This document shows positions 1-64,000 of a stretch of 64,000 bases of DNA, piece after piece. The first letter of the stretch is position 1; each line of letters starts with the position of its first letter. Below the pieces are notes generated by a model. The model saw only the letters and a program-made list of their open reading frames with translations, was not told where the DNA came from and ran no database searches. The DNA is from Flavobacterium pectinovorum (GTDB lineage Bacteria; Bacteroidota; Bacteroidia; Flavobacteriales; Flavobacteriaceae). Made by a program: the position numbers and the translations under genes. The stretch covers positions 1 to 64,000 of the forward strand of contig NZ_RCZH01000018.1 in the NCBI RefSeq assembly GCF_006438875.1. The letters are read 5' to 3'.

Positions 1-3000
1 TTCCTGAGGTATCGCTCACCGTGCTCGCATCCGGAGCTGTACCTGTGGCAGTAGCCGTATTGGTCACATTACCTGTATTAAGGTCTGATTGTGTAATAGT
101 ATAAGCAGCCGTAGCCGTGCCCGTGTCACCAGGGGCCAGAACTGCTGGGGTAACCGCCAGGTTCACGCTGCCTGTAAGGGCATCGTTTACCACCACGCCG
201 CTCAGGCTTACATTACCTGTATTGCTAACCGTAAAAGTATAAGTGATCTGATCGCCAACAGCGCCCGTGCCACCAACTGCGGCTGTTTTCACAACAGCAA
301 TGCTTGGAACCATTACAAATACTGTAGCGGTAGCTGTATCACAGTTTCCAGGATTCAGATTTTCACAAATTCTGTATGTAACTACATATGTACCTGCAGA
401 TGTTCCAGGTGCTACGGTAATAGTACCATTTGCATTTAGGGTTAGTCCTGTTGGAACATCAACAGGAGTTAAAGTAACAGCAGACGGTATTAAAATAACC
501 CCGTTAAGAGTGTCATTGGCAAGAACGGAAGTGGTTGTTCCTCCACCGATTCCGTTAACAGGTGTTGTGGTATAATCATCTGCTACAGCATCGATGACTG
601 GAGCAGTTACTGTTATATTAACAGTTGCATCATCGCAATTGGTTGGTCTGATAATTTCGCAGATTCGATATACTAAAGTATAACTACCCGAAGGTGTTCC
701 TGGAGCAACATTTACTGTGGTTCCCGACAATGTAATTCCAGCGTTAGTAGAACTCACAAAAGTAGTGGTGACATTTGAACCTACCACAGCTACGTTATTT
801 AAGGTGTCATTTGTCAGTACATTAACCAAGGAAGTCCCTCCAGTAAATCCATTTACCGAATTTCCAGCGTCGTCATTGGCTACAATTGGCGGTACCGTTG
901 GGACGGTGACCAAAACGGTATCGCTGCAACCATTGCTATTTGTCCAAATAAAACCATATATTCCATCAGTGTGAAAATCGGAAATTTGAGTCGTCGGGCT
1001 ATTTGGACTTACGATGTTTACTGGTGGTACAGATACAGGGTTACCTACTTGTGCTGTCCATACCCCAGTTCCTGTTGCGGCCATCGTGATAGGAACATTT
1101 TGATCAGTGGATGTGTCAGGTCCAGCAAAAGCCGTAGATAAGTTTACCGTAGCTGGTGAACTTACCGTTCCTGCTGCATCTATTTCATTGAAAGTAAAGG
1201 ACGCAGAATAAAAATTTGGATTAAAATCCAAAGTCAACAAACTTGGATTGTAATTTAGAATTATCTGTCCAGTAGTTACAATTATACCATTGTAATACAA
1301 TACTCCGTCAACTGCTGCTGGTAAGGTCACGATTGTTATACTGTTGGTATTGCTGATACCGGTATAAATCCCATCCTGTGTATCGGAACCCGTTAGAGTA
1401 GGCACAATTATCTGCCCTCCCGAATCTACCAAACAGGCTATTAATGGGTTGGCCACAGGTGGGGTATTTATACCAAAGTTGGCATTGGCTACACTGGCGC
1501 TGCTCAGGACAATCCCTGTTAAAATACCATTTACTGTTCCGTCATTTCCAGCGGTTAATCCAAGGTTTTCTCCTGTATTTACCCAGCCTGTTGGCAGGGA
1601 TGCTGCCGGTGCAACTGCACCAATAGTTCCCGTTGTCGTACTTAACACAATACTATAAGTATTGGCCGCAAGTGATACAAAACTATAGGTTCCGTTTGCG
1701 GCTACTGTAGCATTTGCTACAACATTGCCTGCACTATTAACCAATATTGCCGTTAGGCCCCCTGCATTGGTACCAACACCATTTACAGTGTTAGACGGTG
1801 TACCTATTAAGCCATTGCTATCTGTAAATACAGTTCCGCTCAGCGATAGAATCGAGCTGTAATCTTCTATCTCGCCATTTTCGAATATATCGTTAAAAGC
1901 CGTAAATACTACGGGGATATCCGCCACTATAAGCCTTGACCTGTATAAGGTTGCTGCTCCTGTTGGCGGTAGTACGGTAATGGGTGCCGTTGAGCCGGCA
2001 ATACCACTTCCGCTGTAAAAAGCAGGGTTTCCGTTCAAGTCTACATCATCTACAAAGTCACCGTTGTTGTTCCAATCGTACCACACCCCGTAATATACTA
2101 TTGTGCCGGGGGTGTTACTGCTTAAATTTATAGTGAAAGGTCCACTGGTACTGGTTGGTGAGATAAGTCCGTCATCAAAAATATCTGCCGTGGCACTTGC
2201 ATTTTTCAGTGCAGTTGATTCTGTACTTATACCCTCACCTGCCCATACTGCTCCATTGGAACCTGATGGCACGCCAGCTACAACGCAGCTTTTTACTTTT
2301 GCCTGTGCTACCGACCATGGTGTATCGGAGTCGCTGTAATCGTAACTGTCTATACTTGTTACAGTAAAACTGGCAATAGAGCTACAGCCTCCGTTAGAAC
2401 CCGTTACGGTATAAGTGCCCGGAGTGGTAACATTTATAGTTGGGGTATTAGTTGCTCCGGTACTCCAATTATAGGTAAGGGCGGGTGCTGCACCTGCCGC
2501 GTAAAAAAGTCTCGCTGCCGGTATTACCTGTTTAGCAATCGAAGGCCCTGCATAAGAAACTGTCAGCGCATCCGCGCTTGTTGGTGCAACAAAATAATTG
2601 ACTTCAATAGCATGGTTACCAACAGATAATGCAATTGGGCTTGAAGTCACTTCGGTAGCTGCATGTCCACCGTCATTGCTTACCACAAGGGAACCATCTA
2701 TGTATAAATTGCTGCCGTCTACACTATTGGTATAAAAAGTATAGCTTCCCACAGTGACAATATTGATAAAACCATAGTACTTCACCCCATAACCGCTTGA
2801 GGACGCCGTGATGCCTGTAAGGCCTAAAAGGTTTATCTGTGCAGCCACGCCGTTATTAGTTGGTTGTTCATTATAAAAGCCTTTGGATACCTGAGTAAAA
2901 TCAGAACTGGCGAAAAGTGAAAGTGCATTATAGGGCTGAAAGGTTTCATAGTTAATGCCCTGCGTGAATCCGGTAACGCTAAGGGTAATAGGACTGCTGG

Positions 3001-6000
3001 TGCAGCTGAGCTTGTTGTTGCCTGCTATGGTAAAGCTGGCAACCACTGATGGACTAACCGCTATAGTGGTGCTGGTGCTAATTGTACATCCGTATTTATC
3101 CGTATAAGTACACGTATAAGTACCTGCATTTGCAGCGGTAACACTTGTAATCTCAAAATTAGCCTGGGTACTGGTAAAACCGTTAGGCCCTGTCCAGCTT
3201 ATGCTGGCAGGAACCGCTTCCGCAGGTGTCGGCGCAGAAGTAAATTGTAAAGTGGAGCCTACACAAGGAGCTGAAGGTGTCGGGGTAACCGTTATACTCT
3301 TTACCGGAAAATCCACAATCACATTCTCGGTAAAAGGACAGTTATTTTCATCTGTAACAGTCAGTACATATGTGCCAATATTAGTTGGAGTAAGACTTGT
3401 TATAACCGGATTGGCCACTGTACTGGTAAATCCATTAGGGCCTGTCCAGCTGTAACTTGTAATAATTGTATTAAACGCAATAGCACCACTGTTCAAGACA
3501 ATAGGATCAGAACCGCAAACATTTGTAGCTTTAGGAAATAATACCACATTACCAAAATCAGAGAAATTACTGTAATCACCACCACCACCACCAGCAGATG
3601 AATATAAATTTTGATAAAAATAGAATTTACCTGCCGTATTTTCAATCTTTACGACCTGTCCCTGCGCGAAAACACCGGTTACAGTTTTCCTGCAGTATTT
3701 CCAACCGGGAATTCCCGGAATGGGTACGAAATCAGTTGCTGTAACTATCGAAGAATTTCCGTTAAGCAAGAAATTACCAACAATAGCATCTGGAGCCACA
3801 AAACTAAAAACAGCATTGGATGCAGTAGTGGCATATTGAAAAGCTATCAACTGAGTACCTTTACAGTCGGCAATTGGCGTGAGTATACCTCCTCCTAATT
3901 CGTCGCTATAACCGCCCATTTTATATACCATAATAGGTTTGTCGGCTTTAATACTGGCTGCTATAACACCTACTGGTAATAAATGCTGGACAAAAGTTCC
4001 TTTATTAACGACCTGTGTAGTGGTCGTTGTACCATCAAATATAGTTACGGTAGTCCCATTTTCAGAACCAAAAATATAAGCGCGTTCGCCACTATTATTC
4101 AAATTGGCTCTTATGTGTGCATACTCTAAACCTAATTTGCTGACTGGCACTAATTGGTCCCCGGCATTGTCTGCAGCCGTACCAAAACCTAATAAGTCAT
4201 CGCTATAAGTAACCACCACCGGATTATTACTTGTCACTAAACTGCCCCCTAAATGATTACCTGTTGTAAGGACTGCATCTGCTGAATAACTCTGCCCTTT
4301 ATTCAGGGTTATGTTAAAAGGGACGTTGGCGCCGTGACCTACGATAGCCTGTGAAGGTGTTATGGTTACTTGGGTACCATCCTGAGTAGCTGTAACTACG
4401 AAAAGTGCTCTTGCATTGGGATAGGATCCACCGTTATTAAAAGTATTCTGTCCCGGAATTATAAAAGACGTACCAAGGGCGTTGGGACCACGCAGTGGCA
4501 TTGTTCCGTAATTATTACCTTGTTCATTAGCATAATAAGCTCCCATTTGCCCGCTTACACGTATTCTGAGTCCGCGATTTAAAATAACATTTGCAGGTTC
4601 TACAGTAATATTATTTATAAAAGATGTGAGATCAATAATATCTGAACCTTGAGGTGCTACCGTTCCAATTATAGGTGCAAACCCAGAGTCAGCCGGCATA
4701 TCAATAATATACGTCGCATATTGAGTCTCAGATGCACCAGTAAAATGCAACTTTTGAGGGATTCTGTAGCCAACAGCCCAACGAGGCACCCCAAACCAAA
4801 ATTCAAAATCAGTTGGAGGCAAAACCCAGGTACCTACGCTTAAAGTAAAATAATCCCCATCGTTAAGGCTTACACCTGTAAATTCAATCATGTCATTATA
4901 CGGTCCTATAAGGGTTCCACCAGTAATAGGAACAGCTGAGGCAAAACTGTTAGTGTTATTTTTTAGTAAAGCTACTGTAGCCAAATTTGGGTTAGCCATT
5001 AGTTCCGGTATGTCACCTACAAACATTCTCAGAGTAACCGTACCTGGATTAGACGATTTACTTACACGCCAAATCCTTTGCAGTCGCTGACCATATCCTG
5101 CCGGAGCATCTGTAGAACGTAAAGCAAGGCTCAATCCGTTATCACCTGTTATAAAATATTCTCCATTATTAAGCACTGCAGGACTTTCAACAGTCAATAC
5201 AGCGCCGTTATTAACACTTTTTGAACTTACTTGATTAAGTCCCGCTCCATCGTCTTTAGCGATCCCAACTACGTCTTTCACATAACCGCTATGGGAAGTC
5301 GCTGATGGATATAACACTGTTCCGGTACTGTTAACATAATTTGACGCAAGGGTTTGATCTAATGTTATACCATATTTAAGGGCGAGGTAGCTTTGAATTT
5401 GATTATTTTGTGCTGCATTTAATGGGCCTGTATAAACAATTACTTCAGCTATGTCATCATTTACCATATTATTACCGAGAGTCATATTGCTTGCAGCTCC
5501 AGTAAAACTAGTCATGGTCGCACCTGACGCGTTAATTTTTCCATTTACAACTATTGCATTTTTAATTCCCGGATAAGTTTGCCCAAGGATCGTGCTAGCA
5601 GTGAAACTGTAAAGATTAGGCTGTGTATTATTAGGAATATTGGCAAAAGGAATTGTAACATCAGGTGTTTTTGGTCTCCAATACACTGTATTACTAAAAG
5701 GCATGTAGACTCCTAATTCCCCACCAGATATTGGTTGTTGTAACAAGGAAGTATTGCCTGATGAATTATTTATCCGTACAACCGAATATATATTGATATC
5801 GCTAATACTACCAACTCCGGTAATACCTCCCGTTTTATTCATTACATCTGCTGTAAATTTTATTGCAGGATTATTGTTAATGGAATTATTAACTAATACC
5901 GGTTGTGAAGCTGTTGTCGGCTGCAAAAAATTCATGCCGCCACCGCTTTGGTCGTTCCATGTAGTGACATTTGTACCACTAGTGGTTACCCCGGTACTGG

Positions 6001-6118
6001 CTTTGAGCCAAAGTTTAAGATTAGTGTTTATACCCCCTGGGGCTTGCGCATATAATCTCTGTGGAGATATTAAAATTACTGAAAAAACAATGACAAAAAA
6101 AAAGTATTTGTTTCCCAT
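1..6118 (-). CDS. Giant multidomain secreted adhesin, 3' end outside window
   Basis: The reverse strand is open from an ATG at 6118 to the left edge, giving 2,039 residues without a stop; the C-terminus is missing. I translated it by eye. A signal peptide (hydrophobic core ending LYAQA, about residue 25) is followed by a LamG-like region with LWLKAS and WNDQSG. An IgGFc-binding-protein-like domain lies near residues 470-840. Ig/PKD-like modules follow (850-1050), then a PA14-like domain (1055-1200), a GEVED domain with NGEIEDYS (1260-1415), an SdrD/SpaA-like domain beginning GTVFTDSNG (1420-1545), two cadherin-like repeats with VLANDTLNG and YRICE (1750-1935), and a DUF7507/DUF11-type repeat at the edge. 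It is probably a surface or secreted adhesin. A type IX secretion C-terminal signal would be expected off-window, which is inference. All plus-strand ORFs here are shadows. Confidence 0.9.
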   Translation of the reverse strand, partial: MGNKYFFFVIVFSVILISPQRLYAQAPGGINTNLKLWLKASTGVTTSGTNVTTWNDQSGGGMNFLQPTTASQPVLVNNSINNNPAIKFTADVMNKTGGITGVGSISDINIYSVVRINNSSGNTSLLQQPISGGELGVYMPFSNTVYWRPKTPDVTIPFANIPNNTQPNLYSFTASTILGQTYPGIKNAIVVNGKINASGATMTSFTGAASNMTLGNNMVNDDIAEVIVYTGPLNAAQNNQIQSYLALKYGITLDQTLASNYVNSTGTVLYPSATSHSGYVKDVVGIAKDDGAGLNQVSSKSVNNGAVLTVESPAVLNNGEYFITGDNGLSLALRSTDAPAGYGQRLQRIWRVSKSSNPGTVTLRMFVGDIPELMANPNLATVALLKNNTNSFASAVPITGGTLIGPYNDMIEFTGVSLNDGDYFTLSVGTWVLPPTDFEFWFGVPRWAVGYRIPQKLHFTGASETQYATYIIDMPADSGFAPIIGTVAPQGSDIIDLTSFINNITVEPANVILNRGLRIRVSGQMGAYYANEQGNNYGTMPLRGPNALGTSFIIPGQNTFNNGGSYPNARALFVVTATQDGTQVTITPSQAIVGHGANVPFNITLNKGQSYSADAVLTTGNHLGGSLVTSNNPVVVTYSDDLLGFGTAADNAGDQLVPVSKLGLEYAHIRANLNNSGERAYIFGSENGTTVTIFDGTTTTTQVVNKGTFVQHLLPVGVIAASIKADKPIMVYKMGGYSDELGGGILTPIADCKGTQLIAFQYATTASNAVFSFVAPDAIVGNFLLNGNSSIVTATDFVPIPGIPGWKYCRKTVTGVFAQGQVVKIENTAGKFYFYQNLYSSAGGGGGDYSNFSDFGNVVLFPKATNVCGSDPIVLNSGAIAFNTIITSYSWTGPNGFTSTVANPVITSLTPTNIGTYVLTVTDENNCPFTENVIVDFPVKSITVTPTPSAPCVGSTLQFTSAPTPAEAVPASISWTGPNGFTSTQANFEITSVTAANAGTYTCTYTDKYGCTISTSTTIAVSPSVVASFTIAGNNKLSCTSSPITLSVTGFTQGINYETFQPYNALSLFASSDFTQVSKGFYNEQPTNNGVAAQINLLGLTGITASSSGYGVKYYGFINIVTVGSYTFYTNSVDGSNLYIDGSLVVSNDGGHAATEVTSSPIALSVGNHAIEVNYFVAPTSADALTVSYAGPSIAKQVIPAARLFYAAGAAPALTYNWSTGATNTPTINVTTPGTYTVTGSNGGCSSIASFTVTSIDSYDYSDSDTPWSVAQAKVKSCVVAGVPSGSNGAVWAGEGISTESTALKNASATADIFDDGLISPTSTSGPFTINLSSNTPGTIVYYGVWYDWNNNGDFVDDVDLNGNPAFYSGSGIAGSTAPITVLPPTGAATLYRSRLIVADIPVVFTAFNDIFENGEIEDYSSILSLSGTVFTDSNGLIGTPSNTVNGVGTNAGGLTAILVNSAGNVVANATVAANGTYSFVSLAANTYSIVLSTTTGTIGAVAPAASLPTGWVNTGENLGLTAGNDGTVNGILTGIVLSSASVANANFGINTPPVANPLIACLVDSGGQIIVPTLTGSDTQDGIYTGISNTNSITIVTLPAAVDGVLYYNGIIVTTGQIILNYNPSLLTLDFNPNFYSASFTFNEIDAAGTVSSPATVNLSTAFAGPDTSTDQNVPITMAATGTGVWTAQVGNPVSVPPVNIVSPNSPTTQISDFHTDGIYGFIWTNSNGCSDTVLVTVPTVPPIVANDDAGNSVNGFTGGTSLVNVLTNDTLNNVAVVGSNVTTTFVSSTNAGITLSGTTVNVAPGTPSGSYTLVYRICEIIRPTNCDDATVNITVTAPVIDAVADDYTTTPVNGIGGGTTTSVLANDTLNGVILIPSAVTLTPVDVPTGLTLNANGTITVAPGTSAGTYVVTYRICENLNPGNCDTATATVFVMVPSIAVVKTAAVGGTGAVGDQITYTFTVSNTGNVSLSGVVVNDALTGSVNLAVTPAVLAPGDTGTATAAYTITQSDLNTGNVTNTATATGTAPDASTVSDTSG

Positions 6119-6700
6119 AGAATAAGTAATTAATTAAAAAAATGAACATTTATAATTTGAGCATAGCTTTAAGGGGCATTTGCCAATTATTATATCTAAT
6201 TTATGAATTAAGACATAAGAAAATCATTTCAAAAATCATCACTTTGGGTAGAGTGAAAATAAACACTTGTTAATTATTTACTAAATCACTAAGGTTTAAC
6301 AATATAAATATAGCAATCTTTTATAGGAATTAACATAATTAAATAATAAATATTTATACATTTTGCAAAAAGCCACAAAATTAGGATACTTATCTAAAAT
6401 TAAAAATATTTTTTTTAACAGATAATTAACATTTTTGTTAATTATTTGCTATTATAAATTCAAAACAATGACATATCATTAGCTCCAGTATAATAGCCTT
6501 AAAAATTTAGAAAATTATCAATAACCATGCTTTCTCAAATTTTATAGTTTTTCTTCAATCTGAAAATTCGACTAACCTACGTTTTTCAGAAGTATTTTGG
6601 CAATATTTTTTATTCTTTTGTTTTTTTTAATAGAATATCTTTGGTTTTTGGTTTTATGCACTTGTTACAATTTTGGAAGGATCTATAATATTAAAAATTG
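6119..6700. other. AT-rich upstream region, no gene seen
   Basis: This stretch lies upstream of the adhesin gene. It is extremely AT-rich with many stops in all frames, and I see no coding region. The adhesin promoter is probably here, but I could not fix one -7/-33 pair with confidence. Confidence 0.5.
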
Positions 6701-6787
6701 CAGTGGATAACTTTTTTGCCCCAAAAGGTTAAGGCGATTTTTAACGCTATGCACCAGTCTAAAGTTTTGTGGCAGAATCGTGGCACA
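6701..6787 (+). repeat. Dispersed GTGGCA repeat, copy A1
   Basis: This is a full-length copy of a repeat found about ten times in the window. Its 5' half reads GTGGATAnCTTTTTTGCC followed by a TTAAGGCG block. Its 3' half reads TTTTGTGGCAGAATCGTGGC. The TTGCC(A)C and GTGGCA motifs are inverted relative to each other, and the last two GTGGCA motifs are direct repeats about 11 bp apart. Copy A2 follows in tandem. No protein is encoded on either strand. Confidence 0.8.
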
Positions 6788-6796
6788 TTGCATTTG

Positions 6797-6882
6797 GAGT
6801 GGATATCTTTTTTGCCACAAAAAGTTAAGGCGGTTTTAAACATATTCCACAAGTCTAAGTTTTGTGGCAGAATCATGGCACA
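6797..6882 (+). repeat. Dispersed GTGGCA repeat, copy A2
   Basis: Second tandem full-length copy, about 80% identical to A1 by eye, with both the TTTTTTGCCACAAAAA and TTTTGTGGCAGAATCATGGC halves. The tandem arrangement suggests repeated insertion or recombination at one place. Confidence 0.8.
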
Positions 6883-7483
6883 AGAGTTTTTGAAAAATAG
6901 AAATTCAATGTTGATAAGCACTGCATAATTTGTGTTAGAATCTGCAGCAATCCAAAAGACGAAATATAAATAGAGCTTTTGTGTTAAAGTTGTTTTTTAA
7001 AGTTCGGTTCACAAGTATCTCCAATGTATGCAAATTCAATCTAAACTGTAAACTCTGAAAACGAAAAAGCTTTAAAATGTCAATCCTTCAAATGATATTT
7101 TTTATAAATTTGCTTCAACCACTGCATTAATATGTTCTTAAAAAAAGATGTTATTACGGTTTAACAAAATTCCACATTCTACTAAAAAAAGGATAAGGTT
7201 TGTTTGTTTTTGTTTCGTTATATTTTGTTCAGATTCGTATCTTTATTGTACCTCGACATCTGTCAACCCCCAGTAATACTGGACTGTTAATTTCTGTATT
7301 GGAAATTAAATTACTAGTAGATTTAATGACTGAATTCCGAAATACAGTTTAAGTCACCACTTCGTTAATTTTTAGATTTAGAAAGTCTTCAACCCTACCA
7401 AACAGCAACAGTCCTTAAAATATAAAACCCTATGAAACAACCAATTAAACAACAATAAGTATTATAAAATTTAGTGTTTTATA
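6883..7483. other. 600 bp without a recognisable gene
   Basis: All six frames are full of stops. A short inverted pair (CTGTATT near 7293 and AATACAG near 7342) is the only structure I noticed. The stretch lies between two copies of the dispersed repeat and may be decayed mobile-element DNA. Confidence 0.4.
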
Positions 7484-7565
7484 TTTTGTGGCAGAATCGT
7501 GACACATGGGTATTTTGAAAACTAGAAACCCAGCAAAATCAATACCTAAGAAGTTTAGGTTCGAA
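7484..7565 (+). repeat. Dispersed GTGGCA repeat, copy B (3' half plus tail)
   Basis: Only the 3' half (TTTTGTGGCAGAATCGTG) is present. It is followed by the conserved tail AAACTAGAAACCCAGCAAAA and a TTTAGGTTCGAA motif resembling a tRNA T-arm. The 5' half is absent. A tRNA 3'-end fragment lies 46 bp downstream. Confidence 0.75.
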
Positions 7566-7610
7566 ATTGTATTACGCTGTTTTTATTTTAGTTATTTTAT
7601 TTTGCTAACA

Positions 7611-7634
7611 GGTTCGAGTCCCGTTCCCGCTACT
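7611..7634 (+). other. tRNA 3'-end fragment (possible att site)
   Basis: GGTTCGAGTCCCG followed by TTCCCGCTACT has the form of a T-arm and 3' acceptor strand of a tRNA; TTCCCGC would pair with a 5' GCGGGAA as in tRNA-Gly. No anticodon arm or 5' half precedes it, so it is not a functional tRNA gene. Isolated tRNA 3' ends are classic remnants of tyrosine-integrase attachment sites; that reading is inference. Confidence 0.5.
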
Positions 7635-7640
7635 AAGAGA

Positions 7641-7671
7641 AAAAAGCTTCAGAGAAATCTGGAGCTTTTTT
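7641..7671 (+). terminator. Rho-independent terminator
   Basis: The stem AAAAAGCTTCAGA pairs with TCTGGAGCTTTTT around a GAAA-type loop and is followed by a T-rich tract. It sits directly behind the tRNA 3'-end fragment, as expected for the original tRNA gene terminator. Confidence 0.8.
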
Positions 7672-7830
7672 ATTTTAATCTATTTATAAATTCAAGAAAT
7701 TAAAATATTTCATTTCTATGATATAAAAGTGAATCATTTCTTAATTAGGTAAGGAAATTTTCAGAGTTAATTTAAATTCGTTCCGGAAATCCAGACAAAA
7801 ACCTCTAAAATATTAGCTGCCTATTTAACT

Positions 7831-8480
7831 TTGATTTACTTAACACTAATAAACATTGCGATTTTCCAAGGAATAATTTTAGGCTTAATTATTTTAAGAT
7901 CGCCATTATTCACTAGTTCATCAAATAAATATTTAGCTTACGCGATATTTACTCTTTCAATACTTTTATTAAATCTTGTGCTTGATATGAGCGGAGCACA
8001 CCGGTCAGTATCTTTCCTACGCCTTCTTGACGACGTTGAATGGGCATTTCTCCTCCCAGTTTTTCTTTTTCTTTTTATTTTACGTCGTGTTGAGCATACT
8101 ATAAAAAATAATACAAAAAGGATATTGCTGTTTATTCCCTTTGGCTATTCAGTTATCCTTAATATAACTCATGACCTTGATGTTGTTTTGGGGCTTTTTA
8201 AGATTTCAAATTTTGGAAATAGAATAATTGATATACTTGACCAGATTGAATATCTTTTTGTCTTCACATTCATTCCTATGCAGCTGCTCTATTAATATAA
8301 GTTTATAAAATATTCAAAAAAAATATCAGAAAAAAGATGGCTAAAGGCCTTGTGGTTGATCTTTTCTGCTCTATTATTTTCTTGGGTTACCACTATATTT
8401 ATTGGATTATTTTTTCAATATGATACTTCATACTTTTTGAAAATTCTGGCATTATTTGGAACATTCTTAATTCATTGGAC
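7831..8480 (+). pseudogene. Membrane-domain fragment of AraC-type regulator, broken
   Basis: The first 154 residues contain four to five hydrophobic segments, like the multi-TM sensor half of Bacteroidetes regulators that end in an AraC HTH domain. A TAA at 8293-8295 interrupts the frame. Reading continues in the same frame (YKFIKYSKK, then WLIFSALLFSW and GTFLIHW) to the IS6 end at 8481, which removes the rest including any HTH. So there is one nonsense codon plus truncation by an IS. The start is uncertain (TTG at 7831). The family call is by composition and could be wrong. Confidence 0.6.
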
Positions 8481-9256
8481 GATTCTGTCGCATCTGTCAA
8501 AATCAAATATAAGAATTTAAGTAATTTAGAAATTAAACTGCCAATTTACAGAATGATTTAAACATAGTTACCCCTGGACTAACCATCTGATTCTTCCTGA
8601 GCATGTGGACAACTTCAATCCCGCTCAATGTTCGTCTGGCTGATTCAAAGCTTTTAAAGCCTAATCCGTTTTGGATGCGCCACTTGATAAAACGATGATC
8701 CTGTTCTATAATATTGTTGAGATACTTACATTGCCGGATTTTAATCTTTGAGAACGAACACTTGTTATAGACTTTGATTGCTGCAGTATTAGAACCACTT
8801 TTATCAATGTTTATTACGCTTGGTCGGCAATTATTACTAATTGCCTTAATTAGAAAAGACTGAGCGCTCATTCTCTGTCTTTTTCTGGTCAAAAGAAAGT
8901 CTACTGTATTGCCTAATTTATCTACTGCCCTATATAAATAACACCATATACCTTTTACTTTTATATAGGTTTCATCCAATCTCCAACTTGCCCCCTACTC
9001 TCACCTTTCTATTCTTCATCTCTGACTCAATGAAAGGTGTGAACTTGTAAACCCAGCGTTGGATCGTGGCATGATCAACATAAACTCCTCGAATTTTCAT
9101 GATCTCTTCAACATCCCGATAGCTTAATGTAAACCTAAGCTTAAAATATACTGCTTGCAGTATAATAGATTTCGGATAGCAATGGCCTTTCGTATTCATG
9201 ACTTTTAGAATTTAAAAAAGGCAAAGATAGAACTTAGCTCTAAATGCGACAGAACC
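8481..9256 (-). mobile_element. IS6-family insertion sequence, copy 1
   Basis: About 776 bp bounded by near-perfect terminal inverted repeats: GATTCTGTCGCATCTG at 8481 and the complement of GGTTCTGTCGCATTTA at 9256. These match the second copy at 49895-50669. Flanking 8-mers (CATTGGAC and ATCAATTT) are not a target duplication, suggesting IS-mediated rearrangement or deletion since insertion. It truncates the upstream membrane-regulator gene. Confidence 0.88.
8533..9199 (-). pseudogene. IS6-family DDE transposase, frameshifted
   Basis: The N-terminal ORF (start 9199, HTH region with LSYRDVEEIM and ATIQRWV) and the C-terminal ORF (8533-8979, DETYIKVKG, INIDKSGSN, KYLNNIIEQDH) together form one IS6-type transposase with the expected D, D and E motifs. 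They are split by one extra base in a GGGGG run near 8990: copy 2 reads straight through there into SWRLDETY. The two halves overlap by 8 nt in different frames, so this copy probably makes no full transposase unless frameshifting occurs. Confidence 0.88.
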
Positions 9257-9445
9257 ATCAATTTTCTGCATACACCGTAGTGTATTACCTTTTTTGAGAG
9301 GACTGTGAAAATCCGCCATGATTATGTTTAAAGGATAGGTTCTGTATGATACTGGCTCTGAAAATTTATAGGAATTATATAACAAAAAAACTGTATTTTT
9401 ACAGAATTTTAATTTATCATAAAAAATTCATTAAACTATTAAGAT

Positions 9446-9634
9446 ATGTTAAATCAAATTAACACTCATTACTATAATTCTTTTACTGATAAAGGAGAAA
9501 GAATTAGACCATATGAAGAATGGACAAAAGAAGAATTGTATCAGGAAGCAATTAAGCTTGATATTCCGGGACGCTCTTACATGAATAAAAGAAGCCTTGT
9601 TCGTTCCTTGAAAGCGAAAGCAATTGTACAATAA
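9446..9634 (+). CDS. Small Rho-N/SAP-like protein, 62 aa
   Basis: The protein has the pattern EEWTKEELYQEAIKLDI then RSYMNKRSLVRSLK, which matches the Rho N-terminal-like / SAP-like helical fold found in many short Bacteroidetes proteins proposed to bind nucleic acid. It has an ATG start, is highly charged and has no signal peptide. It stands alone between an IS6 copy and repeat-rich DNA. Function unknown; the fold assignment is from motif resemblance only. Confidence 0.7.
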   Translation: MLNQINTHYYNSFTDKGERIRPYEEWTKEELYQEAIKLDIPGRSYMNKRSLVRSLKAKAIVQ

Positions 9635-9900
9635 TCAAGCATCTTTATTTTTCGAATAACGAAATTATAAATCTCTAGATTCTCCATCCAAGATTTACAA
9701 ATTGATTTTTAACTTATGGCAGGGAATTACAACAAGTATGTTTTTAGAATATTAACAAGTTAATAATAGTCCGTCGGTTTTGTTATAAAACCTTCAGCTT
9801 CCATTTTCTTTAACAGCAGAAAAAAAAGAGAACTGATTATGGAGCTTAATTAATTAAATATCTCAGAAGATTTACAGCCTAAGTATGGCAGTGGATTTTT
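9635..9900. other. Intergenic, nothing recognised
   Basis: AT-rich sequence with stops in all frames between the 62-aa gene and repeat copy C. I see no promoter or RNA structure that I would defend. Confidence 0.4.
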
Positions 9901-10050
9901 GGAGTGGATACCTTTTTTGCCACAAAAAATTAAGGCGGTTTTAAAGATATTTCACATGTCCATATTTTGTGGCAAAATCGTGGCAAATAGTATTTTTGTT
10001 AACTAGAAAACCAGCAAAATCAAGACCTACCCACTTTAGGTTCGAATATA
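9901..10050 (+). repeat. Dispersed GTGGCA repeat, copy C (most complete)
   Basis: This is the most complete copy. It has GGAGTGGATACCTTTTTTGC, the TTAAGGCGGTTTTAAA block, TTTTGTGGCAAAATCGTGGC, then the tail CTAGAAAACCAGCAAAATCA and finally TTTAGGTTCGAATATA. It defines a repeat of about 150 bp ending in a T-arm-like GGTTCGAA. Confidence 0.82.
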
Positions 10051-10258
10051 TTAAAAACATTAATGTCTATCTAATTTAGAAATACTAGTTTTAATAATTT
10101 ATAAGACAAAGGAGACCGATCATTAACTCAAAGCATTTACTATAGCAACAAATTCAATAATTAAAATGAATGCAAAACTTGACACGCATCAGCCCAAAAC
10201 GATAAGATATCTCTAAGAACCGATTTTTTTTAAAAAAATACTCTGAAATTACCACTTT

Positions 10259-10346
10259 TAGTTTGTGGCAAAATTGCCTCCCATGGTGTTTTTGAAAACT
10301 GGAAACTCACAAATGCTAAGGCCTGCTGCAGTCAGGTTCAAATATA
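10259..10346 (+). repeat. Dispersed GTGGCA repeat, copy D (degenerate 3' half)
   Basis: It starts GTTTGTGGCAAAATTG, lacks the second clean GTGGCA, keeps TTTTTGAAAACTGGAAAC and ends CAGTCAGGTTCAAATATA. A further, weaker T-arm-like trace (AATCAAGATTCGACTATATT) lies at 10859-10878 and may be another relic. Confidence 0.6.
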
Positions 10347-10482
10347 TTAAACCAGCTTTAAGATGCAGGTAAAGCGAGATGATACCAATTTCAACTCAGA
10401 TGTCAGGGAAAATATTTAAATAATAATCAAATCTTCGTATCTTTATTCAAAGCTATTATGTTATTATTTAAACTATTATATC

Positions 10483-10770
10483 TTGAAAAAATCATCCGTT
10501 TATTTTGATAGGATACTGAGTAAACTTGCCCAAAGTTACCCCGGGACCTGCGCATTAGAAGAGCTGGCAGCACTTGTAATCCCCCCTTATAATGTTCAGA
10601 AAAAATTTAGAGAAAATATTTCTGCCCAAAGGGAAAACCAGGCAAAAGTATTAGATGCTCTCATCCTGCTGGATGATCAGGGGTATATCGTTCTGAATCC
10701 GGCTACAGATGAAAGTTTCATAACCATAAAAGGCCTGATCAAAATAAATAATACTGTATTGTGCAATTAA
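10483..10770 (+). CDS. Conserved small protein of unknown function, 95 aa
   Basis: The start is TTG at 10483; no in-frame ATG lies upstream after a stop. The protein is soluble, about 95 aa, with helix-rich pattern FDRILSKLAQ, CALEELAALV and QAKVLDALILLDDQGYIVLN. The last motif resembles a winged-helix hairpin. A shorter relative is encoded at 17323-17502 (QARVLKTLILLND), so this belongs to a small paralogous family in the window. It is flanked on both sides by dispersed-repeat relics, suggesting mobile-element cargo. No function can be named. Confidence 0.6.
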   Translation: MKKSSVYFDRILSKLAQSYPGTCALEELAALVIPPYNVQKKFRENISAQRENQAKVLDALILLDDQGYIVLNPATDESFITIKGLIKINNTVLCN

Positions 10771-11000
10771 CTTTTTTAAAAAATTCTTGATAAAATGGGA
10801 ACTGAATAAGGCATTTCTTTTTGTAAAAATAAAAACTGAGTAATGATATGGCCTGCCGAATCAAGATTCGACTATATTAAAAAGCACCTCCATAGTACTT
10901 TTACTTTATATCTCACCCAGAAAACTGCCCCTTGATCGTATAAAATGAATCAAGAAGCACCTTAGATAAGCTTTTCCAAAGAATAAATTCCTTAAATCGG

Positions 11001-11426
11001 CTATTTTATGTAATTGGGTGACACACAATTCTGCCAGTATTCCACTATGTTTTTTATCATGGTTGTCATTTTATTAAAATCAGACGGCTTGACAAAAAAT
11101 CCCTGAACCGATTTGGAATAAGCATCGATGACATGCTGCTGTTCGGCAACGGTCGAGAAAAACAAATATGGAATTGATTTCATTCTCAAATCTTCATTTT
11201 CATGAACTTTTGCGCGAAGCTCTATTCCATTGAGCCTTGGCATATTAATATCAGAGAATATAATAAAAGGCTCGATAGTGGTCTGGGTCAGGTATTCAAG
11301 CGCCTGCTCCCCGTCACCGAAAAAAATAATTTCATTGGGATACTGAAGCTTTTTAAAAACCTCTCCCAATACTTCCTGATCATCCTGGTCGTCTTCTATA
11401 ATTATGATCGGCCCGCTTTTATTCAT
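11001..11426 (-). CDS. Single-domain response regulator
   Basis: I prefer the ATG at 11426 (MNKSGPIIIIEDD) over an upstream start at 11489, because the receiver fold begins there. The acidic pair is EDD at residues 11-13, the phospho-acceptor is D59 in FSDINMP, the Ser/Thr is in FFSTVAEQ and the Lys in FVKPSDF. There is no output domain, so it probably acts as a phosphate relay or protein-interaction regulator, of the Rcp/CheY-like type common in Bacteroidetes near hybrid kinases. No kinase is adjacent; the PAS kinase at 13396 is the nearest. Confidence 0.88.
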   Translation of the reverse strand: MNKSGPIIIIEDDQDDQEVLGEVFKKLQYPNEIIFFGDGEQALEYLTQTTIEPFIIFSDINMPRLNGIELRAKVHENEDLRMKSIPYLFFSTVAEQQHVIDAYSKSVQGFFVKPSDFNKMTTMIKNIVEYWQNCVSPNYIK

Positions 11427-11725
11427 AAGTTTAATAATAAATGTTGATGGCAAGGTATATAAATAAAACCATACTTTGAAGTTCTTCATCTCAAAGATAC
11501 CATTGGTACTGCTCTATATTCAATAAAACATAAACAGCCCCGCAGCTATAAAAACTGCAAAAAAGAGAATAATTTAAAAATAATGTCATTTTTCATCAAT
11601 ATCTGCTTACAATTCTACATGGTCAAATCTTACAAGACTTTAGCAGAAATCTCACTCAAAAAAAAGGAAAAAAAAATTTAAAAAATAGGCCGATTTAATA
11701 AATTCGCAAACTAAATTTTGGAAAT

Positions 11726-12784
11726 ATGAATATGAGAATTATAGGTTCCGGAAGTTATATTCCCGAAATCAAAATCTCTAATAAATACTTTGAGAACCAC
11801 TGTTTTCTAGATGAAAATGGCAACTCTTTGAATTATTCCAGAGAACGCATTATCGAGAAATTTTCTGCTATTACAGGAATTGAAGAGCGCCGTTATGCGC
11901 CGGACCATTATGTTACATCAGATTTGGCTTTTCTAGCTGCCCAAAGGGCTATTGATGACGCTGGAATTGATGGGGAGAGTATTGACTATATTATAGTGTC
12001 GCATAATTTTGGGGATGTGCGTTATAATACCATACAGTCCGATATCCTGCCCAGCTTAGCGTCACGGGTCAAAAATAAGTTAAACATTAAAAATCCTGCA
12101 TGTATCGCCTTGGATATCATTTTTGGATGCCCGGGCTGGATTCAGGGTATAATTCATGCCAATGCTTACATGCAGGCAGCAATAGCCAAACGATGTCTGG
12201 TTATCGGCGCCGAATGCCTTTCGCGTGTTGTAGACCCGCACGACAGAGATTCAATGATATACGCAGATGGCGCCGGAGCGACAATTGTCGAATTATCAAA
12301 CACGGATAAAGGTTTACTTTCTCATCACAGTGCCAGTTTTACCCATGAGCAAGCGGGCTATCTCTACTTTGGCAGCTCCTTTGACCCTGCCCAAAATCAG
12401 GATATAAGATACATCAAGATGCATGGAAGAAAAATATATGAGTTTGCATTAAAGCAGGTGCCTGAGGCAATGAAAAGCTGCATTGAAAAAGCAGGAATTG
12501 AGATCGATCAGATCAAAAAAATATTGATACATCAGGCCAATGAGAAGATGGATGAAGCAATCGTTAACAGATTTTATAAGCTATATGGAAAAATACCACC
12601 CAAAGATGTTATGCCAATGATTATTAAGTTTCTTGGAAACAGCAGTGTTGCAACAATCCCTACCTTGTACGATTTAATTTCCAAAGGGGAACTTCCCTTG
12701 CATGAAATAAAAAACGGAGATATCATTTTGTTTGCTTCTGTTGGTGCAGGTATGAATATTAATACCTTTGTTTACAAAGTTTAG
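11726..12784 (+). CDS. 3-oxoacyl-ACP synthase III family protein (KAS III-like)
   Basis: 352 residues with the thiolase-fold Cys-His-Asn triad: C135 in IIFGCPGW, H269 in LIHQANEK and N305 in KFLGNSSV. The family condenses an acyl-CoA starter with malonyl-ACP, releasing CO2, to begin fatty-acid or related acyl chains. It is somewhat longer than housekeeping FabH (about 320 aa), carries extra N-terminal sequence, and stands alone rather than in a fab cluster. It is therefore probably a secondary paralogue for a specialised acyl chain; substrate unknown. Starts at M1 or M3 are both possible. Confidence 0.88.
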   Translation: MNMRIIGSGSYIPEIKISNKYFENHCFLDENGNSLNYSRERIIEKFSAITGIEERRYAPDHYVTSDLAFLAAQRAIDDAGIDGESIDYIIVSHNFGDVRYNTIQSDILPSLASRVKNKLNIKNPACIALDIIFGCPGWIQGIIHANAYMQAAIAKRCLVIGAECLSRVVDPHDRDSMIYADGAGATIVELSNTDKGLLSHHSASFTHEQAGYLYFGSSFDPAQNQDIRYIKMHGRKIYEFALKQVPEAMKSCIEKAGIEIDQIKKILIHQANEKMDEAIVNRFYKLYGKIPPKDVMPMIIKFLGNSSVATIPTLYDLISKGELPLHEIKNGDIILFASVGAGMNINTFVYKV

Positions 12785-12827
12785 GCAATTTCATATTCCC
12801 TGGAAATAATGTACCCAATACAAATAA

Positions 12828-12855
12828 TAAAGGCACCTTATTAGAGGTGCCTTTA
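12828..12855. terminator. Bidirectional terminator between KAS III and csp
   Basis: TAAAGGCACC and GGTGCCTTTA form a perfect 10-bp stem with an 8-nt loop, with A/T tracts on both sides. It lies between convergent genes and can serve both strands. Confidence 0.85.
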
Positions 12856-12877
12856 TAAGCTAACTGTGATAGTATGG

Positions 12878-13069
12878 TTATGCTACGACTACGTTTACTG
12901 CGTTTGGACCTTTACGGCCTTCTTCCACGTCATAACGTACTTCATCGTTTTCACGAATGTTTTCTGATAGACCTGAAGCATGAACAAAAACTTCGGCTCC
13001 TCCGTTATTAGGAGTTATGAATCCGAATCCTTTTTCTTCATTGAAAAATTTTACTGTACCTTCTTGCAT
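12878..13069 (-). CDS. Cold-shock protein (CspA family)
   Basis: 63 residues forming one cold-shock domain. RNP1 is visible as KGFGFI and RNP2 as VFVHAS, which bind single-stranded nucleic acid. The start EGTVKFFNEEKGFGF is standard. Such proteins act as RNA chaperones in the cytoplasm. Monocistronic, with a -7 element at 13091-13098 upstream and a shared terminator downstream. Confidence 0.97.
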   Translation of the reverse strand: MQEGTVKFFNEEKGFGFITPNNGGAEVFVHASGLSENIRENDEVRYDVEEGRKGPNAVNVVVA

Positions 13070-13090
13070 TTTATAATATATTTAATGGCA

Positions 13091-13098
13091 CAAAGGTA
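13091..13098 (-). promoter_or_regulatory. -7 promoter element of the cold-shock gene
   Basis: On the minus strand this reads TACCTTTG, matching the Bacteroidetes -7 consensus TAnnTTTG. It lies 21 bp upstream of the csp start codon, giving a short leader. I could not define a clear -33 TTG box. Confidence 0.5.
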
Positions 13099-13395
13099 GC
13101 TTTATTAAATTAGAACTGACTGAATTTGAGTTTTTTATTTTTTTTATATTTGATAGGACTGTGCGCCGGGGTTTACTTTATTAATCTATCCTGCTCATTC
13201 TATGATGCAACAAGGACTTGTTTGAAATCGAGGCATAATTATTACAATAAATAAATAAATCATTCTTACTAAATTTTAATTATACACCAAGGACAATAAA
13301 AATTCTATATTAGAATAATGAAATATTCAGTTAAAATATTGTAACTGAAAAAGTTAGATTCTATAATACATTCGCTAAAATAAAACCCGCCACTA

Positions 13396-14904
13396 ATGTA
13401 TGATAATCTATTGCTTTTGAAGGACATTGTGGATAATACCCCTTTGCCTACCGCTGTTTACACCGGAGAGGAATTAAAAATAGAATTAGCCAACCCCGCT
13501 ATGGTACAGGCCTGGGGCAAAGGCAGTCAGGTAATTGGAAAAAACTATCTGGATGTCCTGCCTGAAATTCAAAACCAGCCGTTTTTTCAGCAGGCATTAG
13601 GCGTACTTAAATCCGGAACTGCTTTCCACGCAAAAGACAAACAGGTCGATTTAATGATTGACGGGGTTTTAAGAACCTACTATTATAATTATAGCTTTAT
13701 CCCTCTTTTTGATCAGCAGGGAAAAATCTATGCGGTTATGAATACAGGCTCTGACGTCACTGACCTGCATCTGGCAAAACAACAGACCCGAAGTGCCGAA
13801 GAAAGGCTTAGAATGGCTATTGAATCCTCGGGAATGGGTACCTATGAAATAGATCTTGCCACAAAGAAAATCAAGACTTCAGGAAATTTCAATGCGATCT
13901 GGTCCATCGACAGGGAAATTGCCGATGAAGGGCTGATAGCCAAACTCCATCCCGAGGATCAGGCCCTGCGCGAGAAAGCATATCAGGAATCCCTACTTAC
14001 CGGAAAAATGTCATATCAGGCCCGAATTATAAACGATGACGGATCAATTAAATGGGTGAAGATAAACGGAAAGATTGTTAAGGATGAAAAAGGAAATCCC
14101 ATGACTATTATTGGAATCATAGAGGATATTCACGAGCAGAAACAATTTGAAGAGGAATTAAAAAAACAGGTCGCCGAAAGTACACAGGAGCTTCGCAGAT
14201 CCAATGATGATCTGTTGCATTTTGCTAATGTTGTCAGCCATGACCTGAAAGAACCTATTAGAAAAATCAAAACTTTCAATAGTCTTTTAATAAATGAATA
14301 TAAAACTGGTTTTAATGAAAACTCTAAAAAATTCATCCAAAAGATCGAACAGTCCGCGCAAAGAATGCAGAACATCATAGAGGGAATTCTCGCGTACTCC
14401 ACCCTGGATAAAAAAACACAGCCTATTGAAAAGATAAATCTTGATGAAGTAGTGGAAAGTATCAAAACAGATCTAGAACTCATCATAAAGGAAAAGGGGG
14501 CTATACTGATCACAAGCCAGCTTCCCGATATAGAAGGGGCGCCTATACTGATCCAGCAGCTTTTCTACAACCTGATCCATAATGCCTTAAAATTCTCAAA
14601 AGCAGACGAGCCCCCGAGGGTTATTATATCATTTGCTGGGGTAAATAATCAGGGCATTGACCTTGTTCAAATAACAATTAAGGACAATGGGATTGGACTG
14701 GATGTTATTCATGCAGAGAAGATCTTTAATGCCTTTGAAAGACTACATTCCAAAGACCAGTACGAAGGTAACGGGCTTGGTCTGGCACTTTGCAGAAAAA
14801 TAGCCAAAAGACATGGCGGTAACATTACTGCCACGGGTGAAAAAGATAATGGAGCAGAATTCATTGTTAGCTTGCCTTTAAGACAAAATACAGCAACGAT
14901 ATAA
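13396..14904 (+). CDS. PAS-PAS sensor histidine kinase
   Basis: 502 residues without membrane segments. Two PAS domains (about 10-125 and 135-250, the second with a PAC-like IIGIIEDIHEQK end) lead into a HisKA domain with H282 in VVSHDLKEPIRKI. The HATPase domain has N-box LIHNALKF, G1 DNGIGL and G2 GNGLGLAL. The kinase group resembles bacteriophytochrome-like soluble kinases frequent in Flavobacteria. It would sense an internal cue and phosphorylate a separate regulator; none is encoded next to it. The single-domain regulator at 11001 is a possible partner by proximity only. Confidence 0.93.
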   Translation: MYDNLLLLKDIVDNTPLPTAVYTGEELKIELANPAMVQAWGKGSQVIGKNYLDVLPEIQNQPFFQQALGVLKSGTAFHAKDKQVDLMIDGVLRTYYYNYSFIPLFDQQGKIYAVMNTGSDVTDLHLAKQQTRSAEERLRMAIESSGMGTYEIDLATKKIKTSGNFNAIWSIDREIADEGLIAKLHPEDQALREKAYQESLLTGKMSYQARIINDDGSIKWVKINGKIVKDEKGNPMTIIGIIEDIHEQKQFEEELKKQVAESTQELRRSNDDLLHFANVVSHDLKEPIRKIKTFNSLLINEYKTGFNENSKKFIQKIEQSAQRMQNIIEGILAYSTLDKKTQPIEKINLDEVVESIKTDLELIIKEKGAILITSQLPDIEGAPILIQQLFYNLIHNALKFSKADEPPRVIISFAGVNNQGIDLVQITIKDNGIGLDVIHAEKIFNAFERLHSKDQYEGNGLGLALCRKIAKRHGGNITATGEKDNGAEFIVSLPLRQNTATI

Positions 14905-15110
14905 CGCTAATTCCCCACCAAGCTTTTCAGGTCGCTCATCATTAACCTTTGTACGATTTGTTCTATAAAAACTTATGGAATTTAAACGAATTTGCTAAAA
15001 GCGCTCTTAAATTCAAAAGTTAATCCAATTTACTACAATTAATAAATATCGAACAAATTTCTGTCACAATAAATATCACATAAAAAAAACATACTTAAAA
15101 AAATAAAATC

Positions 15111-15275
15111 ATGCAAGAAATCTGGATCGCTTTATCCATTACAGGGATTGTAATATTAGTAATGATAGTCTTTATATTCAGAGAGAATGCAAAGACCAGA
15201 AAAGCATACCAAAAGGATTTAGATAGATATTCAGACCCTCATCAGAAAGAATTTGAAATAAATGACATAGAATAA
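15111..15275 (+). CDS. Small single-TM protein, 54 aa
   Basis: An ATG at 15111 opens a 54-aa protein with one N-terminal membrane segment (IWIALSITGIVILVMIVFIF) and a charged cytoplasmic tail rich in K, D and E. Its last 37 codons are repeated at 21037-21150 with two substitutions, as part of a 263-bp direct repeat. The preserved reading frame in both copies supports it as a real gene. Function unknown. Confidence 0.6.
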   Translation: MQEIWIALSITGIVILVMIVFIFRENAKTRKAYQKDLDRYSDPHQKEFEINDIE

Positions 15276-15424
15276 TTATGAAATGTACTTTATAATTGGC
15301 AAGTTATATTTTCTTAAAAAGATAAGTCACCAAAGCAAGAGCGCCGCCTAAAAAAAACAAGAAATTAAAGATAGAAATGTTTGTATTCCAAATTAAAATA
15401 TGGAATTAAAAATACCAAATCAAT
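15161..15424 (+). repeat. 263-bp direct repeat, left copy
   Basis: This segment, from AATGATAGTC in the 54-aa gene to AATACCAAATCAAT, recurs almost identically at 21036-21298. The copies differ by a few substitutions and single-base indels. The two copies bracket 5.6 kb of foreign-looking DNA. Confidence 0.92.
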
Positions 15425-15471
15425 GATTAAAAAAATAACAAATGCAGTATAGGCAAGGGTTTAGACGATTA

Positions 15472-15491
15472 AGTTTGAATCCTGCTCTCCT
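15472..15491 (+). other. T-arm-like att relic inside the island edge
   Basis: AGTTTGAATCCTGCTCTCCT resembles the T-arm/acceptor end of a tRNA and the tail of the dispersed repeat (TTTAGGTTCGAA). It lies 48 bp inside the left direct repeat, at the edge of the island. Possible att-site relic; weak evidence. Confidence 0.35.
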
Positions 15492-15611
15492 CATAGCTAG
15501 TAAATGCATAACACAAAAATTTTCTGATTATATTAAAGCCGTTTAAAAACTCTTATATACTTACCAAATTTTGATTTGAACAATCTCCAGATTATTAGAT
15601 AATTTTATTAA

Positions 15612-16127
15612 AAACTAACTCGTTTTGTTGAGGCATATTTGGACTTTACTAAACAGCAATCCCTTAGCAATATCGTAAATGACCACAAAAATATTATTAT
15701 TGCCAAAACATTTTCCAAAATATATGGTTTGGCTGGAGCACGGATTGGGTATGCAATTGCGAACAAAACAATAATTGATAATTTGGCAAATTTGCAATCC
15801 AATACTAATAATAGCGTTAGTGTATTATCAAAACTTGCTGCTATAGCTTCGTTGAAAGATGATAAATTTGTTTCAAATTGCTACTTGCTAAATGAAAATG
15901 TAAGACAATATACTATCAGCGAACTCAAAAAATTAAATTGTGAGTGCATTTCTTCTAATACAAATTTTATCTGTTTTTCACTTGCAAAATACAACAAGGA
16001 CTATTTCAAGCAATTACAAAACAATAATATTCAAGGGGGAAGAATATATGAAGAGCAAGGTAAATGGACAAGGATTACAGTGGGCAAAATGGGCGAAATG
16101 AAAAAATTTATTAAAGCAATACAATAA
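15612..16127 (+). pseudogene. C-terminal half of a HisC-like PLP aminotransferase
   Basis: The frame opens after a TAA at 15609 and reads VEAYLDFTKQQ then TFSKIYGLAGARIGYAIA. In the class I/II aminotransferases of the histidinol-phosphate type, the Lys in TFSK binds pyridoxal phosphate and the Arg-rich GLAGARIGY loop follows. The end has GRIYEEQGKWTRITVGK, as in HisC. About half of the usual 350 residues is missing at the N-terminus, including the nucleotide-cofactor binding part, so this is a non-functional fragment. It lies just inside the island, next to a long palindrome. Confidence 0.82.
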
Positions 16128-16131
16128 AAAA

Positions 16132-16276
16132 CTGCCACCAACAGCGGGTTGCGCAATGGCTGTTTTTATTTTCCTTAGCCGGAAAATACTCAGCCGGAAA
16201 TTTACATATCTTTACAACAAAGCGGTAAGTTGCCGCAACTGCGTGAAGCCGCGGAACGAACGTTAGCGGTGATTTG
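16132..16276. repeat. Long imperfect palindrome, attC-like
   Basis: CCAACAGCGGGTTGCGCAAT on the left and GCCGCAACTGCGTGAAGCCG plus AACGAACGTTAGCGG on the right can fold into a long interrupted stem. GC content is much higher than around it. From general knowledge, sequences of this type (CCAACAGCGG ... AACGTTAGCGG) flank single genes in Bacteroidetes genomes. It does not fit the classical integron GTTRRRY core, so attC-like is only a comparison. Confidence 0.5.
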
Positions 16277-16294
16277 CCAGACAACTATACAAGA

Positions 16295-16639
16295 ATGAAC
16301 TTATCTGAACTAATTCTAGAAAGAAAAATTTTCGACATAAAAATTGGCGAAAGCATAAATGAATCTCAGTATTTAGAAATCATAACAGAAGAAGATGGTG
16401 ACATACCTGGCACATTGGACTATTATATCCACGATTTTTTCTTTGAGATCATAGTAGCTAATGAAGTGGTTGTGGGAATTCAATTTGACTTTTCATATGA
16501 AAGTGAAAAATCAAATTTCTTCAGTGTTGGAGAAATGGAAATTGTATTAAATGAAAAGACAAACTTGGAAGAATTTATAAATTACTTAAAAAAGACTGAC
16601 ATAAAATTTGAAACTATCGAGTCAAAATTTGAATCTTAA
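16295..16639 (+). CDS. Unrecognised acidic protein, 114 aa
   Basis: I use the ATG at 16295 (MNLSELILERKIF) rather than a TTG at 16274 that overlaps the palindrome. The protein is small, acidic and soluble, with FFFEIIVANEVVVGIQFDFS in the middle, suggesting beta strands. Its size and composition are like toxin-immunity proteins, but I see no diagnostic motif. It follows the palindrome by 18 bp and ends before a terminator, forming a one-gene unit typical of cassettes. Confidence 0.6.
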   Translation: MNLSELILERKIFDIKIGESINESQYLEIITEEDGDIPGTLDYYIHDFFFEIIVANEVVVGIQFDFSYESEKSNFFSVGEMEIVLNEKTNLEEFINYLKKTDIKFETIESKFES

Positions 16640-16686
16640 AAAGTTGTGCTGAAAAAATCAAATGCGAGTTTTTATTTTGATGACGA

Positions 16687-16718
16687 GACTCAAAAGCTAT
16701 TCCAATTGAGTCTTTTTT
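16687..16718 (+). terminator. Terminator after the 114-aa gene
   Basis: GACTCAA and TTGAGTC form a perfect stem with a 12-nt loop, followed by TTTTTT. Confidence 0.75.
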
Positions 16719-16749
16719 AATGCAACTACATCGGGCTGTTAATAAAAAA

Positions 16750-16980
16750 CTAGAAAAATTTATTTCTGATCTCTACTTTCAAATTGAATACAGGACACGA
16801 AATATAAAATCCTCCATCAACCGTTTTTAATGTGGTAAAATCAAAAGGAACATAAACGCCTGCGGATTCACTATTATTTGCCAACAAATAAACTTCATTT
16901 GTTCGGGCATCCTTATAAATTCGCAACAAGTGATATTTGCCATTAAAATAATTAAACGTTGAGCTTACTTTTATGTACAT
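16750..16980 (-). CDS. Hypothetical protein, 76 aa
   Basis: A short soluble ORF starting MYIKVSSTFNYFNGK, with alternating hydrophobic strands (YHLLRIYKD, NEVYLLANN). It looks like a small beta-rich protein or a fragment of a larger one. No motif is recognised. It lies within the island between two terminators. It could be chance; composition and strand-like periodicity favour a real or formerly real gene. Confidence 0.4.
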   Translation of the reverse strand: MYIKVSSTFNYFNGKYHLLRIYKDARTNEVYLLANNSESAGVYVPFDFTTLKTVDGGFYISCPVFNLKVEIRNKFF

Positions 16981-17083
16981 TCCGTTAACTGAAACGTATC
17001 GGACATAGGAAATTCCCTGTTTTCACTTATATCCTGGCGTATTGTATTTTCATTATATATATATTTTGGATATACTAAAAGAA

Positions 17084-17111
17084 AAAGGGCAAATAGTAAT
17101 ATTTACCCTTT
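17084..17111. terminator. Terminator-like hairpin
   Basis: AAAGGGCAAATA and TATTTACCCTTT form a 12-bp stem with one G-T pair and a 4-nt loop. A/T tracts on both sides allow action on either strand. Confidence 0.65.
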
Positions 17112-17322
17112 AAAAACCAAAAAAAACTGGAAGTTGGTTGTCTGGTTCTTTTTTAAAGATGTGTTTGTTTTTGTAGATGGCTTATAAACTAGAATGATTC
17201 ATCTTTTTTGTAAATATAAACAACACACCATCAAATATATAGAAAAAATTATTGGCTTTTAAGGTTAGTTTATACTGTTTTATATTAAAGGAACTTTCGT
17301 CAGTATTTGAATCTAGAACCAC

Positions 17323-17502
17323 CTAGTTTATATCATTAAGCAATATCAATGTTTTTAATACCCTTGCTTGGTTTCTTCTTTCATCTGACAAATAAAAGCA
17401 AGGTGTAACAGCATTCGTCAATTCAACTAAAGTATAACTCTTATTATAATTTTGTGTGGGGATTTTAAGTATCTCAACAAGAATATTAAAAGATGTATTC
17501 AT
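17323..17502 (-). CDS. 59-aa paralogue fragment of the 95-aa protein
   Basis: ATG at 17502, stop at 17323-17325. The protein (MNTSFNILVEILK ... QARVLKTLILLNDIN) aligns with the 95-aa protein at 10483 along its whole length: FNIL/FDRIL, YTLVEL/CALEEL, and QARVLKTLILLND/QAKVLDALILLDD. It stops where the other continues into the hairpin GYIVLN, so it is probably a truncated paralogue. Function unknown. Confidence 0.5.
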   Translation of the reverse strand: MNTSFNILVEILKIPTQNYNKSYTLVELTNAVTPCFYLSDERRNQARVLKTLILLNDIN

Positions 17503-17624
17503 AAAGAAATTTTAAACTAAGATAAAAAGAACTAATCTGCATCTTGCTTTAATTTTGGCAAATACAAAACCATTTTTTCATTAAGCCAATTGCCCAAATC
17601 AATTCTAGCAAGTGCTGGCAGGTG

Positions 17625-18785
17625 TTAATTTTTCAGTCTATCAAAGTTTCCTTTATAATAACTATACTTTTCTTCATATGTTTTTTTGTCCAATTTTAAT
17701 TTTTGAATTTCTAGCACTTTTAATGCATTTTCATATGATTTTTTTGCTCCTTTGATGTCACTTATCTTTTCAAGAAATTCTCCTTGACTATCGAAAAGAT
17801 TAGGTTCATTTGGAAATTTTAAAATTGCCCATTGAATAATTTTGATTGCTTCATTTGGTTTTTCATTCCAAAAGCAAGTATATGCTAATTGATTTATATA
17901 ATCAGAATCTAGTTTTAATAATTTCTTAGTTTCTAATTCGTCATTATAGCTAATTATATTTTCCGCTGTTAGATATTTATAATTAAAAAATTCTTTTAAA
18001 CCGTAAAATGCTCCAATCGGGAAAACTGTTCTATGATTTTCTGTTTGTGAGTAATCTCTATTGATGAATTTTATTTTTTTACTGAAATTATTGTTTTCAA
18101 ATAATGGAATGATTTTATTTCTTGCTTTTGCCCAATTTTCATCTTCATTTGAATTACACATAAACACAAATTTATTCTCTTTCAATAATTCAGGATTGAA
18201 TTTTTGAAATTCTTCAACAAATTGCTCTTTATCATATTCATAGTTTGGTGATATTAAAAGATAAGAATTGAAGATTTCTGGACTTTTCAAAAAACAATGT
18301 GATAGAAAACTAGCTCCATTTGAATGTGCAATTCCAACTCGATAAGGGAAAGTCCTGTATTTATTGTCAATAAATTTCACAACTTCATTTTGAAAAAAAT
18401 CCAAAAATTTGTCTGCATTTCCTAAATATCCACCATATTTTTTTGAGGTTTCTTCATTAATTGGTTTTGGTAAAAAATCAGAATTTCTATTCTGCTTTTT
18501 CTCTTCTGAAAAATTAGATACAATTCCAATTACAATTACAGGAATTCCATTATTTACAAATTGTATAGTAGAATGAACTAAATCAAAATATTGTCTCGCT
18601 TGCGAATCGAATACATAAACTACTTCATATTTCTTTTCAGGTTGAGTTGAATATTGTTCGGGTAAATAAATATATAATTTTCTTTTTTCGTCAAAAACTT
18701 TAGATTGTATTGATAAAGTATCAATTGTTTGACCAAAACAAATTTTTGTAATTGATAATACTAATAATAAAATTATTTGCTTCAT
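17625..18785 (-). CDS. Exported alpha/beta-hydrolase (esterase D-like) with C-terminal TPR
   Basis: 386 residues. A signal peptide (IILLLVLSITKICFGQ) directs export. The esterase core has YIYLPEQY and VVYVFDSQ strands, the nucleophile elbow GIAHSNGAS with Ser as catalytic base partner, and a probable catalytic His in TENHRTVFP. Residues about 290-370 look like tetratricopeptide helices (NEAIKIIQWAI, GAKKSYENAL). The family cleaves esters of siderophores or acylated substrates, but the substrate here cannot be told. The gene is bracketed by inverted TGGCAGGT/ACCTGCCA motifs and a long palindrome, so it looks like mobile cassette cargo. Confidence 0.82.
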   Translation of the reverse strand: MKQIILLLVLSITKICFGQTIDTLSIQSKVFDEKRKLYIYLPEQYSTQPEKKYEVVYVFDSQARQYFDLVHSTIQFVNNGIPVIVIGIVSNFSEEKKQNRNSDFLPKPINEETSKKYGGYLGNADKFLDFFQNEVVKFIDNKYRTFPYRVGIAHSNGASFLSHCFLKSPEIFNSYLLISPNYEYDKEQFVEEFQKFNPELLKENKFVFMCNSNEDENWAKARNKIIPLFENNNFSKKIKFINRDYSQTENHRTVFPIGAFYGLKEFFNYKYLTAENIISYNDELETKKLLKLDSDYINQLAYTCFWNEKPNEAIKIIQWAILKFPNEPNLFDSQGEFLEKISDIKGAKKSYENALKVLEIQKLKLDKKTYEEKYSYYKGNFDRLKN

Positions 18786-18814
18786 ATTCGATTCTTTTTC
18801 TTTTAATACCTGCC

Positions 18815-18930
18815 AACGTCAGTCTGTGAAAAAACTAAAATCACCCTCATGAGAATCCCTATTTGAGATTTCTCTTTGGACCTCACTGAATACTTTCTAA
18901 ATTTGAAGAGGTTTTTTACAGTCTGACGTT
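18815..18930. repeat. Long hairpin upstream of the esterase gene
   Basis: The outer arms AACGTCAGTCTGTGAAAAAA(C) at 18815-18835 and (G)TTTTTTACAGTCTGACGTT at 18911-18930 pair almost perfectly over 20 bp, with 75 nt between them. The upstream flank TACCTGCCA is repeated in inverse orientation at the other end of the esterase gene (17613-17622). This layout resembles a gene cassette with a folded recombination site. Confidence 0.6.
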
Positions 18931-19112
18931 CTCGCGCTTCTAGAGGTTTGTATGTTATGAACGAGTATTTTCGGCTAAGCGAAAATACGATAAAAAACGG
19001 TAATTCCACTACATTTGCAAATGGCTAGAACCGTGCGTTGACAGTTGTTATTTTCATTTTAATTGGAATCTAAAACTCATATCTGAATTTACATTTTTTC
19101 CTCTTATTTGTG

Positions 19113-19268
19113 CAGGCTTACTTTAAAGTCAGGATTTCACAAGGAAGGCTAAAATGATTTAACAAGAGTGAAGTATTGCTTTACAAGGCTCACGCCGACA
19201 AATACTTTATAACAGGAGATCCAGAGACACAACCCCACTACCCTGTTTCCGTTATTCTAATTTCCTGA
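19113..19268 (+). pseudogene. Interrupted short coding remnant
   Basis: One frame reads QAYFKVRISQGRLK, a TGA, then FNKSEVLLYKAHADKYFITG and DPETQPHYPVSVILIS before a stop. The continuity across the TGA suggests a decayed gene. I do not recognise the family. A perfect 11-bp inverted repeat (GAAATTTCATT/AATGAAATTTC, 19280-19307) follows. Confidence 0.25.
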
Positions 19269-19362
19269 TGTTGCATCGGGAAATTTCATTTGCAAGAATG
19301 AAATTTCAGGCATCGCTATAATAGTTATAATAAGCCGCTGGGGCGATTCGCCGGAAAGAAAA

Positions 19363-19416
19363 TGGTGGAGTGGATACCTTTTTTGCCACAAAAACTTAAG
19401 GCGGTTTTTAGAAATA
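19363..19416 (+). repeat. Dispersed GTGGCA repeat, copy F (5' half)
   Basis: GGTGGAGTGGATACCTTTTT, TTGCCACAAAAACTTAAGGC and GGTTTTTAGAAATATT match the 5' half of the repeat. The 3' half is missing; an IS3-type remnant follows within 50 bp. Confidence 0.75.
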
Positions 19417-19463
19417 TTAAAGAAAGGTCGGAGTTAGATAATTTATAAGAAGAGTAATTCTGA

Positions 19464-19679
19464 AATAAATCAACACTATATAACCTTGAAAACACGCAGA
19501 AAACCAGAAAAAGGTGGCCCTTGGAATTTAAAATCTGTGCGGTCACAATCAGCAACCAGTACAAAAGTGTACTCCGTGTAGCACAGGAGCTTGAGATTAG
19601 CAAACATAGTCTACAGCATTGGAAGAAACTTTATAAGGAATCAGCGTTGAATTCAATGATCCTTTTGGCAATAGATTAG
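19464..19679 (+). pseudogene. IS3-family OrfA remnant
   Basis: A 71-residue open stretch reads KTRKRWPLEFKICAV, then VAQELEISKHSLQHWKKLY. This is the helix-turn-helix region of IS3-type OrfA proteins (VA.ELGI ... L..W motif). No start codon, no leucine-zipper part and no OrfB with a DDE domain are present, so it is a scar of an old insertion. Confidence 0.7.
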
Positions 19680-19747
19680 GGATAACAGACTATATTAAAA
19701 TTTCTCAGAAAAAAATAAAACGACGTTTATTTATGACCATTATAATA

Positions 19748-20398
19748 CTAACCCTCGAGCATTTCTATGAAATCAAGCATATTAAGCTTAATAAGTTCCC
19801 AATGTTTTCCCCTTAAACACAAGGGTTCAAAATCATCATCAGCCTGTGAAAAGTCAGTAAATTTTTCTATAAGAAGTTCCCTATCGTGCGTGTAAGGATA
19901 TCTTTTTTCGTGAAGAGCAAACATCTCATTAATTGTAAAATCTTCCTTAAGCATGTCAATATCCCAAAAATCTTTTTTCCGACCGGTTCGCTGAATAACA
20001 TCGAGCTTCATAGCGGTTATTTCTGCTTTACTCGCCAATCTGAGTCCATTGAATTTCTGTATCTCATCTATAAATGGATCCGTGTAGTAAAGATCAAGTT
20101 TAACGCTTTCCTCAACACTCCTGCCGACATAATATGATTTACCCATACCAACTGGAGAAATATCCATACTATCCACATAAAAATAATGGGCCTTAAGATA
20201 ATTATCCATAGTATTGAAATCCAAACTTCCATAATCAGCATCACTAAACAAATCGATATCTACCGACATCCTGTGCCCATCATAAAGACTAAGTGCAGTT
20301 CCACCTACAAGACGAAAAGCTTCAAATTCCCGAGCCTGCATAAGGTCTTCCAAAATAGTTTTAAGCAACGGGGTAACTGTATTAAAATGTAAAGGCAT
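19748..20398 (-). CDS. AbiEii/AbiGii-type nucleotidyltransferase toxin
   Basis: 216 residues with the DNA polymerase beta-like nucleotidyltransferase core: GGTALSLYDGHRMSVDIDLF contains the GG motif and the DxD metal ligands, and MKLDVIQRTGRKKDFWDI matches the downstream conserved Lys/Asp block. AbiEii proteins act as the toxin of type IV toxin-antitoxin and phage abortive-infection systems; some members modify tRNA ends with nucleotides. It sits 1 bp behind the antitoxin-like gene, so the two are co-transcribed. Housed in the mobile island. Confidence 0.92.
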   Translation of the reverse strand: MPLHFNTVTPLLKTILEDLMQAREFEAFRLVGGTALSLYDGHRMSVDIDLFSDADYGSLDFNTMDNYLKAHYFYVDSMDISPVGMGKSYYVGRSVEESVKLDLYYTDPFIDEIQKFNGLRLASKAEITAMKLDVIQRTGRKKDFWDIDMLKEDFTINEMFALHEKRYPYTHDRELLIEKFTDFSQADDDFEPLCLRGKHWELIKLNMLDFIEMLEG

Positions 20399-20399
20399 A

Positions 20400-20867
20400 T
20401 TAATTTTGGTTTAGAATCGCATTAACAGTCTGAGAACCGTAAAAACGCCTGATTTCATTTTTCTCATCTTCATTTCCACGCTCAAAAATTCTTTTAACAA
20501 CTGCTTTTTTTTGTTTTTGCCAGTCTATTTTATTGATATCTGTATCCCAAAACAAGATTTTTCTGAGAAGACTTACATCCGGTTTATCATTTTTGCTATC
20601 CTGTCTTGTTTTCTTTTTCTCCTGCTCGATATCATAATATACCTGCAATATCATAAAATAACCTTCCTCCATGGCAAGCATCTTTTCTATTTTCATCGAC
20701 AATGATGTGTTCATTCTACGCTTACCTTTAGTAATTGCCGTGAGGGTTTGCGGAAATTCTCCAACCGCAATCGCAAACTGCCCTTTTCCTAATCTGCGCT
20801 TTTGAAGTTCACGCTCCAGAACAAATCCAGGATGTATTCCTTTTATGATATCAAATGAAGTTTTCAT
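20400..20867 (-). CDS. HTH antitoxin-like protein with DUF6922 tail
   Basis: 155 residues. The N-terminus (IHPGFVLERELQKRRLGKGQ, then GEFPQTLTAITKGKRRM) is a HigA-like helix-turn-helix domain. The C-terminus, from LLRKILFWDTDINKIDW on, matches the DUF6922 pattern found with nucleotidyltransferase toxins in Bacteroidetes. It is first in a two-gene operon, is likely the antitoxin, and likely represses its own promoter through the palindrome overlapping its -7 region. Confidence 0.85.
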   Translation of the reverse strand: MKTSFDIIKGIHPGFVLERELQKRRLGKGQFAIAVGEFPQTLTAITKGKRRMNTSLSMKIEKMLAMEEGYFMILQVYYDIEQEKKKTRQDSKNDKPDVSLLRKILFWDTDINKIDWQKQKKAVVKRIFERGNEDEKNEIRRFYGSQTVNAILNQN

Positions 20868-20871
20868 AATA

Positions 20872-20893
20872 CAAAAATAAACAATTTTGTTTA
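20872..20893 (-). promoter_or_regulatory. Promoter and operator of the toxin-antitoxin operon
   Basis: On the minus strand TAAACAAAATTGTTTA (20893-20878) is a palindrome with 7-bp perfect arms, overlapping TATTTTTG (20879-20872), a match to the -7 consensus TAnnTTTG. The -7 ends 4 bp before the ATG, so the transcript may be leaderless. The palindrome is a natural operator for the HTH protein. Confidence 0.55.
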
Positions 20894-21035
20894 CACAAAA
20901 ACATTAAAAATGCAAAGTTTAAATTCTATTTCGTAGATAGATTGCAAAAGCCCTTCATCATTGGCCTTACAACATAGATGTCTTAGTATGCTGCTCTACA
21001 AAAAGACAGCGTTATATCTCAATAAATGATTTAGA

Positions 21036-21298
21036 AATGATAGTCTTTATATTCAGAGAGAATGCAAAGACCAGAAAAGCATACCAAAAGGATTTAGATA
21101 GATATTCATACCCTCATGAGAAAGAATTTGAAATAAATGACATAGAATAATTATGAAATGTACTTTATAATTGGCAAGTTATATTTTCTTAAAAAGATAA
21201 GTCACCAAAGCAAGAGCGCCGCCTAAAAAACAAGAAATTAAAGATAGAAATGTTTTGTATTCCAAATTAAAATATGGAATTAAAAATACCAAATCAAT
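21036..21298 (+). repeat. 263-bp direct repeat, right copy
   Basis: Near-identical to 15161-15424. It includes a truncated version of the 54-aa gene that could still start at an ATG (21037) and give a 37-aa peptide. It ends exactly at the stop of the minus-strand BON chimera, so it marks the right border of the island. Confidence 0.92.
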
Positions 21299-21655
21299 TT
21301 AATTTTTTAAGTTATTTTTTTTGTAATTGAAATGAATAATCAATCTGTTGTCTACTAATGTTATCCCCGGAGCTTTAGAGGCAATATGTCCAGCTTCTTC
21401 CTTTTTATATAATGATGAAACAATGCCTGATAACCTGACAGTAGCCCCCTCAACTTTTACAATTATATCTTTCCTTATTGACCAGTTTCGTTCAAGAGCC
21501 TGCTCAACGTCCCTTTGTTCAATAGTATCATGAAGTGTAGATTGGACTATTAACACACCTTTAATCATGCCTTTGATTTCACCTACTATTCGGTCTTTGT
21601 TGTTTAAAATTAATGTGTCATTGTGTGAGAATACATAATTAGAAAGAAGACTCAA
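21299..21655 (-). CDS. Chimera of DUF481-like N-terminus and a BON domain
   Basis: No ATG is available; the frame opens at TTG (21655). The first 35 residues (NDTLILNNKDRIVGEIKG) look like the start of a DUF481-type outer-membrane protein. From QRDVEQALERNWSIRKD to VDNRLIIHF it is a BON domain ending, nearly the same as the one at 36665 (SGIVSSL.KEEA). Two unrelated gene pieces seem joined in frame, probably by deletion. It may be a pseudogene rather than a working fusion. BON domains bind membranes or periplasmic partners in osmotic-stress proteins. Confidence 0.5.
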   Translation of the reverse strand: MSLLSNYVFSHNDTLILNNKDRIVGEIKGMIKGVLIVQSTLHDTIEQRDVEQALERNWSIRKDIIVKVEGATVRLSGIVSSLYKKEEAGHIASKAPGITLVDNRLIIHFNYKKNNLKN

Positions 21656-21864
21656 TAGTATTCAGCAAATTTTAAATTATACAATTCTTTAGGGATTGAC
21701 ATATTTCCGGCATTTATCTTATTATAACTAATTTAAGAAAATTTCAAATCCAAAAATCAAAAAATTAGTTGCAATCTATAAAATGAAACCTAATTATAAT
21801 TTCTTTCTAAGATCCCTTTAATAGTTACTATAAATTGTAATAATGACAAAGACATCAGGGAAAC

Positions 21865-22251
21865 TCATTTGTTACCGCTGGCTACATAATAGATGGTAAA
21901 ATGAAGTAAAAGAGCCCTGGATATACGCATTATTGGTATTTGCAGGCCAAAACAAATGATGATAAAGAATCCCAGCATCATTTCCAAAGAAAGAGAGTAA
22001 GTCTCTTTTAAAATGAAACCAAAAAAAATCATGGGTACAAAAAGGATTAAAACTATGGGATAACTAATCCATAACGCAGCGGAATAAAATCCGGGTTCAA
22101 TCCTGAAATCCTGATTGCAGTGCTCACATCTCTCGGGCATTTTTAAAATGGATTTAAAAACAAAAAGTCCCGGCCTGGTAAATAAATTACCTTTGTAACA
22201 TCGCGGACATTTTAATGCAAAAATGTTGTATAGTTTTGTTGTTACTTTCAT
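21865..22251 (-). CDS. DUF983 family membrane protein
   Basis: 128 residues. Two CxxC pairs, CPRCYKGNLF (residues 15-24) and CEHCNQDF, form a probable zinc ribbon. Two membrane helices follow (YPIVLILFVPMIFFGFIL and MMLGFFIIICFGLQIPI). This matches the DUF983 family, whose function is unknown, though some relatives sit near cytochrome oxidase genes. It lies 77 bp downstream of icd on the same strand and may be co-transcribed. Confidence 0.88.
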   Translation of the reverse strand: MKVTTKLYNIFALKCPRCYKGNLFTRPGLFVFKSILKMPERCEHCNQDFRIEPGFYSAALWISYPIVLILFVPMIFFGFILKETYSLSLEMMLGFFIIICFGLQIPIMRISRALLLHFTIYYVASGNK

Positions 22252-22328
22252 CGGTCAGGTAAATTTTTATAATTTAATCCAGACAGCCCCAGACGGCGCT
22301 GCCCGGATTAAGCAGCTAATGAAACATA

Positions 22329-23552
22329 CTACATATTATCGACAACTGCCTGGCCGAATTCAGAACATTTGATCAGAGTTGCCCCTTGCATCAAACGCTC
22401 AAAATCATACGTAACGATTTTATTACCGATAGCTCCTTTTAATCCCTTTACAATAAGATCTGCAGCATCCTGCCATCCCATATATTCGAGCATCATTACC
22501 CCGGAAAGGATTTCAGAAGACGGATTTACCTTATCAAGATCCTTATACTTAGGGGCTGTTCCGTGTGTTGCCTCAAAAATAGATACCCCTGTGGTATAAT
22601 TAATATTGGCTCCGGGCGCTATGCCTATTCCTCCCACTATGGCAGCCAGGGCATCTGAAATGTAATCCCCGTTCAGATTCAGCGTAGCAATCACATCATA
22701 CTGCTCAGGCCTTAAGATAATTTGTTGTAAAAACGCATCGGCTATTACATCTTTTATAATTACTTTATGTCCATACTTTTCCATAATAAGCCACGGGCCT
22801 CCCTCGTACTCTTTTGCCCCAAACTCCTCTCTGGCCAGCTGATAGCCCCATTCTTTAAATTGCCCTTCGGTAAATTTCATAATATTTCCTTTATGCACGA
22901 TGGTCACAGAATCCTTCCTGAAATCAATGGCATGCTTGAGAGCCGCTCTTATCAGGCGCTCACTTCCTTCTTTGGATACGGGTTTTATTCCAATGGATAC
23001 CGTATTGGGAAACCTAATGTTCTTAACACCCATCTCATCAATAAGAAAGTTCTTCACCTTTTCCAGTTCCGGTGTTCCTGCCATCCATTCGATACCAGCG
23101 TATATATCTTCGGTATTTTCCCTAAAAATAATCATATCTACTTTCTCAGGCGCTTTTACCGGAGAAGGTACTCCTTTGAACCATTTTACCGGTCTTACGC
23201 AGGCATATAAATCCAGTTTTTGTCTCAGGGCAACATTAAGTGATCGCATGCCGCCACCAACCGGTGTAGTTAAAGGGCCTTTAATGGCCACCAGAAATTC
23301 CTCAATATCTCTAACAGTCTGGTCCGGAAGCCAGTTTCCTGTTTTTTTAAAAGCTTTTTCACCGGCATATATTTCCTTCCACTGGATCTTTCTGCTGCTC
23401 CCGTACGCTTTTTGAACTGCAGCATCGAAAACCAATCTTGAAGCTTTCCAAATATCCGCCCCTATACCGTCTCCCTCAATAAAAGGAATTATAGGATGGG
23501 AAGGCACAACGAGCCTTCCGTTTTGAATACTTATTTTATTCTCATTCATCAT
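22329..23552 (-). CDS. icd: NADP-dependent isocitrate dehydrogenase, homodimeric type
   Basis: The enzyme oxidatively decarboxylates isocitrate to 2-oxoglutarate in the TCA cycle. I prefer M17 of the long frame (ATG at 23552; 23549 also possible) since [12 protein letters not shown] begins the family homology. The sequence follows E. coli Icd: [14 protein letters not shown], the isocitrate/phosphorylation loop [13 protein letters not shown] (Ser is the kinase target in E. coli), [14 protein letters not shown], and the cofactor region [12 protein letters not shown]. Length (about 407 aa) is normal. It is divergent from a Crp/Fnr gene, with a shared palindrome-bearing intergenic region, suggesting regulation by that protein. 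Confidence 0.95.
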
Positions 23553-23673
23553 ATTGTAAATTTTTGAAAAAAAGTTCCACGCAGACTTTCCTTGATTCAA
23601 CTTTATTTTAGTTATTTAACCTTCGCTATTGACTTACTTAATTAAACGTAAGAAGTACAGCTAATTTTTACAA

Positions 23674-23718
23674 ATATATAACATTTGTTATATATTTAAT
23701 TAATAAGTGTTATATTTG
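23674..23718 (+). promoter_or_regulatory. Palindromic operator and -7 element, icd/crp divergent region
   Basis: ATATATAACA-TT-TGTTATATAT (23674-23695) is a palindrome with perfect 10-bp arms, and a half-site GTGTTATAT follows at 23708-23716. TATATTTG (23711-23718) fits the -7 consensus for the Crp/Fnr gene, ending 4 bp before its ATG. The palindrome probably binds the Crp/Fnr protein or another dimeric regulator acting on both genes. Confidence 0.6.
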
Positions 23719-23722
23719 TTTT

Positions 23723-24418
23723 ATGAGAGATTTCTTTTCCCAATTTGATTTCCAGAGTGACCTGCTCTTTGAAGACCTAACGGAGTCAGAAAATCAGGCC
23801 GTTGAAAACACTATGGAATCCCTTGCTATAAAAAAAGGCAGTATGCTTTTTTATGAAGGTGGTATCCCTACTGGTATCTATCAGATAAAACAGGGTAAAG
23901 CCAAAAAATTCAAACGCGGTTTTACCGGTGATGAACAAATATTTTACATTTATACGCCCCAGGATGTATTAGGTTATCATGCCCTGCTTGGACAGGAACG
24001 ATATCAGGATTCCTGTGAGGCTCTCGAAGATTTAAAAGTAAATTTTATAGCTAAGGAAGATTTCCTCAGACTGCTTAGGGAAATTCCGGCCTTGCAGCAA
24101 AAACTCATTAAAAACATCGGCCACGAATTTGGTGTTCTGGCCAACATCATTGCTGTACTGGCACAAAAGAACCAGAATGCACGCCTGGCATTGTTTTTAC
24201 TGCTTTTAGAAAACAGATTCAATCGAAACTCCCCAACAGTAAAAGGTATCGACCTGACACGTGATGATCTGGCGAACCTTATCGGGACATCACAAGAAAG
24301 CCTGGGCAGAAGCCTCAAACAATTCAAGGAACAAGGCTGCATTGAAACTGACAAAAGAAATATTTATATAAAAGACAGCCTACAGCTCGAGCAGCTCCTG
24401 CAGGTCAAAATAGACTGA
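23723..24418 (+). CDS. Crp/Fnr family transcriptional regulator
   Basis: 231 residues. The cyclic-nucleotide-binding-like beta roll covers about 20-140 (KGSMLFYEGGIPTGIYQIKQ, then YTPQDVLGYHALL). A dimerisation helix precedes the winged HTH (DLTRDDLANLIGTSQESLGR). The recognition helix has E and R but G at the Ser position of the FNR E..SR motif, so its target probably differs from the FNR box. No Fe-S cysteine cluster is seen. It is divergent from icd with a strong palindrome between them. Confidence 0.92.
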   Translation: MRDFFSQFDFQSDLLFEDLTESENQAVENTMESLAIKKGSMLFYEGGIPTGIYQIKQGKAKKFKRGFTGDEQIFYIYTPQDVLGYHALLGQERYQDSCEALEDLKVNFIAKEDFLRLLREIPALQQKLIKNIGHEFGVLANIIAVLAQKNQNARLALFLLLLENRFNRNSPTVKGIDLTRDDLANLIGTSQESLGRSLKQFKEQGCIETDKRNIYIKDSLQLEQLLQVKID

Positions 24419-24456
24419 TTTTTAACGCTGTAAAAATAGACCGGCCGCCTGTTTTA

Positions 24457-24500
24457 AAAAATGACGAAGATCACCCCAAAAGGTAATCTTCGTCATTTTT
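24457..24500 (+). terminator. Terminator after the Crp/Fnr gene
   Basis: AAAATGACGAAGAT and ATCTTCGTCATTTT pair perfectly over 14 bp around a CACCCCAAAAGGTA loop, followed by a T tract. Confidence 0.9.
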
Positions 24501-24550
24501 GTTTTTTTTACTTCCCCTTAACTTGCTCTCTGATACCTAACGCCCACTAA

Positions 24551-25192
24551 ATGGAGATGCAAGTAAAGAAAAAAAAAGTAGCTCTTATTGTGGCCCATCC
24601 TGATGATGAAACCCTATGGGCCGGAGGAATGCTGCTCAGTAATCCCCATTGGGAGTGCTTTATAGTATGCCTTTGCAGAAAACACGACCCTGATAGGGCT
24701 CCTAAATTTTATAAAGCGCTCGAAGTGCTGCAATGCACAGGTACGATGGGAAATCTGGACGACGGACCTGACCAGATACCACGCGATAAATCAGAAATCG
24801 CCCCTCTTGTACTGCAATTATTACCTGAAGGTCACTATGATCTCATCCTTACCCATAATCCGCTGGGAGAATATACAAGACATCTCAGACATGAAGAAAC
24901 AGGCCGCTCTGTAATAAGTCTCTGGGATGACGGAAAAATTTCATCCGGTGAGCTTCTCGTATTTGCTTACGAAGACCACAATAAACAGTATTATCCCAAG
25001 GCCATCCCTCTGGCTGATATTCAATTAACACTTCGGGCTGAACTCTGGCAAAAGAAATATGAAATTATGACCCGAATATACGGCTTTGCCCCCGATAGCT
25101 GGGAAGTACAAACAACTCCAAAGACAGAAGCATTCTGGAGAGTTTCCAGCAAAAAAGACGCCCGTAACTGGCTTAAAGAAACAAAACTATGA
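24551..25192 (+). CDS. PIG-L family deacetylase
   Basis: 213 residues with the metal-binding signature AHPDDETLWAGG near residue 16 and the third ligand region RHLRHEETG near 117. Members of this family (LmbE/PIG-L, MshB, BshB) remove N-acetyl groups from GlcNAc-type glycosides. There is no signal peptide, so it acts in the cytoplasm. It is the first gene of a three-gene operon; its stop overlaps the glycosyltransferase start by 4 bp (ATGA). That coupling suggests it acts on the product of that transferase. Confidence 0.93.
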   Translation: MEMQVKKKKVALIVAHPDDETLWAGGMLLSNPHWECFIVCLCRKHDPDRAPKFYKALEVLQCTGTMGNLDDGPDQIPRDKSEIAPLVLQLLPEGHYDLILTHNPLGEYTRHLRHEETGRSVISLWDDGKISSGELLVFAYEDHNKQYYPKAIPLADIQLTLRAELWQKKYEIMTRIYGFAPDSWEVQTTPKTEAFWRVSSKKDARNWLKETKL

Positions 25193-26331
25193 AAGTACTT
25201 GTATTATATGATTATCCACCCACACCCGGAGGTCTTGCGACCCAGGGGCACCTTCTCTATGAAGGCCTTTTGGCCAATGGCGTTGAAGCCCATGCGGTTC
25301 ATGTTGAATCAGCACTTGAAAAACAATGGTACTACGACTGGTTTAAACCTGATGTTGTGGTAGGTACCGGCTACTGGGGACACACGCCACAACTGGTGCT
25401 GCATCCTCAAAAATTCGGTATCACCGCTGTACCTTGGCTGGTGGCCGACGGCTATATTGCCAATTACCAAAATGTCCTGAACGGCTTGCCACTGATACTG
25501 GTAACTTCCAACTGGGTAAAGGAAATGTATGTAAGGGACGGCATTAGCAGTGATAACATTGAAGTTCTTCCAGTAGGCTGTGATACCGATGCCTTTAGGC
25601 CTTATGATGAAAATGATCCAAAAGTACTCGCAGCGCGCAAAGCTCTTGCAATAGCCCCTGAGGAGCAGCTTCTGCTGACCATTGGCGGGGATGCTGCCTC
25701 CAAAGGTGCCCGCGAGGTCATGGAAGCTTTAGCTATAGCGGGGAAAGAGCTGCCACCCTGGAAATATGTCTGCAAGGTCTGGCCCCAGCCCAGAACTGCC
25801 CTTCAGAGCAATCTGGATCAAAAGCTTGCCGAACAGCTCGGGATTAGCAATAACGTGATATTCCAAACCAGTATCATATCCAGAAATTTCATCCCCTATA
25901 TGTTAAATGCCTGCGATATCTATGCAGCCCCATCAAGGCTCGAAGGATTTGGAATGCCTCAGGTGGAAGCAGGCGCCTGCGGTAAACCTGTAATTGGAAT
26001 AAAGGCAATGGGAATGCTCGACACCCTTATAGACAACCAGACTGCGTGCCTGGCGGGTATCGGACAAAAAATAGTAGTCAATGAAGTAACCCTGGGCTCT
26101 GAATCAGGCTTTGAGGAAAACAGGCGTGTTGTCTTTGATGAACCAAGAACAGTAGACTACCGCGCCAATGTAGCGGATATCAAAGATGCTCTTATCAGGT
26201 TAATGAACAGTAAGGACCTGCGCGGGCAGATGGGAACCGCTGGGCGAAAACGTGCAGTTGAAAATTTCGACTACAGGATTGTGGCAGCGAAATTTATAAA
26301 AATCATCAATGAAAGACTCCAAATATATTAA
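25189..26331 (+). CDS. GT4-type glycosyltransferase
   Basis: 380 residues with the GT-B fold. The N-terminus MKVLVLYDYPPTPGGLATQ has the Gly-rich acceptor loop. The C-terminal nucleotide-sugar site shows APSRLEGFGMPQVEAGACG, the E.FG.P..E motif of family 4. It transfers a sugar from a nucleotide donor with retention. It has the same pairing with a PIG-L deacetylase as BshA/BshB and MshA/MshB in low-molecular-weight thiol synthesis, but it may make another glycoside. The third gene starts 12 bp downstream. Confidence 0.92.
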   Translation: MKVLVLYDYPPTPGGLATQGHLLYEGLLANGVEAHAVHVESALEKQWYYDWFKPDVVVGTGYWGHTPQLVLHPQKFGITAVPWLVADGYIANYQNVLNGLPLILVTSNWVKEMYVRDGISSDNIEVLPVGCDTDAFRPYDENDPKVLAARKALAIAPEEQLLLTIGGDAASKGAREVMEALAIAGKELPPWKYVCKVWPQPRTALQSNLDQKLAEQLGISNNVIFQTSIISRNFIPYMLNACDIYAAPSRLEGFGMPQVEAGACGKPVIGIKAMGMLDTLIDNQTACLAGIGQKIVVNEVTLGSESGFEENRRVVFDEPRTVDYRANVADIKDALIRLMNSKDLRGQMGTAGRKRAVENFDYRIVAAKFIKIINERLQIY

Positions 26332-26343
26332 ATTCCACAGCTC

Positions 26344-27504
26344 ATGGACAACAGAAACTGGACAGAAATAGAACAAGCAAAAAGTGCGGCACTGCAAGTA
26401 CTGCTACACAATGTAAAAGGTCCCTTTGAAGGGCTTCCCAGAACTGCAGCATGGGGATATCCCGAGCCTTATACGCGCGATTTAATGATCAGTATCCTTG
26501 GTGTTGCCGTATCCGAAAATGAAGAATTAATAAGTGCGATGCAGAAAACACTTCAGGTGCTTTCTGAAAATCAGTCCCTAAGGGGAAACATTCCTTCATT
26601 AGTCCATGACCCTGACAATAGAGGAGCAAGTGATACCACACCCTTATTTTTACTGGCAGTGGGCATTTTCAGAAAATTAACCGGGGAAAAGGATTTTCTG
26701 CAAGAGGCAGTCCAAAAAGCATTAACCTGGATGGAATACCAGAGTCCTTCTGATGATTATCTTGTGGCCCAGCAGCCTACAAGTGACTGGCGCGACGAGC
26801 AATGGGTATTGGGCTATGGACTGTATGTTAACACCTTAACCTATAGTTACCTTCAGATACTAGGGCATACAGAAAGAGCAGTCGGACTGCAAAACGCAAT
26901 GGAACATTTTACCATTACCACCCCCACAAATCCTACACATCTGCATGAAGGGATGCTGATAAAACAAAAACCCTATTATGCCTTATGGTCCTACAAAATA
27001 TACAACAGTGAAAGATTTGACCTCTTAGGCAACAGCCTGGCTGTTCTCTCAGGTCTCGCTTCTGAGCAGAGAGCAGATCATATTGTGAAATGGGTAGAAA
27101 ATCAATGTGAGATTATGATAAAGAATAAAGATCTGGCCTTAAAACTGGCCCCGAATTTCTTCCCTTATATTCTGCCTGAAGATCCCGACTGGATCCCCAG
27201 ATATGAGCAGTATAATCTTCCCGGGGATTATCACAATGGAGGTATATGGCCTTTCATTTCAGCGCTTCACATAGCGGCTCTGGTTCGGGCGGGAAAACCT
27301 GAACTGGCAAGGGAAAAACTATTCCTGCTTACTGATTTGATTAAAAAATCAAGAAACAAAGATCTCGATTATGGTTTTAATGAATGGTACAAAGCCCAGG
27401 ACGGCGAGCCTATGGGCCAGGACTGGCAGAGCTGGTCGGCTTCCCTATACCTCTATGCAGTGACCTGTGTAGAGACCAATACTACACCTTATTTTGTGGT
27501 GTGA
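26344..27504 (+). CDS. Six-hairpin glycosidase (amylo-1,6-glucosidase / GH100-like)
   Basis: 386 residues without signal peptide. The pattern of an (alpha/alpha)6 barrel is clear: GYPEPYTRDLMISIL near 38, WRDEQWVLGYGLYVNTL near 150, PGDYHNGGIWPFISAL near 300 and GQDWQSWSASLYLYA near 363. These are the acidic blocks of glycogen-debranching/neutral-invertase type clan GH enzymes. It probably hydrolyses or phosphorolyses an intracellular glycoside. Third gene of the PIG-L/GT4/GH operon; the substrate may be the product of the first two enzymes, or a common saccharide. Confidence 0.82.
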   Translation: MDNRNWTEIEQAKSAALQVLLHNVKGPFEGLPRTAAWGYPEPYTRDLMISILGVAVSENEELISAMQKTLQVLSENQSLRGNIPSLVHDPDNRGASDTTPLFLLAVGIFRKLTGEKDFLQEAVQKALTWMEYQSPSDDYLVAQQPTSDWRDEQWVLGYGLYVNTLTYSYLQILGHTERAVGLQNAMEHFTITTPTNPTHLHEGMLIKQKPYYALWSYKIYNSERFDLLGNSLAVLSGLASEQRADHIVKWVENQCEIMIKNKDLALKLAPNFFPYILPEDPDWIPRYEQYNLPGDYHNGGIWPFISALHIAALVRAGKPELAREKLFLLTDLIKKSRNKDLDYGFNEWYKAQDGEPMGQDWQSWSASLYLYAVTCVETNTTPYFVV

Positions 27505-27751
27505 TTTTGAGCCTTAAAAAATATTATTTTAAGAAAAAGACAACAGACAGTTTTGTACCGCTGCTCTGGACTGTACAATAATATTAGGTTCCAGGGTAAG
27601 GAGTGTTGTTACGGCTTTTGCTGCCAAGCAGTTATCCCTACCCATCTCAATGACTTTTATAGCTTTTCTTTTACGATGACCTTTATAATCGGGACAATCC
27701 ACTGGCCAAAGTGCTTTTTGAGAATTAAATTTTATGTCCTGTCAATTTAAA

Positions 27752-27783
27752 AAATCCAAATGGAGAGCCCATTGGGATTTTTG
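27752..27783. terminator. Terminator between convergent operons
   Basis: AAATCCAAATGG and CCATTGGGATTT pair over 12 bp with one mismatch around AGAGC, followed by T residues on the plus strand and preceded by A residues, so it can serve both strands. Confidence 0.7.
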
Positions 27784-27791
27784 CTTTTACA

Positions 27792-28844
27792 TTAATTTTT
27801 CATCTTGCTTATTTTCATGTAATCCAGAATTTTCAGTTGGCTGCCTTTTTTCTCTATTAATCCTTCATTTCTAAACTCGGTTAAGGTCCTGCTCACGGTT
27901 TCGGAAGCAGTTCCTGACATCGCCGCCAGATTATCCCTCGTTACATTGATACTATCCCCTTTTGCGGCTTCTTCCTGACGAAAGAGTCTGAGCAGGGATT
28001 CTGCAATACGCTTTCTGACCGACTGATAGGCCAATTGCAGCAAATGTGTGTCTTTGTTCCTGATTTCATTCGAGAGGATTTTAATAAATTTTTCCGCTAC
28101 ATCAGGATATAATTTGAGTAATTCTTCGAGCTGTTCTTTTGGAAAAAAACAGACCTGACTGTCTTCCAGTGCTGTTGCAGTATCGGTATAAGTTTCATCA
28201 GAGAGAATTGTACTTACCCCTAAAAAATCATTGGCATGATACATACCGGTCATCAGTTCACGCCCGTCTTCAGACATCTTGACCGTTTTGATCTTACCTG
28301 AGATTACCAAATAAAGACCAATAGCGCGATCCCCTTCATAGTGAATAATCTGGTTTTTCTTAAAGGGCCTGTAAATATGCTCGTCTATCATCTTTTTCAA
28401 CTCAGAAAGACCTTCCCTGTCCCCTACTAAACTCCCAAGCTGTCCCAGGGACTGACTGTAAAAATCCCTTTCTGAATTCTTTTTGTTGAGCCTGCTTTCA
28501 ATGGCGTGTAAAAGTTCCATATCATCAAAAGGCTTGGTCAGGTAATCGTCCGCTCCCATCTCCATGGCTTTACGCAGATCCGGCCTTTCGGATTTTGCAG
28601 TGATAAAAATAAAGGGAATGGTACTTGTTTTTGGATTTTTATTAAGCATATACAATACACCGTAACCGTCCAGCTCGGGCATCATAATATCACATAAAAT
28701 AATATCGGGCAGGTTGATAACAGCAGATTCAACGCCTACTTTACCATTATTGGCCTGATAAACGGTATAACCTGCCAAAGTAAGGATTTCAGAAATGTTT
28801 TCCCTAATGTCATTATGGTCTTCAATAATTAGTACTTTGCTCAT
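27792..28844 (-). CDS. Response regulator fused to a Crp/Fnr-type activator
   Basis: 350 residues. A receiver domain (1-125) has EDH near 8-10, phospho-acceptor D52 in LCDIMMPELDG, T in FITAKSE and K in LTKPFDD. A Crp-like beta roll (150-260, EGDRAIGLYLVISGKIK) and a winged HTH (285-345) follow. The recognition helix GTASETVSRTL carries the E..SR triad of FNR/FixK, so TTGAT-type boxes are the likely targets. It overlaps the FixL-like kinase by 4 bp, so the two form a cognate pair. This fuses the roles of FixJ and FixK in one protein. Confidence 0.93.
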   Translation of the reverse strand: MSKVLIIEDHNDIRENISEILTLAGYTVYQANNGKVGVESAVINLPDIILCDIMMPELDGYGVLYMLNKNPKTSTIPFIFITAKSERPDLRKAMEMGADDYLTKPFDDMELLHAIESRLNKKNSERDFYSQSLGQLGSLVGDREGLSELKKMIDEHIYRPFKKNQIIHYEGDRAIGLYLVISGKIKTVKMSEDGRELMTGMYHANDFLGVSTILSDETYTDTATALEDSQVCFFPKEQLEELLKLYPDVAEKFIKILSNEIRNKDTHLLQLAYQSVRKRIAESLLRLFRQEEAAKGDSINVTRDNLAAMSGTASETVSRTLTEFRNEGLIEKKGSQLKILDYMKISKMKN

Positions 28845-30043
28845 GATATGGGAAATGTTAGGGTGAATAATGTTCCTTCTTGTTCATTGCTTTTAAAATC
28901 TGCTGTTCCCTTCATAAGTGAAACGTAACGGCTCACTATATTCAGACCAAGCCCGGTCCCGGGGATACTGCCGGTGTTGTGTGCCCTGAAAAAAGCCTGA
29001 AACAAATGTTTTTGTTCTTCCAAAGGAATACCAATTCCATCATCGTGAACTGAAATAATATAATCTGCATCATTAATTTCTGTTGTAAAATCAATACAGC
29101 AGCTGTCTCCGGAATACTTTATGGCATTACCAATTAAATTAATGGCACAATTCTTTAACAAATTAGCATCGAGGTATATCATCGTTGGCACGCCAATATG
29201 TTTGAAGACGATATTTTGGCTGGGTTTGGCCAAAAGCTGCATTTCTTCAGTTATTTCTTCACCGAATTTAACCAGGTCAAAACAAGTGAATTCAGGCTTC
29301 ATCTTGCCTATTTCCAATTTTTCAACATACAGAAAGTCATTGAGTATCGCCGTTAGACTCTTTACCGAATTTTTAATCTTGGCAATATGTTTACCGATAG
29401 GTTCACTTTCAAAAGGTATAGCGTATTTTTCAATGAGTGAGGCTGATAATTGCACGGTACTGAGCGGCGTGCGAAATTCATGGGAAGCCATCGATAAAAA
29501 CCGGTTTTTTAATTTACTGAGCTCTTTTTCCTTTTCCAGGGAAATACTCACTTTTTCTTTTGCTTTTTCTAAAGCAAAAATAGTATCGTTGAGCGATTTT
29601 GTCCGCTCCTCGACAAGTTCTTCCAGATGAGATGCATAATCCTTATACTTTTCCTCATCTATTTTCTGCTTGGACAGATCATGAATAAAACCGGCATAAA
29701 TAGTCCTGCCTGAATATTTTACCTCACTAACCCCAAGTTTCATTGGAAACAGATCACCGCCTTTACGCATTCCTATCAGGTCACGACCTACACCAATTAT
29801 ACTGGCTTTTCTTGTTATTTTGTACTTACTCAAATAGTTATTATGCCTTTCCCTATCCGGTGATGGCATAAGCATGGAAATGTTTTTACCTATAACTTCC
29901 TCTTGCTGATAACCAAAAAGTATACAGCCTGCCGGATTAATAGTTTCGATAGTACCAATATCGTCTATGGTAATGATGCCATCCAAAGCATTTTGTACAA
30001 GAGCGTATAACAGTGCGGCATTGTCCATCATCAAATCGATCAA
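28841..30043 (-). CDS. FixL-like PAS histidine kinase (probable heme oxygen sensor)
   Basis: 400 residues, soluble. The PAS domain (10-125) reads ISMLMPSPDRERHNNYLSKY and IIGVGRDLIG. In rhizobial FixL the heme ligand His and the oxygen-stabilising Arg are 20 residues apart in the same motifs; here H67 and R87 keep that spacing. A coiled coil (130-175) leads to HisKA with H188 in SMASHEFRTPLS, then HATPase with N-box NLIGNAIKY, DDGIGI and GTGLGLNI. Low oxygen would release inhibition and allow phosphorylation of the neighbouring receiver-Crp protein. Heme binding is inferred from sequence. Confidence 0.9.
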   Translation of the reverse strand: MIDLMMDNAALLYALVQNALDGIITIDDIGTIETINPAGCILFGYQQEEVIGKNISMLMPSPDRERHNNYLSKYKITRKASIIGVGRDLIGMRKGGDLFPMKLGVSEVKYSGRTIYAGFIHDLSKQKIDEEKYKDYASHLEELVEERTKSLNDTIFALEKAKEKVSISLEKEKELSKLKNRFLSMASHEFRTPLSTVQLSASLIEKYAIPFESEPIGKHIAKIKNSVKSLTAILNDFLYVEKLEIGKMKPEFTCFDLVKFGEEITEEMQLLAKPSQNIVFKHIGVPTMIYLDANLLKNCAINLIGNAIKYSGDSCCIDFTTEINDADYIISVHDDGIGIPLEEQKHLFQAFFRAHNTGSIPGTGLGLNIVSRYVSLMKGTADFKSNEQEGTLFTLTFPIS

Positions 30044-30313
30044 ATTATGATGATCCTTATAAAGGTCGGCTATTTAAAAATGGGAAGTTACATTCTGCCT
30101 GAATTTCACAGTATAATTAACACATTACCAATCATTTAACAACAAAAAACACTATTAAGCCGATTTTGACTGCTTTATATACTATTCAAGGAATTTAAAT
30201 TACCCCTACTCAATGGCAGTCGCAAAATGATATACATCATTCTTTATACTATTTTGGCTCATTTCGGCTTAAGTCATTATATCGCTTCTTTGCTATGAAA
30301 ACCTAAAACAAAT

Positions 30314-30715
30314 TTGATGCAATACAACTCAAGACAACTATGCATGCTGCTTATTAAAGAGGAATCTAAAACAACAGATGCATTTCAGACCGCTTTGAGC
30401 AATTTAGAATCTAAACATTCTATGACCGTATTCAAAGATAGCAAGTTATGTATGGAACAATTAAAAGAAGGATCGAGTCTGGCTACGCCAATGGTATTTT
30501 TTAATTTAAATGATGACGGATACAAATCTTTAAGCGAAATAGTATCAATCAGAAATGATAAACAAAATAAGAATCTTTCCATTGTGGTATACGATCCTAA
30601 AGCAGCACTATGTGATGAAGATACCTTCATAGCAGGCGCCAATATCTATATTAAAAAATCAGGCGATGCTACAACGCTCAAAAAAGTGCTAAAAAAAGTA
30701 ATTAATATGGACTAG
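30314..30715 (+). CDS. Degenerate receiver-like protein, 133 aa
   Basis: The secondary-structure pattern is that of a receiver domain: CMLLIKEES for the first strand, TPMVFFNLNDDG where the phospho-acceptor should be, SIVVYDPKA at the Thr strand and ANIYIKKSGD at the Lys strand. The acidic pair is replaced by KEE and the acceptor Asp by Asn, while Lys remains. It is therefore probably a pseudo-receiver that signals without phosphorylation. It is divergent from the FixL-like kinase gene (270 bp apart) and may belong to the same regulon; that is inference. Confidence 0.7.
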   Translation: MMQYNSRQLCMLLIKEESKTTDAFQTALSNLESKHSMTVFKDSKLCMEQLKEGSSLATPMVFFNLNDDGYKSLSEIVSIRNDKQNKNLSIVVYDPKAALCDEDTFIAGANIYIKKSGDATTLKKVLKKVINMD

Positions 30716-30917
30716 CATTGCGAGTCAGGTAAATTTAATAGGGAGACCTTTTTCGTATCAGTTTAATTGCAGTTTATTTTTTATTATAAAAGTGCCCTAC
30801 ATCATTTTTATTGCTGATGCCTGTCATTTCCAGTTCCTTGCTTCCGCCTCAACTTTGTACCAGTAAAAAAGAATACAATTTAAGCTTTCAGGTGAATTTA
30901 AACTTAAAGGAACAATA

Positions 30918-31605
30918 ATGAAATTTTACAAAGAGATGTTCTAGATGCCATAAAATGGGAACCCCACTTAAATGCAGCCCAAATTGAAGTCACTGCAAAT
31001 AATGGCATCATTACTTTAAAAGGTATTGTTGATTTACCTGCAAAAAAAATAAAAGCCAAAAATACGGCAAAACAGGTTCCCGGGGTTTTGGAAGTTTTGG
31101 AAAACATTCAGGTAAAAATCAGTAGCCGGGAACAAAAAAATGACTTTGATATCGCCCAGGCAGTCCTAAATACTTTTAGATGGAACTGGAACACATTAAA
31201 CGACAGTATAGAGGTAAGGTAGAAAATGGACACGTAACCCTTAGCGGAGAATTAGAATGGCATTACCAGAAAGAGGCTGCCATAAAAGCTGTAACCAATT
31301 TAATTGGAGTAAAAGGAGTGGACAATAATATTGTTATTGATTCAAGACTTAGTCCCCCTATAAATAAAGAAATTATCCAACGGGCGCTAAAAAACCATGT
31401 CGAAATTGATACGGTAAGCATTACAGTAGAAGTTTCCAGAAATGAGGTAACTCTTGAAGGCGCAGTGGATTCCCGATATCAAAAAGAACTGGCTGAAAAA
31501 ATCACATGGAAAGCTCCCGGAGTGCGAGATATAAAAAACAATCTCAAAGTAATTCAAGAACATGCAGAGAAAACACTGGATGTTTTTTATAAAATGACTC
31601 ATTAA
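30918..31605 (+). pseudogene. Triple-BON-domain protein, frameshifted
   Basis: Three BON domains can be read: LQRDVLDAIKWEPHL to VLENIQVKI, then AVLNTFRWNWNTL to NNIVIDSRL, then ALKNHVEIDTVSI to IKNNLKVI. The ATG at 30918 is out of frame by one base with the first domain (ATGAAATTTTAC would need one more A). A second missing base near 31214 breaks SIEV from KVENGHVTL. Only the part from 31180 (141 aa) is a free-standing ORF. BON proteins such as OsmY are periplasmic and protect membranes; no signal peptide is seen here. Two frameshifts indicate decay or sequence error. Confidence 0.72.
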
Positions 31606-31615
31606 AACTATCAAT

Positions 31616-32156
31616 ATGAAAAACACAAATACGTTAGTCGCCTTTTATGCTACCTGCTATTAAAAAGCTCGAAAAAAGCGGTTACGATATGAAAAAGCTA
31701 TCAATCATAGGAACAGACTACCATAGTGATGAAACTGTAACAGGTTACTACACGGTGGGAGATCGCATGAAAAAATGGGGAAGTTTTGGAGCCTATTGGG
31801 GAGGCTTCTGGGGTTTACTATTTGGATCTGCTTTCTTTTTTATTCCCAGACTTGGACCGCTGCTTGTTGCCGGGCCGCTTGTTTCACCTATTATTGGGGC
31901 GCTCGAAGGTGCAACCTTACTGGGTGGTACCAGTGTTATTGCAGCTGCCTTAGTTAGTTTGGGCATTCCAAACGATGAAGTGCTAAAATATGAAACAGAA
32001 ATTAAAGCGGGCAAATTTATGCTCTTGGCACACGGAAACAAAATCAGCATTGAAAATACCCGAAAAATGCTGGGGCTTCATATCCCTAAAGAAAACGGTA
32101 TGAAAGAAGAACACTTTCTTTCTGTTGAGCAGATTGAAGCCGCTGCAGTGCAATAA
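31616..32156 (+). pseudogene. YflT/DUF1269-like stress membrane protein, N-terminus broken
   Basis: An ATG at 31616 starts MKNTNTLVAFYAT, typical of the general-stress YflT-like proteins, but stops after 15 codons. The body (IKKLEKSGYDMKKLSIIG, DETVTGYYTVGDRMKKWG, then Gly-rich membrane hairpin GGFWGLLFGSAFFFIP) is in another frame starting at 31647. A small deletion, plus a frameshift, has removed the EAEAA-type linker. The 169-aa downstream ORF may still be made from its own ATG. It lies in a stress cluster with BON genes. Confidence 0.7.
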
Positions 32157-32190
32157 GTAAGAAAACATTAAAACTTATACCTTAAAAAAA

Positions 32191-32589
32191 ATGAAAACTA
32201 TAAATCAATTAGGCATTTACTTAGATCATGCCTCCGCCAATTTAATCGATTTTACAGGTAATGATAAAGAGCCTCAAACTATAGTCTCTGAATTTGATAT
32301 TCAGGACAAACATGAAACCCTACAAAGAAGCGAAAGTGAAATGCACCATAAAGAACAGGATAAACAAAGGGCATACTTTAAGAAAATTGCGACTCTCGCC
32401 ATTGGCTATAATGAACTCGTCTTATTTGGTCCCACTACGGCAAAAACGGAATTACTGCACTTTTTGCAAAAAGACAACAGTTTTGGAAAAATTAAAATAG
32501 AAGCCGAAAATACCGCTAAAATGAACCTTCAGGAGCAAGAGGTTTTTGTTCGCGAACATTTTAAAAAGTTTGACTCTAAAAATAGTTGA
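32191..32589 (+). CDS. Small conserved stress-region protein, 132 aa
   Basis: The protein begins INQLGIYLDHASANLIDF and has LVLFGPTTAKTELLHFL at the centre and EQEVFVREHFKKF at the end. The layout is reminiscent of the last domain of bacterial archaeo-eukaryotic release-factor-like (baeRF) proteins, which share the LGIYLD...GP...K.EL pattern. Function is not established. It follows the YflT-like gene by 34 bp on the same strand, so co-expression is likely. Confidence 0.65.
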   Translation: MKTINQLGIYLDHASANLIDFTGNDKEPQTIVSEFDIQDKHETLQRSESEMHHKEQDKQRAYFKKIATLAIGYNELVLFGPTTAKTELLHFLQKDNSFGKIKIEAENTAKMNLQEQEVFVREHFKKFDSKNS

Positions 32590-32636
32590 GATGGAAAATA
32601 TACTTTTTAAAATAAACTGCTATCAGCCACAAATCT

Positions 32637-35600
32637 CTAAATTGGCAATATGATATGAAATTCTGCGCCAATATTTTCTTCGGCTTTAGAAAAAATAATT
32701 CCCTTATGATTTTCTACAATTTTTTTTCCAATTGATAATCCAATACCTGTACCGATATAGATTTCATTATTGTGAAGCCTTTGAAAAATAGTGAAAATTT
32801 TATTTTCATATTCCTGATTAAATCCTATTCCATTATCTTTAACTATGATCTCACAATATGCTAAACCTGGATCCAGATCCGGATGTGTTTTAACTTGTTT
32901 TAAAGTCAGTTTTTTGGAGCTTATCTCTATTTTAGAAATTGAATTGTCTTTTTTATAAAACTTAATAGCGTTACTGATTAAATTATAAAAAAGCTGATTC
33001 ATTTGCAGCGAAATTGCATTTATAACCGGCAAATGCCCCACTTTTATTTTAAAATTGCGTTCCTGAATCAGCAGCTCAAAATCAATTAAAATATTGTCGA
33101 TAACCATATTCAAATCAGTCGCTGCAAATTGCCTGTCGGGATTATCAAGGTATGAATAAGCCAGTAAATCTTTAATAAGCGTATTCATCCTTATGGATGA
33201 TTTACTGATTTTTTCAAGCAGCAAATGAGCCGGATCAGAAATTTTTTCCTCCATTTGCAAAAGCCTGCTGATAAACATCAGGATTTTACGCAGCGGTTCC
33301 TGAAGATCGTGGCTGGCCACATATGCGTATTCCTGTAATTGATCATTGGCAGTGCGCAGATTTTTGACAGAGTTTTCTAATTCTTTGTTGGATGTGAGCA
33401 GGTCTACTGTACGCTGCTGAACTTTAACCTCTAAACCATCAGACATTGCCTGTAATTTCTTTTCAATATTCCTGCGTTCGGTAATATCTTCAATAGCCAG
33501 CAGAATTAATTGTTTTTTACTAGTTTCGTACGTGACTTGTCTGGCATTTAATAGTAGGATACTTTCGCCATAAGGCAAAAGATTTACTGATATCTCATAA
33601 TCGTCAAGCTGCGTTTTTTGCTGAAGTATTTTTTCAAGCATTGCACGCATTTGAATATCTCCAAAAAGATGATTTTGGATTTCATATATCAGCCTGTCTG
33701 CGGCTTCTTCTTTGGTAATATTATATTTTTTAGAAAATGCCCTGTTAATGTTTTTTATTCTAAGCTTGCTATCCAAAACTACTATCGGTTCACGAAGCGT
33801 TGCAACTATTGCATCTGTATAATTTTTTGCAATATTAATTTCCTGCTGCTTGTTTAAAAGTTCCTGATTAATCTGCGATAGTTCTTCATTGCTGGATTGT
33901 AATTCTTCTTTAGAAGTTTCCAATTCTTCATTCAGGCTTTGCAATTCTTCGCTTCCACTTAATAATTCCTCATTGGCACTCTGCAGTTCTTCGTTAGAAG
34001 CTTCCTGTTCTTCACTAATCGCATTTACGTCATTGTGTATTTTTTCCAATTCTTTTTCAAGCTGTGCGATCCTTTTTAAATTAACATCATTGCGGATTTC
34101 CTCAGCCGTCATATTGTTTAAGGATACTTCTGGTTGGATAGTGTTGGTTTTATAAAACAATATTAGAAAATAGGGCTCGGATGTATCAGGAAGCGGCTGT
34201 ACTTCAATTGTAACTTCACTTATAACTTCTTTCTTTTTAACCTGTATTCCTTCTTTTATCACAAGAGATCCTGTTTCTTTAGATTTGTGCAAAGCATTAC
34301 GAAGTTCAAAAGCCAATCCTTCACGAACCATTTTCAGCAAATTAAAAGTGGGTTTGCCCTGTGAAAATTTAATAAAATCAGTAATATCTCCAATAATATG
34401 CAAAATATCCACCTGTTCATTTACTATGATACTCGCTGGTCTGTAATCAGATAGCAAAATTGATTCTGCACTTTTTATAAAATCTTCTTTGATAATTTCT
34501 TTTTTAGGAAGTTCTGATTTAAAACTTTTCAACTTGTCAGTCGCTCCCGATCCCCAGCGAGAATGTGCGGATCTTGCTGAAACCTCTTTTCTGGTGTATA
34601 TTTTTCCGGCTTTATCAAAAGGCTGAAAAAGTTCACCGGCTGGAATTGCAGTTTCAGATTTTCCTAAAAGTAAAAAACCGTTTTCTTTTAAGGCATAATG
34701 AAATGTACTCAAAGATTTTTTCTGTAAAAATGTATCCATGTAAATAAAAACATTCCTACAGGTAATCAAGTCCATTCTGACAAATGGAGGATCCGTGAGG
34801 AAATTATGAACGGCAAAAACGCATAAATCCCTAATTTGCCGATTAATAGTATAACCATTGGTACTGGATGTAAAATATTTGGAAAGGGTAGCTTCAGAAA
34901 CATTACGCATTTGAGATTTTCTGTAAAATCCAGCCCTTGCCTTTGCAATAGCAACTTCTGAAATATCTGAGGCAAAAATCTGGATTTCTTTTCCCTGAAG
35001 GTTTTCTCCCAAAAACTCATGAAGCGCAATCGCCAGAGTGTACGCTTCTTCACCGGTAGAACATCCTGCAATCCAGATCCGTATTGCATTTCCTTCCGGT
35101 ACCCTGGCCACTAATAAAGGGAAAACTTTTTCCTTCATCATCTGAAAAATTTTAACATCCCTGAAAAACTCCGTTACTGGTATAAGCAGATCATTAAATA
35201 AGTCTTCAGAGGCCAATTTATCACCTCTCAAAACTTTAAGGTAATCCCTAAGATTAATGATTTTATTTAATGCCATTCTTCTGGCAATACGTCGGCGTAT
35301 GGTAGTTTGTTTATAATAGGCAAAATCAACCCCGCTGTGATGATGTAGAATTTTAATAATTTCATGAAATACTGCTTCATCATTAAGCTCATTATCTTCG
35401 CCAGAAATCGCTTTTGCTTTACAAAGCTCAATTAATTTGGCCACTATTTTCACTGGTGATAATACGTAATCAACAACTCCGGCATTAATTGCATTTTGCG
35501 GCATTTCATTATAAGAGGCATCCATATCCTGGGCAAAAGTTATGCCTCCGTGTTCTTTGATCAATCCCAGGCCAATTGTTCCGTCAGATCCATTTCCGGA

Positions 35601-36008
35601 GAGCAATACGCCACAGGCCAGATTAAGGTGAACTTCGGCCAATGAATTAAAAAATATATCTATTGCCTGATTTTTTGTGTCCTTAATACGTGGACTCAGT
35701 TTGAGTACTCCATCAAAAGAAGTCAATATTTTATTTTCCGGAATAACATAAATAATATTGGGAGCCAAGTGAACATCATCTGTAATTTCAATAATTGGTA
35801 TTCTGGCCACACGAGAAAGCAGTTCTGTAAGTATACTGTCATGCAGTGGATGTAAATGCTGTACAATTACATAAGCCATCTGGGAGTCATCAGGAATAGT
35901 ATCAATAAACTGGGTAAAAGCTTCAAGCCCTCCTGCCGAAGCTCCAATGCCAACAATAGGAAAATCCTGGCGTGTAGCCTTAGGCAGAATGTTTTTTTTA
36001 TGGTACAT
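32637..36008 (-). CDS. CheB-CheR-PAS-histidine kinase fusion, copy 1
   Basis: 1,123 residues. The N-terminus (15-200) is a CheB methylesterase with S24 in GIGASAGG, H51 in VQHLHPLHDS and Asp in GNGSDGTIG. CheR follows (210-480), with the SAM loop IWIAGCSTGEEAYTLAIA. A long coiled coil of NEEL/SNEEL repeats (640-740) leads to a PAS domain, a second coiled coil and HisKA (VASHDLQEPLRKI), then HATPase (DNGIGF, GTGIGLSIGKK). Such fusions are thought to link adaptation-type chemistry with kinase output; no chemoreceptors are nearby. A response regulator is encoded just upstream but is broken. A second copy lies at 44693-48058. Confidence 0.95.
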   Translation of the reverse strand: MYHKKNILPKATRQDFPIVGIGASAGGLEAFTQFIDTIPDDSQMAYVIVQHLHPLHDSILTELLSRVARIPIIEITDDVHLAPNIIYVIPENKILTSFDGVLKLSPRIKDTKNQAIDIFFNSLAEVHLNLACGVLLSGNGSDGTIGLGLIKEHGGITFAQDMDASYNEMPQNAINAGVVDYVLSPVKIVAKLIELCKAKAISGEDNELNDEAVFHEIIKILHHHSGVDFAYYKQTTIRRRIARRMALNKIINLRDYLKVLRGDKLASEDLFNDLLIPVTEFFRDVKIFQMMKEKVFPLLVARVPEGNAIRIWIAGCSTGEEAYTLAIALHEFLGENLQGKEIQIFASDISEVAIAKARAGFYRKSQMRNVSEATLSKYFTSSTNGYTINRQIRDLCVFAVHNFLTDPPFVRMDLITCRNVFIYMDTFLQKKSLSTFHYALKENGFLLLGKSETAIPAGELFQPFDKAGKIYTRKEVSARSAHSRWGSGATDKLKSFKSELPKKEIIKEDFIKSAESILLSDYRPASIIVNEQVDILHIIGDITDFIKFSQGKPTFNLLKMVREGLAFELRNALHKSKETGSLVIKEGIQVKKKEVISEVTIEVQPLPDTSEPYFLILFYKTNTIQPEVSLNNMTAEEIRNDVNLKRIAQLEKELEKIHNDVNAISEEQEASNEELQSANEELLSGSEELQSLNEELETSKEELQSSNEELSQINQELLNKQQEINIAKNYTDAIVATLREPIVVLDSKLRIKNINRAFSKKYNITKEEAADRLIYEIQNHLFGDIQMRAMLEKILQQKTQLDDYEISVNLLPYGESILLLNARQVTYETSKKQLILLAIEDITERRNIEKKLQAMSDGLEVKVQQRTVDLLTSNKELENSVKNLRTANDQLQEYAYVASHDLQEPLRKILMFISRLLQMEEKISDPAHLLLEKISKSSIRMNTLIKDLLAYSYLDNPDRQFAATDLNMVIDNILIDFELLIQERNFKIKVGHLPVINAISLQMNQLFYNLISNAIKFYKKDNSISKIEISSKKLTLKQVKTHPDLDPGLAYCEIIVKDNGIGFNQEYENKIFTIFQRLHNNEIYIGTGIGLSIGKKIVENHKGIIFSKAEENIGAEFHIILPI

Positions 36009-36121
36009 GACTTGTAATTTAATTTTGTTGTAAAGAGGTTGTCCTCAAAGAATAGGAATTTGAGTAAAGAATTCTTTTCAAACCTAAAGGGCAATGATAA
36101 AGGATTCGAATTTCGAATGTT

Positions 36122-36523
36122 TCAACCTTCTTTCCAATCCATTTGGATAACCTTTTTCAAATCATTAAAATCAATAGGTTTAACGACATAGGCATTTGCA
36201 TCCAGTCTAAAAGTGTTTTTCACCCCATCTTCAGTGGCTGAAGTGGAATAAATAGCTATCACCAGAATATGCTTAAATAAAATATCTTCCCTAATTTGCT
36301 GCAATGTTTCAAAACCTGACATTACCGGCATATTAAGATCTAAAAAAATAATATCAGGGATAAAAAGAGTACTGTCATAAAGACGTTTTAATAATTCCAA
36401 TCCATTTTGACAAAATTCAACGGGAAAATTAAGGTGAATATCCTAAACTGCTTCATCAAAAAAATCCCTGTCATCCTGATCATCATCAGTGAGCAAAATA
36501 CGTATGTTCTCCTTATTATTCAT
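36122..36523 (-). pseudogene. Rcp-like response regulator with internal stop
   Basis: Starts MNNKENIRILLTDDDQDD at 36523 and runs 26 codons to a TAG at 36445-36443. It then continues in the same frame (DIHLNFPVEFCQNG, FLDLNMPVMSG, IYSTSATEDG, VKPIDF). It is the paralogue of the intact regulator at 48121, which reads across the same place with TTDIHLNF. The receiver lacks its first acidic strand in any downstream product. The partner kinase gene next to it is intact. Confidence 0.85.
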
Positions 36524-36664
36524 TAGTTATCTCTCATTTATTTCAAATGTACACTTTAATAAACGTTAACTGATTTATTATTGTTTAAAGTAAGCAGCAA
36601 ATGCCACATATCGTATTGCTTCGTCTCTCACCTACCGTAAATATAAATGCTTATTAATCAAACT

Positions 36665-37296
36665 CTACAAAAATTCATTTTCAACTTGCCAGACTCCAGC
36701 TGTATGCCAGGCTATCCTTTCTGCTTCTTCCTTATGAAAAAGAGAACTTACAATACCACTAAGGAATATCGTTTTGCCATCAACTCTAACTTTAATATTA
36801 TCAATATCCATAATCCAGCTGCGTTTTAGTGCTTTCTCCACAATCTCCTTCTCCAGCTGGTTTTTTATTTCAGCTTCAATCACTATTTTATCAATAACAC
36901 CTTTTACACCTCTCATATAACGGATAACATTATCTGCAGTCTTCCTTTGGAAATTCCAATGTAAAATTCCCTCAAGGGTTACCCATCCGTCTTCAACTGT
37001 AACTTTTAACCTGTGGTTGGGTACACCCCATTTTTCTTCTAATGCTTTAATAACTGAACTGGCAATATCTTTATCGTTTCTTATTGATGAAAAAAAAAGG
37101 TTTACCTTTATATCATCTATAGTAGCCTTGACCCCTGAGATATCCTTAACAATATGTTCAGCTTCCTTTTTTTGATTATAATTATCGACAGTTCCTGCCA
37201 GAGTAAAATCCCTTGCTGAACACTAACTTCTATTTTATTAGATTCTAAAATAGGTTCCTATTTTATAGCTTCCATAACTTCTTCACCTAAAAACAT
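36665..37296 (-). pseudogene. Second triple-BON protein, decayed
   Basis: From the ATG at 37296 the frame reads MFLGEEVMEAIK, then TAG where Trp is expected, then EPILESNKIEVSVQQG. One missing base after that shifts into DFTLAGTVDNYNQKKEAE. Two further BON units follow (GVPNHRLKVTVEDGWVTLEG and RSWIMDIDNIKVRVDG). It is paralogous to the gene at 30918. The last 83 codons form an isolated ORF. One nonsense codon and one frameshift mark it as a pseudogene. Confidence 0.75.
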
Positions 37297-37567
37297 CGTT
37301 ACTTTTTTTCATTAGTTTTTTTCATTATTATATTTCAACAGTAAGCATTGATATACTTGTCTTTGCAAATATAATAATCCCTATATCGATAGGTAAAATT
37401 GAAACATATTGATCCGAAAAAAAATGATTTCTATCAATCAAAAAAGTGATAAGAAACATTTAATACATTGAAGCGAGACCCAGATTAGCGTATTGTAATG
37501 ACTAAATTTAAATTAGGTTCTAAAGTCCCCTTTAGGAATCTACCTTTTTGAGGGAATTAAAGCTGTT

Positions 37568-37913
37568 TTACTTTTTATTTTTATACCCCCAAATTTCAAC
37601 ATGTGCCTTGTTATCCTGGCGATTAGGCAGCGTTTTATATACAAAAACAATTTTTACAATTTTGCGCTCACCTCCTGTTAAAGAGATTTTGTGGCTTTCG
37701 CCATTGGCTTGGATTGGGTTATTTACTGTTACACTTTGGTCAGTTCCGTCGGTAAAATGAAGTTTCAGGCTTATTATCTATTGGTGTTTCTTTTACCACA
37801 AATTTAAGTTCTGTAAATTTGTTCTCCCCTATTACTAAAATTTCATCTGTATCCTTTTTGAAATTAACTGTGGTCTCCCCAATCTTGTGCCAGCCCTCTT
37901 TAGTACTTGTCAT
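37568..37913 (-). pseudogene. DUF2541-like protein, frameshifted
   Basis: ATG at 37913 starts MTSTKEGWHKIGETTVNFKK, with DEILVIGENKFTELKFVVKE following. After TPIDxIS two bases are missing near 37770, and the frame resumes as LKLHFTDGTDQSVTVNNPI, SLTGGERKIVKIVFVYKTL and HVEIWGYKNKK. The two halves fit a single DUF2541-like protein of about 116 aa, a family of uncharacterised, usually exported or stress-related small proteins. The shift disables it if real. Confidence 0.65.
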
Positions 37914-38108
37914 CAAGTTGCGTATTTACACTGTACATTAATCAAACTGATTTATAATAGTTATTTAATCAAAATCTTACATTTCTACTACTAACTTACT
38001 GTAATTTAATACTAATAAATAATCGTTTATCACATTTAGAATCATTCTACTGGTATTCCTTTTATAACTGAAGGTATTTTAAAGTAATTTTATTTGGAAT
38101 TACAAACG

Positions 38109-38510
38109 ATGAAAATGAGTGTTGCAGATAAAAATACCTTACAGGTTGTTCTTAAAAACATAGATGGAAAAATTGATCAATTAAACGATCAAAAAATAAC
38201 CGCTTTATTTGAATCTTTGGGATTGCATGAAAGAGATGATATTCCTAAAGATTATCTAAATTGGGAAAGCATACTTATCGTTATACCTAGTCGCAGTATT
38301 TTAGATGAATTAAAGAAATATAAGAATTCAATATCACGAATTTCTTTTGTTACGAACCCAAATGCAAAGCAGATTCATATTTACGATTATAGCGATTGGA
38401 AAAAAAGTACCCAGAATAAAACCCAATTTCAAATTAGGGAATTTCTAAAAACTAATTTTGGAGGTACCCTAAAAATCTCTGAAGATCCTGACTGGATTAA
38501 ATTAATATAA
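38109..38510 (+). CDS. Conserved hypothetical protein, 133 aa
   Basis: I use the ATG at 38109 (MKMSVADKNTLQ) instead of a TTG at 38094. The protein is soluble with mixed strands and helices (WESILIVIPSRSILDELKKY, ISFVTNPNAKQIHIYDYS). No family is recognised. Its stop lies 6 bp before the VIT transporter start, so the two are probably co-transcribed and may share a job in metal or stress handling; that link is inference. Confidence 0.65.
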   Translation: MKMSVADKNTLQVVLKNIDGKIDQLNDQKITALFESLGLHERDDIPKDYLNWESILIVIPSRSILDELKKYKNSISRISFVTNPNAKQIHIYDYSDWKKSTQNKTQFQIREFLKTNFGGTLKISEDPDWIKLI

Positions 38511-38516
38511 CGAACT

Positions 38517-39206
38517 ATGAACAGTGAAAACCATTACATCAATAGAAGCGGATGGCTGAGAGCAGCTGTTCTGGGAGCAAACGACGGCATTTTATCTACT
38601 ACCAGTCTAGCAATTGGCGTGGCTGCAGCAAGTGTTACCAGAGAACCTATCTTACTGGCGGCTGTAGCCGGTTTAGTTGCCGGTGCACTTTCTATGGCAG
38701 CGGGTGAATATGTATCGGTAAGTTCCCAGTCTGATGTAGAAACTGCTGATTTAAAAAGAGAAAAACTTGCTCTTGAAACCCTGCCGGAAGAAGAACTGGA
38801 AGAACTAACAGACATTTACATTCAAAGAGGACTAAATAATCAACTAGCGAGACAGGTTGCTATCGAATTAACGGCTCATGATGCTCTTGAAGCCCATGCC
38901 CGAGATGAACTCGGGATTAATGAAATCACGCAGGCAAATCCCTTAACTGCAGCCTTTGCGTCGGCCATTTCGTTTATTTTTGGAGGTTTATTACCACTTC
39001 TGGTAGCTATCTTTGCTCCTATCAAAGAAATGGTTTTCTATCAATATGGCTTTTCAATACTCTTTCTGGCTTTCTCAGGAGTATTAGCAGCCAAAGCAGG
39101 CGGATCAAAAACACTAAAAGCAGTATTTCGTATCTGCATCTGGGGTACTTTTGCGATGGCAATGTCGGCATTGGTCGGTTATATTTTTGGTATTCAGACT
39201 GCTTAG
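38517..39206 (+). CDS. VIT1/CCC1-family metal transporter
   Basis: 229 residues. The first half has GANDGILSTTSLAIGVAAAS and GALSMAAGEYVSVSSQSD, the signature of the VIT family, followed by an acidic cytoplasmic helix pair (ALETLPEEELEELTDIY, ELTAHDALEAHARDELG) corresponding to the metal-binding domain. Three more membrane helices follow. The family exports Fe2+ or Mn2+ from the cytoplasm. In this redox/stress context it may lower free iron. Confidence 0.93.
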   Translation: MNSENHYINRSGWLRAAVLGANDGILSTTSLAIGVAAASVTREPILLAAVAGLVAGALSMAAGEYVSVSSQSDVETADLKREKLALETLPEEELEELTDIYIQRGLNNQLARQVAIELTAHDALEAHARDELGINEITQANPLTAAFASAISFIFGGLLPLLVAIFAPIKEMVFYQYGFSILFLAFSGVLAAKAGGSKTLKAVFRICIWGTFAMAMSALVGYIFGIQTA

Positions 39207-39318
39207 AAAGAAATAAAGTTTTGTTTAATTTAAAATTTAATCGAATCTTAAGCTATTAAAAAAAATAAGACTCCTAACAATTCGTTATTTCGTATGTACC
39301 TAAAAACAAATCCGTAAA

Positions 39319-39753
39319 ATGAAACTAATTACATTGTTTCTATTATTAACGGTGCTTCCTATAAACTGGGAACCCGACTTTAATAATGCAAAAAAAATTG
39401 CAAAGGAAAAGCACGAATTAATTCTATTGAACTTCTCCGGTTCAGACTGGTGCGGGCCTTGTATCGTCACGCGCAGAGACTATTTTGAAAGTCAAACATT
39501 CACAGATATGGCAAATGAAAATTTAATATTAGTAAATGCCGATTTTCCAAGGAAAAAGAAAAACATTGGAACTCCCGAACAAATAAAACGAAACGAAGAT
39601 CTAGCCGAAATTTACAATAAAGAAGGAAGTTTCCCTCTAACATTACTTCTGGATGCCAACGGTAAAGTACTTAAAACCTGGCACGGAAAACCAGAAACTA
39701 CTCCTGAAGAATGGACTGCCGAAATAAAAGCGATCTGTGATAGCAAAAAATAA
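39319..39753 (+). CDS. Exported thioredoxin-like protein
   Basis: 144 residues with a short signal sequence (LITLFLLLTVLPINWE) and the active site GSDWCGPCIVTRR. The helix-strand order and cis-Pro region (GSFPLTLLLDANGK) are of the DsbDgamma/thioredoxin-like family. It would reduce disulfides or cytochrome-type partners in the periplasm. First gene of a four-gene operon; its end overlaps the ApbE gene by 17 bp. Confidence 0.92.
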   Translation: MKLITLFLLLTVLPINWEPDFNNAKKIAKEKHELILLNFSGSDWCGPCIVTRRDYFESQTFTDMANENLILVNADFPRKKKNIGTPEQIKRNEDLAEIYNKEGSFPLTLLLDANGKVLKTWHGKPETTPEEWTAEIKAICDSKK

Positions 39754-40687
39754 CATCCCGAAAAATCAAAAATATTCGCAATCCCTAAAACTCATGGGAA
39801 ACAACTTTACAATTACAGTTGTTGCTGAAAATGAGAAAATTGGAAATGAGAATATAAATCTTGCCATTGAGGAAATCAGACGGATTGAAAAACTTTTGAC
39901 TACTTATAAAGATGATAGTCAAACCAATCTTATTAATGAAAATGCCGGAATTAAAGCGGTTAAAGTAGATCCTGAAGTTTTTAATCTTATCGAAAGAAGT
40001 TCTGGAATTTCAAGAATTACGCAAGGTGCTTTTGATATCTCGTACGGAAGTATCGATAAAAGTCTTTGGAATTTTGACAAGGCCATGATCAAATTACCAG
40101 ATGCTGAAACAGCATTAAAAATGGTACATCTTATTGATTATAGAAATATCATTTTAGACAAAGAAAATACAACCGTATTTCTAAAAGAAAAAGGAATGCG
40201 AATTGGTTTTGGCGGAATCGGAAAAGGTTATGCTGCTGAAATGGCAAAACAAATACTAATTAAAAATAATGTTCAAAGCGGGATCATCAATGCAAGCGGA
40301 GATCTTTGTGCTTGGGGACTACAGCCCAATGGCAAAAAATGGACTATTGGAGTAGCAGATCCTGATGCTCCAAATGCAGCATTCTCTTACATGGAAATAT
40401 CCAATAAAGCGGTGACAACATCAGGAAATTATGAAAAGTTCGTAATCATTAACGGAAAAAAATATTCGCATACCATTGACCCAAAAACAGGACTCCCAAT
40501 AACCGGAATAAAAAGCGTGACCATTATCGCTCCAAATGCTGAATTTGCTGATGCAATGGCAACTCCAATCGCCGTTATGGGAATTAAAGCAGGCTTGTTT
40601 TTAATAGATCAGATACCAGATCTATATTGCATAATAATAGATGACAACAACAAAATTTACACTTCAAAAAACATCAACCTGAAATGA
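39737..40687 (+). CDS. apbE: FAD:protein FMN transferase (ApbE)
   Basis: 316 residues, starting at GTG (39737). ApbE proteins attach FMN through a phosphoester to Ser/Thr of target proteins. Visible features are the MGNNFTITV start, ISYGSIDKSLWNFD, the Mg/FAD region GFGGIGKGYAAE, INASGDLCAWG and the C-terminal SHTIDPKTGLPI then APNAEFADAMATPIAVMG. No signal peptide is obvious at this start. It sits between a thioredoxin and the DUF4266 lipoprotein with a 4-bp overlap to the latter, implying a dedicated substrate in the operon. Confidence 0.95.
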   Translation: MIAKNNIPKNQKYSQSLKLMGNNFTITVVAENEKIGNENINLAIEEIRRIEKLLTTYKDDSQTNLINENAGIKAVKVDPEVFNLIERSSGISRITQGAFDISYGSIDKSLWNFDKAMIKLPDAETALKMVHLIDYRNIILDKENTTVFLKEKGMRIGFGGIGKGYAAEMAKQILIKNNVQSGIINASGDLCAWGLQPNGKKWTIGVADPDAPNAAFSYMEISNKAVTTSGNYEKFVIINGKKYSHTIDPKTGLPITGIKSVTIIAPNAEFADAMATPIAVMGIKAGLFLIDQIPDLYCIIIDDNNKIYTSKNINLK

Positions 40688-40917
40688 AAAAGCCAAAACA
40701 AAAAGCGCTTGTACTCTTATGCAGCATTGCTTTTACGGGCATTCTACTCTCCTCTTGTACATCGGTAAAAGAGTACCAAAAAGGAAAAATCAACGATTCT
40801 GAAATGGTGCTTTCGAACAGGAAAATCGAAAAAACAGAACTCAGTTTTCAATCCTACCGAGAAGGAGCTTCCGGGGCAAACTCAGGAAAAAGCGGCGGTG
40901 GCTGCGGCTGTAACTAA
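40684..40917 (+). CDS. DUF4266 lipoprotein
   Basis: 77 residues. A lipobox LLSSC at the end of the signal peptide marks a lipoprotein. The mature part is short, with SYREGASGANSGKSGGGCGC at the C-terminus. The motif GASGAN is close to the SGAT-type motif modified by ApbE in other proteins, and the CGC end could bind metal or form a disulfide. Start overlaps apbE by 4 bp. It may be the flavinylated or metal-handling partner of the operon; no function is proven. Confidence 0.9.
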   Translation: MKKPKQKALVLLCSIAFTGILLSSCTSVKEYQKGKINDSEMVLSNRKIEKTELSFQSYREGASGANSGKSGGGCGCN

Positions 40918-40935
40918 TTTTCATCCTATTATAAA

Positions 40936-42120
40936 ATGAAAAGAACATTCATAACAGGCCTTGCTTTATTGGGATTGTTTCAATTAAGAGCACAAAATGT
41001 TCCTACTGATTCTACCAGCTATAAAAGCAAAAAATTAAAACTGGAAGAAGTAAATTTAGTTTCGAGCTATTATAAACAAAACGGAGACAATTCAGCCGTT
41101 ACAGGTGGAATTGGTTCTGAACATCTTACCGATATTGCAAATACCATTGATGTTAAATTAGTAAAATACGGAGAAACCGGAATCAAACATACTTTTGATA
41201 TCGAAGCCGGTATTGACCATTATACCTCGGCATCATCAGATATGATTGATTTAAGTGCAAATTCATCTGCATCTTCTTCAGACAATCGCTTCTACCCTTC
41301 TTTGACTTATATTAGGGAGAACGAAGCAACGGGAAGAACTATTGGAATTGGAGTTTCATCATCGACAGAATTTGACTATCAATCTTTTGGAGGAAATATT
41401 AGTTTCTCTCAAAAAACCAGAGACCGCAATGGAGAATTTACCGCAAAATTCCAAACCTTTATAGATCAGTTAAAATTAATTGAACCAATTGAGCTTCGTG
41501 CTCCGGGAAGCGAAGATTATGATAGTGCCAATAGAAATACTTTTGCAGGAACCTTAAGCTATTCTCAGGTGGTAAACAAAAACCTTCAGGTACTGCTTGT
41601 GGGAGATGTTATCAGCCAAAACGGATATTTAAGTCTTCCTTTTCACAGAGTTTATTTTACTGACGGGTCTGTTCATCAGGAAAAAATTCCAGATACAAGG
41701 TTAAAAATTCCACTCGGAATCAGAGCGAGTTATTTCTTGGGAGACAATGTAATCATTAGGGCTTATTACAGATACTATACTGATGACTGGAGTTTAAAAG
41801 CACATACCGCTGATCTTGAAATTCCTGTAAAACTAACACAGGCTTTTTCAATAAGTCCGTTTTACAGATATTATACCCAGACAGGAACGAAGTATTTTAA
41901 ACCTTACGGAGAACATACTGCAGCCGATGAATATTACACCAGTAACTATGATTTGTCTAAATTCGATAGCAGTTTCTTCGGAATGGGAATGAAATTCACA
42001 CCACTTAATGGAGTTTTTGGACTTAAACACTGGAATACATTAGAGATTCGTTATGGTCATTATACCAGAACGACCAATATGACTTCGGATATTATCAGTA
42101 TCAATATTAAATATAAGTAA
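40936..42120 (+). CDS. DUF3570 outer-membrane beta-barrel protein
   Basis: 394 residues. Signal peptide (GLALLGLFQLRAQ), then a region KKLKLEEVNLVSSYYKQNGDNSAVTGGIG and strand-rich sequence with alternating aromatic residues to the C-terminal strand ISINIKYK. This is the DUF3570 family, always seen with DUF4266 lipoprotein and ApbE genes. It probably forms an outer-membrane channel or electron-transfer conduit for the exported system. Last gene of the four-gene operon. Confidence 0.92.
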   Translation: MKRTFITGLALLGLFQLRAQNVPTDSTSYKSKKLKLEEVNLVSSYYKQNGDNSAVTGGIGSEHLTDIANTIDVKLVKYGETGIKHTFDIEAGIDHYTSASSDMIDLSANSSASSSDNRFYPSLTYIRENEATGRTIGIGVSSSTEFDYQSFGGNISFSQKTRDRNGEFTAKFQTFIDQLKLIEPIELRAPGSEDYDSANRNTFAGTLSYSQVVNKNLQVLLVGDVISQNGYLSLPFHRVYFTDGSVHQEKIPDTRLKIPLGIRASYFLGDNVIIRAYYRYYTDDWSLKAHTADLEIPVKLTQAFSISPFYRYYTQTGTKYFKPYGEHTAADEYYTSNYDLSKFDSSFFGMGMKFTPLNGVFGLKHWNTLEIRYGHYTRTTNMTSDIISINIKYK

Positions 42121-42207
42121 AATATAATCAACGACTTAAAGCAAGTTTAAATTTTAGGCACATTTTTTGTTTTAACATTCACAAATTAATTAATAAAGAA
42201 TAAAATC

Positions 42208-42669
42208 ATGAAAACTTTAAAATATTTTTTGATCGGAATTATGTTCTTTTCATTTAGCTACTCACAAGCTCAGGTATCCGTAAATGTTAATATTGGCACT
42301 CCTCCTTCTTGGGGACCAGCAGGTTATACAGATGTTCGCTATTATTACTTGCCGGATCTGGAAACTTATTACGATGTCAGTACTTCAAATTATGTTTATT
42401 TGAATAACGGAAGATGGGTCAGAACAAGATCATTGCCTTCTGCTTACAGAAACTATGATCTTTATGGTGAATATAAAGTAGTTTTAAGTGATTACAGAGG
42501 AGACAGACCTTATGACAATTTTAAAAACCATAAAGTAAAATATGGAAAAGGCTATAAAGGTCAACCTCAAAAAACGATTGGTCAAAAGCCCGGAAAAGGA
42601 AATAATAAACAAGGAAAAGGCAATGGACACCATGATAATGGGAAACATAATGGAAATGGGAAACATTAA
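42208..42669 (+). CDS. Secreted protein with Gly/Lys/His-rich tail
   Basis: 153 residues. Signal peptide (FLIGIMFFSFSYSQAQ), a folded part with YYYLPDLETYYDVSTSNYVY and WVRTRSLPSAYRNYDLYG, then a low-complexity tail (GKGNNKQGKGNGHHDNGKHN). The folded part recalls short exported proteins with a YYY.P..E.YYDV motif in Flavobacteria. The His/Lys-rich tail could bind metal or polyanions. It stands alone after the ApbE operon. Confidence 0.8.
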   Translation: MKTLKYFLIGIMFFSFSYSQAQVSVNVNIGTPPSWGPAGYTDVRYYYLPDLETYYDVSTSNYVYLNNGRWVRTRSLPSAYRNYDLYGEYKVVLSDYRGDRPYDNFKNHKVKYGKGYKGQPQKTIGQKPGKGNNKQGKGNGHHDNGKHNGNGKH

Positions 42670-42779
42670 TCTAAAAATTACAATTTCGAACAGCATAATC
42701 TGCTAAAATAATTCTCTTTTTAAATTAGATGAAAAAAATGTAGTTTAGCTAGGAAAAAACATTTAACATTCCCAATATA

Positions 42780-43068
42780 ATGAGATGGATTACTAGAGAA
42801 GGACCTAATATAGATCGAATTGCCTGTCCCTGGCTCATTAGAAAATTTGTGGACAAAGAGGCAGAGTTTTTTTACGTTCCTTATAGTGAGGTCGTGGCCA
42901 AGGCAAAAGAAATTGAAGCTATTCCTTTTGATATTCCAAATGTAGAATTTATGCATTATAACGAGCAGAGTACTTTTCACTATATCGTTAAAAATACAGC
43001 ATTGATGATCCTGCTATCTTAATTATAGCAGGAATTGTTTGTCGTGTAGATACAGACAGACTTAATAT
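42780..43068 (+). pseudogene. ChrB C-terminal domain protein, frameshifted and truncated
   Basis: MRWITREGPNIDRIACPWLI and KEIEAIPFDIPNVEFMHYNE match the C-terminal domain of chromate-resistance ChrB. Near 42993 one base is missing: the frame should continue KYSIDDPAILIIAG and VCRVDTDRLNM. At 43069 the sequence changes into the dispersed repeat (copy G) and the rest of the gene is absent. The insertion therefore truncated chrB. Functional chrA is 11 kb away at 54207. Confidence 0.82.
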
Positions 43069-43110
43069 GAGTGGATACCTTTTTTGCCATGAATAGTTAA
43101 GACGGTTAAA
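43069..43110 (+). repeat. Dispersed GTGGCA repeat, copy G (5' half, in chrB)
   Basis: GAGTGGATACCTTTTTTGCC followed by a GTTAAGACGGTT block. The junction with chrB is exact after the RLNM codons, giving a dated insertion point. The 3' half is found as copy H at 44271 after the Fic pseudogene. Confidence 0.8.
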
Positions 43111-43244
43111 ATCCTCATTTCATTTTTTTTAACTTAGTTTTTAGCTAGATTATGTTTTTCAATATTTCAGTTATCGGCAAAAATTCAATGTTATTTACAT
43201 TATATTTTACCATACATTTGCCTATAACGGAACTTGTATAAAAC

Positions 43245-44136
43245 ATGAAATACCTTTCAGTAGTATAATTTGCAAAAAAGCTGGAACTATCCGAAAGGAC
43301 GTTTCGCAATTATTGTGCTTCAGGAAAATTAAAAGGAGCTTTCCTAGTGGTAAAACTTGGAGTATTCCTAAAGATGCCGTAATTCCTCGAAAAGGAAATA
43401 AAAAAGCAAGTAAGAATATTTTACTGAACAGTCTGAAAGAACAAAAGAATATCAAACTGAAAGGTGGTATCTACCACCGTACGCAGATTGATTTAACTTA
43501 CAATTCAAATAAAATTGAAGGAAGCAGGCTTACTCACGATCAAACAAGATATATTTTTGAAACCAATACAATTGGTGCTTCTCAAGAAAGCGTAAACGTA
43601 GATGACATTATTGAAACTTCTAATCACTTTAGTTGTATAGATTTTATTATTGAAAAAGCAAATACTAAGCTTACCGAATCCACTATTAAAGAGCTCCATT
43701 TTTTATTAAAGTCTAGTACTTCCGATAGCGTAAAAAGACTGGTTTAATGTTGGTGAATACAAAAAAATGCCTAATGAAGTTGGAGGGAATGAGACTTGTC
43801 ACCTTAAGCAAGTTGCTCAAAAAATGAAAGAACTTCTCACTCATTATCATACTACTAAAAATAAAACTATCGAAGACATCATCGATTTTCATTATAAATT
43901 CGAAATCGTTCACCCCTTTCAAGATGGAAATGGTCGTGTGGGTCGGTTAATTATTTTCAAAGAATGTCTTGCAAACAATATTGTTCCATTTATCATTGAT
44001 GAGCAACTTGAACTTTTTTATTACAGAGGTTTACAGGAATGAAATAATATAAAGGAATATTTGATGGATACCTGTCTTACTGCACAGGATAATTACAAAT
44101 CAATCCTAAATTATTTTGAGATAGAATATAAGTAAA
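43245..44136 (+). pseudogene. Fic-family AMPylase-like gene, multiply broken
   Basis: MKYLSVV then TAA then FAKKLELSERTFRNY (HTH start), with shifts near 43340 and 43735. The inhibitory-helix motif TYNSNKIEGS and the core motif HPFQDGNGRVGRL are intact in sequence. A TGA at 44040 and another frameshift near 44100 precede the end NYFEIEYK. At least five lesions make it inactive. Intact Fic proteins transfer AMP or similar groups to proteins and often serve as toxins. It lies between repeat copies G and H as if it were their cargo. Confidence 0.82.
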
Positions 44137-44270
44137 ATACGTTTTTCGATTTATCAATAATTTTTTTGAATTTTATTAAAAAAAACAAACTATAGCATTC
44201 ATTTTAAACGAGTTAAAATGTAAAATTCAACTAGAAATATTAAAAAAATTAGTATTTTTAGTTTTGTGGC

Positions 44271-44345
44271 AAAATCGTAGCACATTTTGTTTCTAAAAAT
44301 TAGAAAGTCAGCAAAATCAAGATCTAAGAAATTTAGGTTCGAAAC
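44271..44345 (+). repeat. Dispersed GTGGCA repeat, copy H (3' half plus tail)
   Basis: GTTTTGTGGCAAAATCGTAG, then the tail AAATTAGAAAGTCAGCAAAA and TTTAGGTTCGAAACTTTAT. Together with copy G it brackets the Fic pseudogene. Confidence 0.75.
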
Positions 44346-44692
44346 TTTATATAATTTCCCGAATCAATAACTTAAAACATTTCCAAAATTACACCCATAC
44401 ATTTTTCGTAGTTTTTGACATGACACAAGCTAGCTTTGCTTAAGTAGATTTCAAACATAAAATGTGAATTACAGCCAAATGTTACTTTCACTTCCAGAAA
44501 TTAACTTTTCAGTATGGTAAACGTACAATTGATTTGAGATACAAGGGAAGATTATTAACTAATGAAGAAATATCCAGTATTAACAATGATTTTCGAATAA
44601 ATCGTATTTATAAAGTTTATAACCTTCGTAAAAATATCAAGAAGATTTTTCCATTACAGAAATTCTTTCAGTATCTAAATATAAAAATATAT
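44346..44692. other. Intergenic, no convincing gene
   Basis: A plus-strand ORF beginning at 44534 overlaps the end of the kinase gene on the other strand and has no family resemblance. The rest is AT-rich with stops. I see nothing to annotate. Confidence 0.4.
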
Positions 44693-47600
44693 TTAGATAG
44701 CCAATATAATATGAAATTCAGCGCCAACATTTTCTTCTGCTTTCGAAAAAATAATCCCCTTATGGTTTTCTACAATTTTTTTTCCAATCGAAAGTCCAAT
44801 ACCGGTACCACTGTAGATTTCACTAGTATGTAGTCTTTGGAAAATAGTAAAAATTTTATTTTCATATTGCTTATCAAAACCGATTCCATTGTCTTTAATG
44901 ACAATTTTATAATAACCTAAACTTGAATTCAGGGTTGGATATTTTTTAATTTGTGCTAAAGTAAGTTTGCGTGAAGTAATTTCTATTTTACAAATTGAAT
45001 CATCTGTTTTGCAAAACTTAAGAGCATTACTTATAAGATTATAAAAAAGCTGATTCATTTGTAATGCAACAGCTGTAACAATTGGTAATTTCCCCATTTT
45101 TATTTCAACCTTATTATCTTCTATGAAGAGCTCAAAATCGACAAGAATGTTTGCTACAATGACATTTAAATCTGTTTTTACAAATTGTTTTTCAGGATTA
45201 TTGAGATAGGAATAAGTTAATAAATCTTTAATAAGTGTATTCATCCTTGTAGATGATTTACTGATTTTTTCCAGTAAAATTAGGGCTTCATCAGAAATTT
45301 TTTCGTTCATTCCTAAAAGCCTGCTGATAAACATTAATATCTTACGCAATGGCTCCTGTAAATCATGACTCGCCACATAAGCGTATTCCTGTAATTGAAC
45401 ATTGGCACCGTGCAAATTTTTAACAGAACTTTCAAGTTCTGTATTGGCATTTAGTAAATCGGCAGTACGTTCCTGAACTTTGGTCTCAAAACCATCCGAC
45501 AGCACCTGCAGTCTTTTTTCTATGATTCTTCGTTCTGTTATATCTTCAATAGCCAACAGAATTAATTGTTCTTTGCTAGTTTCATTAGTTACTTGTCTGG
45601 CATTAAGCAGCATGATACTCTCTCCGTAAGGTAAAAGATTAACCGATATTTGATAATCGTCCAGCTGGGTTTTCTCGGGAAGTACTTTTTCAAGCATGGC
45701 CCGCATAGGAACATTATCAAAAAGATGATTCTGAATTTCATAAATCAGCTTGCCTGTAGCTTCATCCTTGGCAATATTATATTTTTTAGAGAAAGCCCTG
45801 TTGATATTTTTTATTCTTAAATTGGTGTCTAACACTACTATAGGTTCCCTAAGAGTAGCTACTATGGCCTCTGTATAATTTTTGGAAATATTAATCTCTT
45901 GTTGCTTATTTAAAAGTTCCTGATTGATTTGTAAAAGCTCTTCATTACTAGACTGTAATTCTTCTTTGGAAGTTTCCAGTTCCTCGTTCAAACTTTGTAA
46001 CTCTTCACTGCCACTCAATAATTCTTCATTGGCGCTCTGCAATTCTTCGTTAAATGCCTCGTGGTCTTCACTGATAGCGTTAACGTCATCATGTATTTTG
46101 GCCAATTCTTTTTCAAGCTGTGCTATTCTTTTTAAGTAGATATTGTCCTGCAATTCTTCAGACGTGAATTTGTTTGAGGGTAAATTATCTTTATCAATTA
46201 TACTTTTGTAAAATAACACTAAAAAATAAGGCTCTTCCGTATCCTCTAATCGCTGTAATTCTATGGTAATTTCTTCTGTAACACCTTTACTTTTAATCTG
46301 AATTCTTTCCTTTTTTATAGGTAAATCTGCTTCTTTGACTTTATGCCAGGCATTACGAAGCTCGAAAGCCAATCCTTCCCTTGCCATTTTCAATAAATTG
46401 AAAGTGGGTTTTCCAGTAGAAAGCTCAATAAATTCAGCTATTGATCCGTTAATATGTACAATATCCATTTGCTCATTAACAATAACACTGGCCGGAGTGT
46501 ATTTGGAAAGCAATAATGACTCAGCACTTTTTCTAAAATCTTCTTTGATAATCTCTTTTCTTTGAATATCAGATTTAAAACTTTTTAACTTGCCATTGGC
46601 TCCTGAACCAGAATGTACAAATCTACCCGAAACCTGTTTACGGATATAAATTTTGCCTGCTTTATCAAATGACTGAAAAAGCTCAGCGGCAGGAACAGCT
46701 GTTTCTGATTTTCCTAACAATAAAAAGCCGTTTTCTTTTAAGGCATAATGAAAGGTTGTAAGTGATTTTTTTTGTAAAAATGAGTCCATATAAATAAAGA
46801 CATTTCTACAGGTAATTAAATCCATTTTAGCAAAAGGAGGATCATTTAAAAAATTATGAACTGCGAAAACACACAAATCCCTAATTTGTCTTTTAATAGT
46901 ATAGCCATTAGTATTTGAGGTAAAATACTTTGAAAGAGTAGTTTCAGAAACATTCCGCATTTGGGATTTCCTGTAAAATCCTATTCTTGCTTTTACAATA
47001 GCCACTTCTGAAATATCAGAAGCAAAAATCTGGATTTCTTTTCCCTGAAGATTTTCGCCTAAAAATTCATGAATTGCAATAGCTAACGTATAAGCTTCTT
47101 CGCCGGTAGAACAGCCCGCTATCCAAACTCGTATTGTATTACCTTCAGGTATTCTGCTGGTTATTATTGGGAAAACTTTTTCCTTTATGACTTGAAATAT
47201 TTTACTATCTCTAAAAAATTCTGTCACCGGTATAAGCATATCGTTAAACAAATCTTCTGATGCCAATTTGTCTCCTCGTAATAATTTAAGATAATCCCTA
47301 AGGCTAACAATTTTGCTTAATGCCATCCTTCTGGCAATGCGACGATGAATAGTGGTTTGTTTATAATATGTAAAATCGACTCCGCTTTGCTGATGTAATA
47401 TGTTAATAATTTCCTGAAATAATGCTTCATCATTTGAATCATTTTCTTCACTAATTATATATTTCGATTTTGAAATCTTTATCAATTTCTCCACTATTTT
47501 TGATGGTGACATCACATAATCAACCACTCCGGCATTAATTGCATTTTGAGGCATTTCAATATAAAGAGCATCAATATCCTGCGCAAAAGTAATACCTCCA

Positions 47601-48058
47601 TGTTTTTTTATAGCTCTTAATCCGATTGTTCCGTCAGATCCATTCCCGGAAAGCAATATGCCATAGGCCAAGTCAAGATGGACTTCGGCTAATGAAGTAA
47701 AAAAAATATCTATTGCCTGATTTTTGGTGTCTTTTTCACGGGGACTTAGCTTAAGAACTCCATCAAAAGAGGTAAGCATTTTGTTCTCGGGAATAACATA
47801 GATATTATTTGGAGCTAAATGAATATCATCTGTAATTTCATTAATAGGAATTTTTGACACACGGGAAAGAAGTTCCGTAAGCATACTGTCATGCGTAGGA
47901 TGTAAATGCTGTACAATAACATATGCCATTTCAGAATCATCAGGGACAGCATCAATAAACTTGGTAAAAGCCTCAAGTCCACCTGCTGAAGCCCCAATAC
48001 CTACAATAGGAAAATCCTGGCGTGTAGCCTTAGGTAAATTATCTTTGTGAGTATTCAT
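44693..48058 (-). CDS. CheB-CheR-PAS-histidine kinase fusion, copy 2
   Basis: 1,121 residues, collinear with the fusion at 32637-36008 and about 80% identical by eye. All key motifs are kept: GIGASAGG, VQHLHPTHDS, GNGSDGTIG, WIAGCSTGEEAYTLAIA, the NEEL coiled coil, VASHDLQEPLRKI, DNGIGF and GTGIGLSIGKK. Differences concentrate in the linker regions and the PAS input, so the copies may answer different cues. Its response regulator (48121-48573) is intact, unlike that of copy 1. Confidence 0.95.
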   Translation of the reverse strand: MNTHKDNLPKATRQDFPIVGIGASAGGLEAFTKFIDAVPDDSEMAYVIVQHLHPTHDSMLTELLSRVSKIPINEITDDIHLAPNNIYVIPENKMLTSFDGVLKLSPREKDTKNQAIDIFFTSLAEVHLDLAYGILLSGNGSDGTIGLRAIKKHGGITFAQDIDALYIEMPQNAINAGVVDYVMSPSKIVEKLIKISKSKYIISEENDSNDEALFQEIINILHQQSGVDFTYYKQTTIHRRIARRMALSKIVSLRDYLKLLRGDKLASEDLFNDMLIPVTEFFRDSKIFQVIKEKVFPIITSRIPEGNTIRVWIAGCSTGEEAYTLAIAIHEFLGENLQGKEIQIFASDISEVAIVKARIGFYRKSQMRNVSETTLSKYFTSNTNGYTIKRQIRDLCVFAVHNFLNDPPFAKMDLITCRNVFIYMDSFLQKKSLTTFHYALKENGFLLLGKSETAVPAAELFQSFDKAGKIYIRKQVSGRFVHSGSGANGKLKSFKSDIQRKEIIKEDFRKSAESLLLSKYTPASVIVNEQMDIVHINGSIAEFIELSTGKPTFNLLKMAREGLAFELRNAWHKVKEADLPIKKERIQIKSKGVTEEITIELQRLEDTEEPYFLVLFYKSIIDKDNLPSNKFTSEELQDNIYLKRIAQLEKELAKIHDDVNAISEDHEAFNEELQSANEELLSGSEELQSLNEELETSKEELQSSNEELLQINQELLNKQQEINISKNYTEAIVATLREPIVVLDTNLRIKNINRAFSKKYNIAKDEATGKLIYEIQNHLFDNVPMRAMLEKVLPEKTQLDDYQISVNLLPYGESIMLLNARQVTNETSKEQLILLAIEDITERRIIEKRLQVLSDGFETKVQERTADLLNANTELESSVKNLHGANVQLQEYAYVASHDLQEPLRKILMFISRLLGMNEKISDEALILLEKISKSSTRMNTLIKDLLTYSYLNNPEKQFVKTDLNVIVANILVDFELFIEDNKVEIKMGKLPIVTAVALQMNQLFYNLISNALKFCKTDDSICKIEITSRKLTLAQIKKYPTLNSSLGYYKIVIKDNGIGFDKQYENKIFTIFQRLHTSEIYSGTGIGLSIGKKIVENHKGIIFSKAEENVGAEFHIILAI

Positions 48059-48120
48059 GATTTCTTGTATTATTTTCTAAGCTTAGCATTATAAGAGACT
48101 GTTGTAGAATTTTATAAAAC

Positions 48121-48573
48121 TTAAACAGTAATAATGAAAGATCCAATTTCTAAATGCTTTAACCTTTCTTCCCAATCCATTTCGATAACCTTTTTTATTA
48201 ATTTCTTTAAATCATTAAAATCAGTTGGTTTTACAATATAAGCATTGGCACCCAATCCAAAAGTATTCTTTATACCATCTTCTGTTGCCGATGTAGAATA
48301 TATCGCTATTATAGGGATATCCTTAAATTTAGCATTATCGCGAATTTGTTTTAAACTTTCAAATCCTGACATTACAGGCATGTTCAAATCTAAAAAAATG
48401 ATATCAGGAACATCAAGATTTTTATCATAAAGACGATTTAAAAGTTCTTGCCCATTTTTACAAAATTCAACAGGAAAATTAAGATGAATATCCGTTGTTG
48501 CATCAGCAAAAAATTCCCTATCATCTACATCATCATCAGTAAGTAAAATTCTTATATTCTCTTTATTTTTCAT
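48121..48573 (-). CDS. Rcp-like single-domain response regulator
   Basis: 150 residues: acidic cluster TDDDVDD, phospho-acceptor D in FLDLNMPVMSG, Thr/Ser in IYSTSATEDG and Lys in IVKPTDF. No output domain. It lies 62 bp upstream of the CheB-CheR-kinase fusion on the same strand and is its probable phosphate acceptor. The equivalent gene of copy 1 has an internal stop. Confidence 0.92.
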   Translation of the reverse strand: MKNKENIRILLTDDDVDDREFFADATTDIHLNFPVEFCKNGQELLNRLYDKNLDVPDIIFLDLNMPVMSGFESLKQIRDNAKFKDIPIIAIYSTSATEDGIKNTFGLGANAYIVKPTDFNDLKKLIKKVIEMDWEERLKHLEIGSFIITV

Positions 48574-49119
48574 TAGTTTGTTTAACGTTTAATCCAAATG
48601 TACGCTTAAATAAGCGACTACTGATTAATCAAAGTATATACTTCACACTTATTCACAATCAAAAGCTTTAACTATACAGAAAATGACCATATCAATGATG
48701 ATTGTTGCTTTTATTTAAAAAAAAAATCTTTTGTTACGTTATACAATAACAGTCTTTTGGCTACATAAAGTTCAACTGCAAAGAAGCCTCATTAAAGCTC
48801 CCCTTGAGATTAGATGTTTTATTCCTGGAAATTCTCAAAATTTTCCGAAATTTATATTCAAATAAGTTTTTAAATTTCTGAGGCACCTTTTAGGTTACCA
48901 TGTTCTTAAAGTAATTTGTATCTGTGAATTATCTGTTTATAGCCCTTAAGTCGTAATCTTTGAATGACAGTGTTTTTTTGATCTTAGTGCAACAAACGTA
49001 ATGGTGATTAAACAACTAAAATCAAAAATTATGTAAGTGTTTTAAAAATCTATCTTTTAATTTTGTACTTCAACTTCGGACTTAGAAAGTTATTTTTTCA
49101 TCTACTAAAATTATATCTC
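48574..49119. other. Intergenic, nothing recognised
   Basis: About 545 bp of AT-rich DNA upstream of the response regulator. It should hold that operon's promoter. I see no gene, RNA or clear hairpin. Confidence 0.4.
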
Positions 49120-49260
49120 ATGAAAATTACAAACTATAAAAATAGCAGCAGTATATGTCCAAATTCAGTTAAGAAAGTATCTCCTAAAAACAACGCTGAA
49201 ACACCAACAGCTCCTGAAAAATCCATCAAAGAACAACTTTTATGTTGGGGTGAATATTGA
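49120..49260 (+). CDS. Small peptide, 46 aa, unknown
   Basis: ATG at 49120 gives MKITNYKNSSSICPNSVKKV and ends KSIKEQLLCWGEY. It has two cysteines, no hydrophobic segment and a Ser/Pro/Lys-rich middle. Could be a precursor-like peptide or chance ORF. No modifying enzyme is nearby, which argues against a RiPP. Confidence 0.3.
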   Translation: MKITNYKNSSSICPNSVKKVSPKNNAETPTAPEKSIKEQLLCWGEY

Positions 49261-49397
49261 AATTCCTTACTAAAGTATGCTCCAATATTAAACTGAGAAA
49301 AGAGGACAGGACAATGATTTTCGCTCTCTTCAAGATGAAATTTCTTCGAATTACACTTTTCTAATTGGTTATTTAAAAACGCTCACAAATCCAATAC

Positions 49398-49746
49398 CTA
49401 TTCGCCTGGTCCTGACTTAGCCCATTGTTTAAGACTCATATACAGAAGATCATATGAAAATATCTAGCGATCATAAGAAGCTTCTAAATAAAGCATAGCA
49501 CCCATATTTAGCTTATCGAAAATATCTACCGGATTTGCATCAACATCAACTTCCGCTAAAGTCGAAAGAGTAGTTGTTCCATTCATTTTGGAAAACATCG
49601 CATAAGCATCCAGCAAAAAATTTCATTAGTTTTCTGGTTTTTCAATTTGCTTTGAAATACTTTCCTGAGCGCTCATATTTATAGAAATAAACAGTATTAG
49701 CAATAAAAGATATTCTTTGGATAATAACGTGGGATAATAACTTGAA
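49398..49746 (-). pseudogene. Remnant of an outer-membrane beta-barrel gene
   Basis: Read on the minus strand, KEYLLLLILFISINMSAQES is a signal peptide. After a stop and shift comes AYAMFSKMNGTTTLSTLAEV, DIFDKLNMGAMLYLEASYDR, a TAG where Trp is expected, then IFSYDLLYMSLKQWAKSGPG. Such strands (GAMLYLEASYDRW.FSYDLLYMSL) are typical of small barrels with a periplasmic N-terminus. The remainder is lost. It sits 150 bp from the IS6 copy. Confidence 0.55.
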
Positions 49747-49894
49747 ATGACTTTTCATAATATGGAGTCAAGTTAATTTTACGGCTATTTATTATCGCCA
49801 AACGAGATAATAAAGCTTAACTAATAATTGATTAATAATTAAACATAGCAGAATTATTACTTCATCTATATTTTTTCATAAAAGTGTTTTTTTA

Positions 49895-50669
49895 GGCTCT
49901 GTCGCATCTGTCAGAATCAAATATAAGAATTTAAGTAATTTAAAAGTCAGCTCGCCAATTTACAGAATGATTTAAACATAGTTACCCCTGGTCTAACCAT
50001 CTGATTCTTCCTGAGCATATGTACAATTTCAATTCCGCTCAATGTTCGTCTGGCCGATTCAAAACCTTTAAAGCCTAATCCGTTTTGTATTTGCCACTTG
50101 ATAAAACGATGATCCTGTTCGACAATATTGTTGAGATATTTACACTGCCGGATTTTAATCTTTGAGAACGAACGCTTGCTATAGACTTTGATAGCTGCAG
50201 TATTAGAAACCGCTTTTATCAATGTTTATTACTCTTGGCCGGCAGTTATTACCAATTGCTTTAATTAGAAATGACGGAGCACTCATTCTCTGTCTTTTTC
50301 TGGTCAAAAGAAAGTCAACCTTATTGCCTAATTTATCTACTGCTCTATATAAATAACACCAAATACCTTTTACTTTGATATAGGTTTCATCCAATCTCCA
50401 GCTCGTCCCCACTCTGCCTTTTCTCTTCTTCATCTCTAACTCAATGAAAGGTGCAAACTTATAAACCCAGCGTTGGATCGTGGCATGATCCACAAGCACT
50501 CCCCTAATTTTCATTATTTCTTCAACATCACGATAACTAAGTGTAAATCTTAATTTGAAATATACTGCCTGAAGAATTATATCTTTTGAATAACAATGAC
50601 CTTTAGTATTCATTTTTCAATGGGTTTAAAATTATAAAGATAAAAGTTATTCCCAGATGCGACAGAACC
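49895..50669 (-). mobile_element. IS6-family insertion sequence, copy 2
   Basis: 775 bp with terminal inverted repeats GGCTCTGTCGCATCTG at 49895 and the complement of GGTTCTGTCGCATCTG ending at 50669. It is about 90% identical to copy 1. Flanking 8-mers (TTTTTTTA and GTTCGAAA) are not duplicated. Confidence 0.9.
49947..50613 (-). pseudogene. IS6-family transposase, frameshifted at a second site
   Basis: The first 136 codons are intact through GTSWRLDETYIKVKGIWCYL to NIDKSGF. One extra base near 50212 then shifts the frame, and the rest is read as VSNTAAIKVYSKRSFSKIKI with KYLNNIVEQDH. In copy 1 this place is intact and the earlier GGGGG run is broken. Recombination between the copies could restore a full transposase gene. 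Confidence 0.88.
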
Positions 50670-50862
50670 GTTCGAAATAGCTTATTCTTATCTTTTAAAT
50701 ATTGATTGAATATGTAGAATAAAATATAAGATACATCTTGTATTCTTTTATTCAGTCGTGATTTTCCTCCATGATTCTAATAAAATGTCAATGATTTCAG
50801 GGTTAGATTGTTATGAACTGTCTATGATTTTTTTAAAAATTCGAAATATTTTTAGATTAGTT

Positions 50863-53364
50863 CTAAAATTCCTTCTCTCCTAATTCACTGGACGGCAGTT
50901 TAGTCTTACTATTTAATTTATTAAGGTTATAACTAAAGTTTAATAGAAAAACATCTGTTTCATAAATATAGTTTGTTGTAGTATAAAAATCGGGGCCAGA
51001 AGTAGTTATACGCTGCTGGTTTGAGTTCATAAAGCCAAGATTCATATTTTGCCATTGTAGTCCAATAGTCATTCTTCCATTTATAAACGACTTTTTGATC
51101 GAAGTATTTGGAGATAAAAAGCTTGAATCTTCGCCTTGGGCTGTAGGTTTAGATGACAAATAATTTACATTGGCCTGCAAACTCCAATCTTTTCCCAAAT
51201 CAAATGTGGAGTTCATATTTAATGAATATACAAAATCGGAATTACTGCCTGTTGTACCCAATTCTGCAATTTTTGAACCACTGGTAATTTTGTAATTATA
51301 CAGGTTAGCACCTACATAAGTAGAAAACCAATTTATAGGTTTATATGTTGTACCTATTTCCAATCCAATAAGTCGTGCCTTGTCAGCATTAGTAAAAAGC
51401 CTATTCAAAATGGTTACAGAATATACACTATTGACTCTTTGTACCGGATTGTTTATGTTTTGGTAATAGAAGGTAGAGAAGAAAGATCCTTTTTTGAAAG
51501 TATGGTTAATTCCCAGTTCAACCAAGTCTATAAATTGAGGTAATAAATCAGGATCTCCTTGTTCTAAGGTTTCGGAATGCTCTCTTTCCGGTATTGGGTT
51601 TAATTCGTAATTATTATTTCTTTGAATCCTTTTGCTATATCCCGCCTTCGCATTCCAATTATCATTAAAAGTATATAGTAAATTGGCAGATGGAAATAAT
51701 TTACTCAAATATTGAAGATGTTTTTCACTATCAGTTGATAGAATAACTTCTCTTTCTGAATATTCGTATCTTAACCCTGCTATGTATTTTAATTTAGAAT
51801 ATTGTCCTGAATACTGGCTGTATATGGCATTTATCAAGTTTGATGATTTTGCAGTCCCCCTAAATTTTTCATCTTCTTCGGGTGTTGTTATTGGATTTAC
51901 GATATAATCAAATTTTCCATCCTGTTTGTCATTTCTGATTTGATAACCCGTTTCGAATATTCCTTCACCAATTTTTGTGCTGTAATCCAATTTGAAACGA
52001 AAACCGCTTAAAGGATTGGTATACGGATTATTTACTTCTTGCAAAAGGTCGTTCTTTGCGGGAAAATCTAAATTTTGGTTGTGCGTATTTCCAAATAAAT
52101 TGGCGTATTCATAAATGGCAGAACTATAAATTTTTGAATTGTTTTTAAAGATATGAGTGTAATCAAAACTGCCGAGTATAAAAGTACCCTCTTTTTCCTG
52201 TACGTTCGAATTAAAATAAGTAAGTTGATCAAGTACTTCTCCTGTTGTTAGATCTTCAGTGGAATTATTATAGACAATATCTGCTCTTCTTTGCTGGTAT
52301 TTTTTACTGGCAGAAAAACCAAAGTTGAATATATTATTTTTATCGGCAGTATATGATATTGATGTCCTTGCACCATAATTATACCTGTCAAAACTTCTCT
52401 CACCAACAGATGGAAATTTTGTTATTGTATTGTTGGTAAAGTCTTTGGTATATACATCGCCTTCTCTTTTTCCATTCGCATCATTTCTTGTATAATTACT
52501 GCTTACAGATAAATCCCATTTGTTTTTTTTGTAGTTAAGTGTAAAATCGCCTCCAAAACGCAACGGATCTTCTAAGTTATTATAATCGGTGGTACTTGGT
52601 AAGCCTGATAAAATATTGGCTTGTAAAGAAATACCATCAGTAACTCCTTTTTTTGTAGTGATATTGATAATTCCCGCTTTTCCATCTGCTTCATATTTTG
52701 CAGAGGGTGCAGTTATTAATTCAATATTTTCTATGGTATTAGCAGGTAACTGACTTAATATCGTTTGTGCATCAGTCAAAACGGGCTTGCCATTTATTAA
52801 GACTAAAAATCCGGAAGAGCCTCTAACACTTATATCTCCATTACCATCTACTGCTACTGACGGTAAATTTTTAAGAACATCTATCGCATTTCCACCCTTT
52901 GCAGATTCAAATTGATTTGCTTTGTAGGTTTGTTTATCTATTTTGTTTCTGATGTTATTTTTTTCTCCTTTTACAACTACTTCGTTCAAAAGTTTACTTG
53001 ATAAATTCATTTTTATATCCAAAATAATTTTATCAGTTTTACCTGCAATCACAAAATTAACTTCTGTAGTTTCATACTCAATTGAAATTATTTTGAGAAT
53101 GTAATTGCCAATATTTAAATCTGTTATAATAAATTCTCCATTGCTTTTTGTTAAATCTCCTTTTACAATTGTAGCATCTTCTTTTTTAAGTACTGATGCA
53201 CTGGCAAATTCAACAGGCAGCTTTGTTTCATTTTCTGTAACAAATCCTTTAACGGAGGCATTTTGTGCACTAGCACTATATAAAAAGGATATTGATATTA
53301 TTTGGATTAAAAAGAACTGCCTGAATGTTATTGTAAAAAAAGAAAATTGTATTCTAGACCTCAT
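50863..53364 (-). CDS. TonB-receptor-like outer membrane protein (OMP_b-brl_3)
   Basis: 833 residues. Signal peptide (FFLIQIISISFLYSASAQ), a carboxypeptidase-regulatory-like beta domain (30-110, ASVKGFVTENETKLPVEFAS), a plug domain (130-230, NAIDVLKNLPSVAVDGNGDI and SVRGSSGFLVLINGKP), then a 22-strand-type barrel region. This is the family of outer-membrane beta-barrel receptors with SusC-like N-terminus but no SusD partner beside it. Its ligand is unknown; proximity to chromate/redox genes is not evidence for it. An AraC-type HTH remnant lies directly upstream. Confidence 0.9.
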   Translation of the reverse strand: MRSRIQFSFFTITFRQFFLIQIISISFLYSASAQNASVKGFVTENETKLPVEFASASVLKKEDATIVKGDLTKSNGEFIITDLNIGNYILKIISIEYETTEVNFVIAGKTDKIILDIKMNLSSKLLNEVVVKGEKNNIRNKIDKQTYKANQFESAKGGNAIDVLKNLPSVAVDGNGDISVRGSSGFLVLINGKPVLTDAQTILSQLPANTIENIELITAPSAKYEADGKAGIINITTKKGVTDGISLQANILSGLPSTTDYNNLEDPLRFGGDFTLNYKKNKWDLSVSSNYTRNDANGKREGDVYTKDFTNNTITKFPSVGERSFDRYNYGARTSISYTADKNNIFNFGFSASKKYQQRRADIVYNNSTEDLTTGEVLDQLTYFNSNVQEKEGTFILGSFDYTHIFKNNSKIYSSAIYEYANLFGNTHNQNLDFPAKNDLLQEVNNPYTNPLSGFRFKLDYSTKIGEGIFETGYQIRNDKQDGKFDYIVNPITTPEEDEKFRGTAKSSNLINAIYSQYSGQYSKLKYIAGLRYEYSEREVILSTDSEKHLQYLSKLFPSANLLYTFNDNWNAKAGYSKRIQRNNNYELNPIPEREHSETLEQGDPDLLPQFIDLVELGINHTFKKGSFFSTFYYQNINNPVQRVNSVYSVTILNRLFTNADKARLIGLEIGTTYKPINWFSTYVGANLYNYKITSGSKIAELGTTGSNSDFVYSLNMNSTFDLGKDWSLQANVNYLSSKPTAQGEDSSFLSPNTSIKKSFINGRMTIGLQWQNMNLGFMNSNQQRITTSGPDFYTTTNYIYETDVFLLNFSYNLNKLNSKTKLPSSELGEKEF

Positions 53365-53425
53365 AGTGTTTAATTATACCTATTAATTATATAGATCAAA
53401 TATAGTATTATATTTTCGAATCTAG

Positions 53426-53614
53426 AAAATCAGTGATTATGTTAGAAAATTAAGAATTGAAAAAGCAATCCACCTTATTGGAAATACAGAATATACACTA
53501 ACCGAAATAGCTTATATGACCGGTTTCTCAGACCAAAGTCATTTTACAAAAATCTTCAAACAACACACGGGTAAAAAACCGTCTTCTTATCGTAAAAAAA
53601 CGCAAAAAAAGTAA
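53426..53614 (+). pseudogene. C-terminal HTH remnant of an AraC-type regulator
   Basis: After a TAG the frame reads KISDYVRKLRIEKAIHLIG, LTEIAYMTGFSDQSHFTKIF and GKKPSSYRKK to a stop. This is the second half of an AraC/XylS DNA-binding domain, with the typical GFSDQSHFTK.FK helix. No start codon or first HTH is left. It is divergent from the receptor gene and may be a relic of its regulator. Confidence 0.8.
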
Positions 53615-53694
53615 TCCATATACAAAAGGTAAATAGGATACTATTTATAGGAGTCTGTTAATTATAATTTTGTTTTTATTATAAAAACAAAACA

Positions 53695-54192
53695 ATGTTA
53701 TTTAGATATTCCATCCTATTTACTTTATTACTATCGGGACTTAGCTCTTTTGCACAAACGGTATATCCAAAAATAACCGGATATTTTGGAATACTGCATC
53801 CTATTGTAACTGTAAGTAAAGATGAGACCAATGTAAATTTCAGGGATTATTATACCGTTGGTTTTCCCACTGGAATAAACATCTGGAAAAATGAAAAAAT
53901 TGGATTTTCATTTGAAATAGTTCCAAATATAAAAGATGACCAGGGTACAAGCAAAGTAACCAATATAGTATTTCACCCAGGAGTTCTGATAGGACTGGGC
54001 AATGGTTATACTTTTGCAGGAAGGGCTGCTTTCGAATCAAGCGGCAGATACGGGATAACACCCATATTTAATAAAACGATAATTAAGAGCAGTAATAGCA
54101 GCTACTTTATAGCTGTGCCACTTCCTCTTCGTTTTGGTGATGACCACCCCGCTACTTTTACACTAGGCTTTCAATTTGGAATCGCTTTTTAA
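53695..54192 (+). CDS. Secreted small beta-barrel-like protein upstream of chrA
   Basis: 165 residues with a signal peptide (LFTLLLSGLSSFAQ). The mature protein has regular beta strands (ITGYFGILHPIVTVS, NFRDYYTVGFPTGINIWK, NGYTFAGRAAFESS) and ends in a strand with terminal Phe (LGFQFGIAF), as outer-membrane barrels do. It lies 14 bp before chrA, so it is co-transcribed and may help anion export across the outer membrane. No family recognised. Confidence 0.75.
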   Translation: MLFRYSILFTLLLSGLSSFAQTVYPKITGYFGILHPIVTVSKDETNVNFRDYYTVGFPTGINIWKNEKIGFSFEIVPNIKDDQGTSKVTNIVFHPGVLIGLGNGYTFAGRAAFESSGRYGITPIFNKTIIKSSNSSYFIAVPLPLRFGDDHPATFTLGFQFGIAF

Positions 54193-54206
54193 AATAAAAT
54201 AGGACT

Positions 54207-55376
54207 ATGATCGATAACCCAAAATATAGTTTAAAAGAATTGATGCTCTATTTTTTAAAACTAGGCACCATAGGCTTTGGAGGCCCCGTTGCCTTGGTGG
54301 GCTATATGCATAAAGATCTGGTAGAGGATCGTCAGTGGATCTCTGAAGAAGAATACAGAGAAGGATTGGCACTGGCGCAATTAGCTCCGGGGCCTTTAGC
54401 AGCCCAATTGGGAATTTATCTGGGATTTGTTCATTATAGATTTCTTGGTGCTACGTTGATCGGGTTTGCTTTTGTACTTCCTTCTTTTATTATGGTGGTA
54501 TTACTGGGAATGGTCTACAAAGTATATGGCGGCCTATCATGGATACAGGCTGTATTTTATGGTGTTGGAGCAGCTGTAATTGGAATTATTGCACTTAGTT
54601 CATATAAACTTACCTTAAAATCCATCGGTAAATTCAATCCGGAATCCTTTAAATCAAAATGGCTGTTGTGGTTATTTTTTATACTTGCCATAATTATAAC
54701 TTACGCTACCGAGCAGGAGCAGGTTTTGCTTTTTGTCGCCGCGGGGCTTCTCTATATGATTATAAAAGCTCCCCCTAAATGGTGGAACCTTAAAACTATA
54801 AACACACTGGTTCTTTTTACAATTGCCTTTTGGGATTATGAAAGCACAACACTTACCAAAATAGCTGTTTTCTTTGCTACAGCAGGAACCTTTGTCTTTG
54901 GCAGTGGACTGGCAATTGTCCCTTTCCTGCATTCCGGTGTTGTTATAGAAAATCAATGGCTCACGGAACAGCAGTTTCTCGATTCGGTAGCCGTAGCCAT
55001 GATTACGCCAGGTCCTGTTGTGATAACAGTAGGGTTTATTGGCTACTTGGTTGATGGATTCCTTGGCGCTCTGGTAGCAGCAATGGCAACATTTTTACCT
55101 TGTTATTTATTTACCATTGCAATGGCTCCATACTTCAAAAAAATTGCACAAAATAAACCTGTCAAAGCCTTTGTCGATGGTATTACTGCAGCAGTAGTAG
55201 GTGCGCTGGTAGGATCTGTTATTGTAATTGTCAAGAGAAGCATAATTGACATTCCAACAGCTCTTATCGCTATTCTCAGTATTTTTGCTTTACTTTATAT
55301 AAAGAAAATACAAGAACCTTATATTATTGTTATAGCTGCTGTTTTAGGTCTCATCATCAAACTAGTAATATTATGA
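54207..55376 (+). CDS. chrA: Chromate transporter ChrA, two-domain
   Basis: 389 residues with two CHR domains fused. Domain 1 has KLGTIGFGGPVALVGYM and ALAQLAPGPLAAQLG; domain 2 has FGSGLAIVPFL and AVAMITPGPVVITVG. Ten to twelve membrane helices are visible. ChrA exports chromate from the cytoplasm; homologues may carry sulfate. The stop overlaps the superoxide dismutase start by 4 bp, so efflux and oxidative defence are co-expressed. Confidence 0.95.
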   Translation: MIDNPKYSLKELMLYFLKLGTIGFGGPVALVGYMHKDLVEDRQWISEEEYREGLALAQLAPGPLAAQLGIYLGFVHYRFLGATLIGFAFVLPSFIMVVLLGMVYKVYGGLSWIQAVFYGVGAAVIGIIALSSYKLTLKSIGKFNPESFKSKWLLWLFFILAIIITYATEQEQVLLFVAAGLLYMIIKAPPKWWNLKTINTLVLFTIAFWDYESTTLTKIAVFFATAGTFVFGSGLAIVPFLHSGVVIENQWLTEQQFLDSVAVAMITPGPVVITVGFIGYLVDGFLGALVAAMATFLPCYLFTIAMAPYFKKIAQNKPVKAFVDGITAAVVGALVGSVIVIVKRSIIDIPTALIAILSIFALLYIKKIQEPYIIVIAAVLGLIIKLVIL

Positions 55377-56095
55377 ACAGAAAAGACTTTTTAAAATCAG
55401 GCAGCCTCTTAGGCGCTGCAATTGTCCTTCCTACAACCAATGCATTTTCGAAAAATTTAGCTGATAATTCCATTGATAAATTAGTGGATGTTAACGGAAA
55501 TTACATTCAGCAGACCTTGCCCTATAATGAGAATTTTCTCGAACCCTATATGGATGCAGAAACTCTTCATTTACATTATACTTTTCATCATGGCGGTGCT
55601 GTAAAAGGAGCCAATAAGGATTTGCAAATGATCAAAAAGGCCATAGATGAAAACAATTTGGAAACCATTGACTTCTGGACTAAAAAATTATCTTATCATT
55701 TCTCTTCACATATTCTGCATTCCATATTCTGGACAAATCTTACCAATAAGGCCAATTTGCCTACAGGTAACTTGCTAAAACGAATAGAAAAAAATTTTGG
55801 AAGTTTTGACAAGTTAAAAATCTTAATTGCAGCTACCTCAAAAAATGTGGATGGCAACGGCTGGGGAATTCTAGCTTACCAGCCTTATAGTGACAGCCTA
55901 GTGGTACTGCAATGTGAAAATCATGAAAAACTAACACAATGGGGTGCGATTCCTGTTTTAGTAATTGACGTATGGGAACATGCTTACTATCTGAAATATA
56001 AAAACAAACGTACCGATTTTGTTGATGCATTATTTAATATTATAAACTGGGATAATGTCGCCCAAAGATTGAATGATGCCGAAAAATTAATATAA
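55373..56095 (+). CDS. Exported Fe/Mn superoxide dismutase
   Basis: 240 residues. A leader MNRKDFLKSGSLLGAAIVL gives export. The metal ligands are His in LHLHYTFHHGG, His in SSHILHSIFW, and Asp/His in IDVWEHAYYLKYK. The enzyme dismutates superoxide made when chromate is reduced. It is translationally coupled to chrA. Cytoplasmic Fe/Mn-SODs are about 200 aa; the extra N-terminus fits a signal sequence. Confidence 0.93.
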   Translation: MNRKDFLKSGSLLGAAIVLPTTNAFSKNLADNSIDKLVDVNGNYIQQTLPYNENFLEPYMDAETLHLHYTFHHGGAVKGANKDLQMIKKAIDENNLETIDFWTKKLSYHFSSHILHSIFWTNLTNKANLPTGNLLKRIEKNFGSFDKLKILIAATSKNVDGNGWGILAYQPYSDSLVVLQCENHEKLTQWGAIPVLVIDVWEHAYYLKYKNKRTDFVDALFNIINWDNVAQRLNDAEKLI

Positions 56096-56199
56096 TAGAA
56101 TTATTGCTGATAAAACTATAATTTCAAGTTCTGTAATTAATTTAGAAAACTATTATATTTACTTCAAATTATTTGTTGCGTAAAAAATATTCGACTTAT

Positions 56200-56684
56200 A
56201 TGAAAAAAAAATATTCCATTAATTCTTTTACTTTTTATTATAATTTCTTGCAATCACCAAGAGGGTTATATTACAAACTCGAATTGATAGTTTAGAAAAT
56301 AAACTTTACGAAACATACAAACCCGGATTTGGCGAATTTATGATTAACATTCAAATTCATCACGCTAAACTTTGGCTTTCAGGAGAAAATAAAAATTGGA
56401 AATTAGCTGATTTTGAAATGAATGAAATCAAAGAAAATTTAGAGGGAATTCAAAAATATTGTTCCGATAGAATAGAAACTAAATCAATTGGAATGATTAA
56501 TTTATCAATGAATAGCTTGAGTAATTCTATATAAAAAAAGAATAAAGAGATGTTTCAGAGAAATTAGATGAACCTAACCAATTCTTGTAATTCTTGTCAT
56601 CAAGCTACAAATCACGAATATAATGTGATCGTAATTCCTAAAAAACCTCCTTTCTCTAATCAAGATTTTCAAATTAAAAATTAA
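56200..56684 (+). pseudogene. Cytochrome-like lipoprotein, frameshifted
   Basis: With two one-base corrections (A-run after ATG, and GGG near 56262) the protein reads IPLILLLFIIISCNHQE (lipobox ISC), RIDSLENKLYETYKPGFGEF, HHAKLWLSGENKNWKLADFE, and after a short break SCNSCHQATNHEYNVIVIPK, with a CxxCH heme-binding motif. It would be a small c-type cytochrome or haem-binding lipoprotein. The lesions lie in homopolymers; sequence error cannot be excluded. Confidence 0.6.
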
Positions 56685-56686
56685 TT

Positions 56687-57125
56687 ATGTTGAAAAAATT
56701 AATAAATACAGATAATTCAAAAACAACTATTTTGGTGCCCTTGATGATTGGAACAGTATTTTTTTTCAGAAGGAATACAGAAGTTTTTGTTCCCGGATAC
56801 TTTAGGAGCAGGAAGATTTGCAAAAATTGGTTTACCAGCACCAGAATTTTTAGGCAATTTCGTTAGTTTCTTTGAAATCCTTTGTAGTGCATTAATCCTA
56901 ATTGGACTTTTTACACGTCTAGCAAGTATTCCAATTATTATAATTATGCTTGTTGCAATGGCAACAACAAAAGCGGAAGTATTAAAAAACGAAGGTTTTT
57001 GGGAAATGCTTCACGGCAGTAGAACCGATTGGGCAATGTTACTTGGAGGAATTTTTCTTTTGATAGAAGGTGCAGGAAAATGGTCGCTTGATAAGAAAAT
57101 TAGCCCAAATGGAAGGAAAAACTAA
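56687..57125 (+). pseudogene. DoxX-family membrane protein, frameshift in T-run
   Basis: The ATG at 56687 (MLKKLINTDNSKTTILVPLM) is in frame to the T8 run near 56760, where one extra T shifts it. The remainder (EGIQKFLFPDTLGAGRFAKI, then three TM helices, ATTKAEVLKNEGFWEMLHG) is typical of DoxX-like quinone-associated membrane proteins. If the T is a sequencing error this is an intact 145-aa gene. It overlaps the next gene by 17 bp. Confidence 0.7.
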
Positions 57126-58248
57126 TTTAAAAGAAATACCACAATTATTTTTAAAACTTGGCATTATTGGTTGTGGTAGTCCAGCTGTACATATTTCAAT
57201 GATGCAAAATGAAGTAGTTGTTAAAAAAAAATGGCTTACTGAACAACATTTTCTTGACTTAATTGGAGCAACAAACTTAATACCCGGTCCCAATAGTACG
57301 GAAATGGCTATTCACATTGGACACGAAAAATCAGGTTGGAAAGGATTGATTGTTGCGGGATTTTGTTTTATTTTTCCTGCTGTAATCATTACAGGAATTT
57401 TTGCTTGGTTGTATAAAGAATATGGACAAATTCCGGAAATAGAACCTTTTTTATATGGTATAAAACCCGCTATTATCGCCATTATACTTTCGGCAATTGT
57501 CCCCTTGGCAAAAAAATCTATAAAAACAATTCAGCTAGGAATTATTGGATGCATTGTTTTACTCCTTTCACTTCTAAATTATAATGAAATAATTTTAATG
57601 TTTGGTGCGGGAATAATTGCATTATTCATTTATTACTTAAAACAAAACACGAATAAAAGTATAAATGCTTTTATTCCGTTAACATTTTTTCAGGTTTCAA
57701 GTAATAATTTAATTTCAGCAACAAACTTAAATTTATCCTTGATTTTCTTAAAAATTGGTGCAGTTTTATACGGAAGCGGATATGTACTTTTCGCTTTCCT
57801 TGATGCAGAATTAGTTTCAACAGGACTTTTGTCAAGAACACAATTAATTGACGCAATCGCAGTCGGACAATTTACGCCTGGTCCCGTTTTTTTCAGCAGT
57901 AACTTTTATTGGTTATCAAATTAATGGTTTTTCAGGAGCGTTAATTTCAACAATTGCCATTTTTTTACCATCATTTATTTTTGTTGCATTATTAAATCCA
58001 ATGATAAAAAAAATGCGGAATTCTAAATTGTTTTCTACATTTTTAGATGCTGTAAATGTTGCATCAACAGCAATTATAATTTCTATTTGTTTAGAAATGG
58101 GAAAGGATACTATTATAGATTGGCGAACTATTTTAATTGCTCTATTAAGTGTTGTCGTAGTATTTAATTACAAGAAAATCAATAATGCTTTTATATAGTT
58201 TTAGGAGGCTCACTAGTAGGATATCTTTTGACTTTAATTAGATTTTAA
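57109..58248 (+). pseudogene. Second ChrA-like chromate transporter, frameshifted
   Basis: The ATG at 57109 begins MEGKTNLKEIPQLFLKLGII. Domain 1 has GATNLIPGPNSTEMAIHIG; domain 2 has GSGYVLFAFLDAELVS and GQFTPGPVF. An extra T in a T7 run near 57890 breaks the frame before SAVTFIGYQINGFSGAL, and another lesion near 58195 separates the last 17 residues (VLGGSLVGYLLTLIRF). Domain 1 has GCGSPAVH where active ChrA has GFGGPVA. It looks like a divergent, now broken paralogue of the intact chrA. Confidence 0.75.
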
Positions 58249-58569
58249 AAATTCAAATTGATTCCAATTGTAGTCCCTCTAAATAACTAAAAGTTAAAAA
58301 GTCATCGGTTCATCGGTAATAAAAAAAGCAGCTACATACTTTAACGAACGGTGTCAATTGCAAATTTTAAAGTTAAGTTGTATTGGAGCTGATAACATTT
58401 TTGTCAAAAAAAATTAATATGTATTTTCTTCAATTCCGTTTCATGCGATTTAAAAGAGTTTGATTTTTTTCTGTTATTTCATATAAAACTGTTTTTTTGC
58501 TTTTCAAACAATTAAGAATTAAACTTTTCATTTTAAACAAGTTAATCGCTTTAAAATCGACGATTTGAA
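58249..58569. other. Intergenic, no gene
   Basis: AT-rich stretch between the chrA-like pseudogene and repeat copy I. Stops in all frames; nothing recognised. Confidence 0.4.
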
Positions 58570-58655
58570 TTTTTGGCAGAATCGTGGTACAAGCTGTTTT
58601 GTAAAAATAAAATAACCTATAAATCAAGGTATAAGAAGATTAGTTGGAAACTTTA
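58570..58655 (+). repeat. Dispersed GTGGCA repeat, copy I (degenerate)
   Basis: TTTTTGGCAGAATCGTGGTA, then a tail with AAATCAAGGTATAAGAAG and GATTAGTTGGAAACTTTA. It matches the 3' half plus tail of the family with about 70% identity by eye. Confidence 0.6.
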
Positions 58656-58773
58656 TTAAAGTCTATTTAAACCAAGTTTGAGGACCCTGTAAATGTTTTT
58701 TACAATATCAATCTTTATAAAATCTTTATACTTTCATCTCATTATATTATAAAATACTTATACAGAGTTACAT

Positions 58774-58781
58774 TAAATTTG
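58774..58781 (+). promoter_or_regulatory. -7 promoter element of the KdpD-like operon
   Basis: TAAATTTG matches TAnnTTTG and lies 17 bp upstream of the ATG at 58799. No clear -33 TTG is found at the right distance. Confidence 0.4.
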
Positions 58782-58798
58782 CACCACAATTAAATACA

Positions 58799-59911
58799 AT
58801 GAATAGTATCTTAAAACATACCGTACGTACAAAACAATATCTTACAAGTATAGTATCTGTGACTATTGTTGCACTGCTTTGTTTGTCCATACGTGATCTT
58901 ATCGAATATAAAGCTGTTGCATACCTACTTTTAGTTGTTGTTTCTTTGCTTGCTATTTTTTTAGACATATTCCCTGTGCTTTTAGGAGCGGTTTTAAGTG
59001 CCTTATTTTTAAATTTCTTATTTATAAAACCCTACTACACATTGCATATCGATAGTGCAGAAGATACTTTACTATTATTATTGTTTTTTATTATTGCTTT
59101 GATCAATGGAGTTTTGACCTACAAAATCAGAAAGGTAGAACGTCAAATTCAAATTAAAGACACCAAAGTAAAAACCATGAAATTGTACAATACAATACTG
59201 GATTCCTTGTCACATGAATTACGGACTCCTATATCAACAATAATTGGTGCCATTGACACTTTACAGCAAAAATCACTTCATTTGTCAGAAGATAACAAAT
59301 CTAATCTGTTGTCTGAAATGGAAAAAGCCTCAATGCGATTGAACCATCAGGTAGAAAATTTATTAAACATGTCACGTTTAGAAAGCGGATATATTCAGCC
59401 CAAATTAGACTGGTGTGATCTTAAAGAAATCACCTATAAAGTTTTAAATAGTTTATCTGAGGAGGTGAAATTTCATAAAACAGTTGTCATCGCTGATGAT
59501 AGTTTGTCTCTTTTTAAGTTAGACTATGGATTGATGGAGCAAATTATCTATAATTTAATTTATAATGCTGTCCAGTACACTCCAGCCGGAACTACTATAG
59601 GAGTAAAAATTGAGCAGCAATTAGATATTGGCTTCGAATACCACCAAAACAAAATAATGAGCTGTCTGATTACTATCTCAGATGACGGAAAAGGATTTCC
59701 TAAAAATGAAATCGATAAGGTCTTTGATAAGTTTTATAGATTACAGCATTCCAAAACAGGAGGAACAGGTTTAGGACTTTCAATAGTAAAAGGTTTTGTA
59801 GAAGCACAACAAGGCAAAGTTGCAGTAGGAAATGCACAAAAAGGCGGAGCCATTTTTACATTATCTTTCCCATGCCTGACAATGAACACAAAAAATATCG
59901 GTAATGAGTAA
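58799..59911 (+). CDS. KdpD-like sensor histidine kinase without KdpD/USP domains
   Basis: 370 residues. Four close membrane helices (15-105, DUF4118-type, with LFLNFLFIKPYYTLHI) are followed by HisKA with H139 in DSLSHELRTPISTI, N-box NLIYNAVQY, DDGKGF and GTGLGLSIV. This equals the C-terminal half of KdpD; the N-terminal turgor/K+ sensing KdpD and universal-stress domains are absent. It overlaps the KdpE-like gene by 8 bp and precedes kup, suggesting control of K+ uptake. Confidence 0.93.
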   Translation: MNSILKHTVRTKQYLTSIVSVTIVALLCLSIRDLIEYKAVAYLLLVVVSLLAIFLDIFPVLLGAVLSALFLNFLFIKPYYTLHIDSAEDTLLLLLFFIIALINGVLTYKIRKVERQIQIKDTKVKTMKLYNTILDSLSHELRTPISTIIGAIDTLQQKSLHLSEDNKSNLLSEMEKASMRLNHQVENLLNMSRLESGYIQPKLDWCDLKEITYKVLNSLSEEVKFHKTVVIADDSLSLFKLDYGLMEQIIYNLIYNAVQYTPAGTTIGVKIEQQLDIGFEYHQNKIMSCLITISDDGKGFPKNEIDKVFDKFYRLQHSKTGGTGLGLSIVKGFVEAQQGKVAVGNAQKGGAIFTLSFPCLTMNTKNIGNE

Positions 59912-60590
59912 AACAGCGACTATATTAATAATTGACGATGAGAGTCAAATCAGAAAACTATTGGAAATAACCTTGGAAGCCAATGGATATAAAGTAAATT
60001 TAGCTGTAAATGCAAAGGACGGAATAATTGCCGCATCCAATTATCCACCACAGCTGATTATTTTAGATTTAGGCCTGCCAGATGAGGATGGTCAGGAAGT
60101 TTTAAAAAAATTACGGGAATGGTATAAAAACCCCATAATTATTCTTACCGTTAAAAACACAGAAGAAGAAATTGTTAAGGCCCTGGATAATGGTGCAAAT
60201 GACTATTTGTCGAAGCCTTTTCGAGCACAGGAACTCTTAGCCAGAATTAGGGCAGCTCTGCGAATGGGGCTTGATCATCAAAACGATACTCTTGTTGCTT
60301 TTGGAAATACAACTATCAATTTTGGCGCACGTGTAGTAAAAGTAGATCATCAAGTGATAAAATTAACTGCTACAGAATATAGATTACTGGCATTGTTAGT
60401 ACAAAATGAGGGTCGTGTTTTAACACATCAGTATCTTTTAAAAGAAGTTTGGGGTCAGAGCTACTTAGATCAAACTCAATATTTACGAGTTTTTATTACA
60501 CAGCTTCGTAAAAAAATAGAGAATGACCCTAACCGTCCTAAACATATACTTACCGAATCGGGTGTAGGTTACAGATTTAATACCAATTAA
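59904..60590 (+). CDS. kdpE: KdpE-like OmpR-family response regulator
   Basis: 228 residues. Receiver: DDES near 11, phospho-acceptor Asp in LIILDLGLPDEDG, Thr in IILTVKN, Lys in YLSKPFRAQEL. Output: winged HTH with LTATEYRLLALLVQNEGRVL and RVFITQLRKKIE. Same overall sequence as KdpE. Its likely target here is the adjacent kup rather than kdpFABC, which is not in the window. Confidence 0.94.
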   Translation: MSKTATILIIDDESQIRKLLEITLEANGYKVNLAVNAKDGIIAASNYPPQLIILDLGLPDEDGQEVLKKLREWYKNPIIILTVKNTEEEIVKALDNGANDYLSKPFRAQELLARIRAALRMGLDHQNDTLVAFGNTTINFGARVVKVDHQVIKLTATEYRLLALLVQNEGRVLTHQYLLKEVWGQSYLDQTQYLRVFITQLRKKIENDPNRPKHILTESGVGYRFNTN

Positions 60591-60625
60591 TAAAACATAA
60601 TAAACTCAATATTTAAAAAATCAAA

Positions 60626-62566
60626 ATGAATAAATCTACAATCCAAAAAGTAAGCGCAGCTACACTCCTAGTGGCACTTGGTATCATTTATGGTGATATT
60701 GGAACGAGTCCTTTGTATGTTATGAAATCTATTATTAGTGATAGAGAAATAACCCAATTATTAGTATACGGTGGAATTTCGTGCGTATTTTGGACATTGA
60801 CATTTCAAACAACATTCAAATATATTTTTTTAACACTCTCTGCTGACAATCATGGAGAAGGAGGTGTATTTTCTCTATATGCGTTAGTAAAACGTTTTGG
60901 AAAAGGAAAATTAGTGATTCCTACCATTTTAGGAGCAACCACTTTACTTGCCGATGGAATCATTACCCCTCCCATTTCTGTAGCTTCAGCTGTGGAAGGT
61001 CTCGAAGCAATTGTTCCAAGTCTGCCTACGATACCAATTGTTATTGCTATACTTTCGGGATTATTTATTTTTCAGCGCTTTGGAACACAAAAAGTAGGTT
61101 ATATTTTTGGCCCTGCAATGGTAATTTGGTTTACGATGTTATTAATATTAGGAGTTTCCCAAATTGTGCACCATCCTGATATATTGAGCGCACTAAATCC
61201 GATGTATGGCTATAGATTATTAGTTGAATATCCTCATGGTTTCTGGTTATTGGGTGCTGTATTTCTTTGTACAACAGGAGCAGAAGCCTTGTATTCTGAT
61301 TTAGGACATTGCGGAAAAGAGAATATTCGACTTACATGGATTTTTGTAAAAATTGCTTTGGTTACTAATTATTTGGGACAGGGCGCCTGGCTGATGCATC
61401 AGGGAAATGCTTTTTTACAAGGCAAAAACCCATTTTATACCATAATGCCGCAATGGTTCTTAATCATTGGAGTCGTGATTGCTACATTTGCCGCAATTAT
61501 AGCATCACAAGCGTTAATCAGTGGTTCATTTACCTTAATAAATGAGGCCATTTCATTAAATTTTTGGCCTCGTGTAGCCTTAAAAAACCCAACAAATCTA
61601 AAAGGACAAATATATATTCCTTCGGTAAACACAATACTTTGGGCAGGCTGTATCTTAATGATCTTATATTTCAAAAACTCAGCACATATGGAAGCGGCTT
61701 ATGGTTTTTCAATTACAATTGCCATGTTAATGACAACAGTTCTGTTATCCTACTATTTAATATTTATTAAGAAAATGAATAAAGGTTGGGTCACTATTAT
61801 TTTATTGGTCTTTGCTCTAATTGAAGTTGCTTTTTTTGTGGCCAATGTTGTAAAAATTAAGGAACGATGGATGTTTTTATTCTTTGAACTTTTCATTTTT
61901 ATGGTAATGTACGTTTGGTATTATTCCCGAAAAATTAACAACCGTTTCCTTAAGTTTATTAATCTATCTGAACAGACAACCTTGCTAAATGAATTAAGTC
62001 AGGATGACAGTATCCCAAAATATTCAACTCACTTAATTTACTTATCCAAAGCCGACAGAACCTATGAAATTGAGGAGAAAATTATAAAATCTATTTTTGC
62101 GAAAAAACCAAAAAGAGCTGATGTATATTGGTTTTTGCATATCAACAGAACAAACGAACCCTTTACCTTAAACTATGAAGTTGAAGAAATTTTAGATGAT
62201 AAAGTAATCAAGGTGATATTAAATGTAGGCTTTAGGGTGCAGCCCAAAGTAGAATTGTATTTTAAAAAAATCGTTCAGGAATTAGTCGAAAGAAAAGAGC
62301 TCAACTTGCATATTCGCCCAGACGGTTCTACAAAGTACAATCCAGAACCTGATTTTAAATTCATCATCATTGAAAAGTTCTTGTCAGTAGAAAATGACTT
62401 TGCCATAAAAGATGGCTGGCTGCTTTATTCATATTATTGGTTAAAACAACTTTCTCTTTCCGAAGAAAAAGCTTTCGGATTAGATAAAAGTGATGTTGAA
62501 ATTGAAGAAATCCCTATGGTTTATCAACCCATCACCAAGCTTGAACTAGTTAGAAAAATAACATAG
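60626..62566 (+). CDS. kup: Kup-type potassium uptake permease
   Basis: 646 residues with about 12 membrane helices in the first 430. The family start GDIGTSPLYVMKS and LFLTLSADNHGEGGVFSLYALV are clear. The C-terminal soluble domain (430-646) is kept. Kup carries K+ by proton symport. It lies 35 bp behind the kdpE-like gene, so the sensor pair and transporter form one operon. Confidence 0.95.
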   Translation: MNKSTIQKVSAATLLVALGIIYGDIGTSPLYVMKSIISDREITQLLVYGGISCVFWTLTFQTTFKYIFLTLSADNHGEGGVFSLYALVKRFGKGKLVIPTILGATTLLADGIITPPISVASAVEGLEAIVPSLPTIPIVIAILSGLFIFQRFGTQKVGYIFGPAMVIWFTMLLILGVSQIVHHPDILSALNPMYGYRLLVEYPHGFWLLGAVFLCTTGAEALYSDLGHCGKENIRLTWIFVKIALVTNYLGQGAWLMHQGNAFLQGKNPFYTIMPQWFLIIGVVIATFAAIIASQALISGSFTLINEAISLNFWPRVALKNPTNLKGQIYIPSVNTILWAGCILMILYFKNSAHMEAAYGFSITIAMLMTTVLLSYYLIFIKKMNKGWVTIILLVFALIEVAFFVANVVKIKERWMFLFFELFIFMVMYVWYYSRKINNRFLKFINLSEQTTLLNELSQDDSIPKYSTHLIYLSKADRTYEIEEKIIKSIFAKKPKRADVYWFLHINRTNEPFTLNYEVEEILDDKVIKVILNVGFRVQPKVELYFKKIVQELVERKELNLHIRPDGSTKYNPEPDFKFIIIEKFLSVENDFAIKDGWLLYSYYWLKQLSLSEEKAFGLDKSDVEIEEIPMVYQPITKLELVRKIT

Positions 62567-62577
62567 AATTATTATCT

Positions 62578-62618
62578 ATAATTTTAATCTCTGCAAAATT
62601 TGTGGGGATTAAAATTAT
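62578..62618. terminator. Hairpin after kup
   Basis: ATAATTTTAATC and GATTAAAATTAT pair perfectly over 12 bp with a 17-nt loop. No strong U tract follows, so terminator function is tentative. Confidence 0.5.
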
Positions 62619-62647
62619 AAATAAGTTTATACTTATTAAAAGGGCTT

Positions 62648-63022
62648 TTGAAAAACATTCTTATTATAGATGACGAAGAGAAATTTCGCCACCTCCTTGT
62701 CAAGCTCATAAAACTTGAAGGCTTTGAAGTTTTTCAGGCTGCTGATTTAAAGTCAGGGTTCAAAAATATACAAAATATTAACATCGATGTAATTTTATGT
62801 GATGTTAAACTTCCTGATGGCAATGGTGTCGATTTTGTAAAAAAAATAAAAACTACCTCCCCTGTCTCCGAAATAATTCTAATGACTGCGTTTGGTAAAA
62901 TTTCAGATAAAATTCAGGCAATAAAAAATGGTGCGTTCGATTACATAGTTAAAGCTGATGATAATGATAAAATCATCCCATTGTTATATAAAGCGTTAGA
63001 AAAAAGGCATCTATATACTTGA
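62648..63022 (+). CDS. REC-only remnant of an NtrC-type regulator
   Basis: 124 residues from TTG at 62648. Acidic pair DDEEK, phospho-acceptor Asp in LCDVKLPDGNG, Thr in LMTAFGK, Lys in YIVKADDN. The sequence is like the receiver of sigma54-dependent regulators in Flavobacteria, which normally continue into an AAA+ domain after ALEK. Here it stops at once, so it is a truncated gene or a stand-alone receiver. Confidence 0.75.
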   Translation: MKNILIIDDEEKFRHLLVKLIKLEGFEVFQAADLKSGFKNIQNINIDVILCDVKLPDGNGVDFVKKIKTTSPVSEIILMTAFGKISDKIQAIKNGAFDYIVKADDNDKIIPLLYKALEKRHLYT

Positions 63023-63137
63023 ATGTACCATTCAAATTTTTAATTGATCTAAGTCTAATAAATATAAAATTATCATTAGCTTGATTAAATAGCCCGAGTC
63101 GAAGTTAAATTTTGAATATCTTTTATATTTGGTACAT

Positions 63138-63443
63138 TCATGTATATAACCATCCTAAAAAATTAGATGTTGCGGCGTTTAAAAAATATATGACTGGCAA
63201 TAACATCAGCCCTATAATAGCAATCGTAATCAGTACGGCCGCTAAGGTTTTTCTCCCCTTTAATATCCGTTGAAGAAAATTAAAAAAAGGATAAAAAGCA
63301 ATAGCCAGTATGACCGCCCAAAGTGTTGGCATCAAAAAAGGCAACAGTAGTTTAAAACAAAAGCCAACAATCAGGAAAATAAAAAAAAACTGTAAAATTG
63401 TTTCAAAGAGTTCTTTGCGGTTATTCAAATTAGAATTTTTCAT
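63138..63443 (-). CDS. Truncated AI-2E family permease
   Basis: 101 residues with hydrophobic segments FIFLIVGFCFKLLLPFL, WAVILAIAFYPFF and LAAVLITIAIIGLMLLPVIYF. They match the N-terminal quarter of AI-2E/PerM transporters, which are about 350 aa. The rest is absent, so this is probably a deletion remnant. It begins 42 bp after the potassium-channel gene. Confidence 0.7.
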   Translation of the reverse strand: MKNSNLNNRKELFETILQFFFIFLIVGFCFKLLLPFLMPTLWAVILAIAFYPFFNFLQRILKGRKTLAAVLITIAIIGLMLLPVIYFLNAATSNFLGWLYT

Positions 63444-63484
63444 TTTTATTTTTTTAGAGTGATTTAAAACATGATTTGTTATAA

Positions 63485-64000
63485 TTATTTGTTTTGGGAA
63501 AAATTAGCATCCGAAACCAATCGGCCTATCAAAATTACCGGAAACAAAACACCTGTAATAGCTTCAACCTGAACCAGTGATCTGACTATTGGATGAAGTG
63601 GTACAATTTCCCCAAACCCTGTTGAAGTAATAGTGATATAGCTGAAATACATAAAATTTGCCTGATCACTATTTATCCTAAATTGAGAAGGTGTTAACTG
63701 AAAAGAACCTTGGATTTGTTCAAAAAGAAATAAATAGGCAATACACCAAAGATTTGCCAGCAACATATAAACGACAATTGAACCTATTATTTTGTGTGTT
63801 GTAACAGGGCCGGGCTCAAAAACCTTAACTAAAACTAACGCGATCAGTAACGAGACTGTGGCAATTGTTAAAACAAAATCTGTAAATAAAACAAAAATGC
63901 TTTTATTGTAAATACTTATCCAATGGCAAACTATAAATAGAAATGGTATAATAGAAAAGTGAATTACCTGTTGTTTATTTTTAGCCAATGAATAAATCCC
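63485..64000 (-). CDS. Potassium channel family protein, 5' end outside window
   Basis: The frame is open to the right edge (GIYSLAKNKQQVIHF), so the N-terminus is missing. Four or more membrane segments are visible, and the pore loop reads ITSTGFGEIVPLHPI, a TxGFG selectivity filter. It is an Ion_trans_2-type K+ channel. Close to Kup and the Kdp-like pair, it fits a potassium homeostasis cluster. Confidence 0.88.
   Translation of the reverse strand, partial: GIYSLAKNKQQVIHFSIIPFLFIVCHWISIYNKSIFVLFTDFVLTIATVSLLIALVLVKVFEPGPVTTHKIIGSIVVYMLLANLWCIAYLFLFEQIQGSFQLTPSQFRINSDQANFMYFSYITITSTGFGEIVPLHPIVRSLVQVEAITGVLFPVILIGRLVSDANFSQNK

Follow-up and report, generated by a model that had tools for sequence, protein, structure and literature searches.

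The window, by which we mean the whole 64,000-nt stretch of Flavobacterium pectinovorum DNA that was analysed, carries two minus-strand genes whose frames overlap by 4 bp (28841-28844). The upstream frame (28841-30043, 400 codons) encodes a FixL-like histidine kinase in which Pfam recognizes PAS, HisKA and HATPase_c domains and which aligns with FixL. The downstream frame (27792-28844) encodes a response regulator of 350 amino acids with Response_reg, cNMP_binding and HTH_Crp_2 domains, an assignment based on Pfam and on a structural model. An earlier reading made from the letters of the DNA only (the sequence-only reading) had given these coordinates, the strand and the overlap, together with H67 and R87 of the kinase and D52 of the regulator, and all of these were found as described. 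Most alignments of the kinase with its homologues begin at residue 6, so that ATG 30028 is a likelier start than TTG 30043 and is probably the true one; H67 and R87 become H62 and R82 if counted from this ATG. That the two proteins form a cognate two-component pair with a Crp-type output is nearly certain.

A scan of genome contigs gave at least 577 relatives of the regulator, and the best 80 loci, all from Bacteroidota, were fetched for comparison. The kinase is present at 76 of these 80 loci and lies directly upstream on the same strand in 75, with gaps between the two genes of -32 to +31 bp in the adjacent cases. It is absent from L016, L039, L042 and L045 and located elsewhere in L041, and its frame is split in two in L073. 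In a sample of the phylum, relatives of the regulator (E <= 1e-60) occur in 56 of 395 genomes, only 14 of which, the host included, have a regulator of at least 54% identity, the rest being mostly sisters at 37-49%. The family of genome G099 has relatives (E <= 1e-80, 43-65% identity) in 42 of 71 genomes, and the host genus has them (E <= 1e-60) in 20 of 150. These counts from sampled genomes indicate that the close regulator type is widespread but patchy. A sister receiver-Crp family (L106-L121 except L108) has an E..IR recognition helix in 14 of its 15 members, L110 having E..SR; its PAS pocket is mostly different, and the RTGAY box described below is absent within about 4 kb of its genes.

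Sensor and regulator domains

The PAS domain of the kinase spans residues 12-121 (29681-30010, minus strand), as delimited by Pfam and by an AlphaFold model used with Foldseek. Among the best 60 of 71 matches, its best solved relative is FixL (E 1.9e-25), to which it aligns without gaps over 115 residues, and DosP follows. As judged from sequence, the resemblance to FixL is far beyond chance. H67 (codon 29843-29845, minus strand) aligns with the proximal heme ligand of FixL and R87 (codon 29783-29785, minus strand) with the distal Arg, both in the FixL alignment and across the family. The model of the domain, computed from 86 sequences, has a mean pLDDT of 89.9 and a pTM of 0.81. Within the best 50 Foldseek matches to this model, ranks 1-32 are heme-PAS structures (FixL, DosP/Ec DOS or FG214) and the first LOV domain is found at rank 33. 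Thus, the FixL-type pocket proposed in the sequence-only reading, with its His and Arg 20 residues apart, is supported by a gapless alignment that is conserved across the family and by the heme-PAS structures that lead the ranking of the closest folds.

To describe the pocket across the family, 76 homologous kinases were aligned, of which 75 reach the pocket positions. All 75 of these have the distal Arg, and 74 have the ligand His. Residues equivalent to Ile209 and Ile210 of SmFixL are Ile in 71 and 73 of the 75 kinases, whereas Arg occupies the positions of FixL R200/R206 in 52 kinases and His that of H214 in 47. One report ties Ile209/Ile210 of SmFixL to kinase activity and R200 to a heme propionate (PMC10765370). 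At the positions where Arg and His prevail in the family, the window kinase carries K73 and S81 instead.

A larger set of partner kinases was also inspected. His and Arg are present together in 91 of 93 close partners; the other two have Tyr for His, and one of them also has Lys for Arg. These natural variants are the partner kinases of L102 and L124, L102 being the one with Lys, and they would be useful natural controls. Distant partners keep both residues in 9 of 13 cases; three more retain the His but have F, N or M in place of the Arg, which means that conservation of the His reaches further than that of the complete pocket. The His/Arg combination was seen in 3 of 19 other PAS stretches of the loci, a set that contains partner-kinase fragments (L073 and L011), and in 1 of 8 distinct aligned PAS stretches of the host genome, a set that contains the window kinase itself. 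Other kinases found in the host genome match the query only from residue 115, outside the PAS part.

These comparisons strongly suggest that the PAS domain carries heme, and heme binding coupled to oxygen sensing is probable. A different view, which we consider unlikely, is that the kinase is not an O2 sensor, its PAS domain having retained the fold and the His of the FixL family without binding heme, or else responding to redox, NO or CO. The replacement of Arg in the three distant partners and the K73 and S81 residues of the window kinase would be compatible with such a domain, but the close family keeps the FixL pocket positions (His, Arg, Ile-Ile, Leu and Val/Ile), and ccoNO is among the genes behind the box described below.

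In the regulator, the phospho-acceptor D52 (codon 28689-28691, minus strand), T82 and K104 are invariant in all 76 aligned homologues, as expected of a response regulator. The HTH_Crp_2 domain (27813-28013, minus strand; Pfam and alignment) carries an ETVSR recognition helix, in agreement with the E..SR helix that had been read from the sequence. The presence of a domain with the cNMP-binding fold, an HTH_Crp domain and an E..(S/G)R helix places the protein in the Crp/Fnr superfamily, and its full-length model (pLDDT 82.8, pTM 0.55) has Crp/Fnr proteins among its best 50 Foldseek ranks. FixJ proper combines a receiver with a LuxR/NarL-type HTH output. The regulator is not of this kind, its output being cNMP_binding plus HTH_Crp_2, and FixJ was not found among its receiver matches in either the best 60 of 288 chains or the best 25 of 109 NCBIfam models; PleD, PhoB and similar proteins are the best receiver matches among those 60 chains. 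Against the NCBIfam models for FixL (NF041777) and FixK (NF050806), the kinase scores 136.5 of 850 bits and the regulator 80.1 of 300 bits, both below the curated cut-offs. The phrase 'FixL-FixJ-FixK in two proteins', by which the pair had been characterized, therefore expresses an analogy of wiring and not a demonstrated descent, and by these comparisons the pair does not belong to FixL, FixJ or FixK proper.

The Fe-S sensor of FNR depends on four cluster-ligand cysteines, and Crp contacts cAMP through an Arg-Ser motif. The only cysteines of the regulator are Cys51 and Cys232, which do not make up a cluster ligand set, and FNR-type Fe-S sensing by this protein was ruled out for this reason. 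The cAMP-contacting Arg-Ser was not found in the corresponding stretch. Because the protein has neither the cluster set of FNR nor the Arg-Ser of Crp, phosphorylation is most likely what activates it.

A palindrome shared by the loci

When the intergenic DNA of the 80 loci was searched for inverted repeats, with no motif assumed beforehand, the top dyads were AAGTG-N8-CACTT, ATGAT-N4-ATCAT and AATGA-N6-TCATT. The merged box, RTGAY-N4-RTCAY, has 214 matches in 136 kb of non-coding DNA versus 55 in 1.38 Mb of coding DNA, and ten other spacers (0-3 and 5-10) give only 1-17 non-coding matches. Upstream of the kinase, the box is present in 50 of the 73 loci with enough upstream DNA (0-5 for other spacers), and the strict form is missing from the other 23 kinase promoters. 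The box was found and counted in the same 80 related loci, and therefore sequences outside these loci were examined as well. The site named in the sequence-only reading, TTGATnnnnATCAA, is more frequent in the host genome than in the reversed control (30 versus 5). It is absent from the 40 top dyads listed for the loci and was for this reason ruled out as the site of the kinase/receiver-Crp system, the site common to the loci being RTGAY-N4-RTCAY, often in tandem. Its position outside these 40 dyads suggests that TTGATnnnnATCAA may serve another Fnr-type protein.

The box has a preferred promoter geometry. The 336 box-gene pairs include 88 in which a second box, counted when at least 8 of 10 positions match, follows the first at exactly 22 bp, versus 0-8 at 29 other shifts. 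The -7 element TAnnTTTG gave 62 matches, which are offset from the box by 51 in 27 cases and by 29 in 13, and most of the offset-51 group have a degenerate second box at the 22-bp position. The exact element is absent from most of the 336 pairs. According to a study of F. psychrophilum, the TAnnTTTG element is at -12 to -5 (PMC9723704), from which we infer that tandem boxes would be centred at about -63.5 (distal) and -41.5 (proximal). Centring at -41.5 relative to the -7 element is seen in a minority of sites, those with offsets 29 and 51. Position -41.5 is the classical class II position of Crp/Fnr activators. The box preferentially lies 45-89 bp from the start codon (160 of 380).

Genes next to boxes were clustered, and one representative per cluster was tested with Pfam. 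Since a box between divergent genes was assigned to each of the two, some of the genes listed here are neighbours rather than targets. The most frequent are genes for USP (19 loci), ccoNO/FixO (15), BON (11) and YkuD (9) proteins, followed by YceI, OsmC and YflT (6 each), PEP synthase-like and Hsp20 proteins (5 each), alcohol dehydrogenase (4), phosphoketolase, acetate kinase, cation ATPase and hemerythrin/ScdA (3 each), and acetyl-CoA hydrolase and fumarase (2 each). Pfam gave no match for two box-adjacent clusters, one of 12 loci (117 aa) and one of 11 loci (606 aa). The 606-aa protein (L044:6896-8713) and its relatives at the 11 loci are encoded beside a box and divergently from the kinase, and they match neither Pfam nor NCBIfam models.

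So many of these genes (USP, BON, YflT, YkuD, OsmC and Hsp20) are of the stress type that the pair could be taken for an ordinary general-stress two-component system whose resemblance to FixL is incidental, a view that the patchy occurrence of the system within the genus (20 of 150 genomes) would also suit. We regard this as very improbable, since the ccoNO, phosphoketolase, acetate kinase, acetyl-CoA hydrolase and fumarase genes beside the box make up a low-oxygen profile and not a general one.

When the window was scored with the promoter grammar, five matches of at least 21 were obtained (shuffled mean 0.05), at three places only, all of them within 13 kb around the pair. Two tandem boxes on the plus strand (24461-24474 and 24483-24496) precede plus-strand genes at 24551-27504, which encode PIG-L-like, glycosyltransferase-like (by its G444 counterpart) and glycosidase-like proteins. 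A second tandem on the plus strand (30792-30805 and 30814-30827), with the -7 element CAACTTTG, stands in front of plus-strand genes at 31180-32589 for a BON protein, a YflT-domain protein and a 132-aa protein without a Pfam match. The third (37424-37459, minus strand) is upstream of a BON gene (36665 onward). In addition, a single strict box, ATGATATACATCAT (30227-30240), is situated between the kinase gene and a divergent gene for a small receiver-like protein. The BON genes at 30918-31605 (at its 5' end) and 36665-37299 look frame-broken by eye, and their relatives are intact three-BON proteins (e.g. L041:19431-20096 and L161:15163-15819).

The small oxygen regulon that had been proposed for this neighbourhood gains support from the local tandem promoters around the pair. 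It does not extend to icd (22329-23600) and a second Crp/Fnr gene (23723-24418), both of which were confirmed as real genes. The window scan found no grammar site scoring at least 19 upstream of either gene, the nearest being a site of 17.5 points at 23678, 78 bp upstream of icd, and the two genes were ruled out as predicted members.

The same arrangement is more extensive in a near relative, genome G444, whose regulator is 95% identical to that of the window. The 48 kb around its pair contain 13 grammar matches of at least 22 (null 0) at 11 places, one of which is inside a doubtful frame. The first genes behind these sites include those for PIG-L, MlaE, YflT, histidine-phosphatase-family and DUF6629 proteins, two BON genes, one of them followed by a USP gene, and two small genes that match no Pfam family, of which one has an aldehyde dehydrogenase gene behind it. 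All eight tandem sites of the G444 genome with at most two mismatches lie within 33 kb around the pair; with at most three mismatches, 12 of 26 are located at C39:132715-173733 around the regulator gene, the reversed control for the genome being 16. These positions suggest that in this lineage the predicted regulon is centred on an island around its regulator. Within the island (L160-L161), the -7 element is often CAnnTTTG and not TAnnTTTG, perhaps making the promoters activator-dependent.

Candidate readers of the palindrome

Several observations connect the box with the regulator of the pair. A box is found within about 4 kb at 17 of 21 loci with an E..SR-type regulator versus 0 of 15 sister loci, and in genomes G519 and G418 a tandem site with no mismatch lies at most 200 bp from the 3' end of the regulator gene. 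In the host genus, 44 genomes were chosen, 22 with a regulator of at least 54% identity and 22 from those without a match, leaving out three members with 41% regulators (G154, G430 and G487). Tandem sites over control number 296/217 in the 22 genomes with the close regulator versus 195/204 in the 22 without it (p 0.003).

Results from the family of G099 are less specific. The pooled presence of a regulator is associated with box count (p 4.6e-4; 0.029 versus the 13 absent genomes of at least 3 Mb). Genomes with a close regulator (at least 53% identity) differ from those with none (p 0.007; 0.068 versus the 13 genomes of at least 3 Mb), and so do genomes with a more distant one (p 0.001). Because the distant group differs as well, the test in this family does not single out the close regulator. 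Moreover, box-rich genomes without the regulator exist (85/22, 52/7 and 48/3), and one genome with it is box-poor (29/61). These cases make it very likely that the site is also used by other Crp/Fnr proteins. In the host genome itself, both the single box (85 versus 65 in the reversed control) and the tandem box (15 versus 11 in the control) are hardly enriched. A single box, ATGATAATTATCAT, precedes the cco operon of the host; it is found 49 bp before the ATG of a ccoS-like frame (L129 position 1297), and about 3 kb from this operon there is another Crp/Fnr-like gene.

The box-rich genomes without the regulator, the unspecific counts in the G099 family and the arrangement at the ccoS operon would all be accommodated if the palindromes belonged to another Crp/Fnr protein, such as the product of 23723-24418, and the receiver-Crp protein read something else. 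We judge this distinctly unlikely, given that the promoter of the pair itself carries the box in most loci, that the sister loci have none, and that G519 and G418 have perfect tandem sites next to the regulator gene. It is likely, from the distribution of the sites, that the regulator of the pair reads the RTGAY-N4-RTCAY box.

Relation to known oxygen circuits

We are fairly confident that the pair constitutes a two-protein low-oxygen switch whose regulator is a phosphorylation-gated analogue of FNR/FixK. At low O2, the heme-PAS kinase would lose its ligand and autophosphorylate, and the phosphate would then be passed to D52 of the receiver-Crp protein, where phosphorylation would do what a ligand or an Fe-S cluster does in the activation of other Crp/Fnr proteins. 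The Crp part would read RTGAY-N4-RTCAY sites, often paired at a distance of 22 bp and centred near -63.5 and -41.5, and would activate its own operon, genes for stress proteins (USP, BON and YflT) and for fermentation and, among relatives, those of the cbb3 oxidase. The wiring from kinase to receiver-Crp protein envisaged in the sequence-only reading gains support from the recurrence of the pair in many Bacteroidota and from the box grammar that surrounds it. Taken together, kinase, receiver-Crp protein and box point to a low-oxygen control circuit that recurs in many related bacteria.

A broader proposal, to which we give slightly better than even chances, is that Bacteroidota have an oxygen circuit of their own in which a heme-PAS kinase directly phosphorylates a Crp-type activator that binds as two dimers at -63.5 and -41.5, in which, for part of Flavobacterium, regulon and regulator move together as one island, and to which a few lineages have added a FixT-like feedback receiver. 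A Crp-type activator placed under phosphorylation, and not under a ligand or Fe-S cluster, would represent a simple evolutionary route and would dispense with one level of the cascade known from rhizobia. The literature searched, to whose scope most subscription papers did not belong, gave little on low-oxygen sensing in soil and freshwater Bacteroidota and yielded no description of the kinase/receiver-Crp pair. The cbb3 oxidase of F. psychrophilum is strongly induced under oxygen limitation, as reported in PMC9723704, in the main text of which the words FNR and Crp do not appear. The pair offers a testable sensor, a regulator and a predicted site with exact promoter geometry, and its candidate targets are the cbb3 oxidase and the stress and fermentation genes.

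By analogy, the pair would work like FixL together with a FixK that is itself a response regulator. It shares with the FixL-FixJ-FixK system of rhizobia and Caulobacter a FixL-type PAS kinase, a Crp/Fnr output with an E..SR helix and the cbb3 oxidase among the targets, which are predicted here. It differs in that there is no separate FixJ, the receiver being fused to the Crp module, in its occurrence in Bacteroidota, and in its RTGAY-N4-RTCAY box, often in 22-bp tandems and beside many stress genes. The DevR (DosR) system of Mycobacterium uses GAF heme sensors where a PAS domain is found here, and its dormancy regulon is rich in USP genes. DevR (PMC3029386) resembles the present regulator in that hypoxia leads to phosphorylation of the DNA-binding response regulator itself, but its output is NarL-type, whereas that of the pair is Crp. 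The hFixL-FxkR-FixK cascade of Rhizobium leguminosarum likewise combines a FixL-type kinase with a non-FixJ regulator; however, FxkR still induces FixK (PMC7888657), whereas here the response regulator itself is the Crp-type protein. The one-component regulators FNR, Anr and FixK have the Crp fold and the E..SR helix in common with the window regulator, which in contrast to them has no Fe-S ligand set and has an added N-terminal receiver. FNR, Anr and FixK act from the class II position, which the predicted proximal box at -41.5 would match.

The gene divergent from the kinase (30314-30715, plus strand) had been called a pseudo-receiver. Its product is receiver-like, although it matches no Pfam (E 0.01) or NCBIfam (0.001) model, and its homologue in L001 gives a CheY match at E 0.09 only. 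FixT of Caulobacter is also a small single receiver-like protein (PMC7078487), and the gene of the window protein shares a box-containing promoter region with the FixL-type kinase gene next to it. A role as a FixT-like feedback protein is speculative, the likeness being one of analogy only, with the protein or a relative adjoining the kinase in only 6 of 80 loci. Elsewhere in the window, two CheB-CheR-PAS-kinase proteins of 1123 aa (32637-36008) and 1121 aa (44693-48058) are 78% identical, and each of their genes adjoins a small receiver gene, revealing a duplication whose copies start 12 kb apart.
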